In this document: piece after piece, positions 1 through 56,429 of the stretch | How the letters are laid out: each line of letters begins with the position of its first letter | How positions within the stretch are numbered: the first letter of the stretch is position 1 | NCBI RefSeq assembly: GCF_009939295.1 | Contig: NZ_WVIC01000030.1 | Location: 1-56,429 of the forward strand | Length of the DNA stretch: 56,429 nt | Reading direction: 5' to 3' | Source: Petrachloros mirabilis ULC683 | Lineage (GTDB): Bacteria; Cyanobacteriota; Cyanobacteriia; Thermosynechococcales; Thermosynechococcaceae | The notes under the pieces: model-generated | Databases searched by the model: none | What the model was told of the DNA's origin: nothing | What the model saw: the letters and a program-made list of their open reading frames with translations, nothing else | Made by a program: the position numbers and the translations under genes

Positions 1-1
1 A

Positions 2-733
2 ATCGCTGAATACTATCGGCAATACTTGAACTGGAAGAACACCAGTGCAGACTTGTTGCAAGACCGCAAAGGGCGATGGTGGTTGCACATTGTCATGGAG
101 GTTGAAACTCCTGAAACAGGTGCTACCGATGAGGTTGTCGGAGTGGATTTGGGTATCGCCTCCCCTGCTGTTGATAGCAGAGGGAGCCAGTACGGTTCTG
201 ACCATTGGAAAGGAATAGAAGATAGCACAGTTGAGTTGCGCCGTAGACTTCAAAGCAAAGGCACGAAATCTGCCAAGCGACACCTGAAAAAGGTGTCGGG
301 CAGACAGAGACGTTTCCGCAAAGACTGTGACCATGTGCTGAGTAAGCGGTTGGCTCAGTCTGTTAAGCCCGGGGCAACATTGGTTTTTGAAGACCTCACG
401 AACATTCGGGGTAGAGCCAAGATGAGAAAGGCTCAACGTCGCAGACTGCATGGATGGAGCTTTGCTCAGCTCCAGGCATTCGTAGCCTACAAAGCCGAAG
501 CTAGGGGTGTAAATGTGGATTTTGTTGACCCGCGCTACACGTCTCAGAAATGCAGCCAATGTGGACATATTGAGCGAGGGAATCGCCCGTCTCAGGCTGA
601 ATTTCGGTGCAAGAAGTGTGGGTATGAGTGCCATGCGGATTACAACGCTGCGGTGAATATTCGTGAGGATTTTCTAAAACTCAGGGCTGCGGTCAATCAG
701 CCTATTGTGGTCTGCCCAGAGATGGGAACTTGA
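2..733 (+). CDS. tnpB: TnpB (IS200/IS605-family OrfB), 5'-truncated by the window edge
   Basis: RNA-guided nuclease/transposase accessory protein of IS200/IS605 elements. The frame is open to the window edge (it reads IAEYYRQYLNWKN before the first possible TTG start at 26), so the real start lies outside. Visible RuvC-like residues are the Asp of VDLGIASP, the Glu of LVFEDLTN and the last Asp in CHADYNAAVN. Between the second and third lies a zinc ribbon made of CSQC and CKKC. All three catalytic positions and all four cysteines are intact, so the visible part looks functional. The gene is followed at once by a GC-rich hairpin typical of the right end of such elements. No tnpA is visible. 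The N-terminal half and the left end cannot be judged here. Confidence 0.93.
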   Translation: MAEYYRQYLNWKNTSADLLQDRKGRWWLHIVMEVETPETGATDEVVGVDLGIASPAVDSRGSQYGSDHWKGIEDSTVELRRRLQSKGTKSAKRHLKKVSGRQRRFRKDCDHVLSKRLAQSVKPGATLVFEDLTNIRGRAKMRKAQRRRLHGWSFAQLQAFVAYKAEARGVNVDFVDPRYTSQKCSQCGHIERGNRPSQAEFRCKKCGYECHADYNAAVNIREDFLKLRAAVNQPIVVCPEMGT

Positions 734-741
734 ATCACAAG

Positions 742-763
742 CCCCATCCCCTTGTGGGTGGGG
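742..763 (+). repeat. Right-end hairpin of the IS200/IS605 element (possible omega-RNA end)
   Basis: Nine bases after the tnpB stop, CCCCAtCC pairs with GGgTGGGG around a short loop, followed by GTTGTTGA. Subterminal palindromes at this place are what IS200/IS605 transposases recognise, and the tnpB 3' end plus right end is where the guide (omega) RNA is encoded in this family. The hairpin is seen directly; the RNA is inferred. Confidence 0.65.
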
Positions 764-813
764 TTGTTGACTCGTTAAAAAATTCTTTTTTCCCAGTGCC
801 CTGATGTGAAGCC

Positions 814-1380
814 ATGGTTCAATCTGTATCAAAGCCTTTGACTTTGGCCGAATTTCTCAAGCTTCCAGAGACTAAACCCCCTAGCGAATATGCTGAGGGT
901 AAAGTCCGACAAAAGCCAATGCCCAAGACTCGACACGCCCGTCTTCAGAGAAAACTCCTCTATGCCATCAACGAAGTGAGCGAAAAGAGTCAGATTGCTT
1001 ATGCTTTTCCAGAACTGCGCTGTACCTTTGGTGAACGTTCTGTTATTCCCGATATAGCGGTACTGCAATGGCAAAATATTGAAATGGATGCGAATGGCGA
1101 ACCCCTAGATGATGTGTACCGTGCCCCCGATTGGACAATTGAAATCCTCTCTCCTGATCAAAGTTCAAACCACGTAATGGGTAATATTCTCCACTGCCTC
1201 AAGCATGGCTGTACCTTAGGATGGTTACTAGATCTAAGGGATCGATCAATTTTGATCTTTCAGCCTCAGCAGCAGCCGGAGCTTAAGCTTGGAGAGGACA
1301 ATTTGACTTCACTAGATTCTATCCCACTCAATCTCACTGTGAATCAGGTTTTTGGCTGGCTAAAAATGCAAGAACTGTGA
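814..1380 (+). CDS. Uma2 family endonuclease (DUF820)
   Basis: A 188-residue protein of the Uma2/DUF820 family, a PD-(D/E)XK-fold group greatly expanded in cyanobacteria and of unknown biological role. The start of the fold reads LTLAEFLKLP. The core acidic residues are visible in VIPDIAVL (Asp) and WTIEILSPDQ (Glu), followed by a Lys-containing segment LKHGCTLGWLLD. Length is normal for the family (about 180-200). The ATG at 814 comes right before the conserved N-terminus. It sits alone between the TnpB element end and repeat A1, whose left end begins 13 bases after its stop. Similar to the Uma2 protein at about 30 kb, with which it shares EILSPDQ and GNILHCLK. Confidence 0.9.
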   Translation: MVQSVSKPLTLAEFLKLPETKPPSEYAEGKVRQKPMPKTRHARLQRKLLYAINEVSEKSQIAYAFPELRCTFGERSVIPDIAVLQWQNIEMDANGEPLDDVYRAPDWTIEILSPDQSSNHVMGNILHCLKHGCTLGWLLDLRDRSILIFQPQQQPELKLGEDNLTSLDSIPLNLTVNQVFGWLKMQEL

Positions 1381-1393
1381 TTAGAAACATTGA

Positions 1394-1503
1394 ATACAGC
1401 GGTTCTCACCTGAGTGAGGTATGGGGTGTGGGGGTGGAACCCCCACGTAGGGGGCACTGCCTCCTGCACCCCATGTACTCCATTGGTCTGTAAACCGCTA
1501 TAT
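1394..1503 (+). repeat. Repeat A, copy 1 (MITE-like, about 110 bp)
   Basis: The left end ATACAGCGGTT pairs with the right end AACCGCTATAT as imperfect terminal inverted repeats. The interior has GGGGTGTGGGGGTGG and a CCCCCACG/GGGGGCA arm pair, so the whole element can fold. The flanks repeat TTGA on both sides. Near-identical copies lie at 17684-17793 and 28761-28868 (inverted), with a partial copy at 35662-35728. No coding capacity. Confidence 0.8.
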
Positions 1504-1533
1504 TGAACTCAAAAACTTTATTTAAGCAAAATC

Positions 1534-3018
<1,485 letters not shown>

Positions 3019-3073
3019 CATTCCCTGTATATAATTGTTAACATTACAGCCATCCCAAAGGAGGCAAGGCCCC

Positions 3074-3283
3074 ATGAACGTTTCTCCCCGGACTGTCTAT
3101 CATAAGCTCGGCTTGTTGGAACAAGTCAACGCGGCCACCAGTGCTCTCTACCGAGAGCTGGCGCAGGAAATTCTGGCAGATTCAAAGGTCAGTCTGGTCT
3201 GGCGACAAGCCATTGCTGACCGACTCAACCAGGCCAATCGGTGCTTGGGTTTGAAAACTGTCGGTGAGAATGATAGCTACTAA
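3074..3283 (+). CDS. Small conserved-looking hypothetical protein (69 aa)
   Basis: The ATG at 3074 is preceded by a strong Shine-Dalgarno AAAGGAGG (3057-3064) nine bases upstream, which decides this start over the earlier in-frame TTG at 3035. The product is 69 residues, soluble and mainly helical (KLGLLEQVNAATSALYRELAQEIL), with no cysteine pair or signal peptide. It lies 55 bases after gltD on the same strand and may be cotranscribed. It ends 22 bases before the convergent rodA stop. Function not recognised. Confidence 0.7.
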   Translation: MNVSPRTVYHKLGLLEQVNAATSALYRELAQEILADSKVSLVWRQAIADRLNQANRCLGLKTVGENDSY

Positions 3284-3305
3284 GGGTTGCCGGTCAGGGT
3301 TTTAA

Positions 3306-4604
3306 TTAATAGTGGCGTTTCTTGCGACACTGCACTACAGACTCAACTAGACCAATCGCAATAAAGTTGGTCAATAGCGCCGAACGCCCATAGCTAAGCC
3401 AGGGCAGCGGAATTCCGGTCACAGGGGCAAGGCCAATGGTCATGCCCACGTTGATGATGACTTGAAAGAGCACCATCCAAAACACCCCCATAGCCAGCAG
3501 CGATCCAAAGTCCTCATTGGCGGTGCGGGCAATCACGACCAGCCGCACACAGATCAGCCAAAAGGCAAGCAAGATCAAGAGACCGCCCACCAGTCCTAAC
3601 TCCTCACCCACGGCAGAAAAAATAAAGTCGGTATGCTGCTCTGGAATGAAGTTCAACTGAGTTTGCGTTCCTTGGTTCAATCCTCGACCCCATAGACCCC
3701 CAGCTCCAATGGCAATCCGGGACTGGATCAGGTGATAGCCCCCACCCAGTGGATCTTTGTCGGGATCCAAAAATAGAATTAGACGATCTTTTTGATAATC
3801 CTTGAGGATGCCCCAGAGAAAGCGCCCCAGGGCACTGGCGCTGAGATTGATGGCAACTGCTACAATCGCTCCGGTGAGACGGTATTTGACCTTGGCACCC
3901 AGTTTTTTGACCGGTAAGGTCAACCACGCCACCAACCCCATGGCCGCGACCCAAGTGCCGCCCAGAATCCAATTCAGGTTCCCCGGCAGTGGCACATTCA
4001 GCATTAGTGCTGACACCAAGGGCGAAAACATCAGTACAATCCAGCCCAGGTTGGCATTGGCCCAGTAAATCATCCCTAGGGTAATGGCACCAAACACCAA
4101 AGATGTTCCCAGGTCAGGCTGCAAAAAGACCAAAATCCAGGGCGGAGCCGCAATCAATAGCGCTCGAACTACGCCAGGAATGGTCGAGGCGGGTTTCTGA
4201 TGCAATACCGCTGCTAGGGTCAAAATCAGCCCCACTTTGGCAAACTCGGAAGGCTGGACATTAAAGCCCAAAATTGTAATCCAGCGCTGTGCTCCCAGTG
4301 CCGCAGTACCCAGCGCCATCACTGCAATCAGCGACGCATTGATTAGCCCATAGACGAACCAATGCAGATGCAGCAGCGCCTCATAGCGACAGCGCGCCAG
4401 AGCTAGGGCGAGTGCCAAACCCACGCCACCCATAACCCAGTGTTGGAGCCAGTCTGTCCAACCCTGGTGCATTTCGGCACTGCGAATGAGGAGTCCGCCT
4501 AAAAGGGTCAAGGCGGTAGGCAAGATCACTAAAATTGGATCTAGCTTTAGCCAGGGCTTCAGCCATAACTGCCAGGGAAACCGCCTAGATTTCTGGGCTA
4601 ACAT
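3306..4604 (-). CDS. rodA: RodA/FtsW-family SEDS peptidoglycan glycosyltransferase
   Basis: Integral membrane SEDS protein that polymerises glycan strands from lipid II during cell elongation with a class B PBP. About ten membrane helices can be seen. Family motifs: NVQPSEFAKVGLI, then LDPDKDPLGGGYHLIQSRIAIG (written here only to its position near two thirds of the protein) with the conserved Asp, EQHTDFIFSAVGEELG, and the C-terminal LPWLSYGRSALL. In that last motif the usual SYGGS is SYGRS. The ATG at 4604 (MLAQKSRRFPW) is preferred: the longer frame from a TTG at 4670 would overlap the mrp coding end and adds an unlike N-terminus. It lies directly downstream of mrp on the same strand, so the two may be cotranscribed. 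Confidence 0.92.
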   Translation of the reverse strand: MLAQKSRRFPWQLWLKPWLKLDPILVILPTALTLLGGLLIRSAEMHQGWTDWLQHWVMGGVGLALALALARCRYEALLHLHWFVYGLINASLIAVMALGTAALGAQRWITILGFNVQPSEFAKVGLILTLAAVLHQKPASTIPGVVRALLIAAPPWILVFLQPDLGTSLVFGAITLGMIYWANANLGWIVLMFSPLVSALMLNVPLPGNLNWILGGTWVAAMGLVAWLTLPVKKLGAKVKYRLTGAIVAVAINLSASALGRFLWGILKDYQKDRLILFLDPDKDPLGGGYHLIQSRIAIGAGGLWGRGLNQGTQTQLNFIPEQHTDFIFSAVGEELGLVGGLLILLAFWLICVRLVVIARTANEDFGSLLAMGVFWMVLFQVIINVGMTIGLAPVTGIPLPWLSYGRSALLTNFIAIGLVESVVQCRKKRHY

Positions 4605-4635
4605 GGCGTTGTTCTCAATGGAGCTAGCAACCGTT

Positions 4636-5706
4636 CTAGGATAGCGCCGCCACTGAAACCCGGGCGGCAACGTCGGCTGCGATTTTGCGCAGTGCGATCG
4701 CAGAAGCGGATTCTGGCTGAGCTAGCACAATGGGCAAGCCATTATCGCCGCCCTCCCGCACTGGAATCTCTAGCGGCACACAGCCAATCAAGGGCACCTC
4801 AAGTTCTTGGGAAATCTTTTGGCCGCCACCTGAACCAAAAATGTCATATTGCACCTCTGGACGATCGGGGGGAATAAAGTAGCTCATATTTTCCACCAAT
4901 CCCAGGACGGTTACGCCGAGCTGCTGGAACATCCGTAATCCTTTGCGAGCATCCAGCAGAGCCACAGTTTGGGGGGTGCTGACAATCACCACTCCGGCCA
5001 TCGGCACGGCCTGAGCCAGGGTTAACTGAGCATCTCCAGTGCCGGGAGGCATGTCTACGATGAGGTAGTCTAACTCGCCCCAGTCTACTTGATAGAGAAA
5101 TTGACGGATGATCCCATTTAACATGGGGCCGCGCCAAATGACGGGTTGATCTGGGTCAATCAAAAAACCCATAGAAGCTAGTTTGACGCCATGGTTAAAA
5201 GCTGGCTCCATCACATCTCCACCTGCTTCTTTGCGGACTTCGATGACAGCCTTTTCTAAGCCCAACATGGTGGGCACATTGGGGCCATAGATGTCGGCGT
5301 CGATCATGCCTACAGCAGCCCCGACCTGGGCTAAGGAAACTGCAATATTCACCGCTACGGTGCTTTTGCCAACACCACCTTTGCCACTGGACACCGCAAT
5401 AATATTTTTGACACCAGGAATTCCGGTTCGATCTGGCAGACTTTTTTGCTGGGGGGTTTCTGCTGTGACCTCTACTTCAATGTTGGTGACACCGGGTAAA
5501 GCTTGCACTGCCTTTTTGCAGTCTTCTACAATAAACTCCCGCAGGGGACAGGCTGGGGTCGTCAGCACTAGGGTAAATTTGACCTGGCCATTGTGAATCT
5601 CAACATTTCGGATCATGTTGAGTTCCACCAGACTTTTTTGCAGCTCTGGGTCTTGAACCGGACGAAGCACCTCTAATACGGAAGATCGGTCTAAGGTTTG
5701 CGGCAT
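4636..5706 (-). CDS. mrp: Mrp/ApbC-family iron-sulfur carrier P-loop ATPase
   Basis: Cytosolic Mrp/Nbp35-type ATPase of about 356 residues. Residues 5-80 form a MIP18/DUF59 domain (VLEVLRPVQDPEL, TPACPLRE). The P-loop is SSGKGGVGKST (106-116, deviant Walker A), followed by MIDADIYGPNVPTMLG and IVDMPPGTGD. The ATG at 5706 (MPQTLDRSS) is chosen; the longer frame begins at a GTG at 5763 and adds a hydrophobic segment not expected in this cytosolic family. The region that carries the CxxC cluster ligand in E. coli Mrp/ApbC reads ENMSYFIPPDRPEVQYD here, without cysteines. Confidence 0.93.
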   Translation of the reverse strand: MPQTLDRSSVLEVLRPVQDPELQKSLVELNMIRNVEIHNGQVKFTLVLTTPACPLREFIVEDCKKAVQALPGVTNIEVEVTAETPQQKSLPDRTGIPGVKNIIAVSSGKGGVGKSTVAVNIAVSLAQVGAAVGMIDADIYGPNVPTMLGLEKAVIEVRKEAGGDVMEPAFNHGVKLASMGFLIDPDQPVIWRGPMLNGIIRQFLYQVDWGELDYLIVDMPPGTGDAQLTLAQAVPMAGVVIVSTPQTVALLDARKGLRMFQQLGVTVLGLVENMSYFIPPDRPEVQYDIFGSGGGQKISQELEVPLIGCVPLEIPVREGGDNGLPIVLAQPESASAIALRKIAADVAARVSVAALS

Positions 5707-5842
5707 GGTAGTGTTTACAACAACTGCGATCGGCAAGGACAAAGCAAAAAGGCTCAGGCTCACATCGGGCGGTTCCCGAGCAGCCGGAACTCATCTACAG
5801 GGAATACTCTACAGATCTTAGCTCGGGAGATTCCCCAGGCTG

Positions 5843-5913
5843 TGAGAGGCCGTCCAATTTGGGGGGGCTAGGGGGGCAAGTGCAAGGTCTCAGCAACTTC
5901 TCAAACAAGCTCT
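5843..5913 (-). repeat. Repeat B, copy 1 (internally deleted)
   Basis: Reverse complement of the outer parts of repeat B2: it carries GAGCTTGTTTGAGAAG, the CTTGCACTTGCCCCCC core and the GGCCTCT end but lacks the central C/G-rich and TTTTTGGCTTT parts. It lies about 110 bp from the tRNA-Gly and faces copy B2 on the other side. Confidence 0.7.
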
Positions 5914-6024
5914 GATGGATGGGTTCACTTTAAGCTCGCAGTTAGGCTGCCATCGGCTGGGAGCGGTGCAACTTTTGTTGGTCAATCAGCCCTGCTGACA
6001 AATCATGTGTCACTGTACAACAAA

Positions 6025-6095
6025 AGCGGGTGGGGGGAATCGAACCCCCATCATCAGCTTGGAAGGCTGAGGTTTTACCACTAAACTACACCCGC
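6025..6095 (-). tRNA. tRNA-Gly (TCC anticodon)
   Basis: Reading the minus strand from 6095: acceptor GCGGGTG, D-arm GTTT...AAAC, anticodon stem TCAGC/GCTGA around loop CTTCCAA (anticodon TCC), T-arm GGGGG-TTCGATT-CCCCC, acceptor CACCCGC and discriminator T. All stems pair and the length is 71. The 3' CCA is not encoded. Repeat B copies in opposite orientation lie on both sides. Confidence 0.95.
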
Positions 6096-6198
6096 ATGAG
6101 GCATTTAATAGGTTAGCACAAATGTTTCGTGGATTTACAAGGTCAGTCCGACTCCATCTCTGAGCGGAATCCTGACCTGCATCAATGCCTGTTGAGAA

Positions 6199-6361
6199 GG
6201 CTTTAGAGCTTGTTTGAGAAGTTGCTGAGACCTTGCACTTGCCCCCCTAGCCCCCCAATTCTGGGGGGAAATGAGCAGAGTTTTTGGCTTTCTCCCCCCA
6301 ATTTTGGGGGGTCGGGGGGGCTAATGCAGGGATGAATGAGGCTTTTCAGACGGCCTCTTAG
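6199..6361 (+). repeat. Repeat B, copy 2 (about 160 bp)
   Basis: Begins GGCTTTAGAGCTTG and ends GGCCTCTTAG. The interior has two CCCCCC/GGGGGG arm pairs separated by GCAGAGTTTTTGGCTTT. Nearly identical to B3 at 24333-24490. No coding capacity. Confidence 0.8.
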
Positions 6362-6656
6362 GGCGACCGACACCTCTGGGCTTTCACCCCCTCAGTCCAC
6401 CTTCCCAGAAATTGCCCTGTCACATGTTGAAAAAATTGAGTAACATTTAGTAGTGCCAAATAAAATCAATTAGTCAATTTCATCTGCCCAATAACCATCC
6501 CTAAGGATAGGGTCGAGAAGCCATTGATAGATGCTTTTTCTGCATATTCATCTGCTTTTTAAGCACTAAATGAAAGACTTTTCAAAAAAGTGACGTGTCA
6601 TTCTCTAGGTTTATGATTTTCTACCCAAATTCTTTTTTAATGACTTAATATAGTTC
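6362..6656 (+). other. Non-coding region upstream of phoU
   Basis: About 295 bases, AT-rich toward the phoU start, presumably holding its promoter and leader. I see no open frame with a credible start, no clear Pho box (CTTAACCT-type direct repeats) and no strong hairpin. Confidence 0.4.
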
Positions 6657-7316
6657 ATGTGTTCTGATACACCCCAGCAGACGCGAAAGCAATTTGAACG
6701 GCAAGTGAAGGGCATCCAAGCTGATGCATTGCGGATGGGAGCCTTAGTCGAAAATTCTTGTTGGCTAGCGCATCAGGCTCTATTTGAGCGCAACTTGGCC
6801 GCTGCGGATCGCCTTGCCCTTCAAGATAAGCAAATTGACCAGTTCTATCGCAGCATCGAAGAAGATTGTCTCACTCTTATTGCCCTGCAATCCCCTGTGG
6901 CTAAGGACTTGCGCCATATTGGTACGCTGATGCAGTTGGTGCGTGATCTTGAGCGCATTGGCGATTATGCTGAAGATTTAGGAGAGGTGGCTGTGAAGCT
7001 GGTTGGCTACCCGACCCCTTCTTATCTGCATGAGGCAGAGCACATGTCCAATTTGTGTCGAGCTATGGTTTCGATGAGCCTGGGGGCGCTGACAGATCTA
7101 GATTCGGAGTTGGGCCTGCGCGTCAAGACTAAGGATGATGCGGTCGATGACCACTACGAGCTGCTTTACGCTATCCTGGCACAGCAGCCTCAAGATCTGG
7201 GCCCGGTAGAGCCTTTACTGCTGATGATGTTGGTCATTCGAGCCCTAGAGCGCATGGCTGATCATGCCACCAATATTGGTAAGCGAGTGGCCTATATTAT
7301 TACGGGTCAACGCTAG
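6657..7316 (+). CDS. phoU: Phosphate signalling complex protein PhoU
   Basis: Cytosolic helical protein linking the Pst phosphate transporter to the PhoR-type kinase, repressing the Pho regulon when phosphate is sufficient. Two PhoU three-helix repeats are visible, each with its metal-binding motif: VRDLERIGDYAEDL in the first half and IRALERMADHATNIG near the C-terminus. At 219 residues the length is typical. The ATG at 6657 is directly upstream of the conserved region. No pst genes are in view, so it is orphaned from the transporter, as is common in cyanobacteria. Confidence 0.95.
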   Translation: MCSDTPQQTRKQFERQVKGIQADALRMGALVENSCWLAHQALFERNLAAADRLALQDKQIDQFYRSIEEDCLTLIALQSPVAKDLRHIGTLMQLVRDLERIGDYAEDLGEVAVKLVGYPTPSYLHEAEHMSNLCRAMVSMSLGALTDLDSELGLRVKTKDDAVDDHYELLYAILAQQPQDLGPVEPLLLMMLVIRALERMADHATNIGKRVAYIITGQR

Positions 7317-7762
7317 AAAAGCTGAAATCAATGAGTGAATCAGGATGTGACAGTTGCTTTGGACTCCGGAAGTATTTAGGATAAGGGGGTCATAAATTGC
7401 GATCTCATCAGTGGAGGCGATCGCAGTTCTGAATAGATGTTGCCCTGGTTTAATCAGGTTCGAGGCCAAGTTTTGCTTTTTTCAACCCGGTCAAATTTGC
7501 TGCATTGATTTTCAGGGTCAGACGGAAGAAGCGCTTGGACAAGTTGGGAGGTGGTCACGCCTTAGACGCAACCCACTGGTGCTCTGACGTTGAGAGCAAC
7601 CCTCGAAACTGGGCTAAGGTAATTCGCCAGCTTGAATGTCAGCCGTTACCAAGGGTAGGCAATGCCATCGGCAGATCTATTTTGACATTTAAGTCCAGTG
7701 CTTGCCGCAACAGCCGTTCAGGGACTCGGCTTACTCTTCTTATTCAAAGGACCCAACGCTTC
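7317..7762 (+). other. Region between phoU and the RNB-family gene
   Basis: About 446 bases. The downstream frame stays open for 86 codons from a TTG at 7505, but that peptide is rich in Arg, Ser and Thr and shows no family likeness, so I read it as a leader/promoter region. A HIP1 site lies near 7420. No tRNA-like or terminator structure recognised. Confidence 0.4.
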
Positions 7763-10096
7763 ATGGAATTTTCGATTAGTGCCCTGCTCACCAGCTTCAC
7801 AGAGGATAAGCTGGTGGCACCTAAGGTATTAGAAAAAAAGCTGGTGGGTGAAGATACCCTCAGTTTGCGCCAGCTTCAAATCACCCTCGATGCTTTGGAG
7901 CGAGTCGGAATTCTCACGAAAGAGCGGGGAAAATATCGACGTATTTCTGAGGAAGGCGTTGTTGAAGGCAAGCTGCGCTGCTCTAGTAAGGGGTTTTGCT
8001 TTGCCATTCAAGAGGGTGAAGAGGCCGAAGATATCTATATCCGCGAAAGCCAACTGAATACAGCCTGGAATGGCGACCGGGTACTGGTCAAAGTCACCAA
8101 AGAAGGCCGCCGTCGTCGCAGCCCCGAAGGAGAGGTGCGATTGATTTTAGAGCGCGCCAATCCCTCGGTGATTGCCCGGGTTAAGCAGGTCGAAGAGAGC
8201 TACCGCGCTGTACCTTTGGATGATCGGCTGCTGTTTGAGCTGGAATTGCATCCCCAGGCAGATGGCCCTGACCTTGCAGAGGCGGTCGATCAACTGGTTC
8301 ATGTCGAAATTTTGCGCTACCCTCTCGGGTCAAAACTGCCGATTGGTCAGGTGACCCAAATTTTAGGCAGTGACGCCCAGTCGGCAGCCGATACTGAGTT
8401 GGTTTTCTGTAAATACGATTTACCCCGCGACTTTGGGGCGGATGCGATCGCAGCTGCCCAGGATAGCCCAACCCCCCTCAGCAAGTCTGACCTCAAAAAT
8501 CGCCTAGACTTGCAAAAACAGTTCACGGTTGTGATCGCAGAAGCAGAAGATGCCCTCAGCGAGGGCAGTTATGCCTTGTCCCTGGAGCGCAACAAAGCGG
8601 GTCAATGGCAACTGGGAGTACATTTGAGCGATGTTGCCACCTATGTCCCCACAGATTCAGCGCTCAGCCAAGGGGCGTGGCAGCGGGGTACCAGCATTCG
8701 TTTGGGCAAAAGTTGGGTGCCACTACTGCCCATCCCGTTCATTGAACAAGTGGGGTGCTTGCCTCCTGGAGAAGCGCGTCTGGCTATTTCACTCCTGGTA
8801 ACCCTCAGCGAAGCCGGTGAAGTGACTGAATTTGAAGTGCAACCCTCTGCCATTCAAGTGAATCATCGCCTCACCTATGCACAGACCCGTGAGCTATTAG
8901 CCGCAGAAAAAGCCACCACTAAAGAACAAAAAAATCTGCTCCCCCTGCTGCACCACTTGCAAACCTTGAGCCAGGCACTGCGAGAACGACGACTTCAGCG
9001 GGGAAGTTTTGACTTGTGTTTGCCCCAACCTGTGCCTGCGATCGCCCTCGATGAAGGGCGCATTGGGGTTCCTATTCAAGCCGGATCCATCCAGGCACTC
9101 GTAGCCGAATTTTTGATTTTGGCCAATGAACTGATCATCGGCCATCTCACAGCCCTAGGTGTTCCCACCCTCTACCGCATTCAATCCCCCCCAGATGTCC
9201 AAGACGTGCAGGATCTCCTGAAGCTGGCCAGCAATGTGGGTGCAACCCTAACCCTGGCACAGGAAGAGACCGTGCAGCCTCAAGACTATCAAGCCTGGTC
9301 GCAAGCCATTCAAGCTTCAACCGTCAGCCCAGTGCTCAACGAAATGGCCGTGGCAGCCTTACCGATCGTGCAGTACAGTCAAATTTCTGGCCCCCATTTT
9401 GGTTTGGCCCAGGTGCAAGCCTACGGTCAGATTAGTAGCCCCCTGCACCGCTATGGAGATTTACTCAACCAGCGAGTGCTACACGCCGTCTTTGCCCAGG
9501 GGCGCGATCGCCGCAGTTCTCGCGCCAAAGAGCGGGTGAATCTTCGCCACAGTTCTTGCCATGGCCAGATCAACTGGAATGTCTTACCCCCTGACATTCA
9601 CCGCGATCTTGAAGCAGCCATTGTTGCTGCCGTTCCCCACCTCAACGAGTGCGATCAACTGGCACAGCAGGCTGAACAAGATTTGGTGGGTCTGCAAAAG
9701 ACCAAAACCATGCAAGAGCGCACCGGCCAAGTCTTTCCCGGCATTATTACAGGCATTCAGTCCTATGGCTTCTTTGTGCGCATTGAAGGACTCATGGTTG
9801 AGGGGCTTGTCCACGTCAGCTCGCTGAAAGATGACTGGTATGAATATCGCTCACGCCAGCAAACCCTGATTGGACGTAAAAACCGGCGTCAGTATCGCCT
9901 CGGCGATCGCGTTGAAGTCGAAGTTAAAAGTGTGGACTACTACCGCCAGCAAATTGATTTGATGGTGGTCAGTGGCGGCAGCGAAGCCACTGAGGCTGAG
10001 TTGGCGGACGAAGACGTTACCGACGACGTTCTAGACCTAGACACCGATGGGGACTACGAGGCCGACGAAGACAACGAGTTTGAAGATGAAGATTAA
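7763..10096 (+). CDS. RNase II/R-family (RNB domain) protein, Zam-like
   Basis: 777-residue RNB-family protein. Order: N-terminal winged-helix-like region (residues 1-75, with LTKERGKYRRI), OB/cold-shock-like segments (GKLRCSSKGFCFAIQ), RNB domain (about 245-600) and a C-terminal S1 RNA-binding domain (GQVFPGIITGIQSYGFFVRIEG), ending in a strongly acidic tail of about 45 residues. The metal site looks degenerate: where active enzymes have D-x5-D-x-D-D-A-L, this protein reads VVIAEAEDALSEG near residue 255. The later TSPIRRYxDL-type motif reads SSPLHRYGDLLNQR. Cyanobacteria keep two RNB proteins, an active RNase R/II and the acetazolamide-resistance protein Zam (about 780 aa in Synechocystis); length and lost acids favour Zam. 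The ATG at 7763 (MEFSISALL) is chosen because homology begins there. petL follows 55 bases downstream. Confidence 0.88.
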   Translation: MEFSISALLTSFTEDKLVAPKVLEKKLVGEDTLSLRQLQITLDALERVGILTKERGKYRRISEEGVVEGKLRCSSKGFCFAIQEGEEAEDIYIRESQLNTAWNGDRVLVKVTKEGRRRRSPEGEVRLILERANPSVIARVKQVEESYRAVPLDDRLLFELELHPQADGPDLAEAVDQLVHVEILRYPLGSKLPIGQVTQILGSDAQSAADTELVFCKYDLPRDFGADAIAAAQDSPTPLSKSDLKNRLDLQKQFTVVIAEAEDALSEGSYALSLERNKAGQWQLGVHLSDVATYVPTDSALSQGAWQRGTSIRLGKSWVPLLPIPFIEQVGCLPPGEARLAISLLVTLSEAGEVTEFEVQPSAIQVNHRLTYAQTRELLAAEKATTKEQKNLLPLLHHLQTLSQALRERRLQRGSFDLCLPQPVPAIALDEGRIGVPIQAGSIQALVAEFLILANELIIGHLTALGVPTLYRIQSPPDVQDVQDLLKLASNVGATLTLAQEETVQPQDYQAWSQAIQASTVSPVLNEMAVAALPIVQYSQISGPHFGLAQVQAYGQISSPLHRYGDLLNQRVLHAVFAQGRDRRSSRAKERVNLRHSSCHGQINWNVLPPDIHRDLEAAIVAAVPHLNECDQLAQQAEQDLVGLQKTKTMQERTGQVFPGIITGIQSYGFFVRIEGLMVEGLVHVSSLKDDWYEYRSRQQTLIGRKNRRQYRLGDRVEVEVKSVDYYRQQIDLMVVSGGSEATEAELADEDVTDDVLDLDTDGDYEADEDNEFEDED

Positions 10097-10151
10097 GAGC
10101 CACCCATTGATACACTGGGAACATTCCATCGGTTAAGGAGAGTTCGGGACT

Positions 10152-10247
10152 ATGGGTGGTTTTATTGCCTATTTCTTGATGTTGAGTGTCTCGCTCGGAA
10201 CAGCGTTAGCGCTCTTTTATGGACTCAAAACGGTCAAGCTGATTTAG
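10152..10247 (+). CDS. petL: Cytochrome b6f complex subunit PetL (31 aa)
   Basis: A 31-residue single-helix membrane protein: it starts MGGFIAYFLML and ends LFYGLKTVKLI. The length, the single hydrophobic helix and a charged C-terminus ending in KLI match cyanobacterial PetL, a small peripheral subunit that stabilises the b6f dimer in the thylakoid. AAGGAG at 10135-10140 is a good ribosome binding site, 11 bases before the ATG. The gene is cotranscribable with the RNB gene upstream. Its last four bases overlap the convergent stop of the MscS gene. It is short enough to be missed by most gene finders. A different small helix protein cannot be excluded without alignment. Confidence 0.75.
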   Translation: MGGFIAYFLMLSVSLGTALALFYGLKTVKLI

Positions 10248-12061
10248 CCGCTGGCAGGGTTCTCAGACTCTGGGTCTATCACCCTCACTGACTCTGGTGG
10301 CGAGGGTTTGTCTTGCAAATTTGACTTGAGCTGAGTGGGGGTTGTCCGGCCATCGGAGGATGAAGTTTGTTGACTCAGCCAAGCGTCGAGACTTTGGGAA
10401 AGCTGCACCAAAGACTGAGTCAGTTCAGGGGGCAGATCCAGGGGTAACTGACCTGAGCGCACATGCAAATCTCGCTGGGGGAAGGGAATTTCAATGCCGC
10501 GATGGCGCAAAACGGTTTCAATGCGAAAATTGAGATCACTTTTGATCACAGGCTGTCGCTGGGGTTCATTGACCCATACCAGCAATGTAAAGTTGAGGGC
10601 GCTGTCTCCAAAGTCGGTGAAGAAGACGCTAGGGGAGGGCTCTGCCAGTACATTGGGGTGACTGCGGGCAGCATCAATCAAGGCGGCTCGAACTTCACTG
10701 GAATTGGAACCATAGGCCACCCCCACTGGAATTTGCAAACGAGACATGGGGTTACCATAGCTCCAGTTGATCACGTCGGACTCCAGAAATCGGGAGTTGG
10801 GCACAATAATCGAGACTTGATCTAGGGTGCGCACTTCGGTGCTGCGAACATTAATGCGCTCCACGGTGCCCTTGAGACCTTCTACTTCAATAAAGTGGCC
10901 GATCTGAATGGGGCGCTCGAAAATCAGCACCAAACCGCTGACAAATTCCTTAGCAATTCCCTGCAAGCCAAGGCCAATCCCCACGCCCAGTACACTGGCA
11001 AAGATAGCCAAAGAGCTCAAGTCTAAGCCCCAAATCTGCAAGAGCACTAACGCCCCAATGAAAACCAATAGGTAGTTGACCATCATGGCGATGGCAGACT
11101 GGGCACTTCGACTAATGCCGGTCACTTGCAAAATGCGATTGCGCAGTAACCCCTGTACCGATCGAGCTAAGCTTACCAAGCCCAGGAACATCAGCAGGAG
11201 CACCAGCAGATCTACAACCGAGTAGGTGTTGTCTGCCAAGGGAATGATGGGGGATGCCAGGCTGGTGGAGAGAAGATCGATTGTTCGCCGTCTCCAAACT
11301 CTAGTTAGGGGAAAAAAGTCTAAAACAGTGGAGAGAACAAATAGCCACAGTCCCACTCGGGTCAACAGCAACGTGGTTCTGAGAAATAGCGCTACCCCTG
11401 GTAGGGGCTTACGGCTTTCAGGGTCAAGGGCTGAGTTGGGTAGCAGTTGGCGAAGCTTGTGCTGCCACAGCCAACCCAGGAGCAGGTGGGCTGCGATCGC
11501 CAGTCCCCCTAGCCCCGCTGACACCAATACCATCTGGGTGACATACTGGGGTTGCCGCTGACGCTGTGCCCGCGCAAATGCCCCCTCTAACCGCTGGCGA
11601 ATAAATTCTGAGCGCTCTCGCGGGTTCACCCCTCCGGGGGCATCCCGCTCAGTCACCGTCAAGATATAGCGTCCATCAATCTCAATGACTGGCAGCTCGC
11701 TGCGCTCTGCGATCGAGACTTCCCTCACCTCACCCGCAGCCACCACCTCAGCCAGCACCCGATTGATGTCTGTTGCGCGCTGATCCGCACTGAACATGTC
11801 GGATGCCCAAATCTGAAATAGCCGATAGCCATCTAGTTCAATATGGGCAGTGGAAGTAGACTCCTGTGCCACCACTGGGTAGCTCGTCATTAACCCAAGC
11901 AGAAGTCCACCCAGGCAAAGGAGGGCAGCTAACCCCTCCCAGAATCTTGATCTACGACGGTAGCGCTTTCCCCTTGATGGTGTCTGTTTTCGAGAAGCTG
12001 CCCCGAAGTGGGGTGAGAAATACGGCACAAATTCACCTGTCTGACAAAACTGTAACTGCAA
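10244..12061 (-). CDS. MscS-family mechanosensitive channel with N-terminal extension
   Basis: A large MscS-type channel of up to 605 residues. A basic N-terminus and hydrophobic stretch LAALLCLGGLLLGLM ending near VVAQ look like a signal peptide. A periplasmic region (about 70-170) is followed by about five membrane helices and then the MscS pore and beta domain: GVGIGLGLQGIAKEF, VEGLKGTVERINVRSTEVRT and IVPNSRFLESDVINW. The C-terminus is polar and proline-rich. It releases osmolytes on hypo-osmotic shock in related proteins. The start is uncertain: the first codon is TTG at 12061, with an in-frame GTG at 12028 as an alternative. The 3' end overlaps petL by four bases. Confidence 0.9.
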   Translation of the reverse strand: MQLQFCQTGEFVPYFSPHFGAASRKQTPSRGKRYRRRSRFWEGLAALLCLGGLLLGLMTSYPVVAQESTSTAHIELDGYRLFQIWASDMFSADQRATDINRVLAEVVAAGEVREVSIAERSELPVIEIDGRYILTVTERDAPGGVNPRERSEFIRQRLEGAFARAQRQRQPQYVTQMVLVSAGLGGLAIAAHLLLGWLWQHKLRQLLPNSALDPESRKPLPGVALFLRTTLLLTRVGLWLFVLSTVLDFFPLTRVWRRRTIDLLSTSLASPIIPLADNTYSVVDLLVLLLMFLGLVSLARSVQGLLRNRILQVTGISRSAQSAIAMMVNYLLVFIGALVLLQIWGLDLSSLAIFASVLGVGIGLGLQGIAKEFVSGLVLIFERPIQIGHFIEVEGLKGTVERINVRSTEVRTLDQVSIIVPNSRFLESDVINWSYGNPMSRLQIPVGVAYGSNSSEVRAALIDAARSHPNVLAEPSPSVFFTDFGDSALNFTLLVWVNEPQRQPVIKSDLNFRIETVLRHRGIEIPFPQRDLHVRSGQLPLDLPPELTQSLVQLSQSLDAWLSQQTSSSDGRTTPTQLKSNLQDKPSPPESVRVIDPESENPASG

Positions 12062-12212
12062 AAAATCTCTTCCATCTTGCCGTAGTCACCTCCGTTGATC
12101 GTGGCACTTTTGCGACGCATTGACCAGATGAGATAAATCTCTGTGCCTCAGTTTCAGTACCCGTACTAGAATAAAAAGCAGTCGCTATGCAGACGCAACG
12201 CCAAGGACTAGG

Positions 12213-13697
12213 ATGACCACCGCCGCCCCTGCCAAAACTACCTACGAAGCAGTGATTGGGTTAGAAACCCATTGCCAATTGAGCACGGAAACCAAGATTT
12301 TCTGCCCCTGCTCTACTCAGTTTGGCACTGAGCCCAACCACAATGTCTGTCCTGTGTGTATGGGAATGCCAGGGGTTTTACCAGTCCTGAATCAAAAAGT
12401 GCTGGAATATGCGGTTAAAGCTGGGATGGCGCTCAACTGTGACATTGCCCGGTTCAGTAAGTTTGACCGCAAGCAATATTTTTACCCGGATCTGCCCAAA
12501 AACTATCAAATTTCTCAGTATGATCTGCCCATTGCTCAAAACGGCTGGCTAGAGATTGAGCTGGTGGATGAACTAGGCAGCGCCACGCGCAAAACTATTG
12601 GTATTACCCGTCTTCATATGGAAGAAGATGCGGGAAAATTAGTCCATGGGGGCAGCGATCGCCTCTCTGGGTCTACCTTCTCTCTGGCTGACTACAATCG
12701 CGCTGGGGTGCCCCTGTGTGAAATTGTTTCTGAACCTGACATCCGCTCAGGTCAAGAAGCGGCGGAGTATGCCCAGGAACTCCGCCGCATTCTCCGCTAC
12801 ATGGGTGTCTGTGATGGCAACATGCAAGAAGGTTCCCTGCGCTGCGATGTAAATATTTCTGTGCGGCCTGTGGGGCAAGAGGCTTTTGGCACGAAGGTTG
12901 AAATCAAGAACATGAATTCCTTCAATGCCATTCAGCGCGCCATTGATTATGAAATTCAGCGCCAAGTTGAGGTTTTAGAGTCGGGGGGCACCCTGAGCCA
13001 AGAAACCCGTCTGTGGGAGGAAGGCGCTCAGCGCACGATCAGTATGCGCTCCAAAGAAGGCTCTAGCGACTATCGCTATTTTCCGGAGCCTGATTTGACT
13101 CCCATAGAGGTGCCATTAGCCCAGCTTGAAACCTGGCGATCGCAGCTGCCTGAACTCCCTGCTCAGAAGCGTCATCGCTATGAAACTGACTTGGAGTTGT
13201 CGGCCTATGATGCCCGCATTCTCACGGATGATTTGGCAGTCGCACAGTATTTCGAGGCAACCCTATGGGCAGGCGCGCCTGCCAAGCAAGCGGTCAACTG
13301 GATCATGAGTGACATTACGGGCTACCTGAACACAGAAAAGCGTAGCATCAGCGAAATCGCGCTGACCCCGGCGGCTCTGGCTGAATTGATTGCCTTGATT
13401 GAGTCGAGCACCATTAGCAGCAAAATCGCCAAGGATCTGCTGCCTAAGCTGCTGAGCCAGGGGGGGTCTCCCAAAGCTCTGGTAGAGCAAAAGGGGCTGA
13501 CTCAGATTTCAGATTCAGCTACGTTGACTGCGCTGATTGATCAAATTTTGGCCGCCCATCCTCAAGAGCTGGAGCAGTATCGCGCTGGCAAAACCAAGCT
13601 ACAGGGGTTTTTCGTGGGTCAAATTATGAAAAAAACCAATGGCCGCGCTGATCCAAAGCTGGCCAACCAAATTCTGAGCAAAAAGCTCAAGGGATAG
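12213..13697 (+). CDS. gatB: Asp-tRNA(Asn)/Glu-tRNA(Gln) amidotransferase subunit B
   Basis: Subunit B of GatCAB, which converts Glu-tRNA(Gln) to Gln-tRNA(Gln). Hallmarks: [18 protein letters not shown], the zinc-type cysteines CPCST and [29 protein letters not shown]-like kinase site, EEDAGK, and the C-terminal YqeY-like tail with [17 protein letters not shown]. 494 residues is normal. AAGGA lies five to six bases before the ATG. It stands alone, which is usual because gat genes are dispersed in cyanobacteria. Confidence 0.97.
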
Positions 13698-13804
13698 TCC
13701 AAGGGGGGTTCCGAAATAGAATGCCTCCATAATCGTACTAATTCCGCCTCAAGTTTTGACTTACTGAATTGAGTTGAAACAAGTCCTGGGGCTGAGTTCC
13801 ACAG

Positions 13805-13950
13805 GCTTAGAGGCGGTTTGAAAAGTGTTTAACGCCTTGCACCCGCCCCCTAAATCCCCCAGAATGGGGGACTTAAGAGTGAGTAAATCCCCCCAGAATG
13901 GGGGTAAATGTAGAGCATGAGAAGACCTGACTTTAGAGACAGCCGCTTAG
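13805..13950 (+). repeat. Repeat B-related element, copy 4
   Basis: Starts CTTAGAGGCGGTTTGAAAAG and ends GCCGCTTAG, forming imperfect terminal inverted repeats. The interior carries CCTTGCACCCGCCCCCT and two CCCCCAGAATGGGGG palindromes. The right end overlaps the last codons of the next gene: TTA at 13947-13949 is that gene's stop read on the minus strand. Confidence 0.7.
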
Positions 13951-14339
13951 GGCTTGGGAGGATCTTCGGGGAAGAGCACTTGCCAGGCGGTTTTGGCTGC
14001 TTCGGCTAGACGGTCACCAAAGTCAGTCATTTCTTGAAGTACCGATTGCCAGTTTTTCTCGGCATCTTGTTGTAAATGGAGGTAGGCATCTTCAATTTGC
14101 TGGGGGTCAAGCAGCTTATTCTGCTCAACTAGCTCGCGGGCACGCTGCACGGCAGCTAGATAGGCGTCGCGAGTCAGGGTCTCAGCAGACTGCACCTCAT
14201 CTTGGGCTCGTTTCTTAATCGCTTCAATCAGGGCTTCGGTCTGGTCACGAATGTCATCCTGCCCAGGAGTTGTAGTTAATGCAGTGTCATCGGTTTGGGT
14301 TAGGGCAGATTCTTTAGGAATAATCGGATCTGAACTCAT
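13947..14339 (-). CDS. Conserved-looking hypothetical protein (130 aa), helical
   Basis: A 130-residue soluble protein with a Ser/Thr/Asp-rich N-terminus (about 30 residues) followed by a long charged helical region, TRDAYLAAVQRARELVEQNK and LHLQQDAEKNWQSVLQEM, and a tail ending FPEDPPKP. No membrane segment, cysteine pair or catalytic motif. The family is not recognised with certainty. The TAA stop lies inside the end of a repeat B-type element, so the original C-terminus may have been changed. The ATG at 14339 starts the frame cleanly. Confidence 0.75.
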   Translation of the reverse strand: MSSDPIIPKESALTQTDDTALTTTPGQDDIRDQTEALIEAIKKRAQDEVQSAETLTRDAYLAAVQRARELVEQNKLLDPQQIEDAYLHLQQDAEKNWQSVLQEMTDFGDRLAEAAKTAWQVLFPEDPPKP

Positions 14340-14429
14340 GACAGGGTTCCTTCACTAGCTGACGTTAGGCGGATGGCACAGCCTTTTTCACTTTAACTTG
14401 AATACTTGGGATTGACAGGCTCCTGGCGC

Positions 14430-14840
14430 TTAGAAGCTTGACCAACCAAGGGTATTGCCTTGGTTGTTCTCCTCTAACGTTAGGAGACGTTGGATGCGAT
14501 CGCGGGTTGATGGATGGGTTGAAAACAAGCTGCTCAAAAAGCTTGACTTGGCTCCGTGCATGATCAACAACGGATCAAAGGCCGGGTTCCCTGCCAAGGG
14601 AAGCTGAGCAGCACTGGACTCTAGGCGCTGCAACCCCCGTGCCCTCGCTCGGGCGTTGCCAGTCAGATGGGCTGCCCCCGCATCAGCAGCATACTCTCGG
14701 GTGCGGGAAATTCCCAGTTGGATGATAGTGGCAGCTAGGGGTGCGACAAAGATTGAAACGAGCAAGATTAAAGGATTACTCCCGCGACTATCATTGCGGC
14801 GAGTGAGCCAGCGCCGAAGCCAGCGTGGATTACTTGTATT
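14430..14840 (-). pseudogene. htpX: HtpX-like M48 metalloprotease, C-terminal remnant
   Basis: The residues RNDSRGSNPLILLVSIF, APLAATIIQLGISRTREYAA and STHPSTRDRIQRL match the C-terminal third of HtpX membrane metalloproteases, including the conserved third zinc-side Glu region (SRTREYAAD). The HEXXH motif and first membrane helices are missing. Upstream in frame the reading stops at TAA (14841-14843), and the likeness extends before the first possible start (TTG at 14765), so this is a remnant and not a short gene. It lies between the ado terminator and a small hypothetical gene, in the place where an intact neighbour would be expected. Confidence 0.75.
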
Positions 14841-14928
14841 TTAGAAATTTGCTCCTGAGCATTACAGCGAAAGTTCCGGCTAATAGAGTGCGGTTTTACG
14901 AACACTGAGAGGTTCTTCGAGAAAGGTT

Positions 14929-14953
14929 AAAAAAAAGGCTGCTCACGCAGCCT
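14929..14953 (-). terminator. Rho-independent terminator of ado
   Basis: On the minus strand, AGGCTGC and GCAGCCT form a perfect seven-base stem with loop GTGA, followed by a run of eight T. It lies about 110 bases after the ado stop. Confidence 0.9.
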
Positions 14954-15060
14954 CAGAGTTAAAAACCCAAGGAACAAGGGTTGTAGCATCTAGCCTATAT
15001 ATTGGCCCTGGGGCAGCAAGGCTAATTCCGCAAGCGTTTGGGCAAATTTGATGACGCACC

Positions 15061-15756
15061 CTAGGCAGCAGCTAACCCCAGGGCTGACATGCGCATGATG
15101 TCTTTGGTCGAGAAGCCAATATTACTCAGGGCTTCGCCGTACTGAATCATAAAGTCTTCCACCAGCGCTTCTTTTTCCATGCCCAGCACCTTGGCATCTT
15201 GCTCTACTTCGTTGAGCATCCGCCAGACCAGGGGCAGGTTTTGACGGTTAGCAGCTTCAATCTCGTCTTTGACCCTATTAAAGTTTTCTTTAAGCCATTC
15301 CTCGCCAAAGTTGAGGTGGGTGTACTCATCTTTGACCACACCTTCGGTAATCTTGCGGGCAAAGGGATCCGCGACTGGGATGTAAATGTTGTAGGCTGCG
15401 ATCGCAAAACACTCAATAATCAGCGATTGAATCACCAAGCAGGGTACCACTTGCCCTGCCTCTGCGGCGACCTGAAAATTGCGATGCAAATCCGCAAAAA
15501 ACTGCTGGGCAAAGTCTAGGTCTGGGGTCACCTCCAGATTACGCCCACAAGCCTCAAAGCCTTTTTTGTGGCGCGCTTCCATTTTGGAGAGGCGTAACAA
15601 CTCATCTTTATGCTCAGGCAGCATCTCCGTCAGTCGAATGTAGTTGGCATGAGCTTCCTGTTCGCCTTCAATGACGATGCCATTAATACGGCTATAGGCA
15701 TCGCGATAGGTTGCAGTGCTGAAATCAATGTCGGGGCTAGCCTGGAGTTGGGGCAT
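15061..15756 (-). CDS. ado: Aldehyde-deformylating oxygenase (cyanobacterial alkane synthesis)
   Basis: Non-haem di-iron, ferritin-like enzyme that converts fatty aldehydes to alkanes and formate. All six canonical metal ligands are at their usual positions: E32, E60, H63 (MEARHKKGF), E115 ([11 protein letters not shown]), E144 and H147 ([12 protein letters not shown]). 231 residues matches the family. The ATG at 15756 begins MPQLQASPD. In most cyanobacteria the acyl-ACP reductase gene aar lies directly downstream; here a strong terminator and an htpX remnant follow, so the gene is transcribed alone. The upstream region holds a short palindrome (15836-15847). Confidence 0.97.
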
Positions 15757-15835
15757 GTTGGTCGAATCTCCTGATATCTACCTAGGGACTGAATTAACAA
15801 AATACGATACTTTGTCAACTCAGCTTCAGTCCATT

Positions 15836-15847
15836 ACAGTTTACTGT
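15836..15847. promoter_or_regulatory. Short palindrome upstream of ado
   Basis: ACAGT-TT-ACTGT, a perfect five-base inverted repeat 80 bases upstream of the ado start. It could be an operator half-site pair, but no known cyanobacterial regulator consensus is clearly matched. Confidence 0.25.
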
Positions 15848-15961
15848 ACTCACTCTCGGTGCACTCAACCTTAAACCCATATTGCCCAGATCTCTGCTGT
15901 CAGTCACGCATCTAACACGCATCCATGAGGTGAAGCCACCCCAATCAACTCGAAGCAACGC

Positions 15962-16315
15962 TCAGTCCGCTCGGAAATCGTCCTGTGACTCAGACGCAGG
16001 TTGGAGGCTATATTCTAAAAACTCAATCCGTTTCTGATGATCCGCAAGCAACTGATCTCGCTCTGTCAATTCTGCCTCAAAAACTTGAATGGTTCGCTTA
16101 CAGTTCGATAACTGCCAGCCTCGTCTCACAAGGGCAGGCACTGAAACCATCAGGCCAAGTAAGAAGCCAATCGCAAGGGTGACCAACAGCACAAGCGCCA
16201 AGGGTGAGTCAAAAACCCACACCCCTAGGCGAATGGTCGCCAGATCGGCATTTTGGAGCGCAAAGAGAATCGCTAGGGCTGCGATCGCAATCGCCAGTAT
16301 TAGAAACAAGCGCAT
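15962..16315 (-). CDS. LapA-domain (DUF1049) inner-membrane protein
   Basis: 117 residues. Two membrane helices, FLILAIAIAALAILFALQNA (3-22) and ALVLLVTLAIGFLLGLMVSV (40-59), then a cytosolic coiled coil (CKRTIQVFEAELTERDQLL) ending in an acidic tail. The layout and the NADLATIRLGVWVFDSPLAL segment match LapA/YciS-type proteins, which in enterobacteria help control lipopolysaccharide assembly. It lies just downstream of the polysaccharide region, on the same strand as the next glycosyltransferase (16-base gap), but is common genome-wide, so a link to that region is only suggested by position. Confidence 0.8.
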   Translation of the reverse strand: MRLFLILAIAIAALAILFALQNADLATIRLGVWVFDSPLALVLLVTLAIGFLLGLMVSVPALVRRGWQLSNCKRTIQVFEAELTERDQLLADHQKRIEFLEYSLQPASESQDDFRAD

Positions 16316-16331
16316 TCAAATTCGAACCTAG

Positions 16332-17600
16332 TCAATACCTGATGGACTTGAAAAGGAGGCAGCTACGACTTTGATATTTTGTCAATGAAGAACTTCTTCC
16401 AGTAATAACTTTAGCATAGTGTCGAGAAATGACATCAGGTGTAAAGTTATGAAGCATATATTGTCTTCCAGAGCGTCCAAGAGAGACAACCAACTCAGGA
16501 TTTTTCATCAGCTCAATAATAAAATAAGATAATAGTTGACTATCACCATTCAAAAAAGTTTTGCCACAATGAGCTTCTTCAATTAGCGAATTCAAGTAGG
16601 AATGAGATTCGCAAATTGCAGCAACAGGACGACCAGCAGCAAGAGCAGAGTAAAGCTTGCTAGGAACAACTAATCCCTCCATTCCAGCACTAATACTAAC
16701 TAAAGATAAATCACAAGCGGTGAGAGAAAAAGGCAAAGTATCAGATTCTTGATAAGGAAGCAGCAGACAGTTTTTTAGATTCCAATCTTCAATAACTTCC
16801 ACTAAAACTTGATGCTTTGCCCCATTTCCAATAAACACAAAGCGAACAGGATATTCTTGAAGATATTTAGCCGCTTCTAAAATAGTCTCCAAATCATGAC
16901 ACCGCCCCATATTTCCAGAATACAAAACGGTAAAGTAGTTTACCAAATCATATTTATGTGCAAACCAGTTTTCAGTTTTAGGAATGGGTACAATTTTGAG
17001 AGGATCTGCCCAACTATGAATAACATGCACTTTGCTAGCAATACCAGGACAACGTTCAATCACACGGTCACGCATGGTTGAACTTAGGACAATCACTGAC
17101 TTAGCACGCAACCAAGTTAAACAATTAAGGGCATTCCAGAATTTTACTAATATGTTTTCAGAACTAATGACATTCAGCTCAATAATTATATCTGGATATA
17201 AATCATACATGAGGCATATATAAGGCAAACCAAATAAGATATTACCGATATAGCCAATCCAAGGTAAAAAAGGAGGAGCAGTAGTCAAAAGCAAGACATC
17301 TAAATGCCATCTAGATCGAATAAGATTTAAAAAAGTTCTTATAGTAAAAACACATGCTTCAATCGCTTTACCTCTGATTCGACGTGGCCAAAAGCGAGTT
17401 GATCTTGAGCGATGAACAAAAGCACTCGAAGTTTTTTCTCTAACTGGTGCCCTAGTATTATCAAAGGCGTAACTGGGTTGACTAGTAAAAACCTCAACCT
17501 GAATTTCGTCCCCACCAAGATGATCAACTAGTTCTTCAATTAATTGACCAGTGGCGGCATAGTCTGGTGGATAATACTGAGTGAAAATTTTAAGTCGCAT
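16332..17600 (-). CDS. Glycosyltransferase family 4 (WbuB-like)
   Basis: GT-B fold glycosyltransferase of 422 residues. The N-terminus MRLKIFTQYYPPDYAATGQL is the donor-side glycine/aromatic motif of the WbuB/WcaI group. The C-terminal domain has VLYSGNMGRCHDLETILEAA and MEGLVVPSKLYSALAAGRP, the WbuB-type version of the nucleotide-sugar site. Acts on lipid-linked saccharide at the inner face of the cytoplasmic membrane; the sugar cannot be read from sequence. Last gene of the minus-strand exopolysaccharide region. It is AT-rich, without HIP1 sites. Confidence 0.9.
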   Translation of the reverse strand: MRLKIFTQYYPPDYAATGQLIEELVDHLGGDEIQVEVFTSQPSYAFDNTRAPVREKTSSAFVHRSRSTRFWPRRIRGKAIEACVFTIRTFLNLIRSRWHLDVLLLTTAPPFLPWIGYIGNILFGLPYICLMYDLYPDIIIELNVISSENILVKFWNALNCLTWLRAKSVIVLSSTMRDRVIERCPGIASKVHVIHSWADPLKIVPIPKTENWFAHKYDLVNYFTVLYSGNMGRCHDLETILEAAKYLQEYPVRFVFIGNGAKHQVLVEVIEDWNLKNCLLLPYQESDTLPFSLTACDLSLVSISAGMEGLVVPSKLYSALAAGRPVAAICESHSYLNSLIEEAHCGKTFLNGDSQLLSYFIIELMKNPELVVSLGRSGRQYMLHNFTPDVISRHYAKVITGRSSSLTKYQSRSCLLFKSIRY

Positions 17601-17683
17601 GAATCAATAGTTGATCAGTAAATAAGCAATTAAATTACCAAAAGTCATCAAGATTTAGTCAAAATTAATACATTAGAAATATC

Positions 17684-17793
17684 ATATAGCGATTCTCACC
17701 TGAGTAAGGTGCGGGGTGTGTGAGTGGAACCCCCACGCAGGGGCACTGCCCCCTGCACCCCATGTACGCCATTAATCTGTAAGTCGCTATATT
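17684..17793 (+). repeat. Repeat A, copy 2
   Basis: Same orientation as copy 1. ATATAGCGATTCTCACCTGAG at the left (given to its first 20 bases) and GTCGCTATATT at the right. The right end overlaps the end of the next gene: CTA at 17787-17789 is its stop codon on the minus strand. Confidence 0.8.
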
Positions 17794-18566
17794 GATTCAT
17801 CATGCTTAAGTTCTTTTTCAATTAGATGAAGAGACAATATAACTTCTGCAAGCATACGTTGAAACGCATAATACCATCCATGCCATCCATCAAATAATCC
17901 GCCCTTAAAAAAGAGGCAATAAAATAAGACTGCAAATGGAGCAAGTATTTTTGTTTTACGTACCTTATCACCAATATTAAGCTGACTTGCAGAAGTGTTG
18001 GAAAGTTTTACAGATTCTAATACCATATACCTCCTTTGCGCTCTTAGCCAATCACTAAGTGGTTTTCGATCATCGTGAAACATTGGAGACCTTAGATAAG
18101 AAGATTGACCAATCACCTGTAAGAGCTGAGTATGACCATCATCATAGTATTGACTCATATCTTTGCGAAAGAGTGCCTGGCGAGGAGGAAGAAGAGTGCC
18201 TCGTAAAGGCTTACCCATAACACAATATCGGAAGTGAATATAATAACCATCAACAGTATTAGAAGGATCTAGCTCACTAAGCTCAGCGATCAGTTGATCA
18301 GAAAGCCAATAGTCAGCATCAAGAGAAAGCACCCAATGAGTCCGAACTTGCTGAATTCCAAAATTCCACTGATTAGCATGAGTATCGAAATTTCGCAGAT
18401 AAACTTGAATTCGAGAATCTTCCTTAATTAACTCTAAAGTTTCATCGGTACTAAGGCTGTCAACAACAATAATTTGACTTGCCCAAAATAAGCGAGAGAT
18501 AGTTCGCTTAATATTTGCCGCCTCATTAAAGGTTAAGACCAGGGGTGTGATTTGCTCTAAAAGCAT
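17787..18566 (-). CDS. Glycosyltransferase family 2 (WaaE/KdtX-like)
   Basis: GT-A fold enzyme of 259 residues. LTFNEAANIKRTISRL (13-28) and IIVVDSLSTDETLELI (33-48) form the nucleotide site, and VLSLDADYWLS the DXD-like metal site. The layout resembles the WaaE/KdtX group of LPS-core transferases. A C-terminal hydrophobic segment (LAPFAVLFYCLFFKGGLF) probably attaches it to the membrane. The stop TAG lies inside the end of repeat A2, so the C-terminus may have been set by that insertion. AT-rich like its neighbours. Confidence 0.88.
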   Translation of the reverse strand: MLLEQITPLVLTFNEAANIKRTISRLFWASQIIVVDSLSTDETLELIKEDSRIQVYLRNFDTHANQWNFGIQQVRTHWVLSLDADYWLSDQLIAELSELDPSNTVDGYYIHFRYCVMGKPLRGTLLPPRQALFRKDMSQYYDDGHTQLLQVIGQSSYLRSPMFHDDRKPLSDWLRAQRRYMVLESVKLSNTSASQLNIGDKVRKTKILAPFAVLFYCLFFKGGLFDGWHGWYYAFQRMLAEVILSLHLIEKELKHDESI

Positions 18567-18691
18567 ACTAAATATTTTAATTTTAAAAAATGTGCATATT
18601 CTAGCATCTCTACTTTATCAACCATAAGGCTGGGCTCCTTTAGGTGCATCCCATTTTCGTAATTTTCACCCTAGATCCTTCTCCTAATCTG

Positions 18692-18896
18692 GGCTACCGT
18701 GTACACACAAATTTAAGAAGATGATTAAAAAGCCTCTAACATCCTTACACTCGCCCCCCTGCCCCCCCTCGCGAAGCGTGCCCGAAGAGCGTAATCTGGG
18801 GGGTTCTGAAGATCTCACAGTCCCCCAGAATGGGGGATGTAGGAGGCGAATGCAGGGTGAAATCATTTTTCTCAGACTTGTGTATACACAGTAGCC
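18692..18896 (+). repeat. Repeat D, copy 1 (205 bp MITE with 9-bp target duplication)
   Basis: Starts GGCTACCGTGTACACA and ends TGTATACACAGTAGCC (imperfect terminal inverted repeats). CCTAATCTG occurs immediately before (18683-18691) and immediately after (18897-18905): a 9-bp target-site duplication. The interior has CTCGCGAAGCGTGCCCGAAG and a CCCCCAGAATGGGGG palindrome. It shares its interior with D2 (41 kb) and D3 (43.8 kb). Confidence 0.8.
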
Positions 18897-18905
18897 CCTA
18901 ATCTG

Positions 18906-19094
18906 GGAGAGGGACTTTGAATCTGGCTCCCTCCAAAAAATGTAAAAGGGGCTGGGAGATGAGGGACAACTTGAAAAACTGGGATGTAACCGGCTTTTTT
19001 ATTATCTTAATTTCTTTGTACGACTACAAAAAACTTTGTCAGCCACACAGGCCAGGAAACTACAGATTATTTTTACAATAATCTCTGAAAATAC
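18906..19094. other. Non-coding spacer with weak AT hairpin
   Basis: Follows the D1 insertion. It holds remains of an AGGGG-rich repeat tail and, at 19064-19084, arms AGATTATT and AATAATCT around five bases, ten bases after the next gene's stop on the minus strand. There is no T-run, so a terminator is only possible. With 18567-18691 and D1 this makes a 527-base stretch without a gene. Confidence 0.35.
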
Positions 19095-20258
19095 TTATTT
19101 GTTGAGAATAGAAGTGTAAACATCTATTAGCTGAGTAGCAACCTTATCCCAGGTATAGTACTTACAAACAAGTTCGTGAGCACGCATTCCCATCTCTCTT
19201 GCAGCTTCACTATTTTGAAGACAACGTCTTAACGCATCACCAATCTGACTAGCATTAGGTTCAACAATATATGCTGAATGAGATTCCAATGCCTCAGGAA
19301 AATTACAGCCCGTGGTAATAATGCATGGTAGGCTAGATGCCATCGCTTCTAAAATTGAAATGCTAAAACCCTCTGAATAGGATGGCGCAACATACAAATC
19401 ACTTGCAGAAAGAGCAGCATATTTTAGCTTTCCTGTCAGCATCCCTGTAAAAGTAACGGATTCTAAACAACCATACTGCGCAAAAAAGCCTTCTACCTTA
19501 GGCTGAAACCCTATAGCATCAGGACCAGCAATCACTAAGTGTGTATTAGGAAATTGACAATTGATATCCTTAAAGGCTTCAGACAACAAATCGAGCCCCT
19601 TTTTAGGATCAATTCGACCTAAGAAGAGAATAAGAGTCTTAGAGAGTATTTTTGGAAACTGTTCAAAAAATATTTTAGAGTCAGGTAAATTTTCATAATG
19701 ATCTAAATGTACGCCATTAGCAACCAAAGCAACATTTACATCGAGGTTCAGAAGATGTATGTGCTCAGCTTCTAAAGATGAAATAGCTTGAATAAAGCTA
19801 GCTTTCTTTAACGCAGGACGTTCAAAAATAAAATAGTAAAGCTTTTTTTTCCAGGCTTTATAAGAGAGAGCCCAAGGCTCAAGCATTCCATGCGGAGTCA
19901 CGACATAAGGGATTTGCTTAAACTGACATGCGAAATATGCAGGAATATTTGGAAGTGAAAATATTGCATGAATATGAACAATATCATAATCACTAACATG
20001 ATTAAAAAGCCAGTTAGCAAAAGAAATGCTCCACTTATATGTACCAAGATTACTATAAGAAAAGTAACGAACTCGATAGCCAGATTTATTCAACCAAGTG
20101 TAAAGAGGAACGTCTACTAACGCCAACCCATTGGCATTAGTAGTAACAACATCAACATTGATTCCTTGACTACCTAAACTCTCCGCCAAGCTAATTACAG
20201 TATTAGTAGTACCACCATCTATGCTTCCGAGAGAAGGAATAACAAGCAAGATTTTCAT
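19095..20258 (-). CDS. Glycosyltransferase family 4
   Basis: 387-residue GT-B retaining glycosyltransferase. N-terminal acceptor domain with IPSLGSIDGGTTNTVISLAE and VDVVTTNANG; the hinge segment is PHGMLEPWAL; the C-terminal domain has ILFLGRIDPKKGLDLLSEAF (donor phosphate binding) and YSEGFSISILEAMASSLP, the E-x7-E motif. The start ATG at 20258 overlaps the stop of the upstream gene by four bases, so the two are translationally coupled. AT-rich, no HIP1 site. Confidence 0.92.
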   Translation of the reverse strand: MKILLVIPSLGSIDGGTTNTVISLAESLGSQGINVDVVTTNANGLALVDVPLYTWLNKSGYRVRYFSYSNLGTYKWSISFANWLFNHVSDYDIVHIHAIFSLPNIPAYFACQFKQIPYVVTPHGMLEPWALSYKAWKKKLYYFIFERPALKKASFIQAISSLEAEHIHLLNLDVNVALVANGVHLDHYENLPDSKIFFEQFPKILSKTLILFLGRIDPKKGLDLLSEAFKDINCQFPNTHLVIAGPDAIGFQPKVEGFFAQYGCLESVTFTGMLTGKLKYAALSASDLYVAPSYSEGFSISILEAMASSLPCIITTGCNFPEALESHSAYIVEPNASQIGDALRRCLQNSEAAREMGMRAHELVCKYYTWDKVATQLIDVYTSILNK

Positions 20259-21379
20259 ACACTACTTATATTCACAGCATAATTAATAGCTTGCATTAAT
20301 CCATTAGCAAAATAGTCTGGAGAATATTTTTTAATGTGCTGCAAGGAAGCCTGTCCCATCTGATATAAATCAACCTCACCTGAACTAACTTTTTGCATAA
20401 GCATAGTTAATTGAGTTTGATTTTGAGGATCAAACCCAAATCCATTTACACCTTCGAGAACTAAATCTTCATAACAGCCACACTGATCAGATACTAAAAC
20501 AGGCAATCCAGATGCCATAGCCTCATTAACAACTAATCCCCATTGCTCACAAGTACTAGCATGAATAAAACATTTAGCATGCAAATAGTAAGGAATTAAT
20601 TCATCTAACTGAAGAAAGCCAGGCAGATGAACAAAGTTCTCTAAATTAAAATTTGAGATTTCTTTTTCTAACCATGGACGAATCTCGCCATCGCCACAAA
20701 TACAGAGATGCCATGGAGTGCCTATAAAGTTTTTGAAATAAGTGGCGTAAGAATCTATTAAAAAAGGTAAGTTCTTCTTTGATACAAATCTAGAAACAAC
20801 CAAAAAGTATGGATCACTATAAGGAGAATTATAGTCTTTTTTTTGGCATGGATTAAAGCTATCATTTCCAACTACATCATATCCCAAAAAAATAGACTCA
20901 GGCTTCATGCCAAGTTCTATTAAATAGCGCTTATGAACTTCCCCACCAACTAATGCTGAATCAAATTTACTGACAATTAATTTTTTAAATATTTCCTTGA
21001 TAAAATATCGACTTGAGTCATTTTCTTTGGTTTCAGAAAGCAAAATAGTAAATTTCTTTTTATAAAGGCTCCATAATAGAGCAATCAACATACCTCTTAA
21101 GCCATATCCACAAATAACAACTACATCAGGTTGAACACGATTTAGAGTTATAAAAATATTTTTATATAAAACGAATAGAAGTTGCTCTTCAGAAGGATTA
21201 GCAGAAAGAATATATCTTTTATATGGAACATTATTAGATTGAGGTTCCCAAGGATAGATAGTAGATATTTTTCCTAGTTCAACTAAAGTTAAATTACAAC
21301 CAGTAAAATGTTCAGAAAATCTACTGTATCTCGCAGCAGTATAGGGTCCAGAAATAGGAGTAAATGCAACAATGTTCAT
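20255..21379 (-). CDS. Glycosyltransferase family 4
   Basis: 374-residue GT-B glycosyltransferase. MNIVAFTPISGPYTAARYSR starts the N-domain; the C-domain has YFLVVSRFVSKKNLPFLIDS, ICGDGEIRPWLE and CEQWGLVVNEAMASGLPVLV (E-x7-E; written to 20 residues). Overlaps the following glycosyltransferase by four bases. Notably AT-rich. The 275 bases upstream of it (21380-21654) hold no credible gene. Confidence 0.9.
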   Translation of the reverse strand: MNIVAFTPISGPYTAARYSRFSEHFTGCNLTLVELGKISTIYPWEPQSNNVPYKRYILSANPSEEQLLFVLYKNIFITLNRVQPDVVVICGYGLRGMLIALLWSLYKKKFTILLSETKENDSSRYFIKEIFKKLIVSKFDSALVGGEVHKRYLIELGMKPESIFLGYDVVGNDSFNPCQKKDYNSPYSDPYFLVVSRFVSKKNLPFLIDSYATYFKNFIGTPWHLCICGDGEIRPWLEKEISNFNLENFVHLPGFLQLDELIPYYLHAKCFIHASTCEQWGLVVNEAMASGLPVLVSDQCGCYEDLVLEGVNGFGFDPQNQTQLTMLMQKVSSGEVDLYQMGQASLQHIKKYSPDYFANGLMQAINYAVNISSV

Positions 21380-21654
21380 TTTTATTAAAAAAATTACTCT
21401 TGGATTGCTCTAATAAGTAAAATACTTTAGACATCTGTACAGTGGCAGAGCCGAGATTTCACCTTGGTTGGCTTCAAGAAGACCTTCTACAAGCTAGGCA
21501 TTCCTTCTTGCAGTATTTTCCCTTCAAAGTGCATGGTGATGAGTAGACATAAATGTTGCTAGAGGCAATTCAAGTGAAGGCATAAGATCAAGCAGCGGTA
21601 GCAATCTGAAAGGTGGCTTATAGCTCCCTTGTTCTACCAACACTTCTTGAGAAA

Positions 21655-22953
21655 TCAGAAACCCCGGGTTTTACAGGAGGTTTCTGACTTCTCATTATCA
21701 ACTTCTACACTTTGTTGAGACATAGCATATTGAGAAACAATTTTTAGTAAGATTAATTGAAAGATAGCCTCTTGTAAAAATCGTCCAATGCCATGAGTCA
21801 AACCAATCACAGACGAACTCATTAAGCCTGGATAAAGAATTTGGCTACAAAAGCTATTTCTTTGTGTAGCAGAAATCCAAATATTTTTTAAGAAGTAAGC
21901 TATAATAGCAAAAATAAATGCACCAAGAAACCAAAATTCCTGGAAAGAATCACCAATAGCGGTTAGGGTTGTTCCAGTATGAGGAATATAGCCAAATAAA
22001 TCATCTAAGCTGTAATTAACCAAATTAATATAAAGTGAATTTTTCAGTTCTTCACCCAGAAATTGTCCAGGAATATATTGGAAAACAATATCATTCCAGA
22101 AACCCGTTCCAAATCCATATTGACCAGTAATTTCAGAAGCTTCTGCTACTAAAGTTGCATTTCTAAGTTCGAGAATAGATCCTTCTAATACTAAACTTTG
22201 AAAGGAGTTTATCAAAACAGAAAAGTTAATATCTCCTGATACTAAAGCTTCCCAAAATTGTCCACGCATTTGTCCAAAAATAGGAATCAAAAAAATTGTT
22301 AACACAATCATCAATACAACAAGAAATCGGGAAGGAAGCTTCTTCACCGCAAAAAAAATACAGATAATGATGACAATAAAAATATTTGCAGTAGCTTGAC
22401 GTCGCCCAGAGTAAACAATTGAGCTTAGTATAGGAATACTTGTAAATAATGAAAAAGATAATAGGACTGCACTTCTTCTCTCAAGTCCTTTTATCAATAA
22501 AATCGCAAGTCCCATCCAACCTGTATTGCTAAGAAATAAAATTATTGTTGCAGGGCCAGACCATGTTCCAAATTCAGAGAGTTGAACTGTGATAAGACTT
22601 AGTATTAAATTGCATATAATACTAAAAATTGATAGTGCTATACCAGCATTAATAATTTTATTTGTGTCATAATTTAAATCAAAATAACTAACAAGACGAT
22701 CATTAGATCTATGCTGATATCCCCACCAACACATAAAAGCACATAGACTTGAATAGAATAAAATTCTATTAATACTAGATATTGATGCAATCCCAGGATT
22801 GTTTACCAAGGCTATTGCTTGAGGAATTAAAAAAGTTGAAAAAATTCCTCCCATAAAAAATGGAAATTGAATAATCCTTTTCTTTTTGAGCAAACCCCAA
22901 ACAACAAGAAATAAACAACTACCAATAAACAAATCAAGAAATAAAATATTCAT
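21655..22953 (-). CDS. Wzy-like O-antigen/exopolysaccharide polymerase
   Basis: 432-residue integral membrane protein with about ten to eleven predicted helices, for example LFIGSCLFLVVWGLL, FIVIIICIFFAVK and FLVVLMIVLTIFLIPIFG, and a larger periplasmic loop around residues 220-320. It has no nucleotide or sugar-nucleotide motif. The topology, the position among glycosyltransferases and the segment SGRRQATANIF fit the oligosaccharide repeat-unit polymerases (Wzy/EpsG-type), which join lipid-linked repeat units on the periplasmic face. Wzy proteins diverge strongly, so this is a topology-and-context call. A flippase is less likely, given fewer than twelve helices and no MATE-like pattern. Very AT-rich. 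Confidence 0.7.
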   Translation of the reverse strand: MNILFLDLFIGSCLFLVVWGLLKKKRIIQFPFFMGGIFSTFLIPQAIALVNNPGIASISSINRILFYSSLCAFMCWWGYQHRSNDRLVSYFDLNYDTNKIINAGIALSIFSIICNLILSLITVQLSEFGTWSGPATIILFLSNTGWMGLAILLIKGLERRSAVLLSFSLFTSIPILSSIVYSGRRQATANIFIVIIICIFFAVKKLPSRFLVVLMIVLTIFLIPIFGQMRGQFWEALVSGDINFSVLINSFQSLVLEGSILELRNATLVAEASEITGQYGFGTGFWNDIVFQYIPGQFLGEELKNSLYINLVNYSLDDLFGYIPHTGTTLTAIGDSFQEFWFLGAFIFAIIAYFLKNIWISATQRNSFCSQILYPGLMSSSVIGLTHGIGRFLQEAIFQLILLKIVSQYAMSQQSVEVDNEKSETSCKTRGF

Positions 22954-23176
22954 TTACTTAAAGTATAAGTTTATAGCTACTTAAAAAGTGCATCTTTATC
23001 TGATTAATTATGTGATTTTTTTCAGAAAGATGCTCACCAATGAAAAAATTTTTAATGACATCAAAATGAACATATATCAACAGATAAAATCACTAAATTT
23101 TCTTACCCTATTACGTCAACTTAGCTTTAGTGCTATTCTTTTTGCCACTACTTGCAGCTTACCAATGGTAAATGGA

Positions 23177-24310
23177 TTATGAGGTGGGCTGAACAAGACA
23201 GTGTTGAAACATACTAAAGTAATGAGGTGCCAAGGTAGTCCAGCTAAATGTGTCTCGTACATATTTTCTTCGCTCATGGCTTTTTTGGGGACAGTTGCTT
23301 GGTGATTTTAAAATTTGAGAGAGCACCCGAGCTAAGGAAGTAGGCTTAGAAAAGTCTGCAAAGCAGCCGTGAGAACCCAGTACATAGCGCATGACAGGAT
23401 GATCATGGATAATGCAGGGTAAGCCATACATGAGTGCTTCGAGAAAAACTCGTCCAAAGCCTTCATTGAGTGAAGCTAAAGTGAAAATATCTGCTGTTTG
23501 ATAGTATTGACTGACTGCTTCGTAGGAAACAGTTCGAGCTGTGAAGTGATCAGTTCCCAGGAAGCGGCTAGCTTGTTCAAGAATGATCTTGCTGGCTGGG
23601 GACATTTGCCCCAACAAAACTAGGTAAGGGCGAGGGGCAGGCAGTGAGGCTATTTCTTGAATAAGATAGTCCATCCGTTTGTGGCTGTGGGGATCAATCG
23701 CTCCGACGCTTAGCACAATGGGTCGATGAATGGGCAAGTTGAGTGATCGGCGAAGAGCCTGGATGGATTGGGTGTCTGTAATCAACTCTTCATCGGAAAC
23801 TTGAATCCCATAGGGAACTAGGATATGTTTGTGAGCCGGTTCTCCTGCTTCAAGGGCTTGCTGGTAATACAGGGGGGTTACCTGGTGGACAAAATCTTTT
23901 CTAATAAAGGGTGGGTTACAGGGGCCGCCATTGGAAAATAGGAGTCGATAGGGAACCCCAATTTGGCGACGAAACCAGTACAACAAGAAACCTAGGTTAG
24001 AGTCAGAGTAGAAAATGATATGAGGTTGCAGTTGACGAATTTGCCTGACGATCGGTAAAAAAGAAGACCACTGCTCCATGACATAGCCATTGCGCCCCAC
24101 CACTTGCCCCAGTTTTTCTGTAACGAAGGAAGTGCGGGGCAAACACCAGACGGATTGTTCTTTGTTGGAGGATTGTCCTGCCCCTTTAATTAGAGTTGCC
24201 TGCACTCCTTCAAGATCCTGAAGGTTATCGAAGGCTTCTCTAAAAAAAGATTCAATACCGCGATTAACGATCCCTACTCCTGTGCAGGAGAAGAGGACAC
24301 GGATCGGCAT
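23177..24310 (-). CDS. Glycosyltransferase family 4
   Basis: GT-B glycosyltransferase. MPIRVLFSCTGVGIVNRGIE starts the N-domain and SLNEGFGRVFLEALMYGLP is the E-x7-E motif; LSVGAIDPHSHKRMDYLIQE is the donor phosphate loop. The frame is open upstream to 24688, but the 120 or so residues before this start are encoded by repeat B3 and by antisense of the neighbouring gene, so they are not native. The ATG at 24310 is chosen (377 aa); an ATG at 24325 is the alternative. GC content is higher than that of the polymerase upstream in coordinates. Confidence 0.88.
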   Translation of the reverse strand: MPIRVLFSCTGVGIVNRGIESFFREAFDNLQDLEGVQATLIKGAGQSSNKEQSVWCLPRTSFVTEKLGQVVGRNGYVMEQWSSFLPIVRQIRQLQPHIIFYSDSNLGFLLYWFRRQIGVPYRLLFSNGGPCNPPFIRKDFVHQVTPLYYQQALEAGEPAHKHILVPYGIQVSDEELITDTQSIQALRRSLNLPIHRPIVLSVGAIDPHSHKRMDYLIQEIASLPAPRPYLVLLGQMSPASKIILEQASRFLGTDHFTARTVSYEAVSQYYQTADIFTLASLNEGFGRVFLEALMYGLPCIIHDHPVMRYVLGSHGCFADFSKPTSLARVLSQILKSPSNCPQKSHERRKYVRDTFSWTTLAPHYFSMFQHCLVQPTS

Positions 24311-24332
24311 ACCGGTTTTGTCCATTTGTCTT

Positions 24333-24490
24333 GGCTTTAGAGCTTGTTTGAGAAGTTGCTTAGACCTTGCACTTGCCCCCCTAACCCCCCAAAATTGGGG
24401 GGAAATGAGCAGAGTTTTTGGCTTTCTCCCCCCATTGGAGGTCGGGGGGGCAATGCAGGGATGAATGAGGCTTTTCAGACGGCCTCTTAG
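24333..24490 (+). repeat. Repeat B, copy 3
   Basis: Nearly the same sequence as B2 at 6199-6361, from GGCTTTAGAGCTTG to GGCCTCTTAG. It fills the gap between two glycosyltransferase genes. Its right end carries TTA at 24487-24489, the stop codon (TAA on the minus strand) of the next gene. Confidence 0.85.
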
Positions 24491-25440
24491 ACCTTGAGTG
24501 AGTGTTGAAGTTGTTCTAAAGCTTCTGGTTGAATCCACTGGGGATAACAACCCTCTGTCCAACCGGGTCGTAATTTGTCCAGGACAGGTAAAAAGAGAGT
24601 GTGAACCAATTGCTGTACGACTCGTTTTGAAAGAGGTGCAAGATGGTTGGTAAACTGAAACGCTGGCAGGGAAGCTCCTGGTTGCCAATATTGTAGTTCC
24701 GGTAAATTATCAGGGGCTACAAACTGTCGCCATTCTCCCTGAAACCAATGATGTTGTTCGGGATGAGTCCAGTTCTGACGATTTTCGAGATTAGCCATCA
24801 TAATGGCGCGGAGACGGCAGCGACGATCTAGCTGTATGGGATCTCGGTGAGGGTAATGGCGAATGGGTAGCCGTTCTCGTGCCACAAATCCTGCATTAAA
24901 TGGGAAGGAAACTGTGGGAGGCCACTTCATGGTTTCCCGATAGCGACATAGGCGAGGCTCACTGTAAATACTAGGGGTAAACCAGCGACGACGTTCTTCA
25001 ATAGGCTTCATGCGATCGCCGATGGTTTCCCGCCCTGCTTCCCAGGAGACAACTTCTGATGCAGTTAGGCGAAAGTCATAGTACTGGTGATAAACAATCG
25101 TCTCGTGTTTTTGGAGGTGGGTTTGCACAAATTCCGGAGGGGGAACATGATGAAACTCATCAGCATCTACCCGCAGAAACCAGTCCCCATCTTGCATCTG
25201 CTGACGTGCAACATGGAAGAGATATCCTCGTAACCGGGTCTCAGAAAAGTAAACTGGGTCTTTTTTTAGAGGAATGACCCGTTTATCCTGTCTGGCAAAC
25301 TCGTGAACAATTTCCCAGGTGTTGTCTACGCTGCCTGTATCGAAGACGTAAATGTGATCTGCCCAACTCAAAAGGTGCTGTAGACACTGACCAATTATAT
25401 CGGCTTCATCTCGGACAGGAAGCAATGTATGAAACTTCAT
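24487..25440 (-). CDS. Glycosyltransferase family 2
   Basis: GT-A enzyme of 317 residues. HTLLPVRDEADIIGQCLQHL (4-23) and IYVFDTGSVDNTWEI make the nucleotide site; WFLRVDADEFHHVPP holds the DXD motif. The C-terminal half has HYPHRDPIQLDRRCRLRA, typical of a subgroup that adds sugars to cell-surface glycans. The last codons and stop come from the end of repeat B3. The start overlaps the upstream glycosyltransferase stop by four bases (translational coupling). Confidence 0.9.
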   Translation of the reverse strand: MKFHTLLPVRDEADIIGQCLQHLLSWADHIYVFDTGSVDNTWEIVHEFARQDKRVIPLKKDPVYFSETRLRGYLFHVARQQMQDGDWFLRVDADEFHHVPPPEFVQTHLQKHETIVYHQYYDFRLTASEVVSWEAGRETIGDRMKPIEERRRWFTPSIYSEPRLCRYRETMKWPPTVSFPFNAGFVARERLPIRHYPHRDPIQLDRRCRLRAIMMANLENRQNWTHPEQHHWFQGEWRQFVAPDNLPELQYWQPGASLPAFQFTNHLAPLSKRVVQQLVHTLFLPVLDKLRPGWTEGCYPQWIQPEALEQLQHSLKV

Positions 25441-26351
25441 AGGGAGGGGACTTCAATGATCTGTTTGACCTGTTCAGAGGTATATGCGGGTTGGCGTGCA
25501 AGCTTCATCCAGGCATAGTAGGTTTGCCAGGGAATGGGCTGGCGATCGCGCAGACATTGGGGAAGCCCCATTAACGCTGACCACCACCAGATGGGTTCCC
25601 GAATTGCCCAGCGGAACCCTTCACTGCATGCATACTGAAATTGTCTGACGATGCGAAAGATGGAAACGGGGATAACCCAGGGAAACGGGCATCGGAGCCA
25701 CACACTCCAGAGTTCGTTGCGTGCGTTTTGATGATGGCGACGAACGGGTTGACGTTGCACTGAGGAGGTGTGGTGACGAATGGTAAGGGAAGGCTCAAAC
25801 CAGACTGCAAAGCCTGAAGCGTAACATTGAAGAGCATAATCTGGTTCTTCATACATATGATGAAAGAAGGTTGGAAAGCCCTGTAATTTGAGATACAGAT
25901 CTCGCCGCATGATGGCAGCGCAGTTGGGATAGGCAGCCACGTATTGCCCGGGAGAGGAGGGAGTTTTACTGGTTGATGAGTAGACATCTCCATTGAGAAG
26001 CTCAGGAAAGGTAATCACGCCTGCTTCGGGATGCTTCGCCAGAATTTGTTGAACATGATTGAGGAAGACTGGTTCTAGGGGATAGCTATCATCATCCAGA
26101 CAGACCACAAAGTCACCTTTGGCAAGGTGCAAGATTCGGTTCCGCGTCCCCACAGAGCCAAGGGATTGTTCGTTCTCGATCAAGGTAAATGTGGGAAACT
26201 CTTCCTGAACCATTTTCACGGTACCGTCTGTACAGCCATCCGCACAAATGATCACCTCATCGGGTGGGGGGTACCAGGTTTGAATGTTCTGGCAGGTTTT
26301 ACGCAAATCATCAATGCGATTACGAGTCGCAATCATCACGGTAAACGTCAT
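25437..26351 (-). CDS. Glycosyltransferase family 2
   Basis: 304-residue GT-A glycosyltransferase. TVMIATRNRIDDLRKTC and VIICADGCTDGTVKMVQ form the nucleotide site, and DFVVCLDDDSYPLEPVF the metal-binding DXD. MRRDLYLKLQGFPTFFHHMY is the conserved acceptor-side segment, with a Glu-Glu-Pro-Asp after it. It lies four bases before (and overlapping) the next GT2 and five bases after the GT4 at 26356, so the three are surely one transcription unit. Confidence 0.92.
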   Translation of the reverse strand: MTFTVMIATRNRIDDLRKTCQNIQTWYPPPDEVIICADGCTDGTVKMVQEEFPTFTLIENEQSLGSVGTRNRILHLAKGDFVVCLDDDSYPLEPVFLNHVQQILAKHPEAGVITFPELLNGDVYSSTSKTPSSPGQYVAAYPNCAAIMRRDLYLKLQGFPTFFHHMYEEPDYALQCYASGFAVWFEPSLTIRHHTSSVQRQPVRRHHQNARNELWSVWLRCPFPWVIPVSIFRIVRQFQYACSEGFRWAIREPIWWWSALMGLPQCLRDRQPIPWQTYYAWMKLARQPAYTSEQVKQIIEVPSL

Positions 26352-26355
26352 AGCT

Positions 26356-27579
26356 TTAGCTGAGGATTTTGAGTGTGTTAATTAAGCGCTCTCCATACCG
26401 TGTCCAAGTAAAAGCCTGCGACCTTTCACGGGCGGCGATCGCCATTCTTTCTCGTTTAGATCGATCTTCAACAATCTCTGCGATCGCTCTAGAAATAGCT
26501 TCTGGGTGGCGCTCTGGTACGATATATCCTTCGATGCCATCTCGGACAACTGAACCGGAAGCTCTAGTGGTTACGACCGGAACCCCTGCCCCCAATGCTT
26601 CATAGGTGACTCCGGCTGATCCTTCTGCCAGGGAAGGCAAAACAAACACATCAGCAGTTGCAAATTCTTGGTGAATTTTGTCCCGTGGAATTCGGCCTAG
26701 AAATTTTAAGTGCTTGCAAATGTTTTTTTCTACGATGGCTGTATCCACATTACCGGCAATCCGAAACTCGTATTGATATCCAGACTTGGCAAGCTGCTCT
26801 GCTGCCATTGCTAAATAATGAATTCCTTTACGGAGGTTGGCAGTACCCACAAACAGGATTCGTCTGGGAATGGGATTGGGTTTGAGATCAAAGAAGGTAG
26901 GATTAATTCCGTAGGGCACTACAGCAGTTTGGGTGGCTTGGATGCCATAGTTCTGTACTAAGTCATCTTGTACGGCTTCAGAAGGACAGATAAACACCTG
27001 GGTTCGGGTGAGCAACACATTCTCAGGAAGCAGTTCTTGTCGAATGGCATCGTAATTTGGGGGATCAGGTTCCCAGGCTGGAAAGCTTTTTCGTTCTTCT
27101 GCCAGAATGCGTTCGGTGCTCAACAGGATATAAACGTCAGAGATTACTTTAAGCCCCTGCTGTTCTGCGGCTATTAGCAAGGGTGGAAACTCTCCTAGCA
27201 TGGAATAGAGGTGAGTGGCCTTGCCAAAGCCTGCCTGAACCATTGCATGACCCAACTCTAGAGATTTCAGACAGGATAAGCGGAATTGGGAGTTTTCATC
27301 CCGAGATGAGAGTGTGGTGCGAGTCAGCCAGCGTAAATTCGGTAAGGCAAAGGTGTAAGTTAGGGGCTGGATTTCAATTGGTACTTGGCGACCTGCTAGA
27401 CGATAAAGCCGATCGCCGATGACGGGCATTTTTTTGCCCTGTGCTAGGAGTTTGCCAAACCCAACGTTTCCACAAATATCTGTGTAGAAACGCTCTAATA
27501 GTTCTAATGTTGCCAGAGAATAGGGAACTGCATAACCATGGCGAGCACCATTTTGGGCAACAATAAAACGGCTATCCAT
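26356..27579 (-). CDS. Glycosyltransferase family 4
   Basis: 407-residue GT-B glycosyltransferase. The N-domain starts MDSRFIVAQNGARHGYAVPY and includes GKATHLYSMLGEFPPLL. The C-domain has ILFVGTANLRKGIHYLAMAA, FLGRIPRDKIHQEFATADVF and SLAEGSAGVTYEALGAGVP (E-x7-E). The N-terminus NGARHGYAVP resembles exopolysaccharide transferases acting on lipid-linked acceptors. HIP1 sites are present again in this gene (near 26431 and 26481), unlike those at 16.3-25 kb. Confidence 0.92.
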   Translation of the reverse strand: MDSRFIVAQNGARHGYAVPYSLATLELLERFYTDICGNVGFGKLLAQGKKMPVIGDRLYRLAGRQVPIEIQPLTYTFALPNLRWLTRTTLSSRDENSQFRLSCLKSLELGHAMVQAGFGKATHLYSMLGEFPPLLIAAEQQGLKVISDVYILLSTERILAEERKSFPAWEPDPPNYDAIRQELLPENVLLTRTQVFICPSEAVQDDLVQNYGIQATQTAVVPYGINPTFFDLKPNPIPRRILFVGTANLRKGIHYLAMAAEQLAKSGYQYEFRIAGNVDTAIVEKNICKHLKFLGRIPRDKIHQEFATADVFVLPSLAEGSAGVTYEALGAGVPVVTTRASGSVVRDGIEGYIVPERHPEAISRAIAEIVEDRSKRERMAIAARERSQAFTWTRYGERLINTLKILS

Positions 27580-27609
27580 AGAGTAAGTTTTTAATTAGGT
27601 TTAGTGGCA

Positions 27610-28605
27610 TTAATTGGCCAACTTGAAAGACCTAGCAGCTCGGTAGTATTCATTAACTTTCCATATCACCCAGAGCCACGAGGAGGGTAGATATGCTAGG
27701 AGTCTAAGAATAGCTAATCTTCTTAGCCTTGGCTGGCTTAGGGGCATTTGTCTGCAACTGTCAATGGTTTTTAGCGCTCCTGCCCGATCGCCATAGAGCA
27801 TGAAATCTAGGGCAAGGCGATTGTAGAGAATCCCGATGGCCTCAAATAACTTTGGGTCAGGGTTTGCGACTTTAGTCTGGGCAGACTCTTGCAGGTATTT
27901 GAACCCAGACAGATTAGCGTACCTCGTCTCATTCTTTGAGAGCGATGTTGTCATTTGGTCGCCGTCATGCTGCCTATAGCCTGCCAGATTACTCTTGATG
28001 TAAATGATTTCATCACAGAGATTGAGAACTCGGAGATTAAATTCAAGATCTTCACATAAATGCATCTCTTCATTCCAAAGACCTGCCAACATGCAGATTT
28101 CTTTTCTATAAATGCCCGAGTTAATCAAGGCATTGAATGAGCAATATAGCTCATGGCCTCTAAAAATTTTAAAATTGAGAATTTCAGGATTAATGTCTTC
28201 CCAATCAGGTAAACCTGTAAAACTGAACCTTTCTGAAAAGATGCACTGAATTTGTGGATAGACTTTTAGTAGCCCAACCTGGATTTCAATCTTGAGGCGA
28301 TGAATCAGGTCATCGGAGTCTAGAAACTGGATGTATTCGCCCGATGCGGCGTTTAACCCGGTATTTCTTGCAGCAGAGGGGCCTTTGTTTTCTTGACTAA
28401 AATATGAGATCTGAAAGTCTTCAGATGAGTTATCTTCTAAAAAATATTTGACGGCTTCTTGGGTATCGTCGGTTGAACCATCATCAACGACAATCACTTC
28501 AATTGGACGATAGGTCTGGCATTTAACCGATTCTAGGGCATCTAGCAGAAGACGAGCACGGTTATAGGTGGGGATAATAACCGAAACTAGGTCAGAGTGA
28601 ATCAT
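27610..28605 (-). CDS. Glycosyltransferase family 2
   Basis: GT-A enzyme, 331 residues from the ATG at 28605. LVSVIIPTYNRARLLLDALE and VIVVDDGSTDDTQEAV give the UDP-sugar site; YIQFLDSDDLIHRLK gives the metal-binding acids. The longer frame (start 28695) adds 30 residues with no likeness to the family, so the start at MIHSDLVSVII is preferred. Ends in a hydrophobic stretch LLAYLPSSWLWVIW that may attach to the membrane. Confidence 0.92.
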   Translation of the reverse strand: MIHSDLVSVIIPTYNRARLLLDALESVKCQTYRPIEVIVVDDGSTDDTQEAVKYFLEDNSSEDFQISYFSQENKGPSAARNTGLNAASGEYIQFLDSDDLIHRLKIEIQVGLLKVYPQIQCIFSERFSFTGLPDWEDINPEILNFKIFRGHELYCSFNALINSGIYRKEICMLAGLWNEEMHLCEDLEFNLRVLNLCDEIIYIKSNLAGYRQHDGDQMTTSLSKNETRYANLSGFKYLQESAQTKVANPDPKLFEAIGILYNRLALDFMLYGDRAGALKTIDSCRQMPLSQPRLRRLAILRLLAYLPSSWLWVIWKVNEYYRAARSFKLAN

Positions 28606-28760
28606 AGAAGCAAATATTGCTGGGAAGACAAATGGGGGTGAATACGAGATTGAATGATGAAGACAGCTTTGCTGCCAGCATGGGGTTTGCTTCAATTAGG
28701 ATCGCTTATGACCTCTAAGTCGATTTAGGTCACATGACTATCTTTCCTTTGAACCTAGCT

Positions 28761-28868
28761 TATAGCGGTTTACAGATCAATGGAGTACGTGGGGTGCAGG
28801 GGGCAGTTCCCCCTGCGTGGGGGTTCCACCCCCACACCCCGTATCTCACTCAGGTGAGAACCGCTATA
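28761..28868 (-). repeat. Repeat A, copy 3 (inverted)
   Basis: Reverse-complement copy of repeat A: TATAGCGGTTTACAGATCAA at the left and CTCAGGTGAGAACCGCTATA at the right. It lies between two GT2 genes, 18 bases after the stop of the one at 28886 on the minus strand. Confidence 0.85.
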
Positions 28869-28885
28869 AAATACCGAATAATCAG

Positions 28886-29881
28886 TTATTTACCGGACAG
28901 AATCCATTTATGTGCGGGGGCAACTACAAACTCGTAGTCTACGGGAACATAGCAGCAACACGTCCATTTCTTAGCACTTGCAGGAAAGCCTAATGTCAGA
29001 CAAAATGCTATTAGTGCCCGTATGGTGGAGTCATAGCGAGTCTTTGCCAGACGAAATACTAATTTTTTCAACAAGGAGTCAGGCTGCAAATATGGCTCTA
29101 AATAGTTAAGTGATTCTTGAGATCTTAGATTTTTGTTAGCAGTTCTTTGAGCTTTATGCCAACGCATCATAGAGAACATGACATTTGTCAGCAGGGGAGT
29201 TTCTATTTTAGAAAGTTGAAAGTGAAACAATCTATCAAAAACATTTTGCAAGCTTTCACTTAATTCTATTGAAGCTTCTCGAAGAAATTCCAAACGCATG
29301 AATGTTGCATCTTGAGGAAGATATACCCTATCAAAAGCAATCATCATAGGATCTGTAAGCCAAGGGATTGAAAACCCTGCGGGTTGGCCGTCTTTTGTAA
29401 GGTCTAGCCTTCCACCACTGATCCAGTTAGCAGTAGGTACAATTTTTGCAATATCAACTAGAGTTAATAGAGATTTTGGCAACAAAAGATCATCACTGTT
29501 AAGCCAGTTGAACCATTCACCGGTACACTTTTGAATTCCTTTATTAATTGCTGAGGCTGGTCCGCTGTCTGGTTTGCTTTCCCAATAGGCTAGCCAAGGT
29601 TCGTACTTTTTAATGATTTCTAAGGTTTCATCTGTGCTACCGCCATCAATAATGATGTATTCCAAATTGGGATAGCCTTGCAATAAGACTGATCGAATCG
29701 TCTCTTCTATAAATTGCCCTTGGTTATAGCTGGGCGTCACAATACTGATGCGCGGATACTCAGAACCATCGGGCATTCGATCGTTTACAGGTTCACTTTG
29801 CTCCGTCCAGGGCCACCCAACTTCCCCGGAGGAAGGGGCAGGCAAGTCATCAAGAGTGAGAGGTTTAGCTATCTGTGGCAT
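28886..29881 (-). CDS. Glycosyltransferase family 2
   Basis: 331-residue GT-A glycosyltransferase. ISIVTPSYNQGQFIEETIRS and IIIDGGSTDETLEII form the nucleotide site; WFNWLNSDDLLLPKSL has the metal-binding acids (NSDD) seen in many exopolysaccharide GT2 enzymes. About 45 residues precede the fold. Its ATG at 29881 has an 85-base gap to the divergent gene on the plus strand, which therefore holds a divergent promoter region. Confidence 0.92.
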   Translation of the reverse strand: MPQIAKPLTLDDLPAPSSGEVGWPWTEQSEPVNDRMPDGSEYPRISIVTPSYNQGQFIEETIRSVLLQGYPNLEYIIIDGGSTDETLEIIKKYEPWLAYWESKPDSGPASAINKGIQKCTGEWFNWLNSDDLLLPKSLLTLVDIAKIVPTANWISGGRLDLTKDGQPAGFSIPWLTDPMMIAFDRVYLPQDATFMRLEFLREASIELSESLQNVFDRLFHFQLSKIETPLLTNVMFSMMRWHKAQRTANKNLRSQESLNYLEPYLQPDSLLKKLVFRLAKTRYDSTIRALIAFCLTLGFPASAKKWTCCCYVPVDYEFVVAPAHKWILSGK

Positions 29882-29981
29882 AGGTGCAATATTGCGATAT
29901 CTGTTACTTTTTTTGGCTTTAGCGACAAGGATTAGGACAGCTTACACTGTAGGCATAATGAGATGAGTGGCGATCGCCAAG

Positions 29982-30548
29982 ATGAGTCTCGCAAAACCCC
30001 AAAACATGACCCTCGACGAGTTCCTCAAGCTTGGTTGGATTGAAGAATCACCTCCCTGGGAATACGTTAATGGAAAGGAAATTCAAAAACCGATGGGGGG
30101 CGGCAAACACAGCACATTGCAGAAGCGCTTAGTGGCGGCTATTGATCAAGCCAGCGACCAATATGAAGCATTTCTGGAGTTGAGGTGTACGTTTGGTGGT
30201 CGTTCGATCGTGCCTGACATTGTTGTGATTGCCCATGATCAGATTCCGGTTGATGATGATGGTGACATTGCCGGGGGCGGGATTCAGTTCGCTCCACCTT
30301 GGGTGATTGAGATTTTGTCACCAGACCAGAGCCAAACACGGGTTACGGGCAATATTTTGCACTGTCTCAAGTACGGAAGCCGATGGGCATGGCTCCTCGA
30401 TCCAGCAGAGCGATCGATCTTGGTCTACCAACCTGATCGCCTGCCTGATCTGCTCTTTGAAGCCGATCAACTGGCAGTCTTGGCAGATGTGGATCTCGAC
30501 TTGTCGGTTGATCAGGTGTTTCGCTGGTTACAACGGGCATCGGTATGA
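29982..30548 (+). CDS. Uma2 family endonuclease (DUF820)
   Basis: 188 residues from the ATG at 29982 (an in-frame GTG lies five codons earlier). MTLDEFLKLGWIEESPPWEY is the family N-terminus. SIVPDIVVIAHDQ and WVIEILSPDQSQ carry the core acids of the PD-(D/E)XK fold, and LKYGSRWAWLLDP the following helix. It is the only plus-strand gene in the 16-38 kb polysaccharide region, splitting it between two glycosyltransferases: a likely later insertion. Close in sequence to the Uma2 protein at 814-1380. Cellular role unknown. Confidence 0.9.
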   Translation: MSLAKPQNMTLDEFLKLGWIEESPPWEYVNGKEIQKPMGGGKHSTLQKRLVAAIDQASDQYEAFLELRCTFGGRSIVPDIVVIAHDQIPVDDDGDIAGGGIQFAPPWVIEILSPDQSQTRVTGNILHCLKYGSRWAWLLDPAERSILVYQPDRLPDLLFEADQLAVLADVDLDLSVDQVFRWLQRASV

Positions 30549-30554
30549 TGCAAT

Positions 30555-31790
30555 TTAAGCTGAAACAGCATCCAGAACCTTTTGATAAAGGTTGATGTAG
30601 CGCTCAGCCTGAAGCTCCAGGGAATATTCTTGAGCGGCAATCTCCCGGCTGCGCTGAGCCATATGTTGCCGCAGACTAGGGTCTTCTAACAGTTGTACGA
30701 TGCCATTGCGGAAGTCTTCTATATCTTCAGGCTCGGCGAGATAGCCCGTCTCGCCAGGGCGCACCAAATCGGGAACACCGCCAATCTTAAACGACACCAT
30801 GGGCGTTCCGCAGGCCATGCTCTCTTGCAGCACCAGCGGTAGATTATCTGCTCGGGTGGGGAAAAGGAACAGATCAGCTGCTGAGTAGGCCATGGATTTG
30901 ATGCGATCGCAACTAACATATCCTAAATTCATTGTTTTGATGCTGATCGTATCTGCGATCACCTCCCCACTGCTGCCAAAGGTGAGCACTGTGGTTTTCG
31001 CTTTCAGGCTATCTGGCAACTGCATCAGTGCTTTCCAGAGCAGGTCTCCACCTTTGCGAGGGTCGGTGAGGCTGTCTGCACTAAATAGCAGTACATACTG
31101 ACCTTGAGGCAAGCCCAGTGCCCGTCTGCAAAGTTCGGGGTCAAGGGGGCAATACGCCTCTGTATCGATGCCGTAGGGGATATAGTAGATCGGAAGACGG
31201 TTGAGCAGACTGGCTTGGGCTTGCTCAGTGAGCCAGCGACTGGGAGTGGCGATCGCGAGCTTAGATCGGCTGTAAACCCAGTCTTTTAGACGCCATTCCA
31301 GATGGGTAGCGTCTCGGCGAATGGCGGGATAGGTATTGGGGTAGGGACAGCAACCGCAGCCGGTTTGCCATTTGGTGCAGTCGTAACTGTAGGCGCAGTG
31401 ACCGGTAAAGCTCCACATATCGTGGAGGGTGAAGACTGCAGGCTTAGTAGCAGTCAGCTTGGGCAGAGCCAAGTAGTTAAAGTAACCCGTGTGCAGGTTA
31501 TGAAAATTGAGGATATCGGCAGCTTGGTAGAAAGGATGTTGGGGAATATCGAAGCTGCTGAGGCGGTGAATATGGTTTAAGCCAAAGCGAGGGCTTATTC
31601 GCCATAGCACCCTCTCAGGGAGGGTAAATAAAGTTGGCGCAGCCTGATCGACCCGCTCGCTTTGGGTCTTGGGGTCGCCCACCAGTAGCTTAGAGTCAAT
31701 GCCTTGGGTCAGCAAGCCTTGGTGCAGCCGATAACCAGCAATGGCAGCACCACCGCCAATGTCGGATTGGTTAATGTGCAAAACGTTCAT
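30555..31790 (-). CDS. Glycosyltransferase family 4 (WcaC-like)
   Basis: GT-B enzyme of 411 residues from the ATG at 31790 (MNVLHINQSDIGGGAAIAGY). LHDMWSFTGHCAYSYDC and the cysteine-rich WQTGCGCCPYP are typical of the WcaC colanic-acid-type subgroup, as is the C-domain TRADNLPLVLQESMACGTP, where Asp replaces the first Glu of the E-x7-E motif. The longer frame from 31907 is not native: the segment between belongs to a 42-codon frame in another register. Its stop is seven bases from the convergent Uma2 stop. Confidence 0.92.
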   Translation of the reverse strand: MNVLHINQSDIGGGAAIAGYRLHQGLLTQGIDSKLLVGDPKTQSERVDQAAPTLFTLPERVLWRISPRFGLNHIHRLSSFDIPQHPFYQAADILNFHNLHTGYFNYLALPKLTATKPAVFTLHDMWSFTGHCAYSYDCTKWQTGCGCCPYPNTYPAIRRDATHLEWRLKDWVYSRSKLAIATPSRWLTEQAQASLLNRLPIYYIPYGIDTEAYCPLDPELCRRALGLPQGQYVLLFSADSLTDPRKGGDLLWKALMQLPDSLKAKTTVLTFGSSGEVIADTISIKTMNLGYVSCDRIKSMAYSAADLFLFPTRADNLPLVLQESMACGTPMVSFKIGGVPDLVRPGETGYLAEPEDIEDFRNGIVQLLEDPSLRQHMAQRSREIAAQEYSLELQAERYINLYQKVLDAVSA

Positions 31791-31791
31791 G

Positions 31792-31920
31792 CTAGAAATT
31801 TTCAACCGCATTGGCGTAGCTATAGACCTCGATGCCCAGCACCTTAGCCACTGGCAAGGGGCGAGCTTCACCATCGGCGAAATTACCAGTTTGAGGCTGA
31901 TGTACATTAATTTCTAGCAT
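31792..31920 (-). CDS. Possible 42-aa protein or gene remnant
   Basis: ATG at 31920 with AGGGA about five bases upstream; 42 residues beginning MLEINVHQPQTGNFADGE and ending YSYANAVENF. The stop lies one base before the ATG of the following glycosyltransferase. Composition looks like real protein, but I do not recognise a family. It may be a remnant of a longer gene, since the next 180 bases upstream also hold a broken gene. Confidence 0.35.
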   Translation of the reverse strand: MLEINVHQPQTGNFADGEARPLPVAKVLGIEVYSYANAVENF

Positions 31921-31947
31921 TTTTCCCTGCCGTCACAGCCGTACTCG

Positions 31948-32105
31948 CTAGCTTACCCGGCCTACGGGAATATTTCGCTCCATAAACAGACACTCACAAG
32001 CAGGTGCGACCAGACCTTCGACAAAGCGACTCCAAGCCCCTCCTAATTCACCCAGCGATTTCTTGAGCGGTTTCCCAAAGCAAGCGCTCAGTTCCTTGAA
32101 AAAAA
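31948..32105 (-). pseudogene. DUF3782-type (PD-(D/E)XK-like) gene fragment with frameshift
   Basis: Two segments in adjacent frames join into a DUF3782-like sequence: FQGTERLLWETAQEIAG (from 32105), then one extra base, then ELGGAWSRFVEGLVAPACE and LFMERNIPVGRVS before a stop at 31948. The FVEGLVAPACERLF and RGIPV signatures are characteristic of that cyanobacterial family, which normally continues for another 90 or so residues with the nuclease-like core. That core is missing, so the gene is broken twice. The 190 bases upstream, to 32294, hold an open frame with no likeness to anything I know. Confidence 0.5.
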
Positions 32106-32294
32106 GGAGGGCACTGCTTTCTTAGCTCCTGTCCTGTCAAAGCAATCAGGTCGGATTGCTTCCATCTAGAGGGAGTCGGGCTTATAGACGAAGCCATCAG
32201 ATTCGGTGTCGAGGTTGAAGCTGAATCAGTGGGGAATAGAGCTTTAGACCAGAGAGTGACATGCAAGGCTTTCCAGTCGTTAGCTATGGGCAAC

Positions 32295-33218
32295 CTAACG
32301 CTCAAGCCATAGACATGCCCTCCTGAAAGTTCCGGAGGGATCTGTTACTAACCGTTTGAAGCGAGCTCTCCAAACCCCTAAATGTTGACTGTCAAACTCC
32401 CGCCAAGGAAATAACAACTGCGAATTCGCTTCCATACTACGAATTCGACGCCAATTTAACGGCTGTTCTGATACTTTCTGGTAAATTGTTGCATGTGTTG
32501 CATGGGGACATGTTCCGATCTTCTCTAACCCCATTGCCTCCGCAAACTGATCAAAACTATAGCGAAAGTGGAAAGTGCTGGGCAAGTGACATTTGATCGA
32601 TGGATAAAAATGATTGGCAATCAGCAGGTAGCCATCTCGTCTCACCGCTGCAATCATCTTGGCAAAGAGAGCTAATGGATCAGGCACATGCTCCAGAACA
32701 TCTGTGCTGACCAGACAATCATAACCACTGTCAAGATCGCTGACAAACCTCAGCCGGGGATAGTCTTGAGAAAGAAAAAGTGCCTCGCGACTAGGATAAG
32801 GCTCGTAGATATCAACACTTGCTTGCTCTACTTTGTCACAGATGATGCGGGCTAATGTGCCGAATCCACCACCAAAATCAAGAATTCTTTGAAGAGAAGT
32901 TTGGACGATCCAATCTGCAATCCCATGGCGATGTTGCAAAGAAACATCATGTTGTTCGACAAAGAAGCCATTTAACAACCAGATTGGATGCTGGTAGTAT
33001 GCTGAAATTTTTTTAAGATCTAGGTTAACATTATCACAATCCATCTCATCCCAAACTTGATCCATCAACTGCCATAACCTTTCTAAATCTAAGCTTATGT
33101 TAGAATTATCGAGGATTTCAAAATCATGTTCTGAAGCTTTGTTATTAGATTGAAGTGTTGTCAGCCACTTGTTAATTAAATTATTAACTGAACTACTTGA
33201 AGAGTTAATGATAACCAT
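32295..33218 (-). CDS. Class I SAM-dependent methyltransferase
   Basis: 307 residues from the ATG at 33218 (MVIINSSSSS; a TTG at 33254 is less likely). RILDFGGGFGTLARIICDK is the SAM-binding motif I, CLVSTDVLEHVPDPLALFAK the motif after strand 4, and GYLLIANHFYPS the later strand. N-terminal 100 residues are helical and without likeness. Within this region it probably methylates a sugar or lipid-linked glycan, but the substrate is not shown by the sequence. A palindrome CCCTCC/GGAGGG at 32318-32339 is inside its coding end. Confidence 0.85.
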   Translation of the reverse strand: MVIINSSSSSVNNLINKWLTTLQSNNKASEHDFEILDNSNISLDLERLWQLMDQVWDEMDCDNVNLDLKKISAYYQHPIWLLNGFFVEQHDVSLQHRHGIADWIVQTSLQRILDFGGGFGTLARIICDKVEQASVDIYEPYPSREALFLSQDYPRLRFVSDLDSGYDCLVSTDVLEHVPDPLALFAKMIAAVRRDGYLLIANHFYPSIKCHLPSTFHFRYSFDQFAEAMGLEKIGTCPHATHATIYQKVSEQPLNWRRIRSMEANSQLLFPWREFDSQHLGVWRARFKRLVTDPSGTFRRACLWLER

Positions 33219-33422
33219 ATTTAGTTTAAATGTGACTAGCCCCAGCAAAATCAAAATCTCTGATGCCTGGAGCGGGGCATTCTCGTAAATACAAAAAATG
33301 TCAAAATTTAGAATGCAACAGCCCTACAGTGTTCACTAGTAGAGATTGATCTGAACGAGATGACAAGGAGTTCAGTCCCTTGAATTTTTGAGTCATACTT
33401 TAGAAATATTTATAAAAAAAAT

Positions 33423-34544
33423 TTAAGCCACCAAGTTTTCTAAAAAAATAATCCATTGGTGCTTTAGTGAAGAGTAAGAGTATCGCTTCAAATAAAATTG
33501 CTGTAAACGTTTCTGATCAATACGGTTATTTGCAAGAGAATATGTAAACTGATTAAGTCCTCGACAAAACTCTTTAGGACAAGGATTAACTATAAATACA
33601 TCAGGGTTATTAGTTCCGTAATCAGCAATTCCACCTACTCGGTACGACAAAAAGGGGACACCACATGCCATGGATTCTAAAAGAACAAGCGGAGCACCTT
33701 CTTCTCCGATTGTAGGTAGTAAAGTAATATCATAGCTACTCAAGAGATTAACATAATCTTGTCCATCAGGATAACTTCCAAAGCATTTGACTTGCGTGCC
33801 AATATCTTGTTCATTAACATAATTTTGAATCAGTTCTTCTTCCTCACCAGAGCCATGGATATGCAATTCGGATAAATACTTTTTTAAGTACTGCCATTGC
33901 TGTACTAACCAAAAAGCTTGCTTATGTGGAACTAAACGACTAAACAACGCACCCTTTGCTGTACCTTGAGGAATAATTTTTTGAGTGACTTTAGGTAAGG
34001 TCGCTGTTATCTCTAAAGGTTCAGGAAATGCAGGTAGGGTATGTATTTCTTTTTGCCATCTAAACTCTCTACAGAAGTTTTGCGATACGCTGGCTGACTG
34101 GCCAATCACTTCGTCAAAAAAGAATTTGACACACCATCGAGAATCATGCCAACCATTTGGCACACCTGACATTACTTCATGGAATATTCGAGTAGCTTTA
34201 GAACCTGACATTAATACTGGAATAAATAGGTTCCAACCAGTACCTACAGCCAAGTAAATGTCAGGGGAGAATTCATCAATAAAGTTGACTATTTCCTTTA
34301 ATCTAAATAATCCACCTAATCTTTTGTGAGATCGATTATTTTTGTATGATACACAACATTGAAGTTGTACATTCTGATTCCATAGTTTTTTGAATAAGTG
34401 TTCATCAACTGGAGGGGATTGATCGCTTCCCAAAGAAAGAACTAAGGTTTCAATTCCTTCTTCTCCTAAGGCTTTAGCTAGCCAACGTAAATGACTTTGA
34501 ATACCACCCTGACCTCCCAGAGTTCCTGCTAATAGAACTCTCAT
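33423..34544 (-). CDS. Glycosyltransferase family 4
   Basis: 373-residue GT-B glycosyltransferase. MRVLLAGTLGGQGGIQSHLR (1-20) is the N-domain glycine motif of the WbuB/PimA-like group, and GEEGAPLVLLESMACGVP the E-x7-E donor site; FSRLVPHKQAFWLVQQW is the phosphate-binding loop. AT-rich like the methyltransferase side of the region. Upstream lies repeat C, with no promoter recognised. Confidence 0.9.
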   Translation of the reverse strand: MRVLLAGTLGGQGGIQSHLRWLAKALGEEGIETLVLSLGSDQSPPVDEHLFKKLWNQNVQLQCCVSYKNNRSHKRLGGLFRLKEIVNFIDEFSPDIYLAVGTGWNLFIPVLMSGSKATRIFHEVMSGVPNGWHDSRWCVKFFFDEVIGQSASVSQNFCREFRWQKEIHTLPAFPEPLEITATLPKVTQKIIPQGTAKGALFSRLVPHKQAFWLVQQWQYLKKYLSELHIHGSGEEEELIQNYVNEQDIGTQVKCFGSYPDGQDYVNLLSSYDITLLPTIGEEGAPLVLLESMACGVPFLSYRVGGIADYGTNNPDVFIVNPCPKEFCRGLNQFTYSLANNRIDQKRLQQFYLKRYSYSSLKHQWIIFLENLVA

Positions 34545-34623
34545 TTGTCAAATTTTTGCCCTGGAAGAGTTGACATAGATCTATCTTTTGAATGTTCATA
34601 CATATCATAGAATAAATAGTATA

Positions 34624-34722
34624 AGGGCACCTCGATCAATTGCCTCGTTGCATATTTTGGAACCTATAAGCCTTGAGACTTGGTTGTCTTTCTAATAAGG
34701 ATTGTATTTTTCGAGGTGCCCT
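34624..34722. repeat. Repeat C (99-bp MITE, 12-bp perfect TIRs, ATA duplication)
   Basis: AGGGCACCTCGA at 34624-34635 and TCGAGGTGCCCT at 34711-34722 are perfect 12-base terminal inverted repeats, flanked by ATA on both sides (34621-34623, 34723-34725). It has no coding capacity and is probably a deletion derivative of an insertion sequence. Its right end contributes two bases of the stop codon of the next gene. Confidence 0.8.
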
Positions 34723-35500
34723 ATAACTCGATACCCAGCTGCCGTAAGCGCGATCGCAGCTGCACATTTTCCTGCTCGGCTAAATCAGCCCGCTGCTTTT
34801 CCTGCTCGGCTCGTTGCTTTTCCTGCTCGGCTCGTTGAGCCTCTAACTCAGTCGGTGTCAGCAGCCACTGGCGATCGCGGTCATACCAGCGTAGCCATTG
34901 GCGCTCCACACCTTGATAGCGACCTTGCCACAGCCCCAAGCCCAGTTCGGCTTCCTTCAGCCACACCCCCATCTCATCCGGTTGCAGAGGCTGATACTCA
35001 TTCATCATCAGCCCAAAGACCTGAAGTTCATCCGTGTAGCGATTAAACACAAAATAGTAAGGAATTCTGAGAATTTGTTCGTAGACAGTCCACTTATTGG
35101 GTGGTTGGTTCGCCTCTCGCAAGCTGCGACCTAAATCCTCTTTTTCGGTTCCTGGTGACAACAACTCCGCCACTACAAAGGGTGAAGCCCCCTCCTGCCA
35201 AGTGACATAGCTCAAGCGCAGATCGGTGCCCTCATAGAGCCGGGGAATCCCTAATACCCCAAACCAGTCGGGGCGCTTGTACCACTGGGGATGCCTGGAA
35301 TCGTAGTAGAGGTTTAAATCGCTGGCGGTAAAAATGGTGTCAGCCGTATAAGTAGGCGGGCGAAAGGTTGACCGGAGCAGTTCTGGTTGCAGCAGATGAA
35401 ATTCGTCAGGCAAGCCCGGTTCCTCCGGATCTTCACTGGACAAGTCATACATAGTGGGCAGGACTTGCTGGGGCGGTAAGGGGGGAGAGGTTTGATACAT
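34721..35500 (-). CDS. Uma2 family endonuclease with C-terminal coiled coil
   Basis: 259 residues: longer than the two other Uma2 proteins here. Core (about 60-190) with WFGVLGIPRLYEG, ASPFVVAELLSPGTEKEDLG carrying the family Glu, and YEQILRIPYYFVF. A C-terminal coiled coil contains three EQEKQRA-type heptad repeats (EAQRAEQEKQRAEQEKQRAD), as in the cyanobacterial long-tail Uma2 subgroup. The TAG stop is made partly by repeat C. It is on the same strand as the polysaccharide genes, but the flanking repeats suggest it was inserted separately. Confidence 0.9.
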   Translation of the reverse strand: MYQTSPPLPPQQVLPTMYDLSSEDPEEPGLPDEFHLLQPELLRSTFRPPTYTADTIFTASDLNLYYDSRHPQWYKRPDWFGVLGIPRLYEGTDLRLSYVTWQEGASPFVVAELLSPGTEKEDLGRSLREANQPPNKWTVYEQILRIPYYFVFNRYTDELQVFGLMMNEYQPLQPDEMGVWLKEAELGLGLWQGRYQGVERQWLRWYDRDRQWLLTPTELEAQRAEQEKQRAEQEKQRADLAEQENVQLRSRLRQLGIEL

Positions 35501-35661
35501 TGGCGTGAAGAAGCAAGATAGTCAAAACAGTTCATGCTATTCCCAGCACCAGCGCCAGGAGATTTACCCAATTTTGATGCCTGAACAATCCCATTCTAGC
35601 TTTAGCTAAGCAGGCTATATCACATCTGCAAACGTCCGCTCAGTCTTCCGAAAGTACTAGT

Positions 35662-35728
35662 CCACCCCCACGCAGGGGGCGCTGCCCCCTGCACCCCATG
35701 TACTCCATTGATCTGTAAAGCGCTGTAA
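35662..35728 (+). repeat. Repeat A, copy 4 (right half only)
   Basis: Matches the right half of repeat A (CCACCCCCACGCAGGGGGC to CTGTAAAGCGCTGTAA). The left half is missing. It lies in the 345-base gap between the Uma2 gene and the tyrosine autokinase; the rest of that gap shows no gene. Confidence 0.7.
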
Positions 35729-35845
35729 TCATATCAAGCATTCAGTAAAATTTGAGGAACTGAGATCAAGATGACCATCAAAAGTCCAACTCTATTTATT
35801 TAGTTTTGAAAGTAAAATGAGATTCACTTTTTGATAGTAAATGAC

Positions 35846-38020
35846 TTAGAATTTGACTTTATCATTTGCGGTCAATTTTCCATTGTTAATTTCTGAATGA
35901 ACTTCAGCAGTATAGTATTGGTGATAGTAGTAGGTTGAGGTTTCGTTCTTGGTCAAAATACCGTTTACTACAAGACCAAGAACATGAACATCAAATTGAA
36001 TTAAGCTTTCTTGGATTCTACAAGCAATATTTTTTTCTATGACATCAGGTCTAGCTACTAGCAATAAACCATTTGTCATTTTACTCAACACTAGTGCATC
36101 AGTGGCAACTGAAATTGGTGGAGCATCAATTATTACATAGTCATACTTTTCTGTTTGACTTGTGATAAGTTGACGCATGCGATCTGAATCTAAGAGTAAT
36201 AGCGGATTAGGAGGAATGACTCCTGCTGTCATCAAATCTACATTGTCTAAAACTGATTTGAGATATGGAATAATCTCTTGCTCTTCAGGATTAGAAAGGA
36301 AACTAGAAAGACCTTCTTGATTTGAAACTTCCCAGAGTTGATGTTGCGAAGGACGTCGCGTATCGGCATCAATTAGTAAAACACTATGTCCCATGTCAGC
36401 TAAGGTTACTGCCAAGCTGGCAATGGTAGTGCTTTTTCCTTCTGATGGAATTGCACTTGAAACAACGAGAGCTTGAAGCGCATTGTCAGAGTTTAAGAAT
36501 TTTAAGTTGCTCTGCAAAATACGGTAAGACTCTCCGAGGGCAGAATGTCCTTGATGCAGTGTTTCTAAATGCTCAACACTTGATTGATTATCCCTAAAGA
36601 AAGGGATGGCCCCTAATAAGGGGTAGGGATAAACTTCTCGAATGGCGTCGGCAGTTTTTAGTTTGCGATCGCTGGCTTCCAAAAGATAAACTACACCTGT
36701 AGCCGCTAATATGCCTAACACCAGGCTACGAACAACATCAGCGATGCGGTTGGGATAAATTGGATTCAGTGGCAAGCTGGCTGTTTCAATAACTTCTACA
36801 GTAGGGATAGTTTGATTTTCGGTTACTCTTACTTCTTGCAAGCTTTTTAGGAGCGCAGCATAGGTTCCTTCAGCGGCCTTGAATTCTCGCATGAGTTCTC
36901 GATACTGCTGCTCTATACCAGGAATAAGATTGGCTTGCTGTTGGTATAGTCTTTGATAGTCTTCTGCAACCGCAATTTGCGAGCGAAGTCCATCCCTTTT
37001 CACTTCTAGTTCAACTAATTTTGTCATCAGTTCGTCGCGGACTAAATCCGTTTGATACATGCCTGATGGACTATTTGGTGTTCCGATAAGTCGAGATACA
37101 GAACCTTGCAATACTCCTTGAAGTTGAGTCTGCTCTTCCTCAAGATTTTGAATTTGTGGATGATTAGGAGATAAGGTTGCTTTTGCAATCGCTAAGTCGC
37201 GTTCAACGGTTTCTAATTCTCCTAAACTATCTTGAACAGCTGTTGAACTGCTTAATGCGCTGACTGCCAATGCTTCAGTTGAGGTCATGCCAATTTTTTG
37301 CTGAGCATCTAGAATTTGAGCTTCTAGATTTTGAAGTTCAGCATTAGTCATTTCCACATTAGTTTGTAAATCAGATTGTTTTTGTGCAAAAACTCTTGCG
37401 GATGTTTCTGGTTCGACAATGTTGTATGCTTCCCGAAAGCGTCTGACTGCCGACTCTGCTTCAAAGAGACGTTGTTTTACTTCTGGTAGTTGCTCATCAA
37501 TAAACTGACGAACTGAAATAGAGGCAGCTCGATTTCTGGCTAAATTATTACGAATATAGGACAGCATAATCTGGTTTACTGCTGTCTGGGCAATGTGTGG
37601 ATTAGGGTTATCAAAGCCAACTTTGAGAACTCGTGTTTTTTCAATGGGAGTAATTTTAAATGCTTGCCTTAAATCCTCAGCTCTGAACGTATTTTCTTCA
37701 TCTGAGGGAGTTTGTATCGATGTGGCGACTCCTTCTAGGATTGGCTTGGAAAGCATCACCTCAATATGAGTAGCTAGCTCATCTTCGGAGGTTCTGACAC
37801 CTGCCAAGCTAAGCCCTTCTAGATCTCTGATTCCGGCATCACTATTCTCGGACTTAAATAACAGCAAGCCTTGGGAGCGATAGATATCAGTTTTAGATAG
37901 GGCATTGATCAGCAGCAGGATGAAAACGCCCAAAAAAACCGATGTTGCGGGAATCCAGCGACGTCTGAACATTGTCCAGTATTGCCAGATTTTGGCATCT
38001 TTGGTTTTTTCAACATCCAT
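35846..38020 (-). CDS. Tyrosine autokinase, Wzc-type polysaccharide co-polymerase
   Basis: 724 residues. N-terminal Wzz domain between two membrane helices (SVFLGVFILLLINAL at 28-42 and SLVLGILAATGVVYLLEA near residue 440), with a long periplasmic coiled coil in between. The cytosolic BY-kinase has Walker A SSAIPSEGKSTT, Walker A' VLLIDADTRRPS and Walker B YVIIDAPPIS. The C-terminal tyrosine cluster STYYYHQYYTAEVH is the usual autophosphorylation site. It controls chain length and export of exopolysaccharide in the Wzx/Wzy pathway. First gene of the minus-strand polysaccharide region, so its promoter (38021-38187) probably drives the first part. Confidence 0.94.
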   Translation of the reverse strand: MDVEKTKDAKIWQYWTMFRRRWIPATSVFLGVFILLLINALSKTDIYRSQGLLLFKSENSDAGIRDLEGLSLAGVRTSEDELATHIEVMLSKPILEGVATSIQTPSDEENTFRAEDLRQAFKITPIEKTRVLKVGFDNPNPHIAQTAVNQIMLSYIRNNLARNRAASISVRQFIDEQLPEVKQRLFEAESAVRRFREAYNIVEPETSARVFAQKQSDLQTNVEMTNAELQNLEAQILDAQQKIGMTSTEALAVSALSSSTAVQDSLGELETVERDLAIAKATLSPNHPQIQNLEEEQTQLQGVLQGSVSRLIGTPNSPSGMYQTDLVRDELMTKLVELEVKRDGLRSQIAVAEDYQRLYQQQANLIPGIEQQYRELMREFKAAEGTYAALLKSLQEVRVTENQTIPTVEVIETASLPLNPIYPNRIADVVRSLVLGILAATGVVYLLEASDRKLKTADAIREVYPYPLLGAIPFFRDNQSSVEHLETLHQGHSALGESYRILQSNLKFLNSDNALQALVVSSAIPSEGKSTTIASLAVTLADMGHSVLLIDADTRRPSQHQLWEVSNQEGLSSFLSNPEEQEIIPYLKSVLDNVDLMTAGVIPPNPLLLLDSDRMRQLITSQTEKYDYVIIDAPPISVATDALVLSKMTNGLLLVARPDVIEKNIACRIQESLIQFDVHVLGLVVNGILTKNETSTYYYHQYYTAEVHSEINNGKLTANDKVKF

Positions 38021-38187
38021 AGCAAGCTCTTCTAAAGAGAAATCACTTCAACTACTTATACATCAATTCTGTAAAATTGCGTTGCAGGCTTTGAAAGCTA
38101 TCACAGTATACATCCTCAGGCATGGTTACCCGCAGGACTGGAGCAGCGACTATTGAATACGGGACACCTGCAATGAGTCACATGTGC

Positions 38188-38748
38188 TTAAGTATGCTCT
38201 AGCCTATGACGCTTGGGCATTGCTGGAGTTCCGTGACTCACCATCATTGCAGGCAAGTCTGAGAATACACTACTACGAGCCCCGACAACGGCACCTCGGC
38301 CAATGTTAACTCCTGGTGCTACAAAAACGTCAGTGGTAAGCCAAGCTTCGTCTTCGACGATAATGGATAGGTAGACGGCTTGAAAGTCAGGTCGGGTGAG
38401 GTCATGAGTTCCTGCACATAAATAGCCACGCTGGGAAATCACTACATGAGACCCCAGTGTGATCTGGCCAGCGCTGTAAAGAACAACATCATCACCAATC
38501 CAACTCCAGTCCCCAATGGTGAGGTTCCAGGGGTAGAGAATTTTGGCTGAGGAGCGAATGAGAACCTGGTGGCCGATTTTAGCGCCAAAACAGCGAAGTA
38601 GCCATCGTCTCCAGCCGAACATAAACTGGGGGGAGGGTGAAAACAGCACAGATTGAACTATCCACCAGAGCTGCACAATCCACCTGGGACGACCTCGACC
38701 TTCAGGGGGCAGGCGAAATTGGCTCAGATCTTGAACGGGGTTGGGCAT
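38188..38748 (-). CDS. WcaF-like acetyltransferase (left-handed beta helix)
   Basis: 186 residues from the ATG at 38748 (a GTG six codons upstream is also possible). The C-terminal hexapeptide-repeat fold is visible in LTIGDWSWIGDDVVLYSAG, ITLGSHVVISQRGYLCAGTH and VFVAPGVNIGRGAVVGARS. CAGTHD is the WcaF-type catalytic-side segment with His. Such enzymes O-acetylate a sugar of an exopolysaccharide precursor. It is on the same strand as DUF2996 (23 bases upstream) and precedes the autokinase by about 170 bases. Confidence 0.9.
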   Translation of the reverse strand: MPNPVQDLSQFRLPPEGRGRPRWIVQLWWIVQSVLFSPSPQFMFGWRRWLLRCFGAKIGHQVLIRSSAKILYPWNLTIGDWSWIGDDVVLYSAGQITLGSHVVISQRGYLCAGTHDLTRPDFQAVYLSIIVEDEAWLTTDVFVAPGVNIGRGAVVGARSSVFSDLPAMMVSHGTPAMPKRHRLEHT

Positions 38749-38771
38749 GATCGTCGCGGCAGGCACCCACT

Positions 38772-39227
38772 TCAGTTATTGCCGAGCCATTTTTGGGCAT
38801 TAAGTCGCTGCACAACGCCAAAGACCAGCAAGTCTAGGGTGATTTTCCGCTCGTCGCCTAGGAAGGGTTCTATGTCGCTTGTGGAGGTTCCAGAGGAGCA
38901 GGTAAAGGCACGTTGCCCTGTAATGTCGCTTTGGGGAAAGTAGATGGTGAACTGGCGCTGACCTTTTTGCCATTGGCCACTGATTTGGTTATTGGCAAAC
39001 TGAAGACTGAGGTCTTCAATCTTTTTGGCGGTCAATGCTTTTTTAAGTTCAGGCAAGTAATGCTGTTCGACAAATTCGCTAAAGGGTTTTTCTTCGATGG
39101 CAGGGGGCTTGGGGGCTTTGGGGGCAGGCTTGGCTTTGGCTTCAGGTTTAGCTTCAGGCTTGCCTTTGGGAGACTCCACTGCCTCTTGGGTTTTGTCTTC
39201 GGTTTTGGGAGAGGTTTCTTCTGACAT
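38772..39227 (-). CDS. DUF2996 family protein
   Basis: 151 residues. The first 55 residues are a low-complexity Lys/Pro/Ala/Glu tail (KPEAKPEAKAKPAPKAPKPP). The DUF2996 domain follows (FVEQHYLPELKKALT, ISGQWQKGQRQFTIYF, RKITLDLLVFGVVQRLNAQK). The family is restricted to cyanobacteria and plastids; function is not established. Lies 17 bases after the MoaD-like gene on the same strand, so they are likely cotranscribed with thrC. Confidence 0.9.
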   Translation of the reverse strand: MSEETSPKTEDKTQEAVESPKGKPEAKPEAKAKPAPKAPKPPAIEEKPFSEFVEQHYLPELKKALTAKKIEDLSLQFANNQISGQWQKGQRQFTIYFPQSDITGQRAFTCSSGTSTSDIEPFLGDERKITLDLLVFGVVQRLNAQKWLGNN

Positions 39228-39244
39228 AGAAAATGCTCTTAACG

Positions 39245-39520
39245 TCAGCCCCCTGCGATCGCAGGGATAATACTTACTTCATCACCATCTTGGAGGGGGG
39301 TGTTAGCGCCCTCTAGAAAGCGAATATCTTCATTATTGACATAGAAGTTGACAAATCGCCGCAATTCGCCCTGTTCATCACAGAGGCGAGCTTTGATACC
39401 GGGGCAATTTTGCTCCAGGGAATCAAGCAGCTCTACAATCGTCCCCCCTTCACATTGGAGGGTGGCTTGATTTTGGGTCAGTTTTTGCAGGGGGGTAGGA
39501 ATCAGAACTTTAACAGCCAT
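39245..39520 (-). CDS. MoaD/ThiS-family sulfur-carrier-like protein
   Basis: 91-residue ubiquitin-like fold protein: [17 protein letters not shown] at the start and [13 protein letters not shown] at the end. The C-terminal Gly-Gly is what becomes a thiocarboxylate in MoaD, ThiS and Cys[17 protein letters not shown] and the [11 protein letters not shown] loop fit the CysO/MoaD-like group. It lies 62 bases after thrC. The sulfur acceptor is unknown; position beside threonine synthase suggests amino-acid metabolism rather than molybdopterin. Confidence 0.9.
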
Positions 39521-39582
39521 AAAATTTGACGTAACGCTCCTCAGCGGCGCTGTTGTTTAACACATGGATTAAGCTCAGGGTC

Positions 39583-40881
39583 TTAAACCAAAACGGGCTG
39601 CCAATCTAGGCGTTCCAGAGTGCGAGAGCGCTCTAGAGCCCGTTCAAAGCTGTCTAGCTTTGGTTCAATGGTGAGGGGTTCGCCCACATAGCCTTGGACG
39701 GCTTCCTGTGTTTTCAGGCCATTGCCGGTGATATAGACGACGGTTTTCTCGTCGGGGTCAATTTTACCGGCTGCGACTAGCTTTTGGAGGACGGCAATGG
39801 TGGTGCCCCCAGCAGTCTCGGTGAAGATGCCTTCTGTTTCGGCTAGCAGCTTGATGCCAGCTACGATTTCAGCATCATTGACCGACTCAATTTGGCCATT
39901 GGTCTTGCGAGCGATGTCGAGGGCATAAACGCCATCGGCGGGATTGCCAATGGCAATGGACTTGGCAATGGTGCTGGGTTTCACCGGGGAAATAAAGTCG
40001 CGCCCTTCTTGATAGGCTTGGGCGATAGGAGAGCAGCCTTCGGCTTGGGCACCACTGAAACGAACGGCTTTGTCAGCGACTAGTCCCACGTCTACAAACT
40101 CGCGGAAGCCTTTGTATATTTTTGTGAACAAAGAGCCGGAGGCCAGAGGTGCCACAATGTGATCAGGGAGTTCCCACCCGAGTTGCTCGGCCACTTCGTA
40201 GCCCAGGGTTTTGGAACCTTCCGAGTAGTAGGGTCGCAGGTTGATATTCACAAACCCCCAGCCATGGGTGTTGGCGACTTCGGAACACAGACGGTTGACT
40301 TGGTCGTAGTTGCCTTCAACGGCCATTACCGTTGGTGCATAGATGAGCGTGCCCATGACCTTGCCCGCTTCTAAGTCCGAGGGAATGAAGACGCAGCAGT
40401 CTAACCCAGCTCGGGCTGCGATCGCAGCCGTTGAGTTGGCCAGATTTCCGGTGCTAGCACAAGACACTGTGGTAAAGCCCAATTCTTGAGCGCGGGTAAG
40501 CGCCACCGACACCACCCGATCCTTGAAGCTGAGGGTGGGCATGTTGACCGCATCGTTCTTGATGTAGAGGTGCTTCAGACCTAAGCGTCGCGCCAAACGC
40601 TTGGCTTGCAATAGGGGCGTCATCCCGGTGCCCATGTCAATGGGGTTATCCGTTGCCACTGGCAGAAAGTCTCGATACCGCCAGATAGAATTGGGGCCAG
40701 CTTGAATCTGCTCCCGAGTCATGCGACCTCGCAGCTTGCTGAAGTCGTAGGCCACTTCTAAGGGGCCAAAGCAATATTCACAGACATGCTGGGCTTTAAG
40801 CTCATACTCAGCGCCACACTCTTTACACTTGAGAGCCTGAAAGGTGGCAGTGGGCGTCGCGGCAACGGAGGCTAGGGTCAT
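39583..40881 (-). CDS. thrC: Threonine synthase
   Basis: PLP-dependent lyase that converts O-phosphohomoserine to threonine. 432 residues; an N-terminal zinc-ribbon-like part has CKEC (19-22) and CEYC (34-37), found in many ThrC proteins. Lys120 in TLSFKDR is the PLP Lys; SCASTGNLANSTAAIAARAG and ETAGGTTIAVLQ are conserved PLP-site segments. It is headed by a leader with three hairpins (40911-40991). MoaD-like and DUF2996 genes follow on the same strand. Confidence 0.96.
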   Translation of the reverse strand: MTLASVAATPTATFQALKCKECGAEYELKAQHVCEYCFGPLEVAYDFSKLRGRMTREQIQAGPNSIWRYRDFLPVATDNPIDMGTGMTPLLQAKRLARRLGLKHLYIKNDAVNMPTLSFKDRVVSVALTRAQELGFTTVSCASTGNLANSTAAIAARAGLDCCVFIPSDLEAGKVMGTLIYAPTVMAVEGNYDQVNRLCSEVANTHGWGFVNINLRPYYSEGSKTLGYEVAEQLGWELPDHIVAPLASGSLFTKIYKGFREFVDVGLVADKAVRFSGAQAEGCSPIAQAYQEGRDFISPVKPSTIAKSIAIGNPADGVYALDIARKTNGQIESVNDAEIVAGIKLLAETEGIFTETAGGTTIAVLQKLVAAGKIDPDEKTVVYITGNGLKTQEAVQGYVGEPLTIEPKLDSFERALERSRTLERLDWQPVLV

Positions 40882-40910
40882 GGATGTGCATCCTCGATAG
40901 CAGCAATTTC

Positions 40911-40991
40911 AGTCATGGGCATCCATGACTCGCTTGATAGTAACACGAGTTATAAAGCTCGTCAAACATACCCGACTCTTTTAGTCGGGTA
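40911..40991 (-). promoter_or_regulatory. Structured leader upstream of thrC (three hairpins)
   Basis: Three inverted repeats in 81 bases: AGTCATGG/CCATGACT with a four-base loop (40911-40930), ACGAG/CTCGT (40945-40962) and TACCCGACT/AGTCGGGTA with a five-base loop (40969-40991). All would be in the thrC 5' leader if transcription starts beyond 40991. No T-run follows any of them, so a simple terminator is unlikely. Riboswitch, operator or repeat remains are all possible. Confidence 0.4.
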
Positions 40992-41026
40992 TAAGATTTA
41001 AGGTTCTAGCCCCTCTCCCAGCATTG

Positions 41027-41388
41027 CTACGGTGCACACACAAATTTAATGAACGTGAGTTCGACAGCTCTCGTCTGCCCTCACCCCCTAGCCCCCTCTC
41101 CCAACATTGGGAGAGGGGGAACAGAGCACAAATTCAAGGTTTTAGCCCCTCTCCCAGGATTGGGAGAGGGGTTGGGGTGAGGGCGGATAAGTCGTCGAAC
41201 TCACGTATAATGAAGAGGCTTAAAAAGCCTCTAAAATCCTTGCACTCGCCCCCCTGCCCCCCTCGCGAAGCGTGCCCGAAGGGCGTAATTTGGGGGGTTC
41301 TGAATATTTCACAGTCCCCCAGCATGGGGGATGTAGGGGGCGAATGCAGGGTGGAATCGTTTTTCCCAGACTTGTGTGTACACCGAAG
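41027..41388 (+). repeat. Repeat D, copy 2 (interrupted by repeat E)
   Basis: Ends CTACGGTGCACACACAA and TTGTGTGTACACCGAAG are imperfect terminal inverted repeats, like D1. CAGCATTG stands on both sides (41019-41026 and 41389-41396): an 8-bp target-site duplication. Without the inserted E element it is about 205 bases and aligns with D1 throughout. Confidence 0.75.
41053..41207. repeat. Repeat E (155 bp, perfect 13-bp TIRs, inserted in D2)
   Basis: ACGTGAGTTCGAC at 41053-41065 and GTCGAACTCACGT at 41194-41206 are perfect 13-base inverted repeats. TAATGA lies on both sides, a probable 6-bp target duplication. The interior has two CCCCTCTCCCA...TGGGAGAGGGG palindromes. The insertion point is clear by comparison with D1, which lacks E at this place. 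Confidence 0.75.
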
Positions 41389-41445
41389 CAGCATTGGGAG
41401 AGGGGTTGGGGTGAGGGCAGGCAAGAGCTATCGAACTTACGTTCA

Positions 41446-42015
41446 TCAACGCTTATCACCGACAAAGGGCGTGCCCCAGTGCTGCCAGTTTTCTTTGTTG
41501 AATGGGGAGCGCCATGTATGGATGAACTGCCGCTCTAGTTGCTGGCGATCGCGGGTCAGTTGAGGAGCGCAGGGCCAAAACCCAATTTGCAACTGGGTGG
41601 GAATCTGAAGCTGATAGTGAAGCTCACGATAGTTGGCCAGATAGCGCTTGCAGTCGTGTACCCCTTTCCAGCGCTGGTGAGCCTTTCCCGTTTCGCCCAC
41701 GTACAGCAGAATCGGCACTTCAGCATCAATGACAAAGTAAAGGGAAGGCTCCCCAGCATCGCTGACCCGCCAGCGCCAAAACTCAGTATTTTGCTGACGC
41801 AGCTCAAAGGGGTTCAGCTCTAGAGCTGGGTTGGGTTCCCTTGAAAAAAGACTGCCCTGGGCTATGGGCTGACTTTGTACCTGCTGCTGAAACCGAAAAA
41901 CTCGCTGTTTCCATTCCTGTAAGGCAGCGGCACTCATTTGGAGCCGAGGTTGATGACTACGGCGGGGCTGGCGATAGCGAATGGGCTCAGGGAAGAGGGA
42001 TTGTTGTTCATCCAT
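41446..42015 (-). CDS. GIY-YIG nuclease-family protein
   Basis: 189 residues from the ATG at 42015 (MDEQQSLFPEP). The longer open frame to 42258 covers antisense of the antiporter start and is not native; an ATG at 42081 is another option. VPILLYVGETGKAHQRWKG is the GIY-YIG core: Tyr, Gly and the catalytic-side Arg are visible, and QQLERQFIHTWRSPFNKENW holds the Glu-containing and Asn-containing segments. N-terminal part is Gln/Arg-rich. Single-domain GIY-YIG proteins act on DNA in known cases; role here unknown. TGATGA stops abut a repeat end. Confidence 0.78.
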   Translation of the reverse strand: MDEQQSLFPEPIRYRQPRRSHQPRLQMSAAALQEWKQRVFRFQQQVQSQPIAQGSLFSREPNPALELNPFELRQQNTEFWRWRVSDAGEPSLYFVIDAEVPILLYVGETGKAHQRWKGVHDCKRYLANYRELHYQLQIPTQLQIGFWPCAPQLTRDRQQLERQFIHTWRSPFNKENWQHWGTPFVGDKR

Positions 42016-42181
42016 GGGGATTGGGTCTATCTGTGCCGAGCTGTCTGTGCCAAGCTGTCTGTACCATTGAGCCTTCATCATATCGGCATTGATTCTGCGC
42101 TGCGCAAGCCTGTCCGATACACTTGTGAATGGTGTTTTGGCCGGTGTGCGGATGGACTTTTTTTTGGCGGCAGAAGGGGTG

Positions 42182-43720
42182 ATGGAGCATGATACTGCGA
42201 TCGCAACCAATCTGAAGCAGTTCTTGCTGGTGTTATCGGTCTCTTTGAGCGTTGCCACCCTGCCTCAGGTGGTGAGCTGGTTTCGGCAAATTCCCTATAC
42301 CTTGCTACTGGTGATTGTGGGTGCTTGCCTCGCCTTTGTGGATGTACGACTGGTGAACCTGTCACCGGAACTGATTTTGACCATCTTCTTGCCCCCACTC
42401 CTTTTTGAGGCCGCCTGGAACCTGAAGTGGGAAAACCTCAAGCGAGATTTTATCCCCATCAGCCTCTATGCCGTATTTGGCGTGGTCATTACCATTGCCG
42501 GTATCGCCTTCGGTCTCAATCAATGGGTGGGACTGCCCCTGAGTACGGCCTTGTTAATTGGAGCCAGCCTATCTGCCACCGATCCAGTTTCCGTGGTGGC
42601 TCTGTTTCGAGAATTAGGAGCCAGTAAGCGCCTGACTACGCTGATGGAAGGCGAAAGCTTGTTCAATGACGGTATGGCAGTGGTAGCCTTTGGATTTCTG
42701 GTCGCCTTGTCCCTGGGGTTAGCCGAACCCGATCCACCTACGCTGGTGGCCAAACTAATCACAGTCGTTGGCATTGGGGTTGGGGTTGGCGGCCTGATTG
42801 GCTTCGGTATTTCCTACCTCACCCAGCGATTTGATCTTCCCCTTGTTGAGCAATCTCTGACCCTTGTCTCCGCCTATGGCACCTATTTAATTACCGAAGA
42901 CTTGGGCGGCTCTGGGGTGATTGGAGTGGTCACCACCGGGTTGATTTTGGGGAACTTTGGCTCTCGAATTGGCATGAATCCCCGCACCCGCCTGATTGTC
43001 ACCGAGTTTTGGGACTTTCTCGCCTTTTTTGTCAACTCCATTGTCTTTTTGTTAATTGGCGACCAAATTCAATATGCTGTCTTAGGAGAAAATCTACCGA
43101 TCATTGGGGTCACCATTGTGGCGATGCTGGCGACTCGGGCTCTGTCGATGTATGGCTTGAGTGCCCTCAGCAATGTGTTCACCCAGTCTGACATCAACCT
43201 GCGACAGCAAACCGTGCTGTGGTGGGGCGGTCTACGGGGGTCGGTCTCTATTGCCCTGGCCTTAAGCGTTCCCACTATTTTGGGAGAGCGGCAAGAGGTG
43301 ATTGCCACGGTGTTCGGCGTAGTCCTATTCACACTGTTGTTCCAGGGGCTAACCACCAAGCCCTTATTAGAAACACTGGACTTGCTCGAAGATCAACCTC
43401 AGCAGCAAGAATACCTGACCCTGATGGCGCGTCGGGCTGCTCTCAAGCGCGTCCTAGACTTTCTTCAAACTGCTGAGCGACCTGGCTTGGATCCTGAATA
43501 TAGTCGCTACCAAGTGGCGTTGCTGGAAGGTCAACTCAGTAAGCTGGCGTCGGAAGTGGAGACTTTGCAACGCCAGCATCCTTCCTTGAAGGAGTTTTCT
43601 CAAGAGCAATTGCGCGAGGAGCTGATGGCCATAGAGGCAGACACCTATGCTGAGCTCACCAAGACCGGTCGTTTGAAGCAAGAATTGGCTCCTTTTTTAC
43701 CAGAGATTCTTGCGGAGTGA
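42182..43720 (+). CDS. CPA1-type sodium/proton antiporter
   Basis: About 512 residues with twelve or so membrane helices. Ion-binding signature: SATDPVSVVALF (with the key Asp) and MEGESLFNDGMAVVAFG. A helix with GGSGVIGVVTTGLILGNFG and the conserved Arg segment WGGLRGSVSIALAL follow. The last 85 residues are a cytosolic helical tail (YQVALLEGQLSKLASEVETL). It exports sodium in exchange for protons. Three starts are possible in frame: TTG 42089, ATG 42152 and ATG 42182; the last is chosen because the helices start right after it. Confidence 0.93.
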   Translation: MEHDTAIATNLKQFLLVLSVSLSVATLPQVVSWFRQIPYTLLLVIVGACLAFVDVRLVNLSPELILTIFLPPLLFEAAWNLKWENLKRDFIPISLYAVFGVVITIAGIAFGLNQWVGLPLSTALLIGASLSATDPVSVVALFRELGASKRLTTLMEGESLFNDGMAVVAFGFLVALSLGLAEPDPPTLVAKLITVVGIGVGVGGLIGFGISYLTQRFDLPLVEQSLTLVSAYGTYLITEDLGGSGVIGVVTTGLILGNFGSRIGMNPRTRLIVTEFWDFLAFFVNSIVFLLIGDQIQYAVLGENLPIIGVTIVAMLATRALSMYGLSALSNVFTQSDINLRQQTVLWWGGLRGSVSIALALSVPTILGERQEVIATVFGVVLFTLLFQGLTTKPLLETLDLLEDQPQQQEYLTLMARRAALKRVLDFLQTAERPGLDPEYSRYQVALLEGQLSKLASEVETLQRQHPSLKEFSQEQLREELMAIEADTYAELTKTGRLKQELAPFLPEILAE

Positions 43721-43797
43721 TTGCGTGAAGGAGTCTACGCCCCTTGCTGGGCAAAAGCCTGGAACGATGGTTGCGAACTCGATTGGATTGGGTAGTA

Positions 43798-43917
43798 CTC
43801 GGAATGTCCCCCAATTTGGGGGGTTCTGAATATCTCACAGTCCCCCAGAATGGGGGATGTAGGGGGCAAATGCAGGGTGAAATCGTTTTTCTCAGACTTA
43901 CTGTATACACCGTAGCC
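43798..43917 (+). repeat. Repeat D, copy 3 (right part)
   Basis: Matches the right 60% of D1/D2, from GGGGGGTTCTGAATATCTCA and the CCCCCAGAATGGGGG palindrome to the end CTGTATACACCGTAGCC. The left end with its terminal repeat is missing. It lies between the antiporter and gloA stops. Confidence 0.7.
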
Positions 43918-44014
43918 CTTTTGGGGAGAAGGGGCTAGGGGATGAGGGCAAGTCTTCTCAGGGATATTTAGGTTGAAGTCGCACCCAAAATGACAAGACT
44001 TCTGGAAAGCGTGA

Positions 44015-44401
44015 TCAAGACTTGGTTTGAATCAGCTCCACTTTATACCCATCGGGATCTTCCACGAAGGCAATCACCGTGGTGCCATGTTTCATGGGGC
44101 CAGGTTCCCGGGTGACTTTGCCGCCCTGGCCTTGGATCTGTTCACAGGCGCTATAAATATCATTCACCCCTAGGGCAATATGGCCATAGGCATTGCCTAG
44201 ATCGTAGTGATCTACGCCCCAATTATGGGTCAGCTCCAGAACCGTGTGGTCGGACTCATCGCCATAGCCGACAAAGGCCAGGGTAAACTCACCCCCCGGA
44301 TAGTCTTTACGACGCAGCAGTTTCATGCCCAGGACGTTGCAATAGAAGTCCAGAGATCGCTCCAGATCACCCACTCGCAGCATAGTATGTAAAATTCTCA
44401 T
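44015..44401 (-). CDS. gloA: Lactoylglutathione lyase (glyoxalase I)
   Basis: 128 residues from the ATG at 44401 ([20 protein letters not shown]). The four metal ligands of glyoxalase I are at the positions known from E. coli: H5, E56, H74 and E122. It detoxifies methylglyoxal by converting its hemithioacetal to lactoylglutathione. An upstream in-frame start at 44464 would add 21 residues without likeness. It is divergent from eno, with a 98-base promoter region between. Confidence 0.96.
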
Positions 44402-44493
44402 GACCGAATTCGCCTGTATCGACAGTTGCAGCATAGAACTGGTTACATTCTGGCGCGATCGCACCTAGGATGGATAAGGATTTAGAGGGTTAA

Positions 44494-45789
<1,296 letters not shown>

Positions 45790-45794
45790 TTCCC

Positions 45795-46484
45795 ATGCCA
45801 CTGCCTACCGTCATTTTGCCGGGATACCTGGCTCCCGCCCAGGACTATGTTGGTCTGCAACAAACCCTCCAGGATCAGGGTATTAACGCCACCATCGTGC
45901 CGCTGCGGCGATCCGATTGGTATGTCACCCTGGGGGGTCGCCCTGTCACCCCCATTCTGGCGCGCTTGGCCGCCACGATTCAGCAGGTCTGCCAAACCCA
46001 CAATACGGAGCAGGTGAACCTGATTGGCCATTCTGCTGGAGGGTGGATTGCCCGGATTTATCTGGGTTTGACCCCCTACTGTGGACAGGTTTGGCACGGC
46101 TTGCCCCAGGTACGCACCCTGATCACCCTGGGCACCCCCCACACCAGCCTGGAGCGGTGGACCCGCCGCAATCTGGACTTTGTGAATAGGAATTATCCGG
46201 GGGCATTTTATCCCCAGATCACCTATGTGTGTGTGGCCGGAAAGGCCATTTTGGGGCAGCGTTCCTGGCAACTGGGGCAGTGGTTTACCTACCAGAGCTA
46301 TGCCCTCACCTGTGGCCAGGGAAGCTGCTGGGGGGATGGGGTGACGCCCATTGCCGCTGCCCATCTCAAGGGGGCTAAAAATCTGGTACTCGATCAGGTG
46401 TTTCACTCCCCCTCCCGCCGCCAGGGGCGACGTTGGTATGGCTCCCCTGAGGTGGTGAAATCTTGGGTTGAAGATCTAGGCTAA
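45795..46484 (+). CDS. Lipase-like alpha/beta hydrolase
   Basis: 229 residues. PTVILPGYLAPAQDYVGLQQ starts the fold with the oxyanion-side glycine; VNLIGHSAGGWIARIYLG is the nucleophile elbow (GHSAGG, Ser). TLGTPHTSLE is typical of triacylglycerol lipase-like and PGAP1-like proteins; candidate acid and base are the Asp in CWGDGVTPI and the His in VLDQVFHSPS. No signal peptide. Five bases after eno, but this linkage gives no clue to substrate. Confidence 0.87.
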   Translation: MPLPTVILPGYLAPAQDYVGLQQTLQDQGINATIVPLRRSDWYVTLGGRPVTPILARLAATIQQVCQTHNTEQVNLIGHSAGGWIARIYLGLTPYCGQVWHGLPQVRTLITLGTPHTSLERWTRRNLDFVNRNYPGAFYPQITYVCVAGKAILGQRSWQLGQWFTYQSYALTCGQGSCWGDGVTPIAAAHLKGAKNLVLDQVFHSPSRRQGRRWYGSPEVVKSWVEDLG

Positions 46485-46511
46485 ACTAGATATGTTTTCA
46501 GGAGCTGCCGT

Positions 46512-46694
46512 TTGCCAACCCTCAAACAGACCCACACCACTTTATTTTTGTGTCAGTTGCTTTCAAACTTATATCAATCCATCCATATCTTTCGCTATGA
46601 CGAAAGTTTGAAAACACTCTACATTCAGGCTGGGATCGCTGATGAAATTGCGCTTCTGATTTATGAAGATGGTAGCTGGGAGTTTGTTTTATGA
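46512..46694 (+). CDS. DUF6888-family small protein
   Basis: 60 residues, starting at a TTG (46512) with AGGAG eight or so bases upstream. CQLLSNLYQSIHIFRYDE and LIYEDGSWEFVL match the small cyanobacterial DUF6888 family. Its stop overlaps the ATG of the next gene (ATGA), which is the usual coupling of DUF6888 with DUF6887. Function unknown; two-gene coupling recalls toxin-antitoxin pairs, but neither protein shows a toxin motif. Confidence 0.8.
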   Translation: MPTLKQTHTTLFLCQLLSNLYQSIHIFRYDESLKTLYIQAGIADEIALLIYEDGSWEFVL

Positions 46695-46921
46695 ACCAAA
46701 ACCTAGACCAAATGACAAATTCTGAGCTGAAGCAGTATCTATCAGATCATAGAAATGAAGAAGAAACGTTCCGCTCAGCACTACAAGTTTTGATGAGTCG
46801 CCGCGATCCAAATTCCAGACGTCAGCCCTATCCATTTGACCTTGTTGATCCAGAACGAGAGGTCAAAGAAATCTTAGCGAAAAAAGTCGCTACTTCCGAA
46901 CCCAAAGTAACAGATGATTAG
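46691..46921 (+). CDS. DUF6887-family small protein
   Basis: 76 residues. NLDQMTNSELKQYLSDHRNE (3-22) is the family N-terminal helix; the middle is Arg/Asp-rich and the tail charged (VKEILAKKVATSEPKVTDD). Overlaps the DUF6888 gene by four bases. Both genes are followed by the large membrane protein after 23 bases. Confidence 0.78.
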   Translation: MNQNLDQMTNSELKQYLSDHRNEEETFRSALQVLMSRRDPNSRRQPYPFDLVDPEREVKEILAKKVATSEPKVTDD

Positions 46922-46944
46922 TTTAGCAAGCTGTTAGATCTTTT

Positions 46945-48657
46945 GTGGCTCCCCCCAAAAAGCCTGCTCTGGCCAGCAGAGCTATTCAACTCTCCATTCC
47001 CTATCAACTGCATCGGGGATTTCTCTGCTTTTTGAACCTGCGATCGCTCCTAGCCTTTCTGGTGGTGCTTACCTGTGTCATCGGCGGGGATCTCTTGCTC
47101 GATGCAATTTTACAGCACACCGATCTGGAAGCGGGTCTGTTACGTACGCTCTATCCCGTCCCTAATTTCCAGGAGTTAGAGATTGATTTTGCCCCAGAAG
47201 TTTGGCTAGCGCTGGTGGGGCTGAGCCTGGGCACCTTGATTATTGTGATTTCGATTGCGGCTCAGAGCATCCCCAAAATTGTGGAGCTGTATATGCAGGA
47301 TTGGGTGAGCCTGGTTTATATCTGGTTTGTTATTTTGGGTAGTGCTCAATCTATCTATATCAAGTTCTATCGAGACACCGAGATTCTGAGGGCTTCCAGT
47401 ATTATTCTGAATCTCTATGTGTTTTTACCTGCATTTATTACCTTTTCATTTCCCTATATCTACTACGTCCTCAAGGGTATTCAGCCCACGGTCGTCATCG
47501 AAAAAATTTCCCGCCAAAACATTAAAAATATTCGACGATTGACCACCCCCTCAAATCAAGCTCTAGTCGGGATTGAGTCCTACCGTGAAGCCTATCAACT
47601 GAAGCTGCTGGAGTCGCTGAACCAGCTTGACAGTATGCTGCACTTTGTCTCCTTTAAGGAGCCTAAGGCTCAAATTATTCAGTATATTAGTCTGGCCATT
47701 CGGGAATTTATTCCATGCAAATCCCGAATGGGTACTGATTTTTTCCGGGTGGGTGATGTTATTCGTGCTGACATTTCGTTTAAGACTTTAATTGACCAGT
47801 TCCCGCTGTTGGAGCGCAACCACACCTTCTATGAGCAAAAGTGCTTTCGGATTTTAGGAAACGCCTATGTGTATCTGCTCGAAGAGTCTGAGTTTGACCT
47901 GGCATCGCTCTGTGCCTCGGAAATGAGCAAGGTGGGCCTTGCCGCCCTCTCCATCCAGGCAGAAAAGCTGCTGAATCTGATTGTGATTCGGTTTAATACC
48001 ATGCTGCGCTTTGCCCTCAAGCATGGCGTTAAAAACAACGAAGCCCGTAATCTCTACAATCTTGCCTTTCACTACCGCACCTTTATTGAAGCCCTGGTGC
48101 GCCATGGTCAGGTGGCCTCTGCCACGCAAAGTTTTTATTACCTGCGCTCCTACGGGAACGAGATTTATGCCTATGGCCGCACCAGTCCAGCCATGTATTT
48201 CATTGTGGATGTGTTTGCGGCTGAGATGAAGAAAATTTTAATTCAGGTTTACTACCAGCACTGGCCCCTCTCCACCCAACGTCACTTGCTGGAAGAGATG
48301 TTGCAGGTTGATAGCCCACCAGAAGTAGATGTTAGTGCCTCTAAACCGCGCCATCTCAATCATGGGGTGCGGGCGCTGCAAATTGGGCTGGCGTTGTTTT
48401 ATCTCAAGGTGGAGCAGCTTGAGTTTGTGGAGCGGATTATTGCCGATATTTTGGAAGATTTAGAGATTCTGGGAGAACCGGCATTTCGGCAGGCTATCGC
48501 TGGGATCTGCGATCGCATCCGCAATGCCCAGCCCACCTTTTGGGAAGACACTGATCGGGGAACCGCCAACTTGTATTACGCCCCGGAGCGCGACCAACTC
48601 AGTCGTTTTTGCAATTTACTAGAAGCGCGTCTCACCTCAGGTGGTTCCTCCGCATAA
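46945..48657 (+). CDS. Large membrane protein of unknown function (570 aa)
   Basis: Starts at GTG 46945. Four membrane helices in the N-terminal 180 residues (LLAFLVVLTCVIGGDLLLDA, VWLALVGLSLGTLIIVISIA, WVSLVYIWFVILGSAQSIY, SIILNLYVFLPAFITFSFPY), then a cytosolic all-helical region of about 390 residues with TPR/HEAT-like character (EEARNLYNLAF-type segments). The arrangement resembles DUF2254-type membrane proteins at the N-terminus, but I cannot assign it with confidence. Its stop lies 20 bases before the convergent kinase stop. Confidence 0.8.
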   Translation: MAPPKKPALASRAIQLSIPYQLHRGFLCFLNLRSLLAFLVVLTCVIGGDLLLDAILQHTDLEAGLLRTLYPVPNFQELEIDFAPEVWLALVGLSLGTLIIVISIAAQSIPKIVELYMQDWVSLVYIWFVILGSAQSIYIKFYRDTEILRASSIILNLYVFLPAFITFSFPYIYYVLKGIQPTVVIEKISRQNIKNIRRLTTPSNQALVGIESYREAYQLKLLESLNQLDSMLHFVSFKEPKAQIIQYISLAIREFIPCKSRMGTDFFRVGDVIRADISFKTLIDQFPLLERNHTFYEQKCFRILGNAYVYLLEESEFDLASLCASEMSKVGLAALSIQAEKLLNLIVIRFNTMLRFALKHGVKNNEARNLYNLAFHYRTFIEALVRHGQVASATQSFYYLRSYGNEIYAYGRTSPAMYFIVDVFAAEMKKILIQVYYQHWPLSTQRHLLEEMLQVDSPPEVDVSASKPRHLNHGVRALQIGLALFYLKVEQLEFVERIIADILEDLEILGEPAFRQAIAGICDRIRNAQPTFWEDTDRGTANLYYAPERDQLSRFCNLLEARLTSGGSSA

Positions 48658-48677
48658 CGTTGCCCAAAGAATGACCC

Positions 48678-50762
48678 TCAACCCACTGCAACCGAGAGCG
48701 GCGTCAAGGCTTCGGGCTGGGTCAAATTACAGTCTTGGAGTTCAACATCCCCGAACCAATCTGCTTGCAGGCGCTCAGCCGGTAGCTCGAAGTATTGCAA
48801 GCAGCCTTGGGAAGCGAGCTGGGTCGCCACTACTAAACCATAGGGGTCAACCAGTGCCACCGCCGTGATCGTTGCCTGAGCCTCCAGCGCCAGATCGTAG
48901 TGACCTCGAACCTGCCCTGTGGCATCCAGAAGCAACATCTCACCTTGGGCACTTATTAAAACGTAGCCCCAGGAGGCAGCCAACCCACGCTGGGGTCTGA
49001 TACTCAAGTCTACGCGTCGAACTCGCAGGGGTGTCAGGGTGATCAGCAGTCCTTGGGGAGAGTCACAGTCTTCCCAGGCAAAGAGAGTAGATTGGGGCTG
49101 GCGGGTGTTCTCAGAACTGGCCAGGGAACGCACCACAACCCAGTCTACCTTGGCCGCTAGAGCGGGACTGCTGCCCCAAAATCCGCGCCGATTAAACCAC
49201 TGGAGTTGGGTTTGATCTAGATCTGTCTGTGCCTTCTTGGGTGCTGCCATCAGCCCCAGTCCATAGCGTCGATCGAGCGCTAGCAGTTGGCGTGGCGACT
49301 TTTCTAGATCAAACCGCCGAAGGGGTTGGCCAGTGGGTAGGTGTAGCAATTGCACACCCCGAGAGGCCGCCCCCTCGTAAATCGCCACCCATTTCCCTGT
49401 GGGGTCAAGGGCGATGTGCTCAGGAGCAACTTCTGCTGGCAGGCGATAGAAAGGCGCAGGTAAAGCAGATCCAGGCAAATCAGAAAGTTCCGAAAGCCAG
49501 TGCAGGGCCGTTTCCACCCCCGCAGGATTTTGAGGGTCTGTCTTGCGAGTCACCACCAACAGGCCGGATGCCCCAGGCAAAATTGCGTGGAGCTGGGCAA
49601 CCGGCCAGACAGCAGCAGCTTCTCCCCCAGGAATCACCGCCCCCAAGCCATTGGCGCAGATGGATCGCCACTGCATCTGAGTTGCCGTGGTCACCAGCAG
49701 AGCCGCTCCTTGCACCACCAGATGTCGGATAGGGCTGGGCAAAAAACAGGTCGTTACGCACGGCAGGGGCGTGGGGAATCGAGACAATCTGGGCAATCTC
49801 CCATCCGGTGTAGAGATGGCGGCATCCAGGACGGCGGCTGCGAGTCGCACAGCGTCCAACATGTCAGCGGCTGAAGTGTAGCGATTTTGGGGCAGCTTTT
49901 GCAAGGCTTTGCTGATCACTGAACGGATTAAAAAGGGAATTTGGGTGGGCAGCTCAGCATTCCGATTCATATGAGCCGCCATCAGATCAGCAGGAACACC
50001 ATCAAAGGGACGATCTCCCATGATCAATTCATACAAAATCACCCCCACAGCATATAGATCTGAGGCTAGAGGGCAGCGGCCATAGAAGCGCTCTGGTGCC
50101 ATATAGGCTGGTGACCCGGTATTTCCCCCCTGTTCCAATCGCCCTTCACCATCCTGGAGCCGAGCAATCCCAAAGTCAGCAATGCGCGCGCGCCAACCCT
50201 CAGGGGTTAGGGTCAGCAAAATATTTTCCGGTTTGAGGTCACAGTGAATCACCCCAGCATCATGGGCATGGGCCAACCCTTGCAGAATGTCTTGGATCAA
50301 GCCCAGGCTCAGACGAGCATTCAGGCTTTCAGGGGTATTAATGAGATCTCTTAGGGTTCCGGCTTCGCAGTAGTCCATGACCAGGTAGCGCCCACCTGGG
50401 TTGTATTCAAGGGTGTGGAGGCTGACCACATTGGGATGCTGAAGACGCGCCAAGACATGGAGTTCTCGCAGAAACCGATGGGTAGGAAATTGGCGAGCAT
50501 CAAGCTGCTTGAGAGCCACAATTTCACCGGTGTGTCGGTGCATGGCACAAAAAACCTGGCCAAATTGCCCGGTGCCAACTCGACCTAAAATACGATATTG
50601 ACTGCGGCGCTGCATATTTAAGTCCCAAGCACTCCAAGAATCCTCCCACCCACTGGGCCAAAAGCCAGACGTTGTAGATGGAGGAGCAAAAGGGGTTTCC
50701 ACTGGGGGCAACAGAGTTTTGCTCCCAGTGGAAGTGGATGGCGGGCTAGCCCATGTGTTCAT
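48678..50762 (-). CDS. spkG: Serine/threonine protein kinase, SpkG-type (Slr0152-like)
   Basis: 694 residues. Pro/Ser/Thr-rich N-terminus (1-50), then a Hanks-type kinase domain (about 56-325): GRVGTGQFGQVF (P-loop), VALKQL (Lys), VIHCDLKPEN (catalytic loop), ADFGIARL and YMAPERF. The catalytic loop has HCD in place of HRD. The C-terminal 370 residues have no membrane helix and look like beta-strand repeats (VALDPTGKWVAIYEG, SLASSENTRQPQ), possibly a propeller. Last gene of a block in the same order as Synechocystis slr0144-slr0152, where Slr0152 is SpkG; 15 bases after the TPR gene. Context supports a role in photosystem II assembly or stress signalling. Confidence 0.9.
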   Translation of the reverse strand: MNTWASPPSTSTGSKTLLPPVETPFAPPSTTSGFWPSGWEDSWSAWDLNMQRRSQYRILGRVGTGQFGQVFCAMHRHTGEIVALKQLDARQFPTHRFLRELHVLARLQHPNVVSLHTLEYNPGGRYLVMDYCEAGTLRDLINTPESLNARLSLGLIQDILQGLAHAHDAGVIHCDLKPENILLTLTPEGWRARIADFGIARLQDGEGRLEQGGNTGSPAYMAPERFYGRCPLASDLYAVGVILYELIMGDRPFDGVPADLMAAHMNRNAELPTQIPFLIRSVISKALQKLPQNRYTSAADMLDAVRLAAAVLDAAISTPDGRLPRLSRFPTPLPCVTTCFLPSPIRHLVVQGAALLVTTATQMQWRSICANGLGAVIPGGEAAAVWPVAQLHAILPGASGLLVVTRKTDPQNPAGVETALHWLSELSDLPGSALPAPFYRLPAEVAPEHIALDPTGKWVAIYEGAASRGVQLLHLPTGQPLRRFDLEKSPRQLLALDRRYGLGLMAAPKKAQTDLDQTQLQWFNRRGFWGSSPALAAKVDWVVVRSLASSENTRQPQSTLFAWEDCDSPQGLLITLTPLRVRRVDLSIRPQRGLAASWGYVLISAQGEMLLLDATGQVRGHYDLALEAQATITAVALVDPYGLVVATQLASQGCLQYFELPAERLQADWFGDVELQDCNLTQPEALTPLSVAVG

Positions 50763-50777
50763 ATCCCTGGAAATAAT

Positions 50778-51542
50778 CTAGGCAAAGAGTTCGGCCACGG
50801 GTACCACGTCAGAGGAGTTAGCCTGTTCGGAGCCTGAGGGTTGCTCAGTGTTGAGATAATGGGTTTCGTTACAGAGATCTCGGGCTTTTTGATAGTTGTG
50901 GATGTCTCCCTGCCCCAGGTACAGCTTGGCAGCGGTGCGCAGGTATTGCACGGCAAGCTGCCGATTCCCGAGATGCAAGCGGACAACCCCCAGATGGAAG
51001 AAGGCATCGGCATGCTGCGGGTTCAGAAGGGTGGCCTGTTGGAAGTCTTCAGCAGCGGCTTCTAGGTTGCCCAGTTGTTCATGGTTGAGTCCACGATGGT
51101 AGTGAGCTTCATTGGGGTTGGCACTCTTGCGAATGGCGAGATCGGCATCCACAATTTCGCTCACTGATTTCAATTGGGTGGCTAGGTGCTGCTCTTTGGC
51201 AGTGAGCGCCTGACTGGTTTGAACCAAAGTCTGTTGTTCAGCTTCGAGGGTTTTGACCCAAGCGTTGAGGTCAGCCTGCTGCTGAGCCATGGGCTGAATC
51301 TGCTCGGCTTGCAGGGCTGCGATCACGCCTTGCTGAAGTTGCAGCATGTCGTTGAGCTGTTGCTTGCGGTTAAACCAATTGAGCGAAACGGCCAGAGAAA
51401 GAGGTACAGAGGCCAGAACGGCCTGTTGGGTGAGAAGGGCTGCGATCGCACCCCCCAGTGAGCCGACAATAGTGACAATTTCCGCTACATTCAGCCAAGA
51501 GTTTTGAGCAAGACGACTTTGAGAATCAGAGGAATTTTGCAT
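50778..51542 (-). CDS. Membrane-anchored TPR protein (Slr0151-like)
   Basis: 254 residues. An N-terminal hydrophobic hairpin (VTIVGSLGGAIAALL, LASVPLSLAVSLNWF; 24-57), a Gln-rich coiled coil (70-135) and two to three TPR units (about 145-225: AHYHRGLNHEQLGNLEAAAE, AFFHLGVVRLHLGNRQLAVQ). In Synechocystis the equivalent protein, Slr0151, affects thylakoid organisation and photosystem II repair. Assignment rests on its position before the SpkG-type kinase and domain layout. Confidence 0.85.
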   Translation of the reverse strand: MQNSSDSQSRLAQNSWLNVAEIVTIVGSLGGAIAALLTQQAVLASVPLSLAVSLNWFNRKQQLNDMLQLQQGVIAALQAEQIQPMAQQQADLNAWVKTLEAEQQTLVQTSQALTAKEQHLATQLKSVSEIVDADLAIRKSANPNEAHYHRGLNHEQLGNLEAAAEDFQQATLLNPQHADAFFHLGVVRLHLGNRQLAVQYLRTAAKLYLGQGDIHNYQKARDLCNETHYLNTEQPSGSEQANSSDVVPVAELFA

Positions 51543-51649
51543 GGGTAATGACTCTTTCGGTAAAAGAAGGGGTAGAGATTGTTGATGTTGCTTGCAATGA
51601 ACGGGACTGGCCTAGAGGGACTGGCGACCACACCCAACAACAGCAGTCG

Positions 51650-52117
51650 CTATCGGAGCACCGCGTAATTGAGCTGCAACACCGGCAACATCAGAGCAAA
51701 CTCTTCATCGCTCAGGTGTTGTTTCAGCACCTCAGGCATCACCTTGTTGACGGCTTGACAGGTTCTCGAAAATTTAAAGGCGTGAACCAGGGTACGTTGC
51801 CACAGCAGCAAGGTATTTTGCAGCCGATCGATGTCATCAACCAAGACAGCCGCAGCAGAACACCATAAATAGTGCTTGCGATCGCGCCGAGAAATTTCAG
51901 ACGTATCCTTGCCGCTATAGGTAAACGCCTCGGGGTCTGTCTCAAAAACCTTTGCTTCTACCTGTTGCATCAGGGTTTCTTCCGCCTCACGAATCGTCTC
52001 GTAGGCGCTGATGCGATCATCCACAGACTCTAAATAATCTTTAATGAATTGTAATTCTTGAGCAGTTGCGAAGCGGCCATCCGCTTCCACACTCAAGCGA
52101 GCAAGTTGTTGCAGCAT
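51650..52117 (-). CDS. Phycobiliprotein-fold protein without bilin cysteine (Slr0149-like)
   Basis: 155 residues with the phycobilisome-protein globin pattern: SVEADGRFATAQELQFIKDY at the start, QQVEAKVFETDP, and ISRRDRKHYLWC where phycobiliproteins have xCLRDxDYYLR. The bilin-binding Cys is Ser here. Other chromophore-pocket residues (Arg, Asp) are kept. It lies in the slr0149 place of the block. A bilin could bind non-covalently, or the fold may be used for protein contacts. Confidence 0.75.
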   Translation of the reverse strand: MLQQLARLSVEADGRFATAQELQFIKDYLESVDDRISAYETIREAEETLMQQVEAKVFETDPEAFTYSGKDTSEISRRDRKHYLWCSAAAVLVDDIDRLQNTLLLWQRTLVHAFKFSRTCQAVNKVMPEVLKQHLSDEEFALMLPVLQLNYAVLR

Positions 52118-52198
52118 GGGTTAAACCTCTTGGAACCTGAAAATGTACATAACAAACGTGAGACAGTATTGATTTGGATCAGACTTGGGTCTGGGAGC

Positions 52199-52681
52199 TT
52201 AAAATTCACTCTCAGCGGTGAGATACTGACTTGCTTTAACCCGAGTTTCTTCGAGCTGGGTAATCATCGAGCGAGTAATTAGCTTGCCTGCTTCCACCAG
52301 CACTGTCCCGGTAAGGGGGTGCAGAATATTTTGCTCCGCTCGTCGGCCAATGAGAGCTTCAATGTCCTGCATATCGCTGACATACATCCCCGATGGCAAT
52401 TCCACGATCACCCCTTCGTCCAGAACTCGGGCTTGACAGGCCAACCGAGAGTTGACATTACAGGTGGTAATTGCACCCAAAGTCCGTTGCTCTCGTCGGG
52501 AAAGGGGAGAGAGACTCTCCATTCCTGCTTTGATGTAGACGTGACAGGTGGCACACATCCCCCGCCCTCCACATTCCTGCAAAACTTTGAGTTCGTTTTT
52601 CAGCAACCCTGAAAGCAGGTTGTCGTTGGTTGCGATCGCAGTTTCCCGATTAATGGGAGCCAGTTTCACAGTTTTGGCCAC
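52199..52681 (-). CDS. [2Fe-2S] ferredoxin with C-terminal extension (Slr0148-like)
   Basis: 160 residues. Cluster ligands in C37-x5-C43-x2-C46 (CGGRGMCATC) and Cys near residue 82 (RLACQA): the adrenodoxin-like spacing instead of the plant-type CX4C. After the fold (residues 1-100) there is a 55-residue extension (ILHPLTGTVLVEAGKLITRS, then a helix). It is in the slr0148 place of the block. The separate ferredoxin at the slr0150 place in Synechocystis is not found here: 51543-51649 is only a short spacer. Confidence 0.88.
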   Translation of the reverse strand: MAKTVKLAPINRETAIATNDNLLSGLLKNELKVLQECGGRGMCATCHVYIKAGMESLSPLSRREQRTLGAITTCNVNSRLACQARVLDEGVIVELPSGMYVSDMQDIEALIGRRAEQNILHPLTGTVLVEAGKLITRSMITQLEETRVKASQYLTAESEF

Positions 52682-52721
52682 GGTTGATCCTCCTGAGCAT
52701 AGATGTCTTACGCGGGGACTA

Positions 52722-53393
52722 TCAGCTCAGGGGCTGACTTTGGCACAAGCGTTCCATCACCGTGACGTGATCATGGGCTTCCTCTAACCAGGCTTCCGCC
52801 ATCTTTACCCGGTCTCGCAACCCCAAAACAAAGAAATTGCAGTCATCTCCCAGGGTTTCGCAAGCCGTTTGAATACAGTGCAAATCTCGACCCGTCAACT
52901 GGCTAAAGAAAGCACTGAGCAAACCCGCTTCCGTAAAGCAACTGGGACGATTGAGATCCGGGCTAGCCTGAGCAAAAGCAGAATGCTGTAATTTGACGAC
53001 TAAAAATCCCTGAGCGCTATAGTCTAGATCGACTTCAACATCACCCCAGCCATGGGTACGCCAACATTGCTTAAAGCACTGCAAAAAGGCCGCCATTTCC
53101 ATCTGGGCAAGAGGTTGCTGATAATAGTCACTGACTTCAGCCTGAAATCGACGGTAGAAGCTTTTACCCCACCAGTAGCCACATTGAAAAAGCACCATCC
53201 CCGCCGATGGCCCCACTTCTTCTGCTAGTCCGGCATATAGCGCTTGCAATAGTGTATCGGGCATCGCCAAAAGCCGCGCCCCAACTCGGTTCTCAATCAG
53301 TCCAGATTCATAGTCGCCCTGAACATAGGCATCAGGGGCAAAGTAGTTGCCGGGCAAATAGGGCGCAGCCAGTAACTCTGACACATTAATCAT
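52722..53393 (-). CDS. V4R-domain protein (Slr0147-like)
   Basis: 223 residues from the ATG at 53393 (MINVSELLAAPYLPGNYFAP), with GGAG eight bases upstream; a TTG at 53411 is less likely. The V4R (4-vinyl reductase-like) small-molecule-binding fold covers residues 60-215: GMVLFQCGYWWGKSFYRRFQ, AFLQCFKQCWRTHGWGDVEV, LSAFFSQLTGRDLHCIQTAC and GDDCNFFVLGLRDRV. V4R domains bind tetrapyrrole-like or other hydrophobic ligands. Slr0147 position in the block. Confidence 0.88.
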   Translation of the reverse strand: MINVSELLAAPYLPGNYFAPDAYVQGDYESGLIENRVGARLLAMPDTLLQALYAGLAEEVGPSAGMVLFQCGYWWGKSFYRRFQAEVSDYYQQPLAQMEMAAFLQCFKQCWRTHGWGDVEVDLDYSAQGFLVVKLQHSAFAQASPDLNRPSCFTEAGLLSAFFSQLTGRDLHCIQTACETLGDDCNFFVLGLRDRVKMAEAWLEEAHDHVTVMERLCQSQPLS

Positions 53394-53424
53394 AATTATT
53401 CTCCGGTTCAAGAAAATAGAATCC

Positions 53425-53925
53425 CTAAGCCCGCACTTCTTCCAGGGTTCCTAAGTCGGCAACCTCAGGGTGAAGTAGGGTTGTCCGAGCCTGGTCAAGA
53501 TAGGGGCGCACCAAATCGATTTGCTCTGGGCTAAGGCGATTTACCAGCAGCGTCAACAACAAGTTCGAGGCTGTGGTCTCGACGGCACCCATTTGATGCA
53601 CCTGCACAATATCCGTGAGCCATTCCAGCAGCCGTCTTTGCAGAAACTGGGGTTGATTTAGCAGCATCGCCATGGCGCTGTAGCGAAAGGCCAAAATCCA
53701 GTGCTGCAAGACCTGGGTCAGATGAGCTGGGGAAGCATCCGCACAAGCACTCTGGAGCTGCAAAGCTAGTGCCTCAAATAAGTCAGATTCCAGTTCGCGC
53801 AGCTTTTCGTAGAGGGCAAGGCGCTGCTGTAATTCAGTGGCCACACCTCGAAAGGTTTGCAGATCACTTGGAGTCAGGTAATGATTTTCTGCTTGGTACA
53901 GCAGGGCTTCAAGATCGGTATACAT
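53425..53925 (-). CDS. Phycobiliprotein-like helical protein (Slr0146-like)
   Basis: 166 residues from the ATG at 53925 (MYTDLEALLYQAENHYLTPS); a TTG at 53937 is upstream. All-helical, with YLTPSDLQTFRGVATELQQ resembling the phycobiliprotein N-terminal helices, and TQVLQHWILAFRYSAMAML in place of the chromophore helix. Only weak likeness, with no bilin Cys in the expected place. Position and partner genes fit Slr0146. Confidence 0.75.
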   Translation of the reverse strand: MYTDLEALLYQAENHYLTPSDLQTFRGVATELQQRLALYEKLRELESDLFEALALQLQSACADASPAHLTQVLQHWILAFRYSAMAMLLNQPQFLQRRLLEWLTDIVQVHQMGAVETTASNLLLTLLVNRLSPEQIDLVRPYLDQARTTLLHPEVADLGTLEEVRA

Positions 53926-53946
53926 AGGGCATCTCAAGGATAAAGA

Positions 53947-54285
53947 TTAAAACAAGTCAGATAAGTTCTCCAGGGTGATGCTGGCATCTGCTGGTGGTTT
54001 GGCTTTTAGTGCCACTGGCCTCGCAATTTGGGGCACCCCTTGCCAAGGAAGGCTGGCAAAGAAAAACTGAACAGAATCAGCTAACCCTAAGGGTTGCTGG
54101 CGCACCTGAGGCTGAAGGCGTCGCCCTTGCCAGCCCATGCTGGCAAAAAAGACTTCAACGGTTTGACTCAAGGCCAGATCTGGTGCAACATCCAAAGGCA
54201 GCAAGTCAGGCAAAGGTTGTCGGGTCCAAGTCATTTGGCTAAAGAATGCCTCGACGGTTTGGCCAGACCAAGGGACAGTGCTCAT
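53947..54285 (-). CDS. Small protein with three FFxSxxW repeats (Slr0145-like)
   Basis: 112 residues made of three copies of one motif: QTVEAFFSQMTWTRQPL (about 10-26), QTVEVFFASMGWQGRRLQ (41-58) and DSVQFFFASLPWQGVPQ (69-85). Spacing is 28-31 residues. No other fold is seen. The ATG overlaps the stop of the V4R gene upstream (ATGA). It lies in the slr0145 place. The repeats look like short linear binding motifs for a partner in the same block. Confidence 0.82.
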   Translation of the reverse strand: MSTVPWSGQTVEAFFSQMTWTRQPLPDLLPLDVAPDLALSQTVEVFFASMGWQGRRLQPQVRQQPLGLADSVQFFFASLPWQGVPQIARPVALKAKPPADASITLENLSDLF

Positions 54286-55001
54286 TGCAGGTACTCCCCA
54301 TTCACGAGGCGTTTTTCGATGTCCCGAGCCGTTGCCCCCTCGTTATGCCAAAACGTTGCAGCATCAATGCGATCGCGCTTACCCAGCAAGAACTTGCAAT
54401 AGGTTTCGCCCATGGCATAGCACTGGATTTCAATGCAGCTCAGCTCCTTTTTCACCAGGCTGGTGAAGAACCCCGCAAACAAACCTGCATAAATGTGGCA
54501 GACGGGTTTACCGACATTCCCCAGGGTGCGAGCCACCGCTGAATCAAAAATATTGACGAACATGAACCCATTCTTTTGATCGCTCATGTCCACTTCCCAG
54601 TTGCCCCAGCCCTGGGCAATAAAAGGCCACCACCAGGCTTCCAAAACATAGGCTGGATTGCTCTCGTGAATGGAATACTCGTATTCCTTCTCAAACCAAT
54701 TTTCAAAAAATTTAAAGTCTCGATTGCCCCAAGCCTTGCCAATGTTATACATAACAATGGATGAAGCACTCCCCACTTCCGACTCTAATCCCTCGATCAA
54801 GCCAACAATAAAGTCTTCGCTTGCGAGGGTAATGCGCGAATCGTTCCAGTCACTAATCTGACCGCTGTGAGCATGGAATTGAAAAAAGTCTTCAAAGCTG
54901 TAATGCTGATGTCGTTTCGGATATTTTTGCTTTAAGTTATGAATTAGTTTTTCTGGGGACTTCACCGAAGCATCTTGAGACGGTGTTTTGGCAAATACCA
55001 T
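54282..55001 (-). CDS. V4R-domain protein (Slr0144-like)
   Basis: 239 residues. Charged N-terminus of 75 residues, then V4R domain: VMYNIGKAWGNRDFKFFENW, AWWWPFIAQGWGNWEVDMSD, HIYAGLFAGFFTSLVKKELS and CIEIQCYAMGETYCKFLLGK. Cys and aromatic residues may form a tetrapyrrole pocket. Translationally coupled to the small repeat protein (four-base overlap). First gene of the slr0144-slr0152-like set; 233 bases upstream hold no gene but could hold a second promoter. Confidence 0.88.
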   Translation of the reverse strand: MVFAKTPSQDASVKSPEKLIHNLKQKYPKRHQHYSFEDFFQFHAHSGQISDWNDSRITLASEDFIVGLIEGLESEVGSASSIVMYNIGKAWGNRDFKFFENWFEKEYEYSIHESNPAYVLEAWWWPFIAQGWGNWEVDMSDQKNGFMFVNIFDSAVARTLGNVGKPVCHIYAGLFAGFFTSLVKKELSCIEIQCYAMGETYCKFLLGKRDRIDAATFWHNEGATARDIEKRLVNGEYLQ

Positions 55002-55234
55002 GGGAGTTCACCTGTTTTAATACAAGAGAATAGAGCCAGAGAAGTGATCCCCTTAAGCCCATACTTCAAGATTTCCCAGACCCATTTTATGATCGAACAA
55101 AAAACAGGTTAACTTAATCAAAATAAATATTTTTTGGATTTTAAAAATCGCAAAAAAATCTTCTTGATCAATAAATCTAATCAAGTTAAATATCTGGCCA
55201 CAAAATCTTTAGCCAGACGCAAAAAATCGACTAT

Positions 55235-56107
55235 TTACAGATTGAACAGACTTTCATCCTCAGAAGAAGAGAGATCTTCTGTACTCAAAGTGCGAATCGA
55301 AAGTGCTTTGCGCTGCCGAACATCCATACCAGAATTTTCAATGCGAGACGGCAAATCATGGACAATATGCGAGCATTGCTTCATAAAGTTACGAGTCCAC
55401 TCGCGGATACAGAGATGCTGCACCGCACTCACCGCCATTTTTTCATCTCCCATAAAGGTGAGATGGGTCGTTTCTGACACCTCAAACTGCCGCAGCCAGC
55501 CATAGTCTGGCCTGGAACTGAGCCAGAAATTGACGGTCAACTTGGGGCCAAGAAACTCACATACCGTCTCGCTGAGACGATTTAGGGCAAGATTGACCTC
55601 GGCAAAGGTTAAGTTTGGCTCTGGAAGCTCTGGACTGGCAATCTGTAGCTTAGTAAGGCTGGCGTCTGCGGCATTGGCGTTGATTTTCGTCCGCTCGGTT
55701 TGCTGCCGCTGGAGCGCTCTAAAGTCAGATTTGGTGGCTTCAAGATTTTGTTGCAGCGATTTTTGCAATCGCCGCCCCACGATCGATTTGATGATCAAAT
55801 TGTTATTCTCGGTGATGGCGCAGACGCACAGATCATCACTCAAGGGATAGAGATAGGCATAGTTATTGCCAACCAATACTTCCAGCGCATCAAAAGAACT
55901 GGGCAGATCCGTTAAGGCTTTTTGGGTAACATGCAGTAATTTTTGCTGATCAGCGGTTTTATAGTTTTGCGGACTGACCACCAGCGAGTGAATACGATGT
56001 TGCTTTACAAGCGCCACCCCCAAAACCTTAGGCAAATTCAAAAAAGCGGATACCAACTCAGCCGCCGACATTGTATTTAGTTTGTCAACCTTTAGAGTTT
56101 TCACCAT
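55235..56107 (-). CDS. Roadblock/LC7-like protein upstream of the PAP block
   Basis: 290 residues. The first 110 residues have the alternating pattern of a Roadblock/LC7 or profilin-like fold: LNLPKVLGVALVKQHRIHSL, ALEVLVGNNYAYLYPLSDDL and LCVCAITENNNLIIKSIVGR. The middle (120-165) is charged and helical, and the second half, FLGPKLTVNFWLSSRPDYGW, looks alpha/beta without a known motif. It is on the same strand as, and 233 bases before, the V4R gene. I cannot name its family; homologues may be part of PAP blocks in other filamentous species. Confidence 0.7.
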   Translation of the reverse strand: MVKTLKVDKLNTMSAAELVSAFLNLPKVLGVALVKQHRIHSLVVSPQNYKTADQQKLLHVTQKALTDLPSSFDALEVLVGNNYAYLYPLSDDLCVCAITENNNLIIKSIVGRRLQKSLQQNLEATKSDFRALQRQQTERTKINANAADASLTKLQIASPELPEPNLTFAEVNLALNRLSETVCEFLGPKLTVNFWLSSRPDYGWLRQFEVSETTHLTFMGDEKMAVSAVQHLCIREWTRNFMKQCSHIVHDLPSRIENSGMDVRQRKALSIRTLSTEDLSSSEDESLFNL

Positions 56108-56429
56108 GGTTCGCCAAAAATTTGAAACGTCAACTTGGATTTAAAAAGAATGATTCAATCGGAGCTTCCAAGCGTTGGCTGAGGTGTCAAGCGGAAAATG
56201 CTTGTTCTTGAAACCTAAGCTGAGGCATGGCTCACTCCACGGCCCGCAGTACCTGACTGAGATCTGAGGGAAATGCTTTGAGAGGGCATTCGAGGATACA
56301 GTCTCAGGACAGCGATGGGGATCATTACTCCTCAAAGTATTGACAGATACACTTTTATTTTCTTCTTGCCGCAATAACCCACATTCAGCAGGTTAGTTAG
56401 CAGAGCAAATAATATTTCTGAGAGGCCGC
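56108..56429. other. Non-coding region upstream of the PAP block
   Basis: 322 bases to the window edge. Probably holds the promoter of the minus-strand block. I see no credible gene, repeat or strong hairpin in it. Confidence 0.35.

Follow-up and report, generated by a model that had tools for sequence, protein, structure and literature searches.

Between two minus-strand open reading frames (41446-42258 and 39583-40881), the window, i.e., the whole 56,429-bp stretch of Petrachloros mirabilis DNA analyzed here, contains what is very probably a stack of three insertions. They belong to two families of miniature inverted-repeat transposable elements (MITEs), which we call E and D, presumably moved in trans by transposases that are absent from the draft. 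The window corresponds to one contig (C47) of a draft genome (G000) of 4.12 Mb in 79 contigs, and the frame downstream of the composite site (39583-40881, minus strand) codes for a PALP-family enzyme. The nest requires the successive action of two transposase families. It records in which order two transposition systems were active; the transposase of neither was found in the genome. The components of the site, together with two other loci of the window that bear on it, are the following.

40996-41026 (+), left remnant of E', an old truncated E copy, ending with a copy of the D target duplication, CAGCATTG, at 41019-41026
41027-41052 (+), left end of the MITE D2, end CTACGGTGCACACACAA; the last seven bases, TTAATGA (41046-41052), are the left target copy of E
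41053-41206 (+), 154-bp MITE E of the flipped-core sub-type, with IS982-type ends ACGTGAGTTCGAC around two GC-rich triplex-type hairpins in inverted orientation
41207-41213 (+), right target copy of E, ATAATGA, one mismatch against the left copy
41214-41388 (+), remainder of D2; its right end, read on the minus strand, is CTTCGGTGTACACACAAG, an IS50-type end
41389-41396 (+), right copy of the D2 target duplication, CAGCATTG
41397-41442 (+), right remnant of E', including its right end TCGAACTTACGT
18694-18894 (+), MITE D1, free of E (empty-site comparison), 11-bp duplication CCTAATCTGGG within a palindrome
43813-43949 (+), old half-D beside a triplex-type hairpin remnant, a diverged trace of nesting of this kind

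A perfect short hairpin (CCCGACT/AGTCGGG, 40971-40989) lies immediately to the left of E' and is a possible terminator.

Anatomy and order of the insertions

A preliminary description of this stretch had already recognized three short elements nested inside one another, and most of its anatomy can be read directly from the site. E was correctly delimited as an element with perfect 13-bp inverted ends. The duplication assigned to it, TAATGA, matches exactly but is one base off the right end; the better reading is a 7-bp duplication with a single mismatch, because 7 bp is the norm of the E family. E sits inside D2, which spans 41027-41388 with E included and is flanked by the 8-bp duplication described before. 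D1 does provide the empty site: D2 without E and without one 7-bp copy measures 201 bp, the same as D1, with 182 identities over 200 aligned positions and one gap on each side in an end-to-end alignment. The D copies aligned from other contigs also run uninterrupted through the point at which E is inserted.

The proposal that D2 had itself entered the palindrome of an older E-like element was borne out as well, although that older copy is only a truncated half. Rejoined across D2, E' is 77 bp long. Compared with the right half of E, it shares 69 and 70 of the 77 positions with the two main E types, against 39 in the opposite sense. Its right end is degenerate, and its left half and left end are missing; with them gone, there is no left target duplication, and the insertion of E' is therefore not directly demonstrable. 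The order E-like, then D, then E holds, with support for all of its steps. That E was mobile both before and after D is true at the level of the family, but not of one and the same element: E' is of the main type and the E of the window is of the later, flipped-core type, so that the old type accounts for the earlier insertion and a derived type for the later.

In the sequence of events that we favor, a main-type E with ends ACGTGAGTTCGA, moved by an IS982-family transposase, would have entered upstream of the PALP-family gene and would later have lost its left half. Next, an IS4-family (IS50/Tn5-like) transposase would have brought a D element into the loop of what was left of the E hairpin, since the D system favors CCC-N5-GGG palindromes, and finally a young flipped-core E would have inserted near the left end of D2. 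Both the supply of the transposases in trans and the cut-and-paste mode of these movements are inferred, as is the truncation of the first E after, and not before, its insertion.

The E family and its link to IS982

Searches of the window's own genome for E gave 158 first-look candidates, of which 40 were scored, and near-exact E ends were counted 63 times in forward and 57 times in reverse orientation. Among the loci fetched from this genome, there were 47 distinct copies with both ends, 43 of them exactly 154 bp long. Exact target duplications of 5 to 9 bp flank 40 of the 47 (27 of 7 bp, eight of 8, three of 6, and one each of 5 and 9); of the seven copies lacking an exact one, three, including that of the window, show 7 bp that differ at one base. 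One group of 17 copies is identical to the letter, and a second such group comprises 11. E is therefore built like a MITE: short, with no transposase gene, with inverted ends and target duplications, and in many copies. The flipped-core sub-type consists of the window copy and three others (L002, L003, and L004), i.e., four of the 43 full-length elements, with zero to one differences. When the core was allowed to be inverted between the two arms, in a test that also allowed length shifts, the sub-type agreed with the main E at 152 of 154 positions; without the flip there were 142 identities with four gaps. Six contigs (L093 to L098) carry unpaired E ends, with no partner 154 bp away; they were considered as transposase-bearing elements and rejected, since no recognizable transposase frame was seen by eye, and were put down to chance or decay.

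The preliminary description had suggested looking for a transposase with the same terminal repeats, and this was found in elements of other genomes, but not in the window's own, where the IS982 transposase domain (PF13612) had no match in the 79 contigs. The exact 32-base E end had no match in the genome-contig collection; a degenerate pattern of the end, ACGTGAGTTCGAYGNNARAARA, occurred in at least 114 stretches, mostly of Bacteroidales and also of cyanobacteria. Nine of the 24 listed pairs of facing ACGTGAGTTCGA ends were 994 to 1,041 bp long, and six of these nine pairs, of ca. 1.0 kb, had exact duplications of 6 to 8 bp. The frames at two such loci, one in a Prevotellaceae (L193) and the other in the same family as the window's genome (L285), are IS982-family transposases that also match PF13612; the two reached 264.7 and 280.8 bits with NF033520 (cut-off, 130). 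Among 30 IS982-domain loci of cyanobacterial relatives, nine had facing ends of this type 963 to 1,021 bp apart, three of them with exact duplications of 6 to 7 bp. In one relative (G010), a shared 14-base end is followed by two different inner ends; one of them has a start codon ca. 80 bp inside, and the stretches run off their contigs, as expected of a collapsed repeat.

According to the available part of the IS982 review (PMC7335449), the ends of this family begin with 5'-AC and the duplication is of variable length. E fits the end consensus given there, AC(N)6T(N)5TT, at the AC and at the T in position 9, and lacks the TT at positions 15 and 16. It thus resembles the family, as described in that part of the review, in its 5'-AC end, its variable duplications, and a 12-bp end common to transposase-bearing IS982 elements of cyanobacteria and Bacteroidales, and it differs from IS982 elements in having no transposase gene and an interior made of a double triplex-type hairpin. 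The match of its ends to those of transposase-bearing IS982 elements suggests that E is an IS982-derived MITE. Such MITEs are so far little described; the terms MITE, MITEs, non-autonomous, and nonautonomous are absent from the same part of the review (PMC7335449). An IS256-type gene on contig C1 was discarded as a partner of either E or D, its own ends being different.

The D family and its link to IS4

The D end pattern CTACNGTGTACACACANNTCT occurs 224 times in the window's own genome and is present in 111 of 388 cyanobacterial genomes, in which the reversed pattern, used as a control, gave no match. Target duplications were scored in 41 copies (one mismatch allowed from 9 bp up), a selected set because a duplication was required: 11 bp in 15 copies, 10 in 16, 9 in five, 8 in four, including D2, and 12 in one. 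Thirty-eight of the 41 are 133 to 201 bp long and the remaining three 316 to 362 bp. D too has the make-up of a MITE, being short and gene-less, with inverted ends and duplications and in many copies.

Transposase-bearing elements with the ends of D were found at two loci (L325 and L321). One element with D ends is found on the Acaryochloris sp. 'Moss Beach' plasmid pMB02. It is flanked by an 11-bp duplication, GTTGTTGAAGG, and its transposase gene, of IS4 type, is interrupted by an IS630-type insertion. The larger piece of this transposase scored 307.7 bits with the IS4 model (cut-off, 160) and matched chains of the Tn5 transposase structure (ca. 2e-28). The IS630-type transposase gene inside the IS4-type element lies at 2833-3787 of L325. 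In a comparison made here, the D end fits the IS50-subgroup consensus CW------Y---CA-A--W-, as found in the available portion of "IS4 family goes genomic" (PMC2266710), at all fixed positions. The same portion gives a duplication of 8 to 9 bp for the IS50 subgroup; in the IS4 family it is about 10 bp. With 10 or 11 bp in 31 of 41 copies, the usual duplications of D are within the IS4-family range and longer than those of the subgroup; that of D2 is 8 bp. The end consensus and a related transposase with Tn5 structural matches liken D to the IS50 subgroup, as outlined in that source, from which it departs by its mostly 10- to 11-bp duplications and its preference for CCC-N5-GGG palindromes.

The IS256- and IS4-type transposases present in the window's own genome all have ends other than those of E or D; among them, an IS4-type gene on contig C7 was rejected as the partner of D because its ends, CTTAGTGGTGCAGAAAA, differ. 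Six contigs of this genome (C7, C16, C17, C43, C44, and C70) break ca. 30 to 40 bp inside D-type ends, which suggests that longer collapsed copies, possibly transposase bearing, are missing from the assembly. The D end also appeared once, unpaired, in each of five near-identical virus contigs, which we judged unrelated. Among the papers listed by a literature search with end sequences, the matches were unrelated.

Target choice and nesting elsewhere

D prefers palindromes. By a criterion of at least nine of 14 pairs, 19 of the 41 D sites lie in dyads, compared with 2.4% of 5,000 random window positions, and 22 have no clear dyad by this measure; the 15 duplications of 11 bp share the consensus CC(C/T)-N5-(G/A)GG. 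IS231, also of the IS4 family, has the target GGG-N5-CCC. Once rejoined, 12 of the 41 D sites resemble the E core, and only that of the window is an E copy that extends to the element's end. The entry of D into the E palindrome follows from this preference and is not an independent coincidence, so nesting of D in E is to be expected of a palindrome-seeking system and is hardly freakish. In the other direction, D elements house four of the 47 E copies (the window, L020, L028, and L103), against 0.2 expected if insertion were uniform and 1.5 if it were confined to an assumed 15% of noncoding space (P = 0.06); as the number is compatible with chance, we make no claim of targeting by E. At another locus (L099, contig C17), a D end starts within the left half of E, and then the contig ends.

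A third MITE, F, with ends CTGRTTGACTGACAAA, carries the hairpin core, often with D in the loop. It was seen solely in loci fetched for other reasons, where 16 pairs of its ends were present; the duplication is an exact 9 bp in six of them and 11 bp in another. A 177-bp chimera that joins F to half a D accounts for six of the pairs (L052, L054, L055, L056, L057, and L059), three of which have exact 9-bp duplications; a nested pair, after a deletion, has thus spread as a new mobile unit. Locus L046 (contig C22, 1-480) combines a D end in an E-like remnant with an adjoining F (9-bp duplication GTACGCTAA) that holds a D.

The chimera shows that a composite can become mobile, which would also allow the whole site of the window to be one conserved repeat unit, either a larger element or a structured regulator, in which the nesting is merely apparent. 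We consider this extremely unlikely. The 47 E copies have 47 different flanks, the 41 D copies have different targets, and neither D1 nor other aligned D copies contain E at the insertion point. A second copy of the arrangement of E in D in E' was not seen among the E and D copies of this genome, over which the ends of the two families are scattered apart, as separate families.

As for known systems, IS1111 targets a palindrome inside QMITE2 of Coxiella, according to the available part of a review (PMC10969869). The parallel with the case presented there is that of a transposon entering the palindrome of a MITE; the difference is that the element coming in at the present site is a MITE too, belonging to a DDE-type, duplication-making system, and nesting goes in both directions (E in D and D in E). 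Nezha and other MITEs of cyanobacteria share with E and D that they are short, gene-less, and repeated, as do the small dispersed repeats known from these bacteria. Very small mobile repeats in cyanobacteria were reportedly the subject of a 2008 study.

The hairpin core as shared cargo

The interior of E is made of two head-to-head GC-rich hairpins, its halves being in opposite sense. Folding predicts a stem closed by the E ends with the two hairpins inside (-109.9 kcal/mol, z = -12.7). Such a very stable fold, at a site between the two minus-strand genes, the PALP-family one being downstream, might indicate a leader or attenuator of that gene, with hairpins kept for this role. This seems highly unlikely to us, as the same sequence is found at 47 unrelated places and an Rfam search of the composite site gave no family above the gathering score; the low-score matches to microRNA families were dismissed as composition artifacts. 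Insertion of mobile elements remains our explanation for the hairpins at this site.

Each E hairpin has the arrangement CCCTCTCCC-loop-GGGAGAGGGG-TT-GGGGTGAGGG, near-identical to Escherichia coli motifs such as CCCTCTCCCTGTGGGAGAGGGTCGGGGTGAGGGC in the available part of Holder et al. 2015 (PMC4666352). By its sequence pattern, the core matches the G/C-rich intrastrand triplex motif (TM or TMECO); the triplex-type pattern, with its third purine-rich strand, was found once in the window and in none of 100 shuffles. In the sections of Holder et al. 2015 available (PMC4666352), TM numbers are given as very high in cyanobacteria, no mobility features are reported around TMECO, and the origin is called unclear. 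Here, in contrast with those sections (PMC4666352), which make no link to mobility, the motif is inside MITEs with target duplications.

The E query matched 36 of the 58 genomes searched (its own included), mostly with the core alone. We examined 64 core loci of relatives (the 24 best per genome and 40 further ones) and then five more, and the core arms were found in 46 of the 64 and three of the five. Since these loci were found by their likeness to the E core, the shares that follow are not genome-wide rates. Significant terminal repeats outside the core were detected in 17 of the 49 loci with arms, the other 32 having no detectable ends, and nine of the 17 had an exact duplication of at least 7 bp (offsets of up to three bases allowed). 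Six types of ends surround the core: ACGTGAGTTCGA (two loci), GTAACTACTCAG (four), CTGGTTGACTGACA (three), GGCGATGTGCAACTT (four), AGGAACGAGAATTAAATAA (three), and GCTTCAACTTAA (one), with duplications found for ACGTGAGTTCGA, GTAACTACTCAG, CTGGTTGACTGACA, and GGCGATGTGCAACTT. In one relative (G045), the core is inside two unrelated end types in a single genome (L386 and L388; L387, L389, and L392).

That cores are so widespread without terminal repeats, and that the E core was flipped between its arms in a recombination-like event, would fit movement between hairpins through template switching, through recombination, or with the help of a REP/RAYT-type system, instead of DDE transposases. For the site of the window this appears very improbable: the elements have exact ends and family-specific duplication lengths (7 bp for E, 9 for F, and 10 to 11 for D), and transposase-bearing elements share the ends of both E and D. 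The duplications refute it for E and D; the bare cores still fit it. For E and D, transposition is the reading that we retain.

Because the core is found within at least six sets of terminal repeats and D prefers palindromes, the triplex-type hairpin serves several unrelated MITE families as common cargo and another family as a landing pad. Nested MITEs are of an already known kind; the TM as a shared MITE cargo looks new. In a literature search, no paper listed connected the triplex motif with MITEs in its title or the opening of its abstract, and an earlier description in subscription journals is possible. We propose, tentatively, that the bacterial GC-rich triplex or hairpin motif may be a hitchhiker of unrelated transposases (IS982, IS4/IS50-like, and at least two more, unassigned ones), carried as MITE cargo, on which a palindrome-seeking IS50-like system lands, and that nesting, deletion, and remobilization may swap ends between families. 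If true, this would account for the spread of triplex motifs and the instability of their loci, and how they spread would become testable by ordinary transposition assays.

In a covariation check of the core hairpins, two-sided changes were found in three of 25 predicted pairs, within one predicted fold that joins both hairpins, and were given no weight. In another genome (G031:C652:3989-4338, search coordinates), two E-like right halves and one nearly full copy follow one another, an arrangement resembling a tandem amplification of half-units.

Follow-up and report, generated by a model that had tools for sequence, protein, structure and literature searches.

A gene with a predicted roadblock fold and an unannotated C-terminal domain precedes a PAP operon lacking slr0150 in Petrachloros mirabilis

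Results

Gene content of the block

The window, a stretch of 56,429 nucleotides from Petrachloros mirabilis ULC683, contains a block of nine ORFs, all on the minus strand. We used the Synechocystis salina operon (locus L101) as reference for positional comparison, and the identities below refer to it. The alternative starts at 53393, 53925 and perhaps 56071 were chosen by comparison with homologues. In the direction of reading, the features are:

55235..56107, minus strand: RBL, 290 aa; predicted roadblock/LC7 fold (residues ~12-127), linker, C-terminal domain (CTD, ~165-258), short tail; start perhaps at 56071
55283..55624, minus strand: CTD segment whose structure was predicted, 114 aa; pLDDT 93.4
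55002..55234, minus strand: gap of 233 bp between RBL and V4R_A, the sole large gap in the block
54282..55001, minus strand: V4R_A, slr0144 counterpart, recognised by Pfam; 67% identity
53947..54285, minus strand: slr0145 counterpart; three motif copies of the V-x2-FF-x3-W-x-G type, conserved C-terminal LSDLF; 29% identity
53425..53937, minus strand: PBP_A, counterpart of slr0146; phycobiliprotein fold that lacks the CXRD motif; ATG probably at 53925; 48% identity
52722..53411, minus strand: V4R_B, slr0147 counterpart; likely ATG at 53393; 53% identity
52199..52681, minus strand: FDX, slr0148/Fed5 counterpart, adrenodoxin-type 2Fe-2S ferredoxin; cluster Cys 37, 43, 46 and 82; 73% identity
51650..52117, minus strand: PBP_B, slr0149 counterpart (cyanobacterial BBAG); Ser in place of the Cys of CXRD, Asp retained; 40% identity
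50778..51542, minus strand: TPR protein, slr0151 counterpart; slr0150 expected just before it, absent; 31% identity
48678..50762, minus strand: Ser/Thr kinase, slr0152/SpkG counterpart, recognised by Pfam; 40% identity

From 55001 to 48678 the block is the Synechocystis slr0144-slr0152 (PAP) operon, gene for gene, minus slr0150: eight of the nine genes are alike in order and identity (V4R - slr0145 - PBP - V4R - Fed5 - PBP - TPR - SpkG, on one strand). Pfam recognised V4R (1e-22 and 1e-14), Phycobilisome (2e-6 and 6e-16), Fer2, TPR and Pkinase domains. The original prediction had named this operon from gene order; the best match of each gene was indeed its positional counterpart in L101, and a set of best matches outside slr0144-slr0152 did not emerge. 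The genome has no V4R genes besides these two, and the best whole-genome score for SpkG lies at this locus by ~300 bits. FDX has the C-terminal extension and the four cluster cysteines of a Fed5 adrenodoxin-type ferredoxin, the latter (C-x5-C-x2-C...C) invariant among 12 sequences of 54-77% identity. Spacing between genes from V4R_A to the kinase is short or overlapping (-4 to 107 bp).

A tail 'LF' motif occurs in 41 of 44 slr0145-like and 17 of 25 slr0151-like proteins, compared with 4.7% of other ORFs, and is a real pattern common to the two families. The resemblance of the RBL tail to it was too weak to use.

The operon form without slr0150

In L101, slr0150 sits between the slr0149- and slr0151-like genes, where the window has a gap, confirming slr0150 as the only gene missing from the operon. 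No separate slr0150 orthologue was found in the window genome: the ferredoxin closest to slr0150 (56%) matches a different, Fed1/PetF-like S. salina ferredoxin at 80%. Among loci with this gene order, slr0150 was present in 14 of 26 and lacking in 10 of 24 scorable ones, and a fed4-less operon has been published as 'cluster e''' around fed5, for example in Thermosynechococcus elongatus (PMC4284462). Like the block in the window, that cluster has the kinase and lacks fed4; its description does not mention a roadblock/CTD gene, and the text does not explain the 'ho' in its scheme. The operon form without slr0150 is thus ordinary, already described and in need of no special explanation. A fused or replaced slr0150, as the prediction had suggested, is rejected, fed4-less operons being common and published and the best ferredoxin of the genome being Fed1/PetF-like.

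Bilin attachment sites

PBP_B has SRRD in place of the CXRD of bilin-attaching proteins, the attachment Cys being replaced by Ser, and PBP_A has no CXRD motif. Of 46 slr0149-like proteins, 19 have Cys at the attachment site and the other 27 have Trp, Ser or Phe; the Asp of the motif is retained in 45. A covalent bilin on PBP_B is therefore not supported. No bilin reductase or haem oxygenase ORF was recognised in the operon by Pfam.

RBL and its two domains

RBL gave no Pfam or NCBIfam match above cut-off, possibly since these models are too weak at about 10% identity. Nevertheless, the AF2 model of residues ~12-127 has the alpha-beta-beta-alpha-beta-beta-beta-alpha arrangement of a roadblock/LC7 fold, and VIA-align matched about 109 residues to MglC (7ct3; Z 10.8) and MglB (3t1r; Z 10.2). 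We conclude from the predicted structure that the RBL N-terminus belongs to the roadblock/LC7 fold; the label 'roadblock-like', invisible to Pfam, was upheld in this way. RBL differs from MglB/MglC-type proteins, to which it is ~10-12% identical, in its additional CTD, and no MglA-like partner GTPase gene was seen beside it.

The ORF lies in front of the operon on the same strand, as predicted. Co-transcription is only putative given the 233-bp gap, which contains a weak sigma-70-like site at 55112-55084 in a region with fewer such sites than expected by chance.

The CTD, of which RBL is the only copy in the genome, spans ~95 residues. PHROGs, Pfam and NCBIfam gave no family for RBL or the CTD, the PDB gave no significant sequence match to the CTD, and the best Foldseek match had an E value of 2.0. 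Weak VIA rows to H-NOX (Z up to 4.9) were within the chance range for helical domains. The modules N-terminal to the CTD are swapped between proteins and include roadblock domains, pentapeptide repeats and pseudo-receivers. Synechocystis has a single CTD protein, at the sll0414 locus; in S. salina the protein at this locus, away from the operon, is the pentapeptide-repeat version. In a CTD tree, the window protein grouped with two relatives of the same family (99/99), with support too low to order the domain swaps.

Linkage of the CTD gene to the PAP operon

In 116 genomes, the CTD and the Fed5 ferredoxin were both present in 69 and both absent in 39, with the ferredoxin alone in seven and the CTD alone in one; these are plain genome counts that ignore kinship. 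The CTD gene thus accompanies Fed5 in 69 of 76 genomes, and for 53 of 89 ferredoxin copies it lies immediately upstream (<1.5 kb, same strand). Three families that otherwise have both genes each include a single genome (G001, G068, G078) from which both are absent.

At the named loci, the CTD gene lies before FDX in 43 cases, before V4R_A in five and divergent to V4R_A in five. It follows the TPR-kinase pair in L160, and in L033 it precedes the operon, from which a two-component cassette separates it. The gene has also been co-duplicated with operon genes: in L150-L155 it is the first gene of a second, paralogous operon (CTD-FDX'-V4R-basic protein-globin-V4R). In two of these genomes (L150 and L151), homologous receiver-like N-terminal domains occur on both the CTD protein and the neighbouring ferredoxin of that operon (E 6e-21 and 8e-14).

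These results demonstrate that the CTD protein is linked to the PAP operon. The prediction that a roadblock gene had been added to the operon needs revising accordingly: the linkage is conserved in other genomes, and RBL is rather one form of a partner found alongside the operon across cyanobacteria. Among the papers searched, none dealt with roadblock proteins beside the PAP operon.

Discussion

The operon and its slr0150-less form were already known; the new part is the 290-aa front gene with its unnamed CTD. The PAP operon was connected with photosystem assembly as early as 2008, without a mechanism. The partner described here is conserved, has a predicted dimerising module and is usually encoded next to the ferredoxin or at another site in the same genome; it offers a practical entry point to the operon, in the model organism a single gene at the sll0414 locus. 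A role in photosystem II assembly or repair has been published for Synechocystis only (PMC4853703, PMC9145668). The 2023 evolutionary study of the cluster reported no evidence that its adjacent genes are conserved (PMC10151467); the present finding supplies a conserved partner.

On balance, we favour the view that the block is a fed4-less PAP operon whose front gene is a functional partner, composed of a dimerising roadblock module and a CTD that docks on the PAP complex. RBL would most likely be a dimerising adaptor for this complex and, as its CTD tracks the operon across cyanobacteria, makes a good candidate for a component so far missing from it. The CTD would dock most likely at the ferredoxin or at whatever the ferredoxin reduces, while the N-terminal module, here a roadblock and in other proteins pentapeptide repeats, a pseudo-receiver or something else, would dimerise, localise or gate the protein. 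The ferredoxin would supply electrons, the V4R and globin proteins may hold a hydrophobic or tetrapyrrole-type ligand, and the TPR protein and kinase may link the module to photosystem II assembly and repair. Several observations count against a partner role: the CTD gene is found apart from the operon in Synechocystis and several relatives, no CTD was detectable in Planktothrix/Oscillatoria-type genomes that have the operon, the CTD also occurs on a Wzy-type polymerase and so is not exclusive to the PAP operon, and the listing of sll0414 among motility genes may indicate a different role. The neglect of kinship in the co-occurrence counts weighs in the same direction, as does the 233-bp gap with its weak promoter-like site.

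The block could instead be a bilin- or tetrapyrrole-handling unit with RBL as regulatory accessory and only indirect effects on photosystem II. Its descent from bilin-reductase clusters has been published (PMC10151467), and it shares an Fe-S protein, two V4R proteins and a phycobiliprotein-fold globin with the pre-PcyA and cyanobacterial BBAG clusters described there; the nearly universal Asp of the CXRD motif fits as well. However, no bilin reductase or haem oxygenase was recognised in the operon in the window, and the attachment Cys is missing here and in the 27 homologues. We consider this account somewhat unlikely; of the bilin or tetrapyrrole ligand originally proposed, the published descent stands in favour and the missing attachment Cys against.

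We rate as less likely still that the CTD protein signals the condition of the PAP module to two-component, c-di-GMP and motility systems and is not a structural part of photosystem II assembly. Such a role would fit the pseudo-receiver modules, the place of sll0414 among motility genes, the fusion of the CTD to an EAL-like C-terminus in L018 (EAL named by eye), the EAL gene adjoining the CTD gene in L151, and three genomes of the same family in which RBL precedes a ~100-aa gene and genes for hybrid histidine kinase and response regulator, a cassette that in L033 runs into the operon. Most CTD genes, however, directly precede the ferredoxin and are accompanied by no kinase or EAL genes, and the small cassette gene of L033 had no match in the window genome in a search run without a positive control. 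It is very unlikely that RBL and FDX are neighbours merely because chance and drift have preserved an old gene order: many of the loci do come from related filamentous lineages and the genes are unlinked in Synechocystis, but a passive neighbour would not be expected to occur at different junctions, to be lost and duplicated jointly or to share N-terminal domains.

Returning to the adaptor role, we tentatively extend it, as a possibility held with less confidence, to the CTD in general. The CTD may be an unnamed docking domain for the ferredoxin/V4R/globin complex onto which different modules for dimerisation, scaffolding or sensing (roadblock, pentapeptide, pseudo-receiver or EAL) have been plugged, Sll0414 and its counterparts being an overlooked scaffold of photosystem II-associated tetrapyrrole or redox handling. 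The second operon found in one genus could then be a specialised copy of the entire machinery.

Identity of the operon

The window had been predicted to hold a PAP-type operon preceded by a roadblock-like gene. Every ORF named in that prediction was found, all on the minus strand:

56107-55235, minus strand: ORF of the 290-aa roadblock-like protein (RBL)
55001-54282, minus strand: ORF of the first V4R protein (slr0144 counterpart; domain by Pfam)
between the first V4R gene and the kinase gene, minus strand: ORFs of, in that order, a 112-aa motif-repeat protein, a phycobiliprotein-fold protein (slr0146-like), the second V4R protein, a ferredoxin (slr0148/Fed5), a second phycobiliprotein-fold protein (slr0149-like) and a TPR protein (slr0151-like)
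end at 48678, minus strand: ORF of a 694-aa kinase (slr0152/SpkG counterpart; domain by Pfam)

Pfam confirmed the domains of the operon ORFs. Synechocystis salina is closely related to PCC 6803, and in a comparison with its operon the positional counterpart was the best match for each gene (29-73% identity). The whole genome holds no V4R gene beyond these two, and an SpkG query scored 383 bits at the window kinase versus 84 for the next kinase. By these per-gene matches, the sole V4R pair and the SpkG score, the block is the slr0144-slr0152 (PAP) operon, which in Synechocystis affects PSII assembly and repair (PMC4853703; PMC9145668). The contig ends 322 bp from RBL, where the view upstream stops. 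Convergent with the kinase gene lies a plus-strand 570-aa ORF (46945-48657) with no Pfam match. Farther away, an AT-rich stretch (16000-26400; GC 0.34-0.39 at 16-24 kb) with glycosyltransferase-like and membrane-protein ORFs is probably a polysaccharide cluster.

The predicted absence of slr0150 (fed4) is real: S. salina has a 103-aa plant-type ferredoxin between the slr0149-like and slr0151-like genes, and the window lacks it. Among 26 named loci of this gene order, slr0150 was present in 14, clearly lacking in 10 and unscorable in 2; the operon with kinase and without fed4 has been published as 'cluster e''', for example in Thermosynechococcus elongatus (PMC4284462). The genome's ferredoxin closest to Slr0150 (56% identity) is 80% identical to a different S. 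salina ferredoxin and is therefore Fed1/PetF-like, not an slr0150 orthologue. With the fed4-less form common and published, no replaced or fused slr0150 function, as once proposed, is required.

Domains of RBL

RBL matched no Pfam or NCBIfam model. In a structure prediction built on 33 relatives (mean pLDDT 83.6), residues 12-127 adopted a roadblock/LC7 fold (MglC Z 10.8, MglB Z 10.2, ~109 residues), which bears out the description 'roadblock-like'. A linker and a compact C-terminal domain (CTD) follow in the model. Predicted alone, the CTD gave a confident, mostly helical model (pLDDT 93.4); it had no Pfam model, no PDB sequence match and no significant PDB fold match. RBL carries the genome's only copy, and the CTD tree was poorly resolved.

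Linkage with Fed5

RBL-type genes directly precede the Fed5 ferredoxin gene in other cyanobacteria. Across 80 named loci, a non-random sample of the nearest relatives of Fed5, the CTD gene lay before the ferredoxin gene in 43; in 5 it preceded the first V4R gene in the same orientation, in another 5 it was divergent to that gene, and in 27 it was not in the examined DNA. In 116 genomes drawn evenly from the class, CTD and Fed5 were both present in 69 and both absent in 39, with Fed5 only in 7 and a CTD only, a broken one, in 1 (Fisher p 1.7e-22, ignoring relatedness of genomes). Both were missing from G001, G068 and G078, in three families otherwise having both, and 53/89 Fed5 copies had a co-directional CTD ≤1.5 kb upstream. 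These data demonstrate linkage and co-occurrence; RBL as a passive neighbour of the operon is the less likely of the rival readings.

Where a Synechocystis-like operon had no CTD gene beside it, the genome usually carried one at another site, as 7 of the 8 tested did. The S. salina CTD protein is a pentapeptide-repeat protein whose gene adjoins an ABC ATPase and groEL, and which we take, from gene order, to be sll0414 of PCC 6803. This gene has been given among motility genes (PMC7076178) and appears in a redox-proteomics table (PMC13214033). At L033, from the same family as the window, RBL, a small gene, two histidine-kinase/response-regulator genes and the PAP operon follow one another on one strand. 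A signalling role of the CTD proteins, RBL included, is a rival to the proposed docking on the ferredoxin complex.

Planktothrix/Oscillatoria-type operons without CTD (L110, L123, L125) have a ~101-aa gene immediately ahead of the ferredoxin; two of them, L123 and L125, also encode a CTD-less pentapeptide protein between the second phycobiliprotein-fold and second V4R genes. Divergent to the first V4R gene at L069, L083, L123 and L167 is a gene judged caspase-like by eye ('ACIAIGINQYQ...').

CTD carriers and a duplicate operon

Our CTD search profile, made from roadblock-type proteins, also matched pentapeptide proteins ahead of the first V4R gene (L054, L065, L080, L093), which contain no roadblock. 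Further carriers were 'MTRYYIRRLL' proteins, a protein with an EAL-like C-terminus (L018) and a Wzy-type polymerase (L149), demonstrating module swapping. The last, an O-antigen polymerase with C-terminal CTD (L149:4549-6567), appears to belong to a cluster of polysaccharide genes.

Co-duplication was found in one genus (g33) and in G112, where a second, paralogous PAP-like operon reads CTD, ferredoxin, V4R, basic protein, globin, V4R (L150-L155). The slr0145 position is filled by the highly basic protein, which has only about 120-200 aa. The CTD protein of this cluster has a degenerate receiver-like N-terminus, and at L150 and L151 the adjacent ferredoxin carries a homologous domain (32% and 28% identity, E 6e-21 and 8e-14). 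The same added domain on two neighbouring genes is the best single hint that the CTD protein and ferredoxin may assemble together.

Proposed mechanism and ligand

In the mechanism we propose, RBL would dimerise, its CTD would dock the PAP ferredoxin complex, and the TPR protein and kinase would relay this docking to PSII assembly or repair.

Published work traces the cluster to bilin-reductase clusters and has demonstrated bilin binding by relatives of the slr0149 globin (PMC10151467). In the window's slr0149-like protein the bilin-attachment Cys is Ser; among homologues the Cys occurs in 19/46 and the CXRD Asp is kept in 45/46. Judged from these residues, a covalent bilin on the window protein is not likely; a non-covalent tetrapyrrole is a possible ligand.

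Tail motifs

In Slr0145-like proteins (window 53947-54285; L033-L126) a V-x2-FF-x3-W-x-G type motif occurs mostly 2-3 times and at most 5 times; the neighbouring ORFs, 351,224 aa in all, contained no instance of its strict form. These repeats look like putative multivalent binding motifs. The proteins end in a near-invariant '[DN][LF]S[DG][LM]F', and [LIM]F occurred in the last six residues of 17/25 slr0151-like TPR proteins (L045-L113) versus 4.7% of other ORFs, which suggests a tail common to both protein types.
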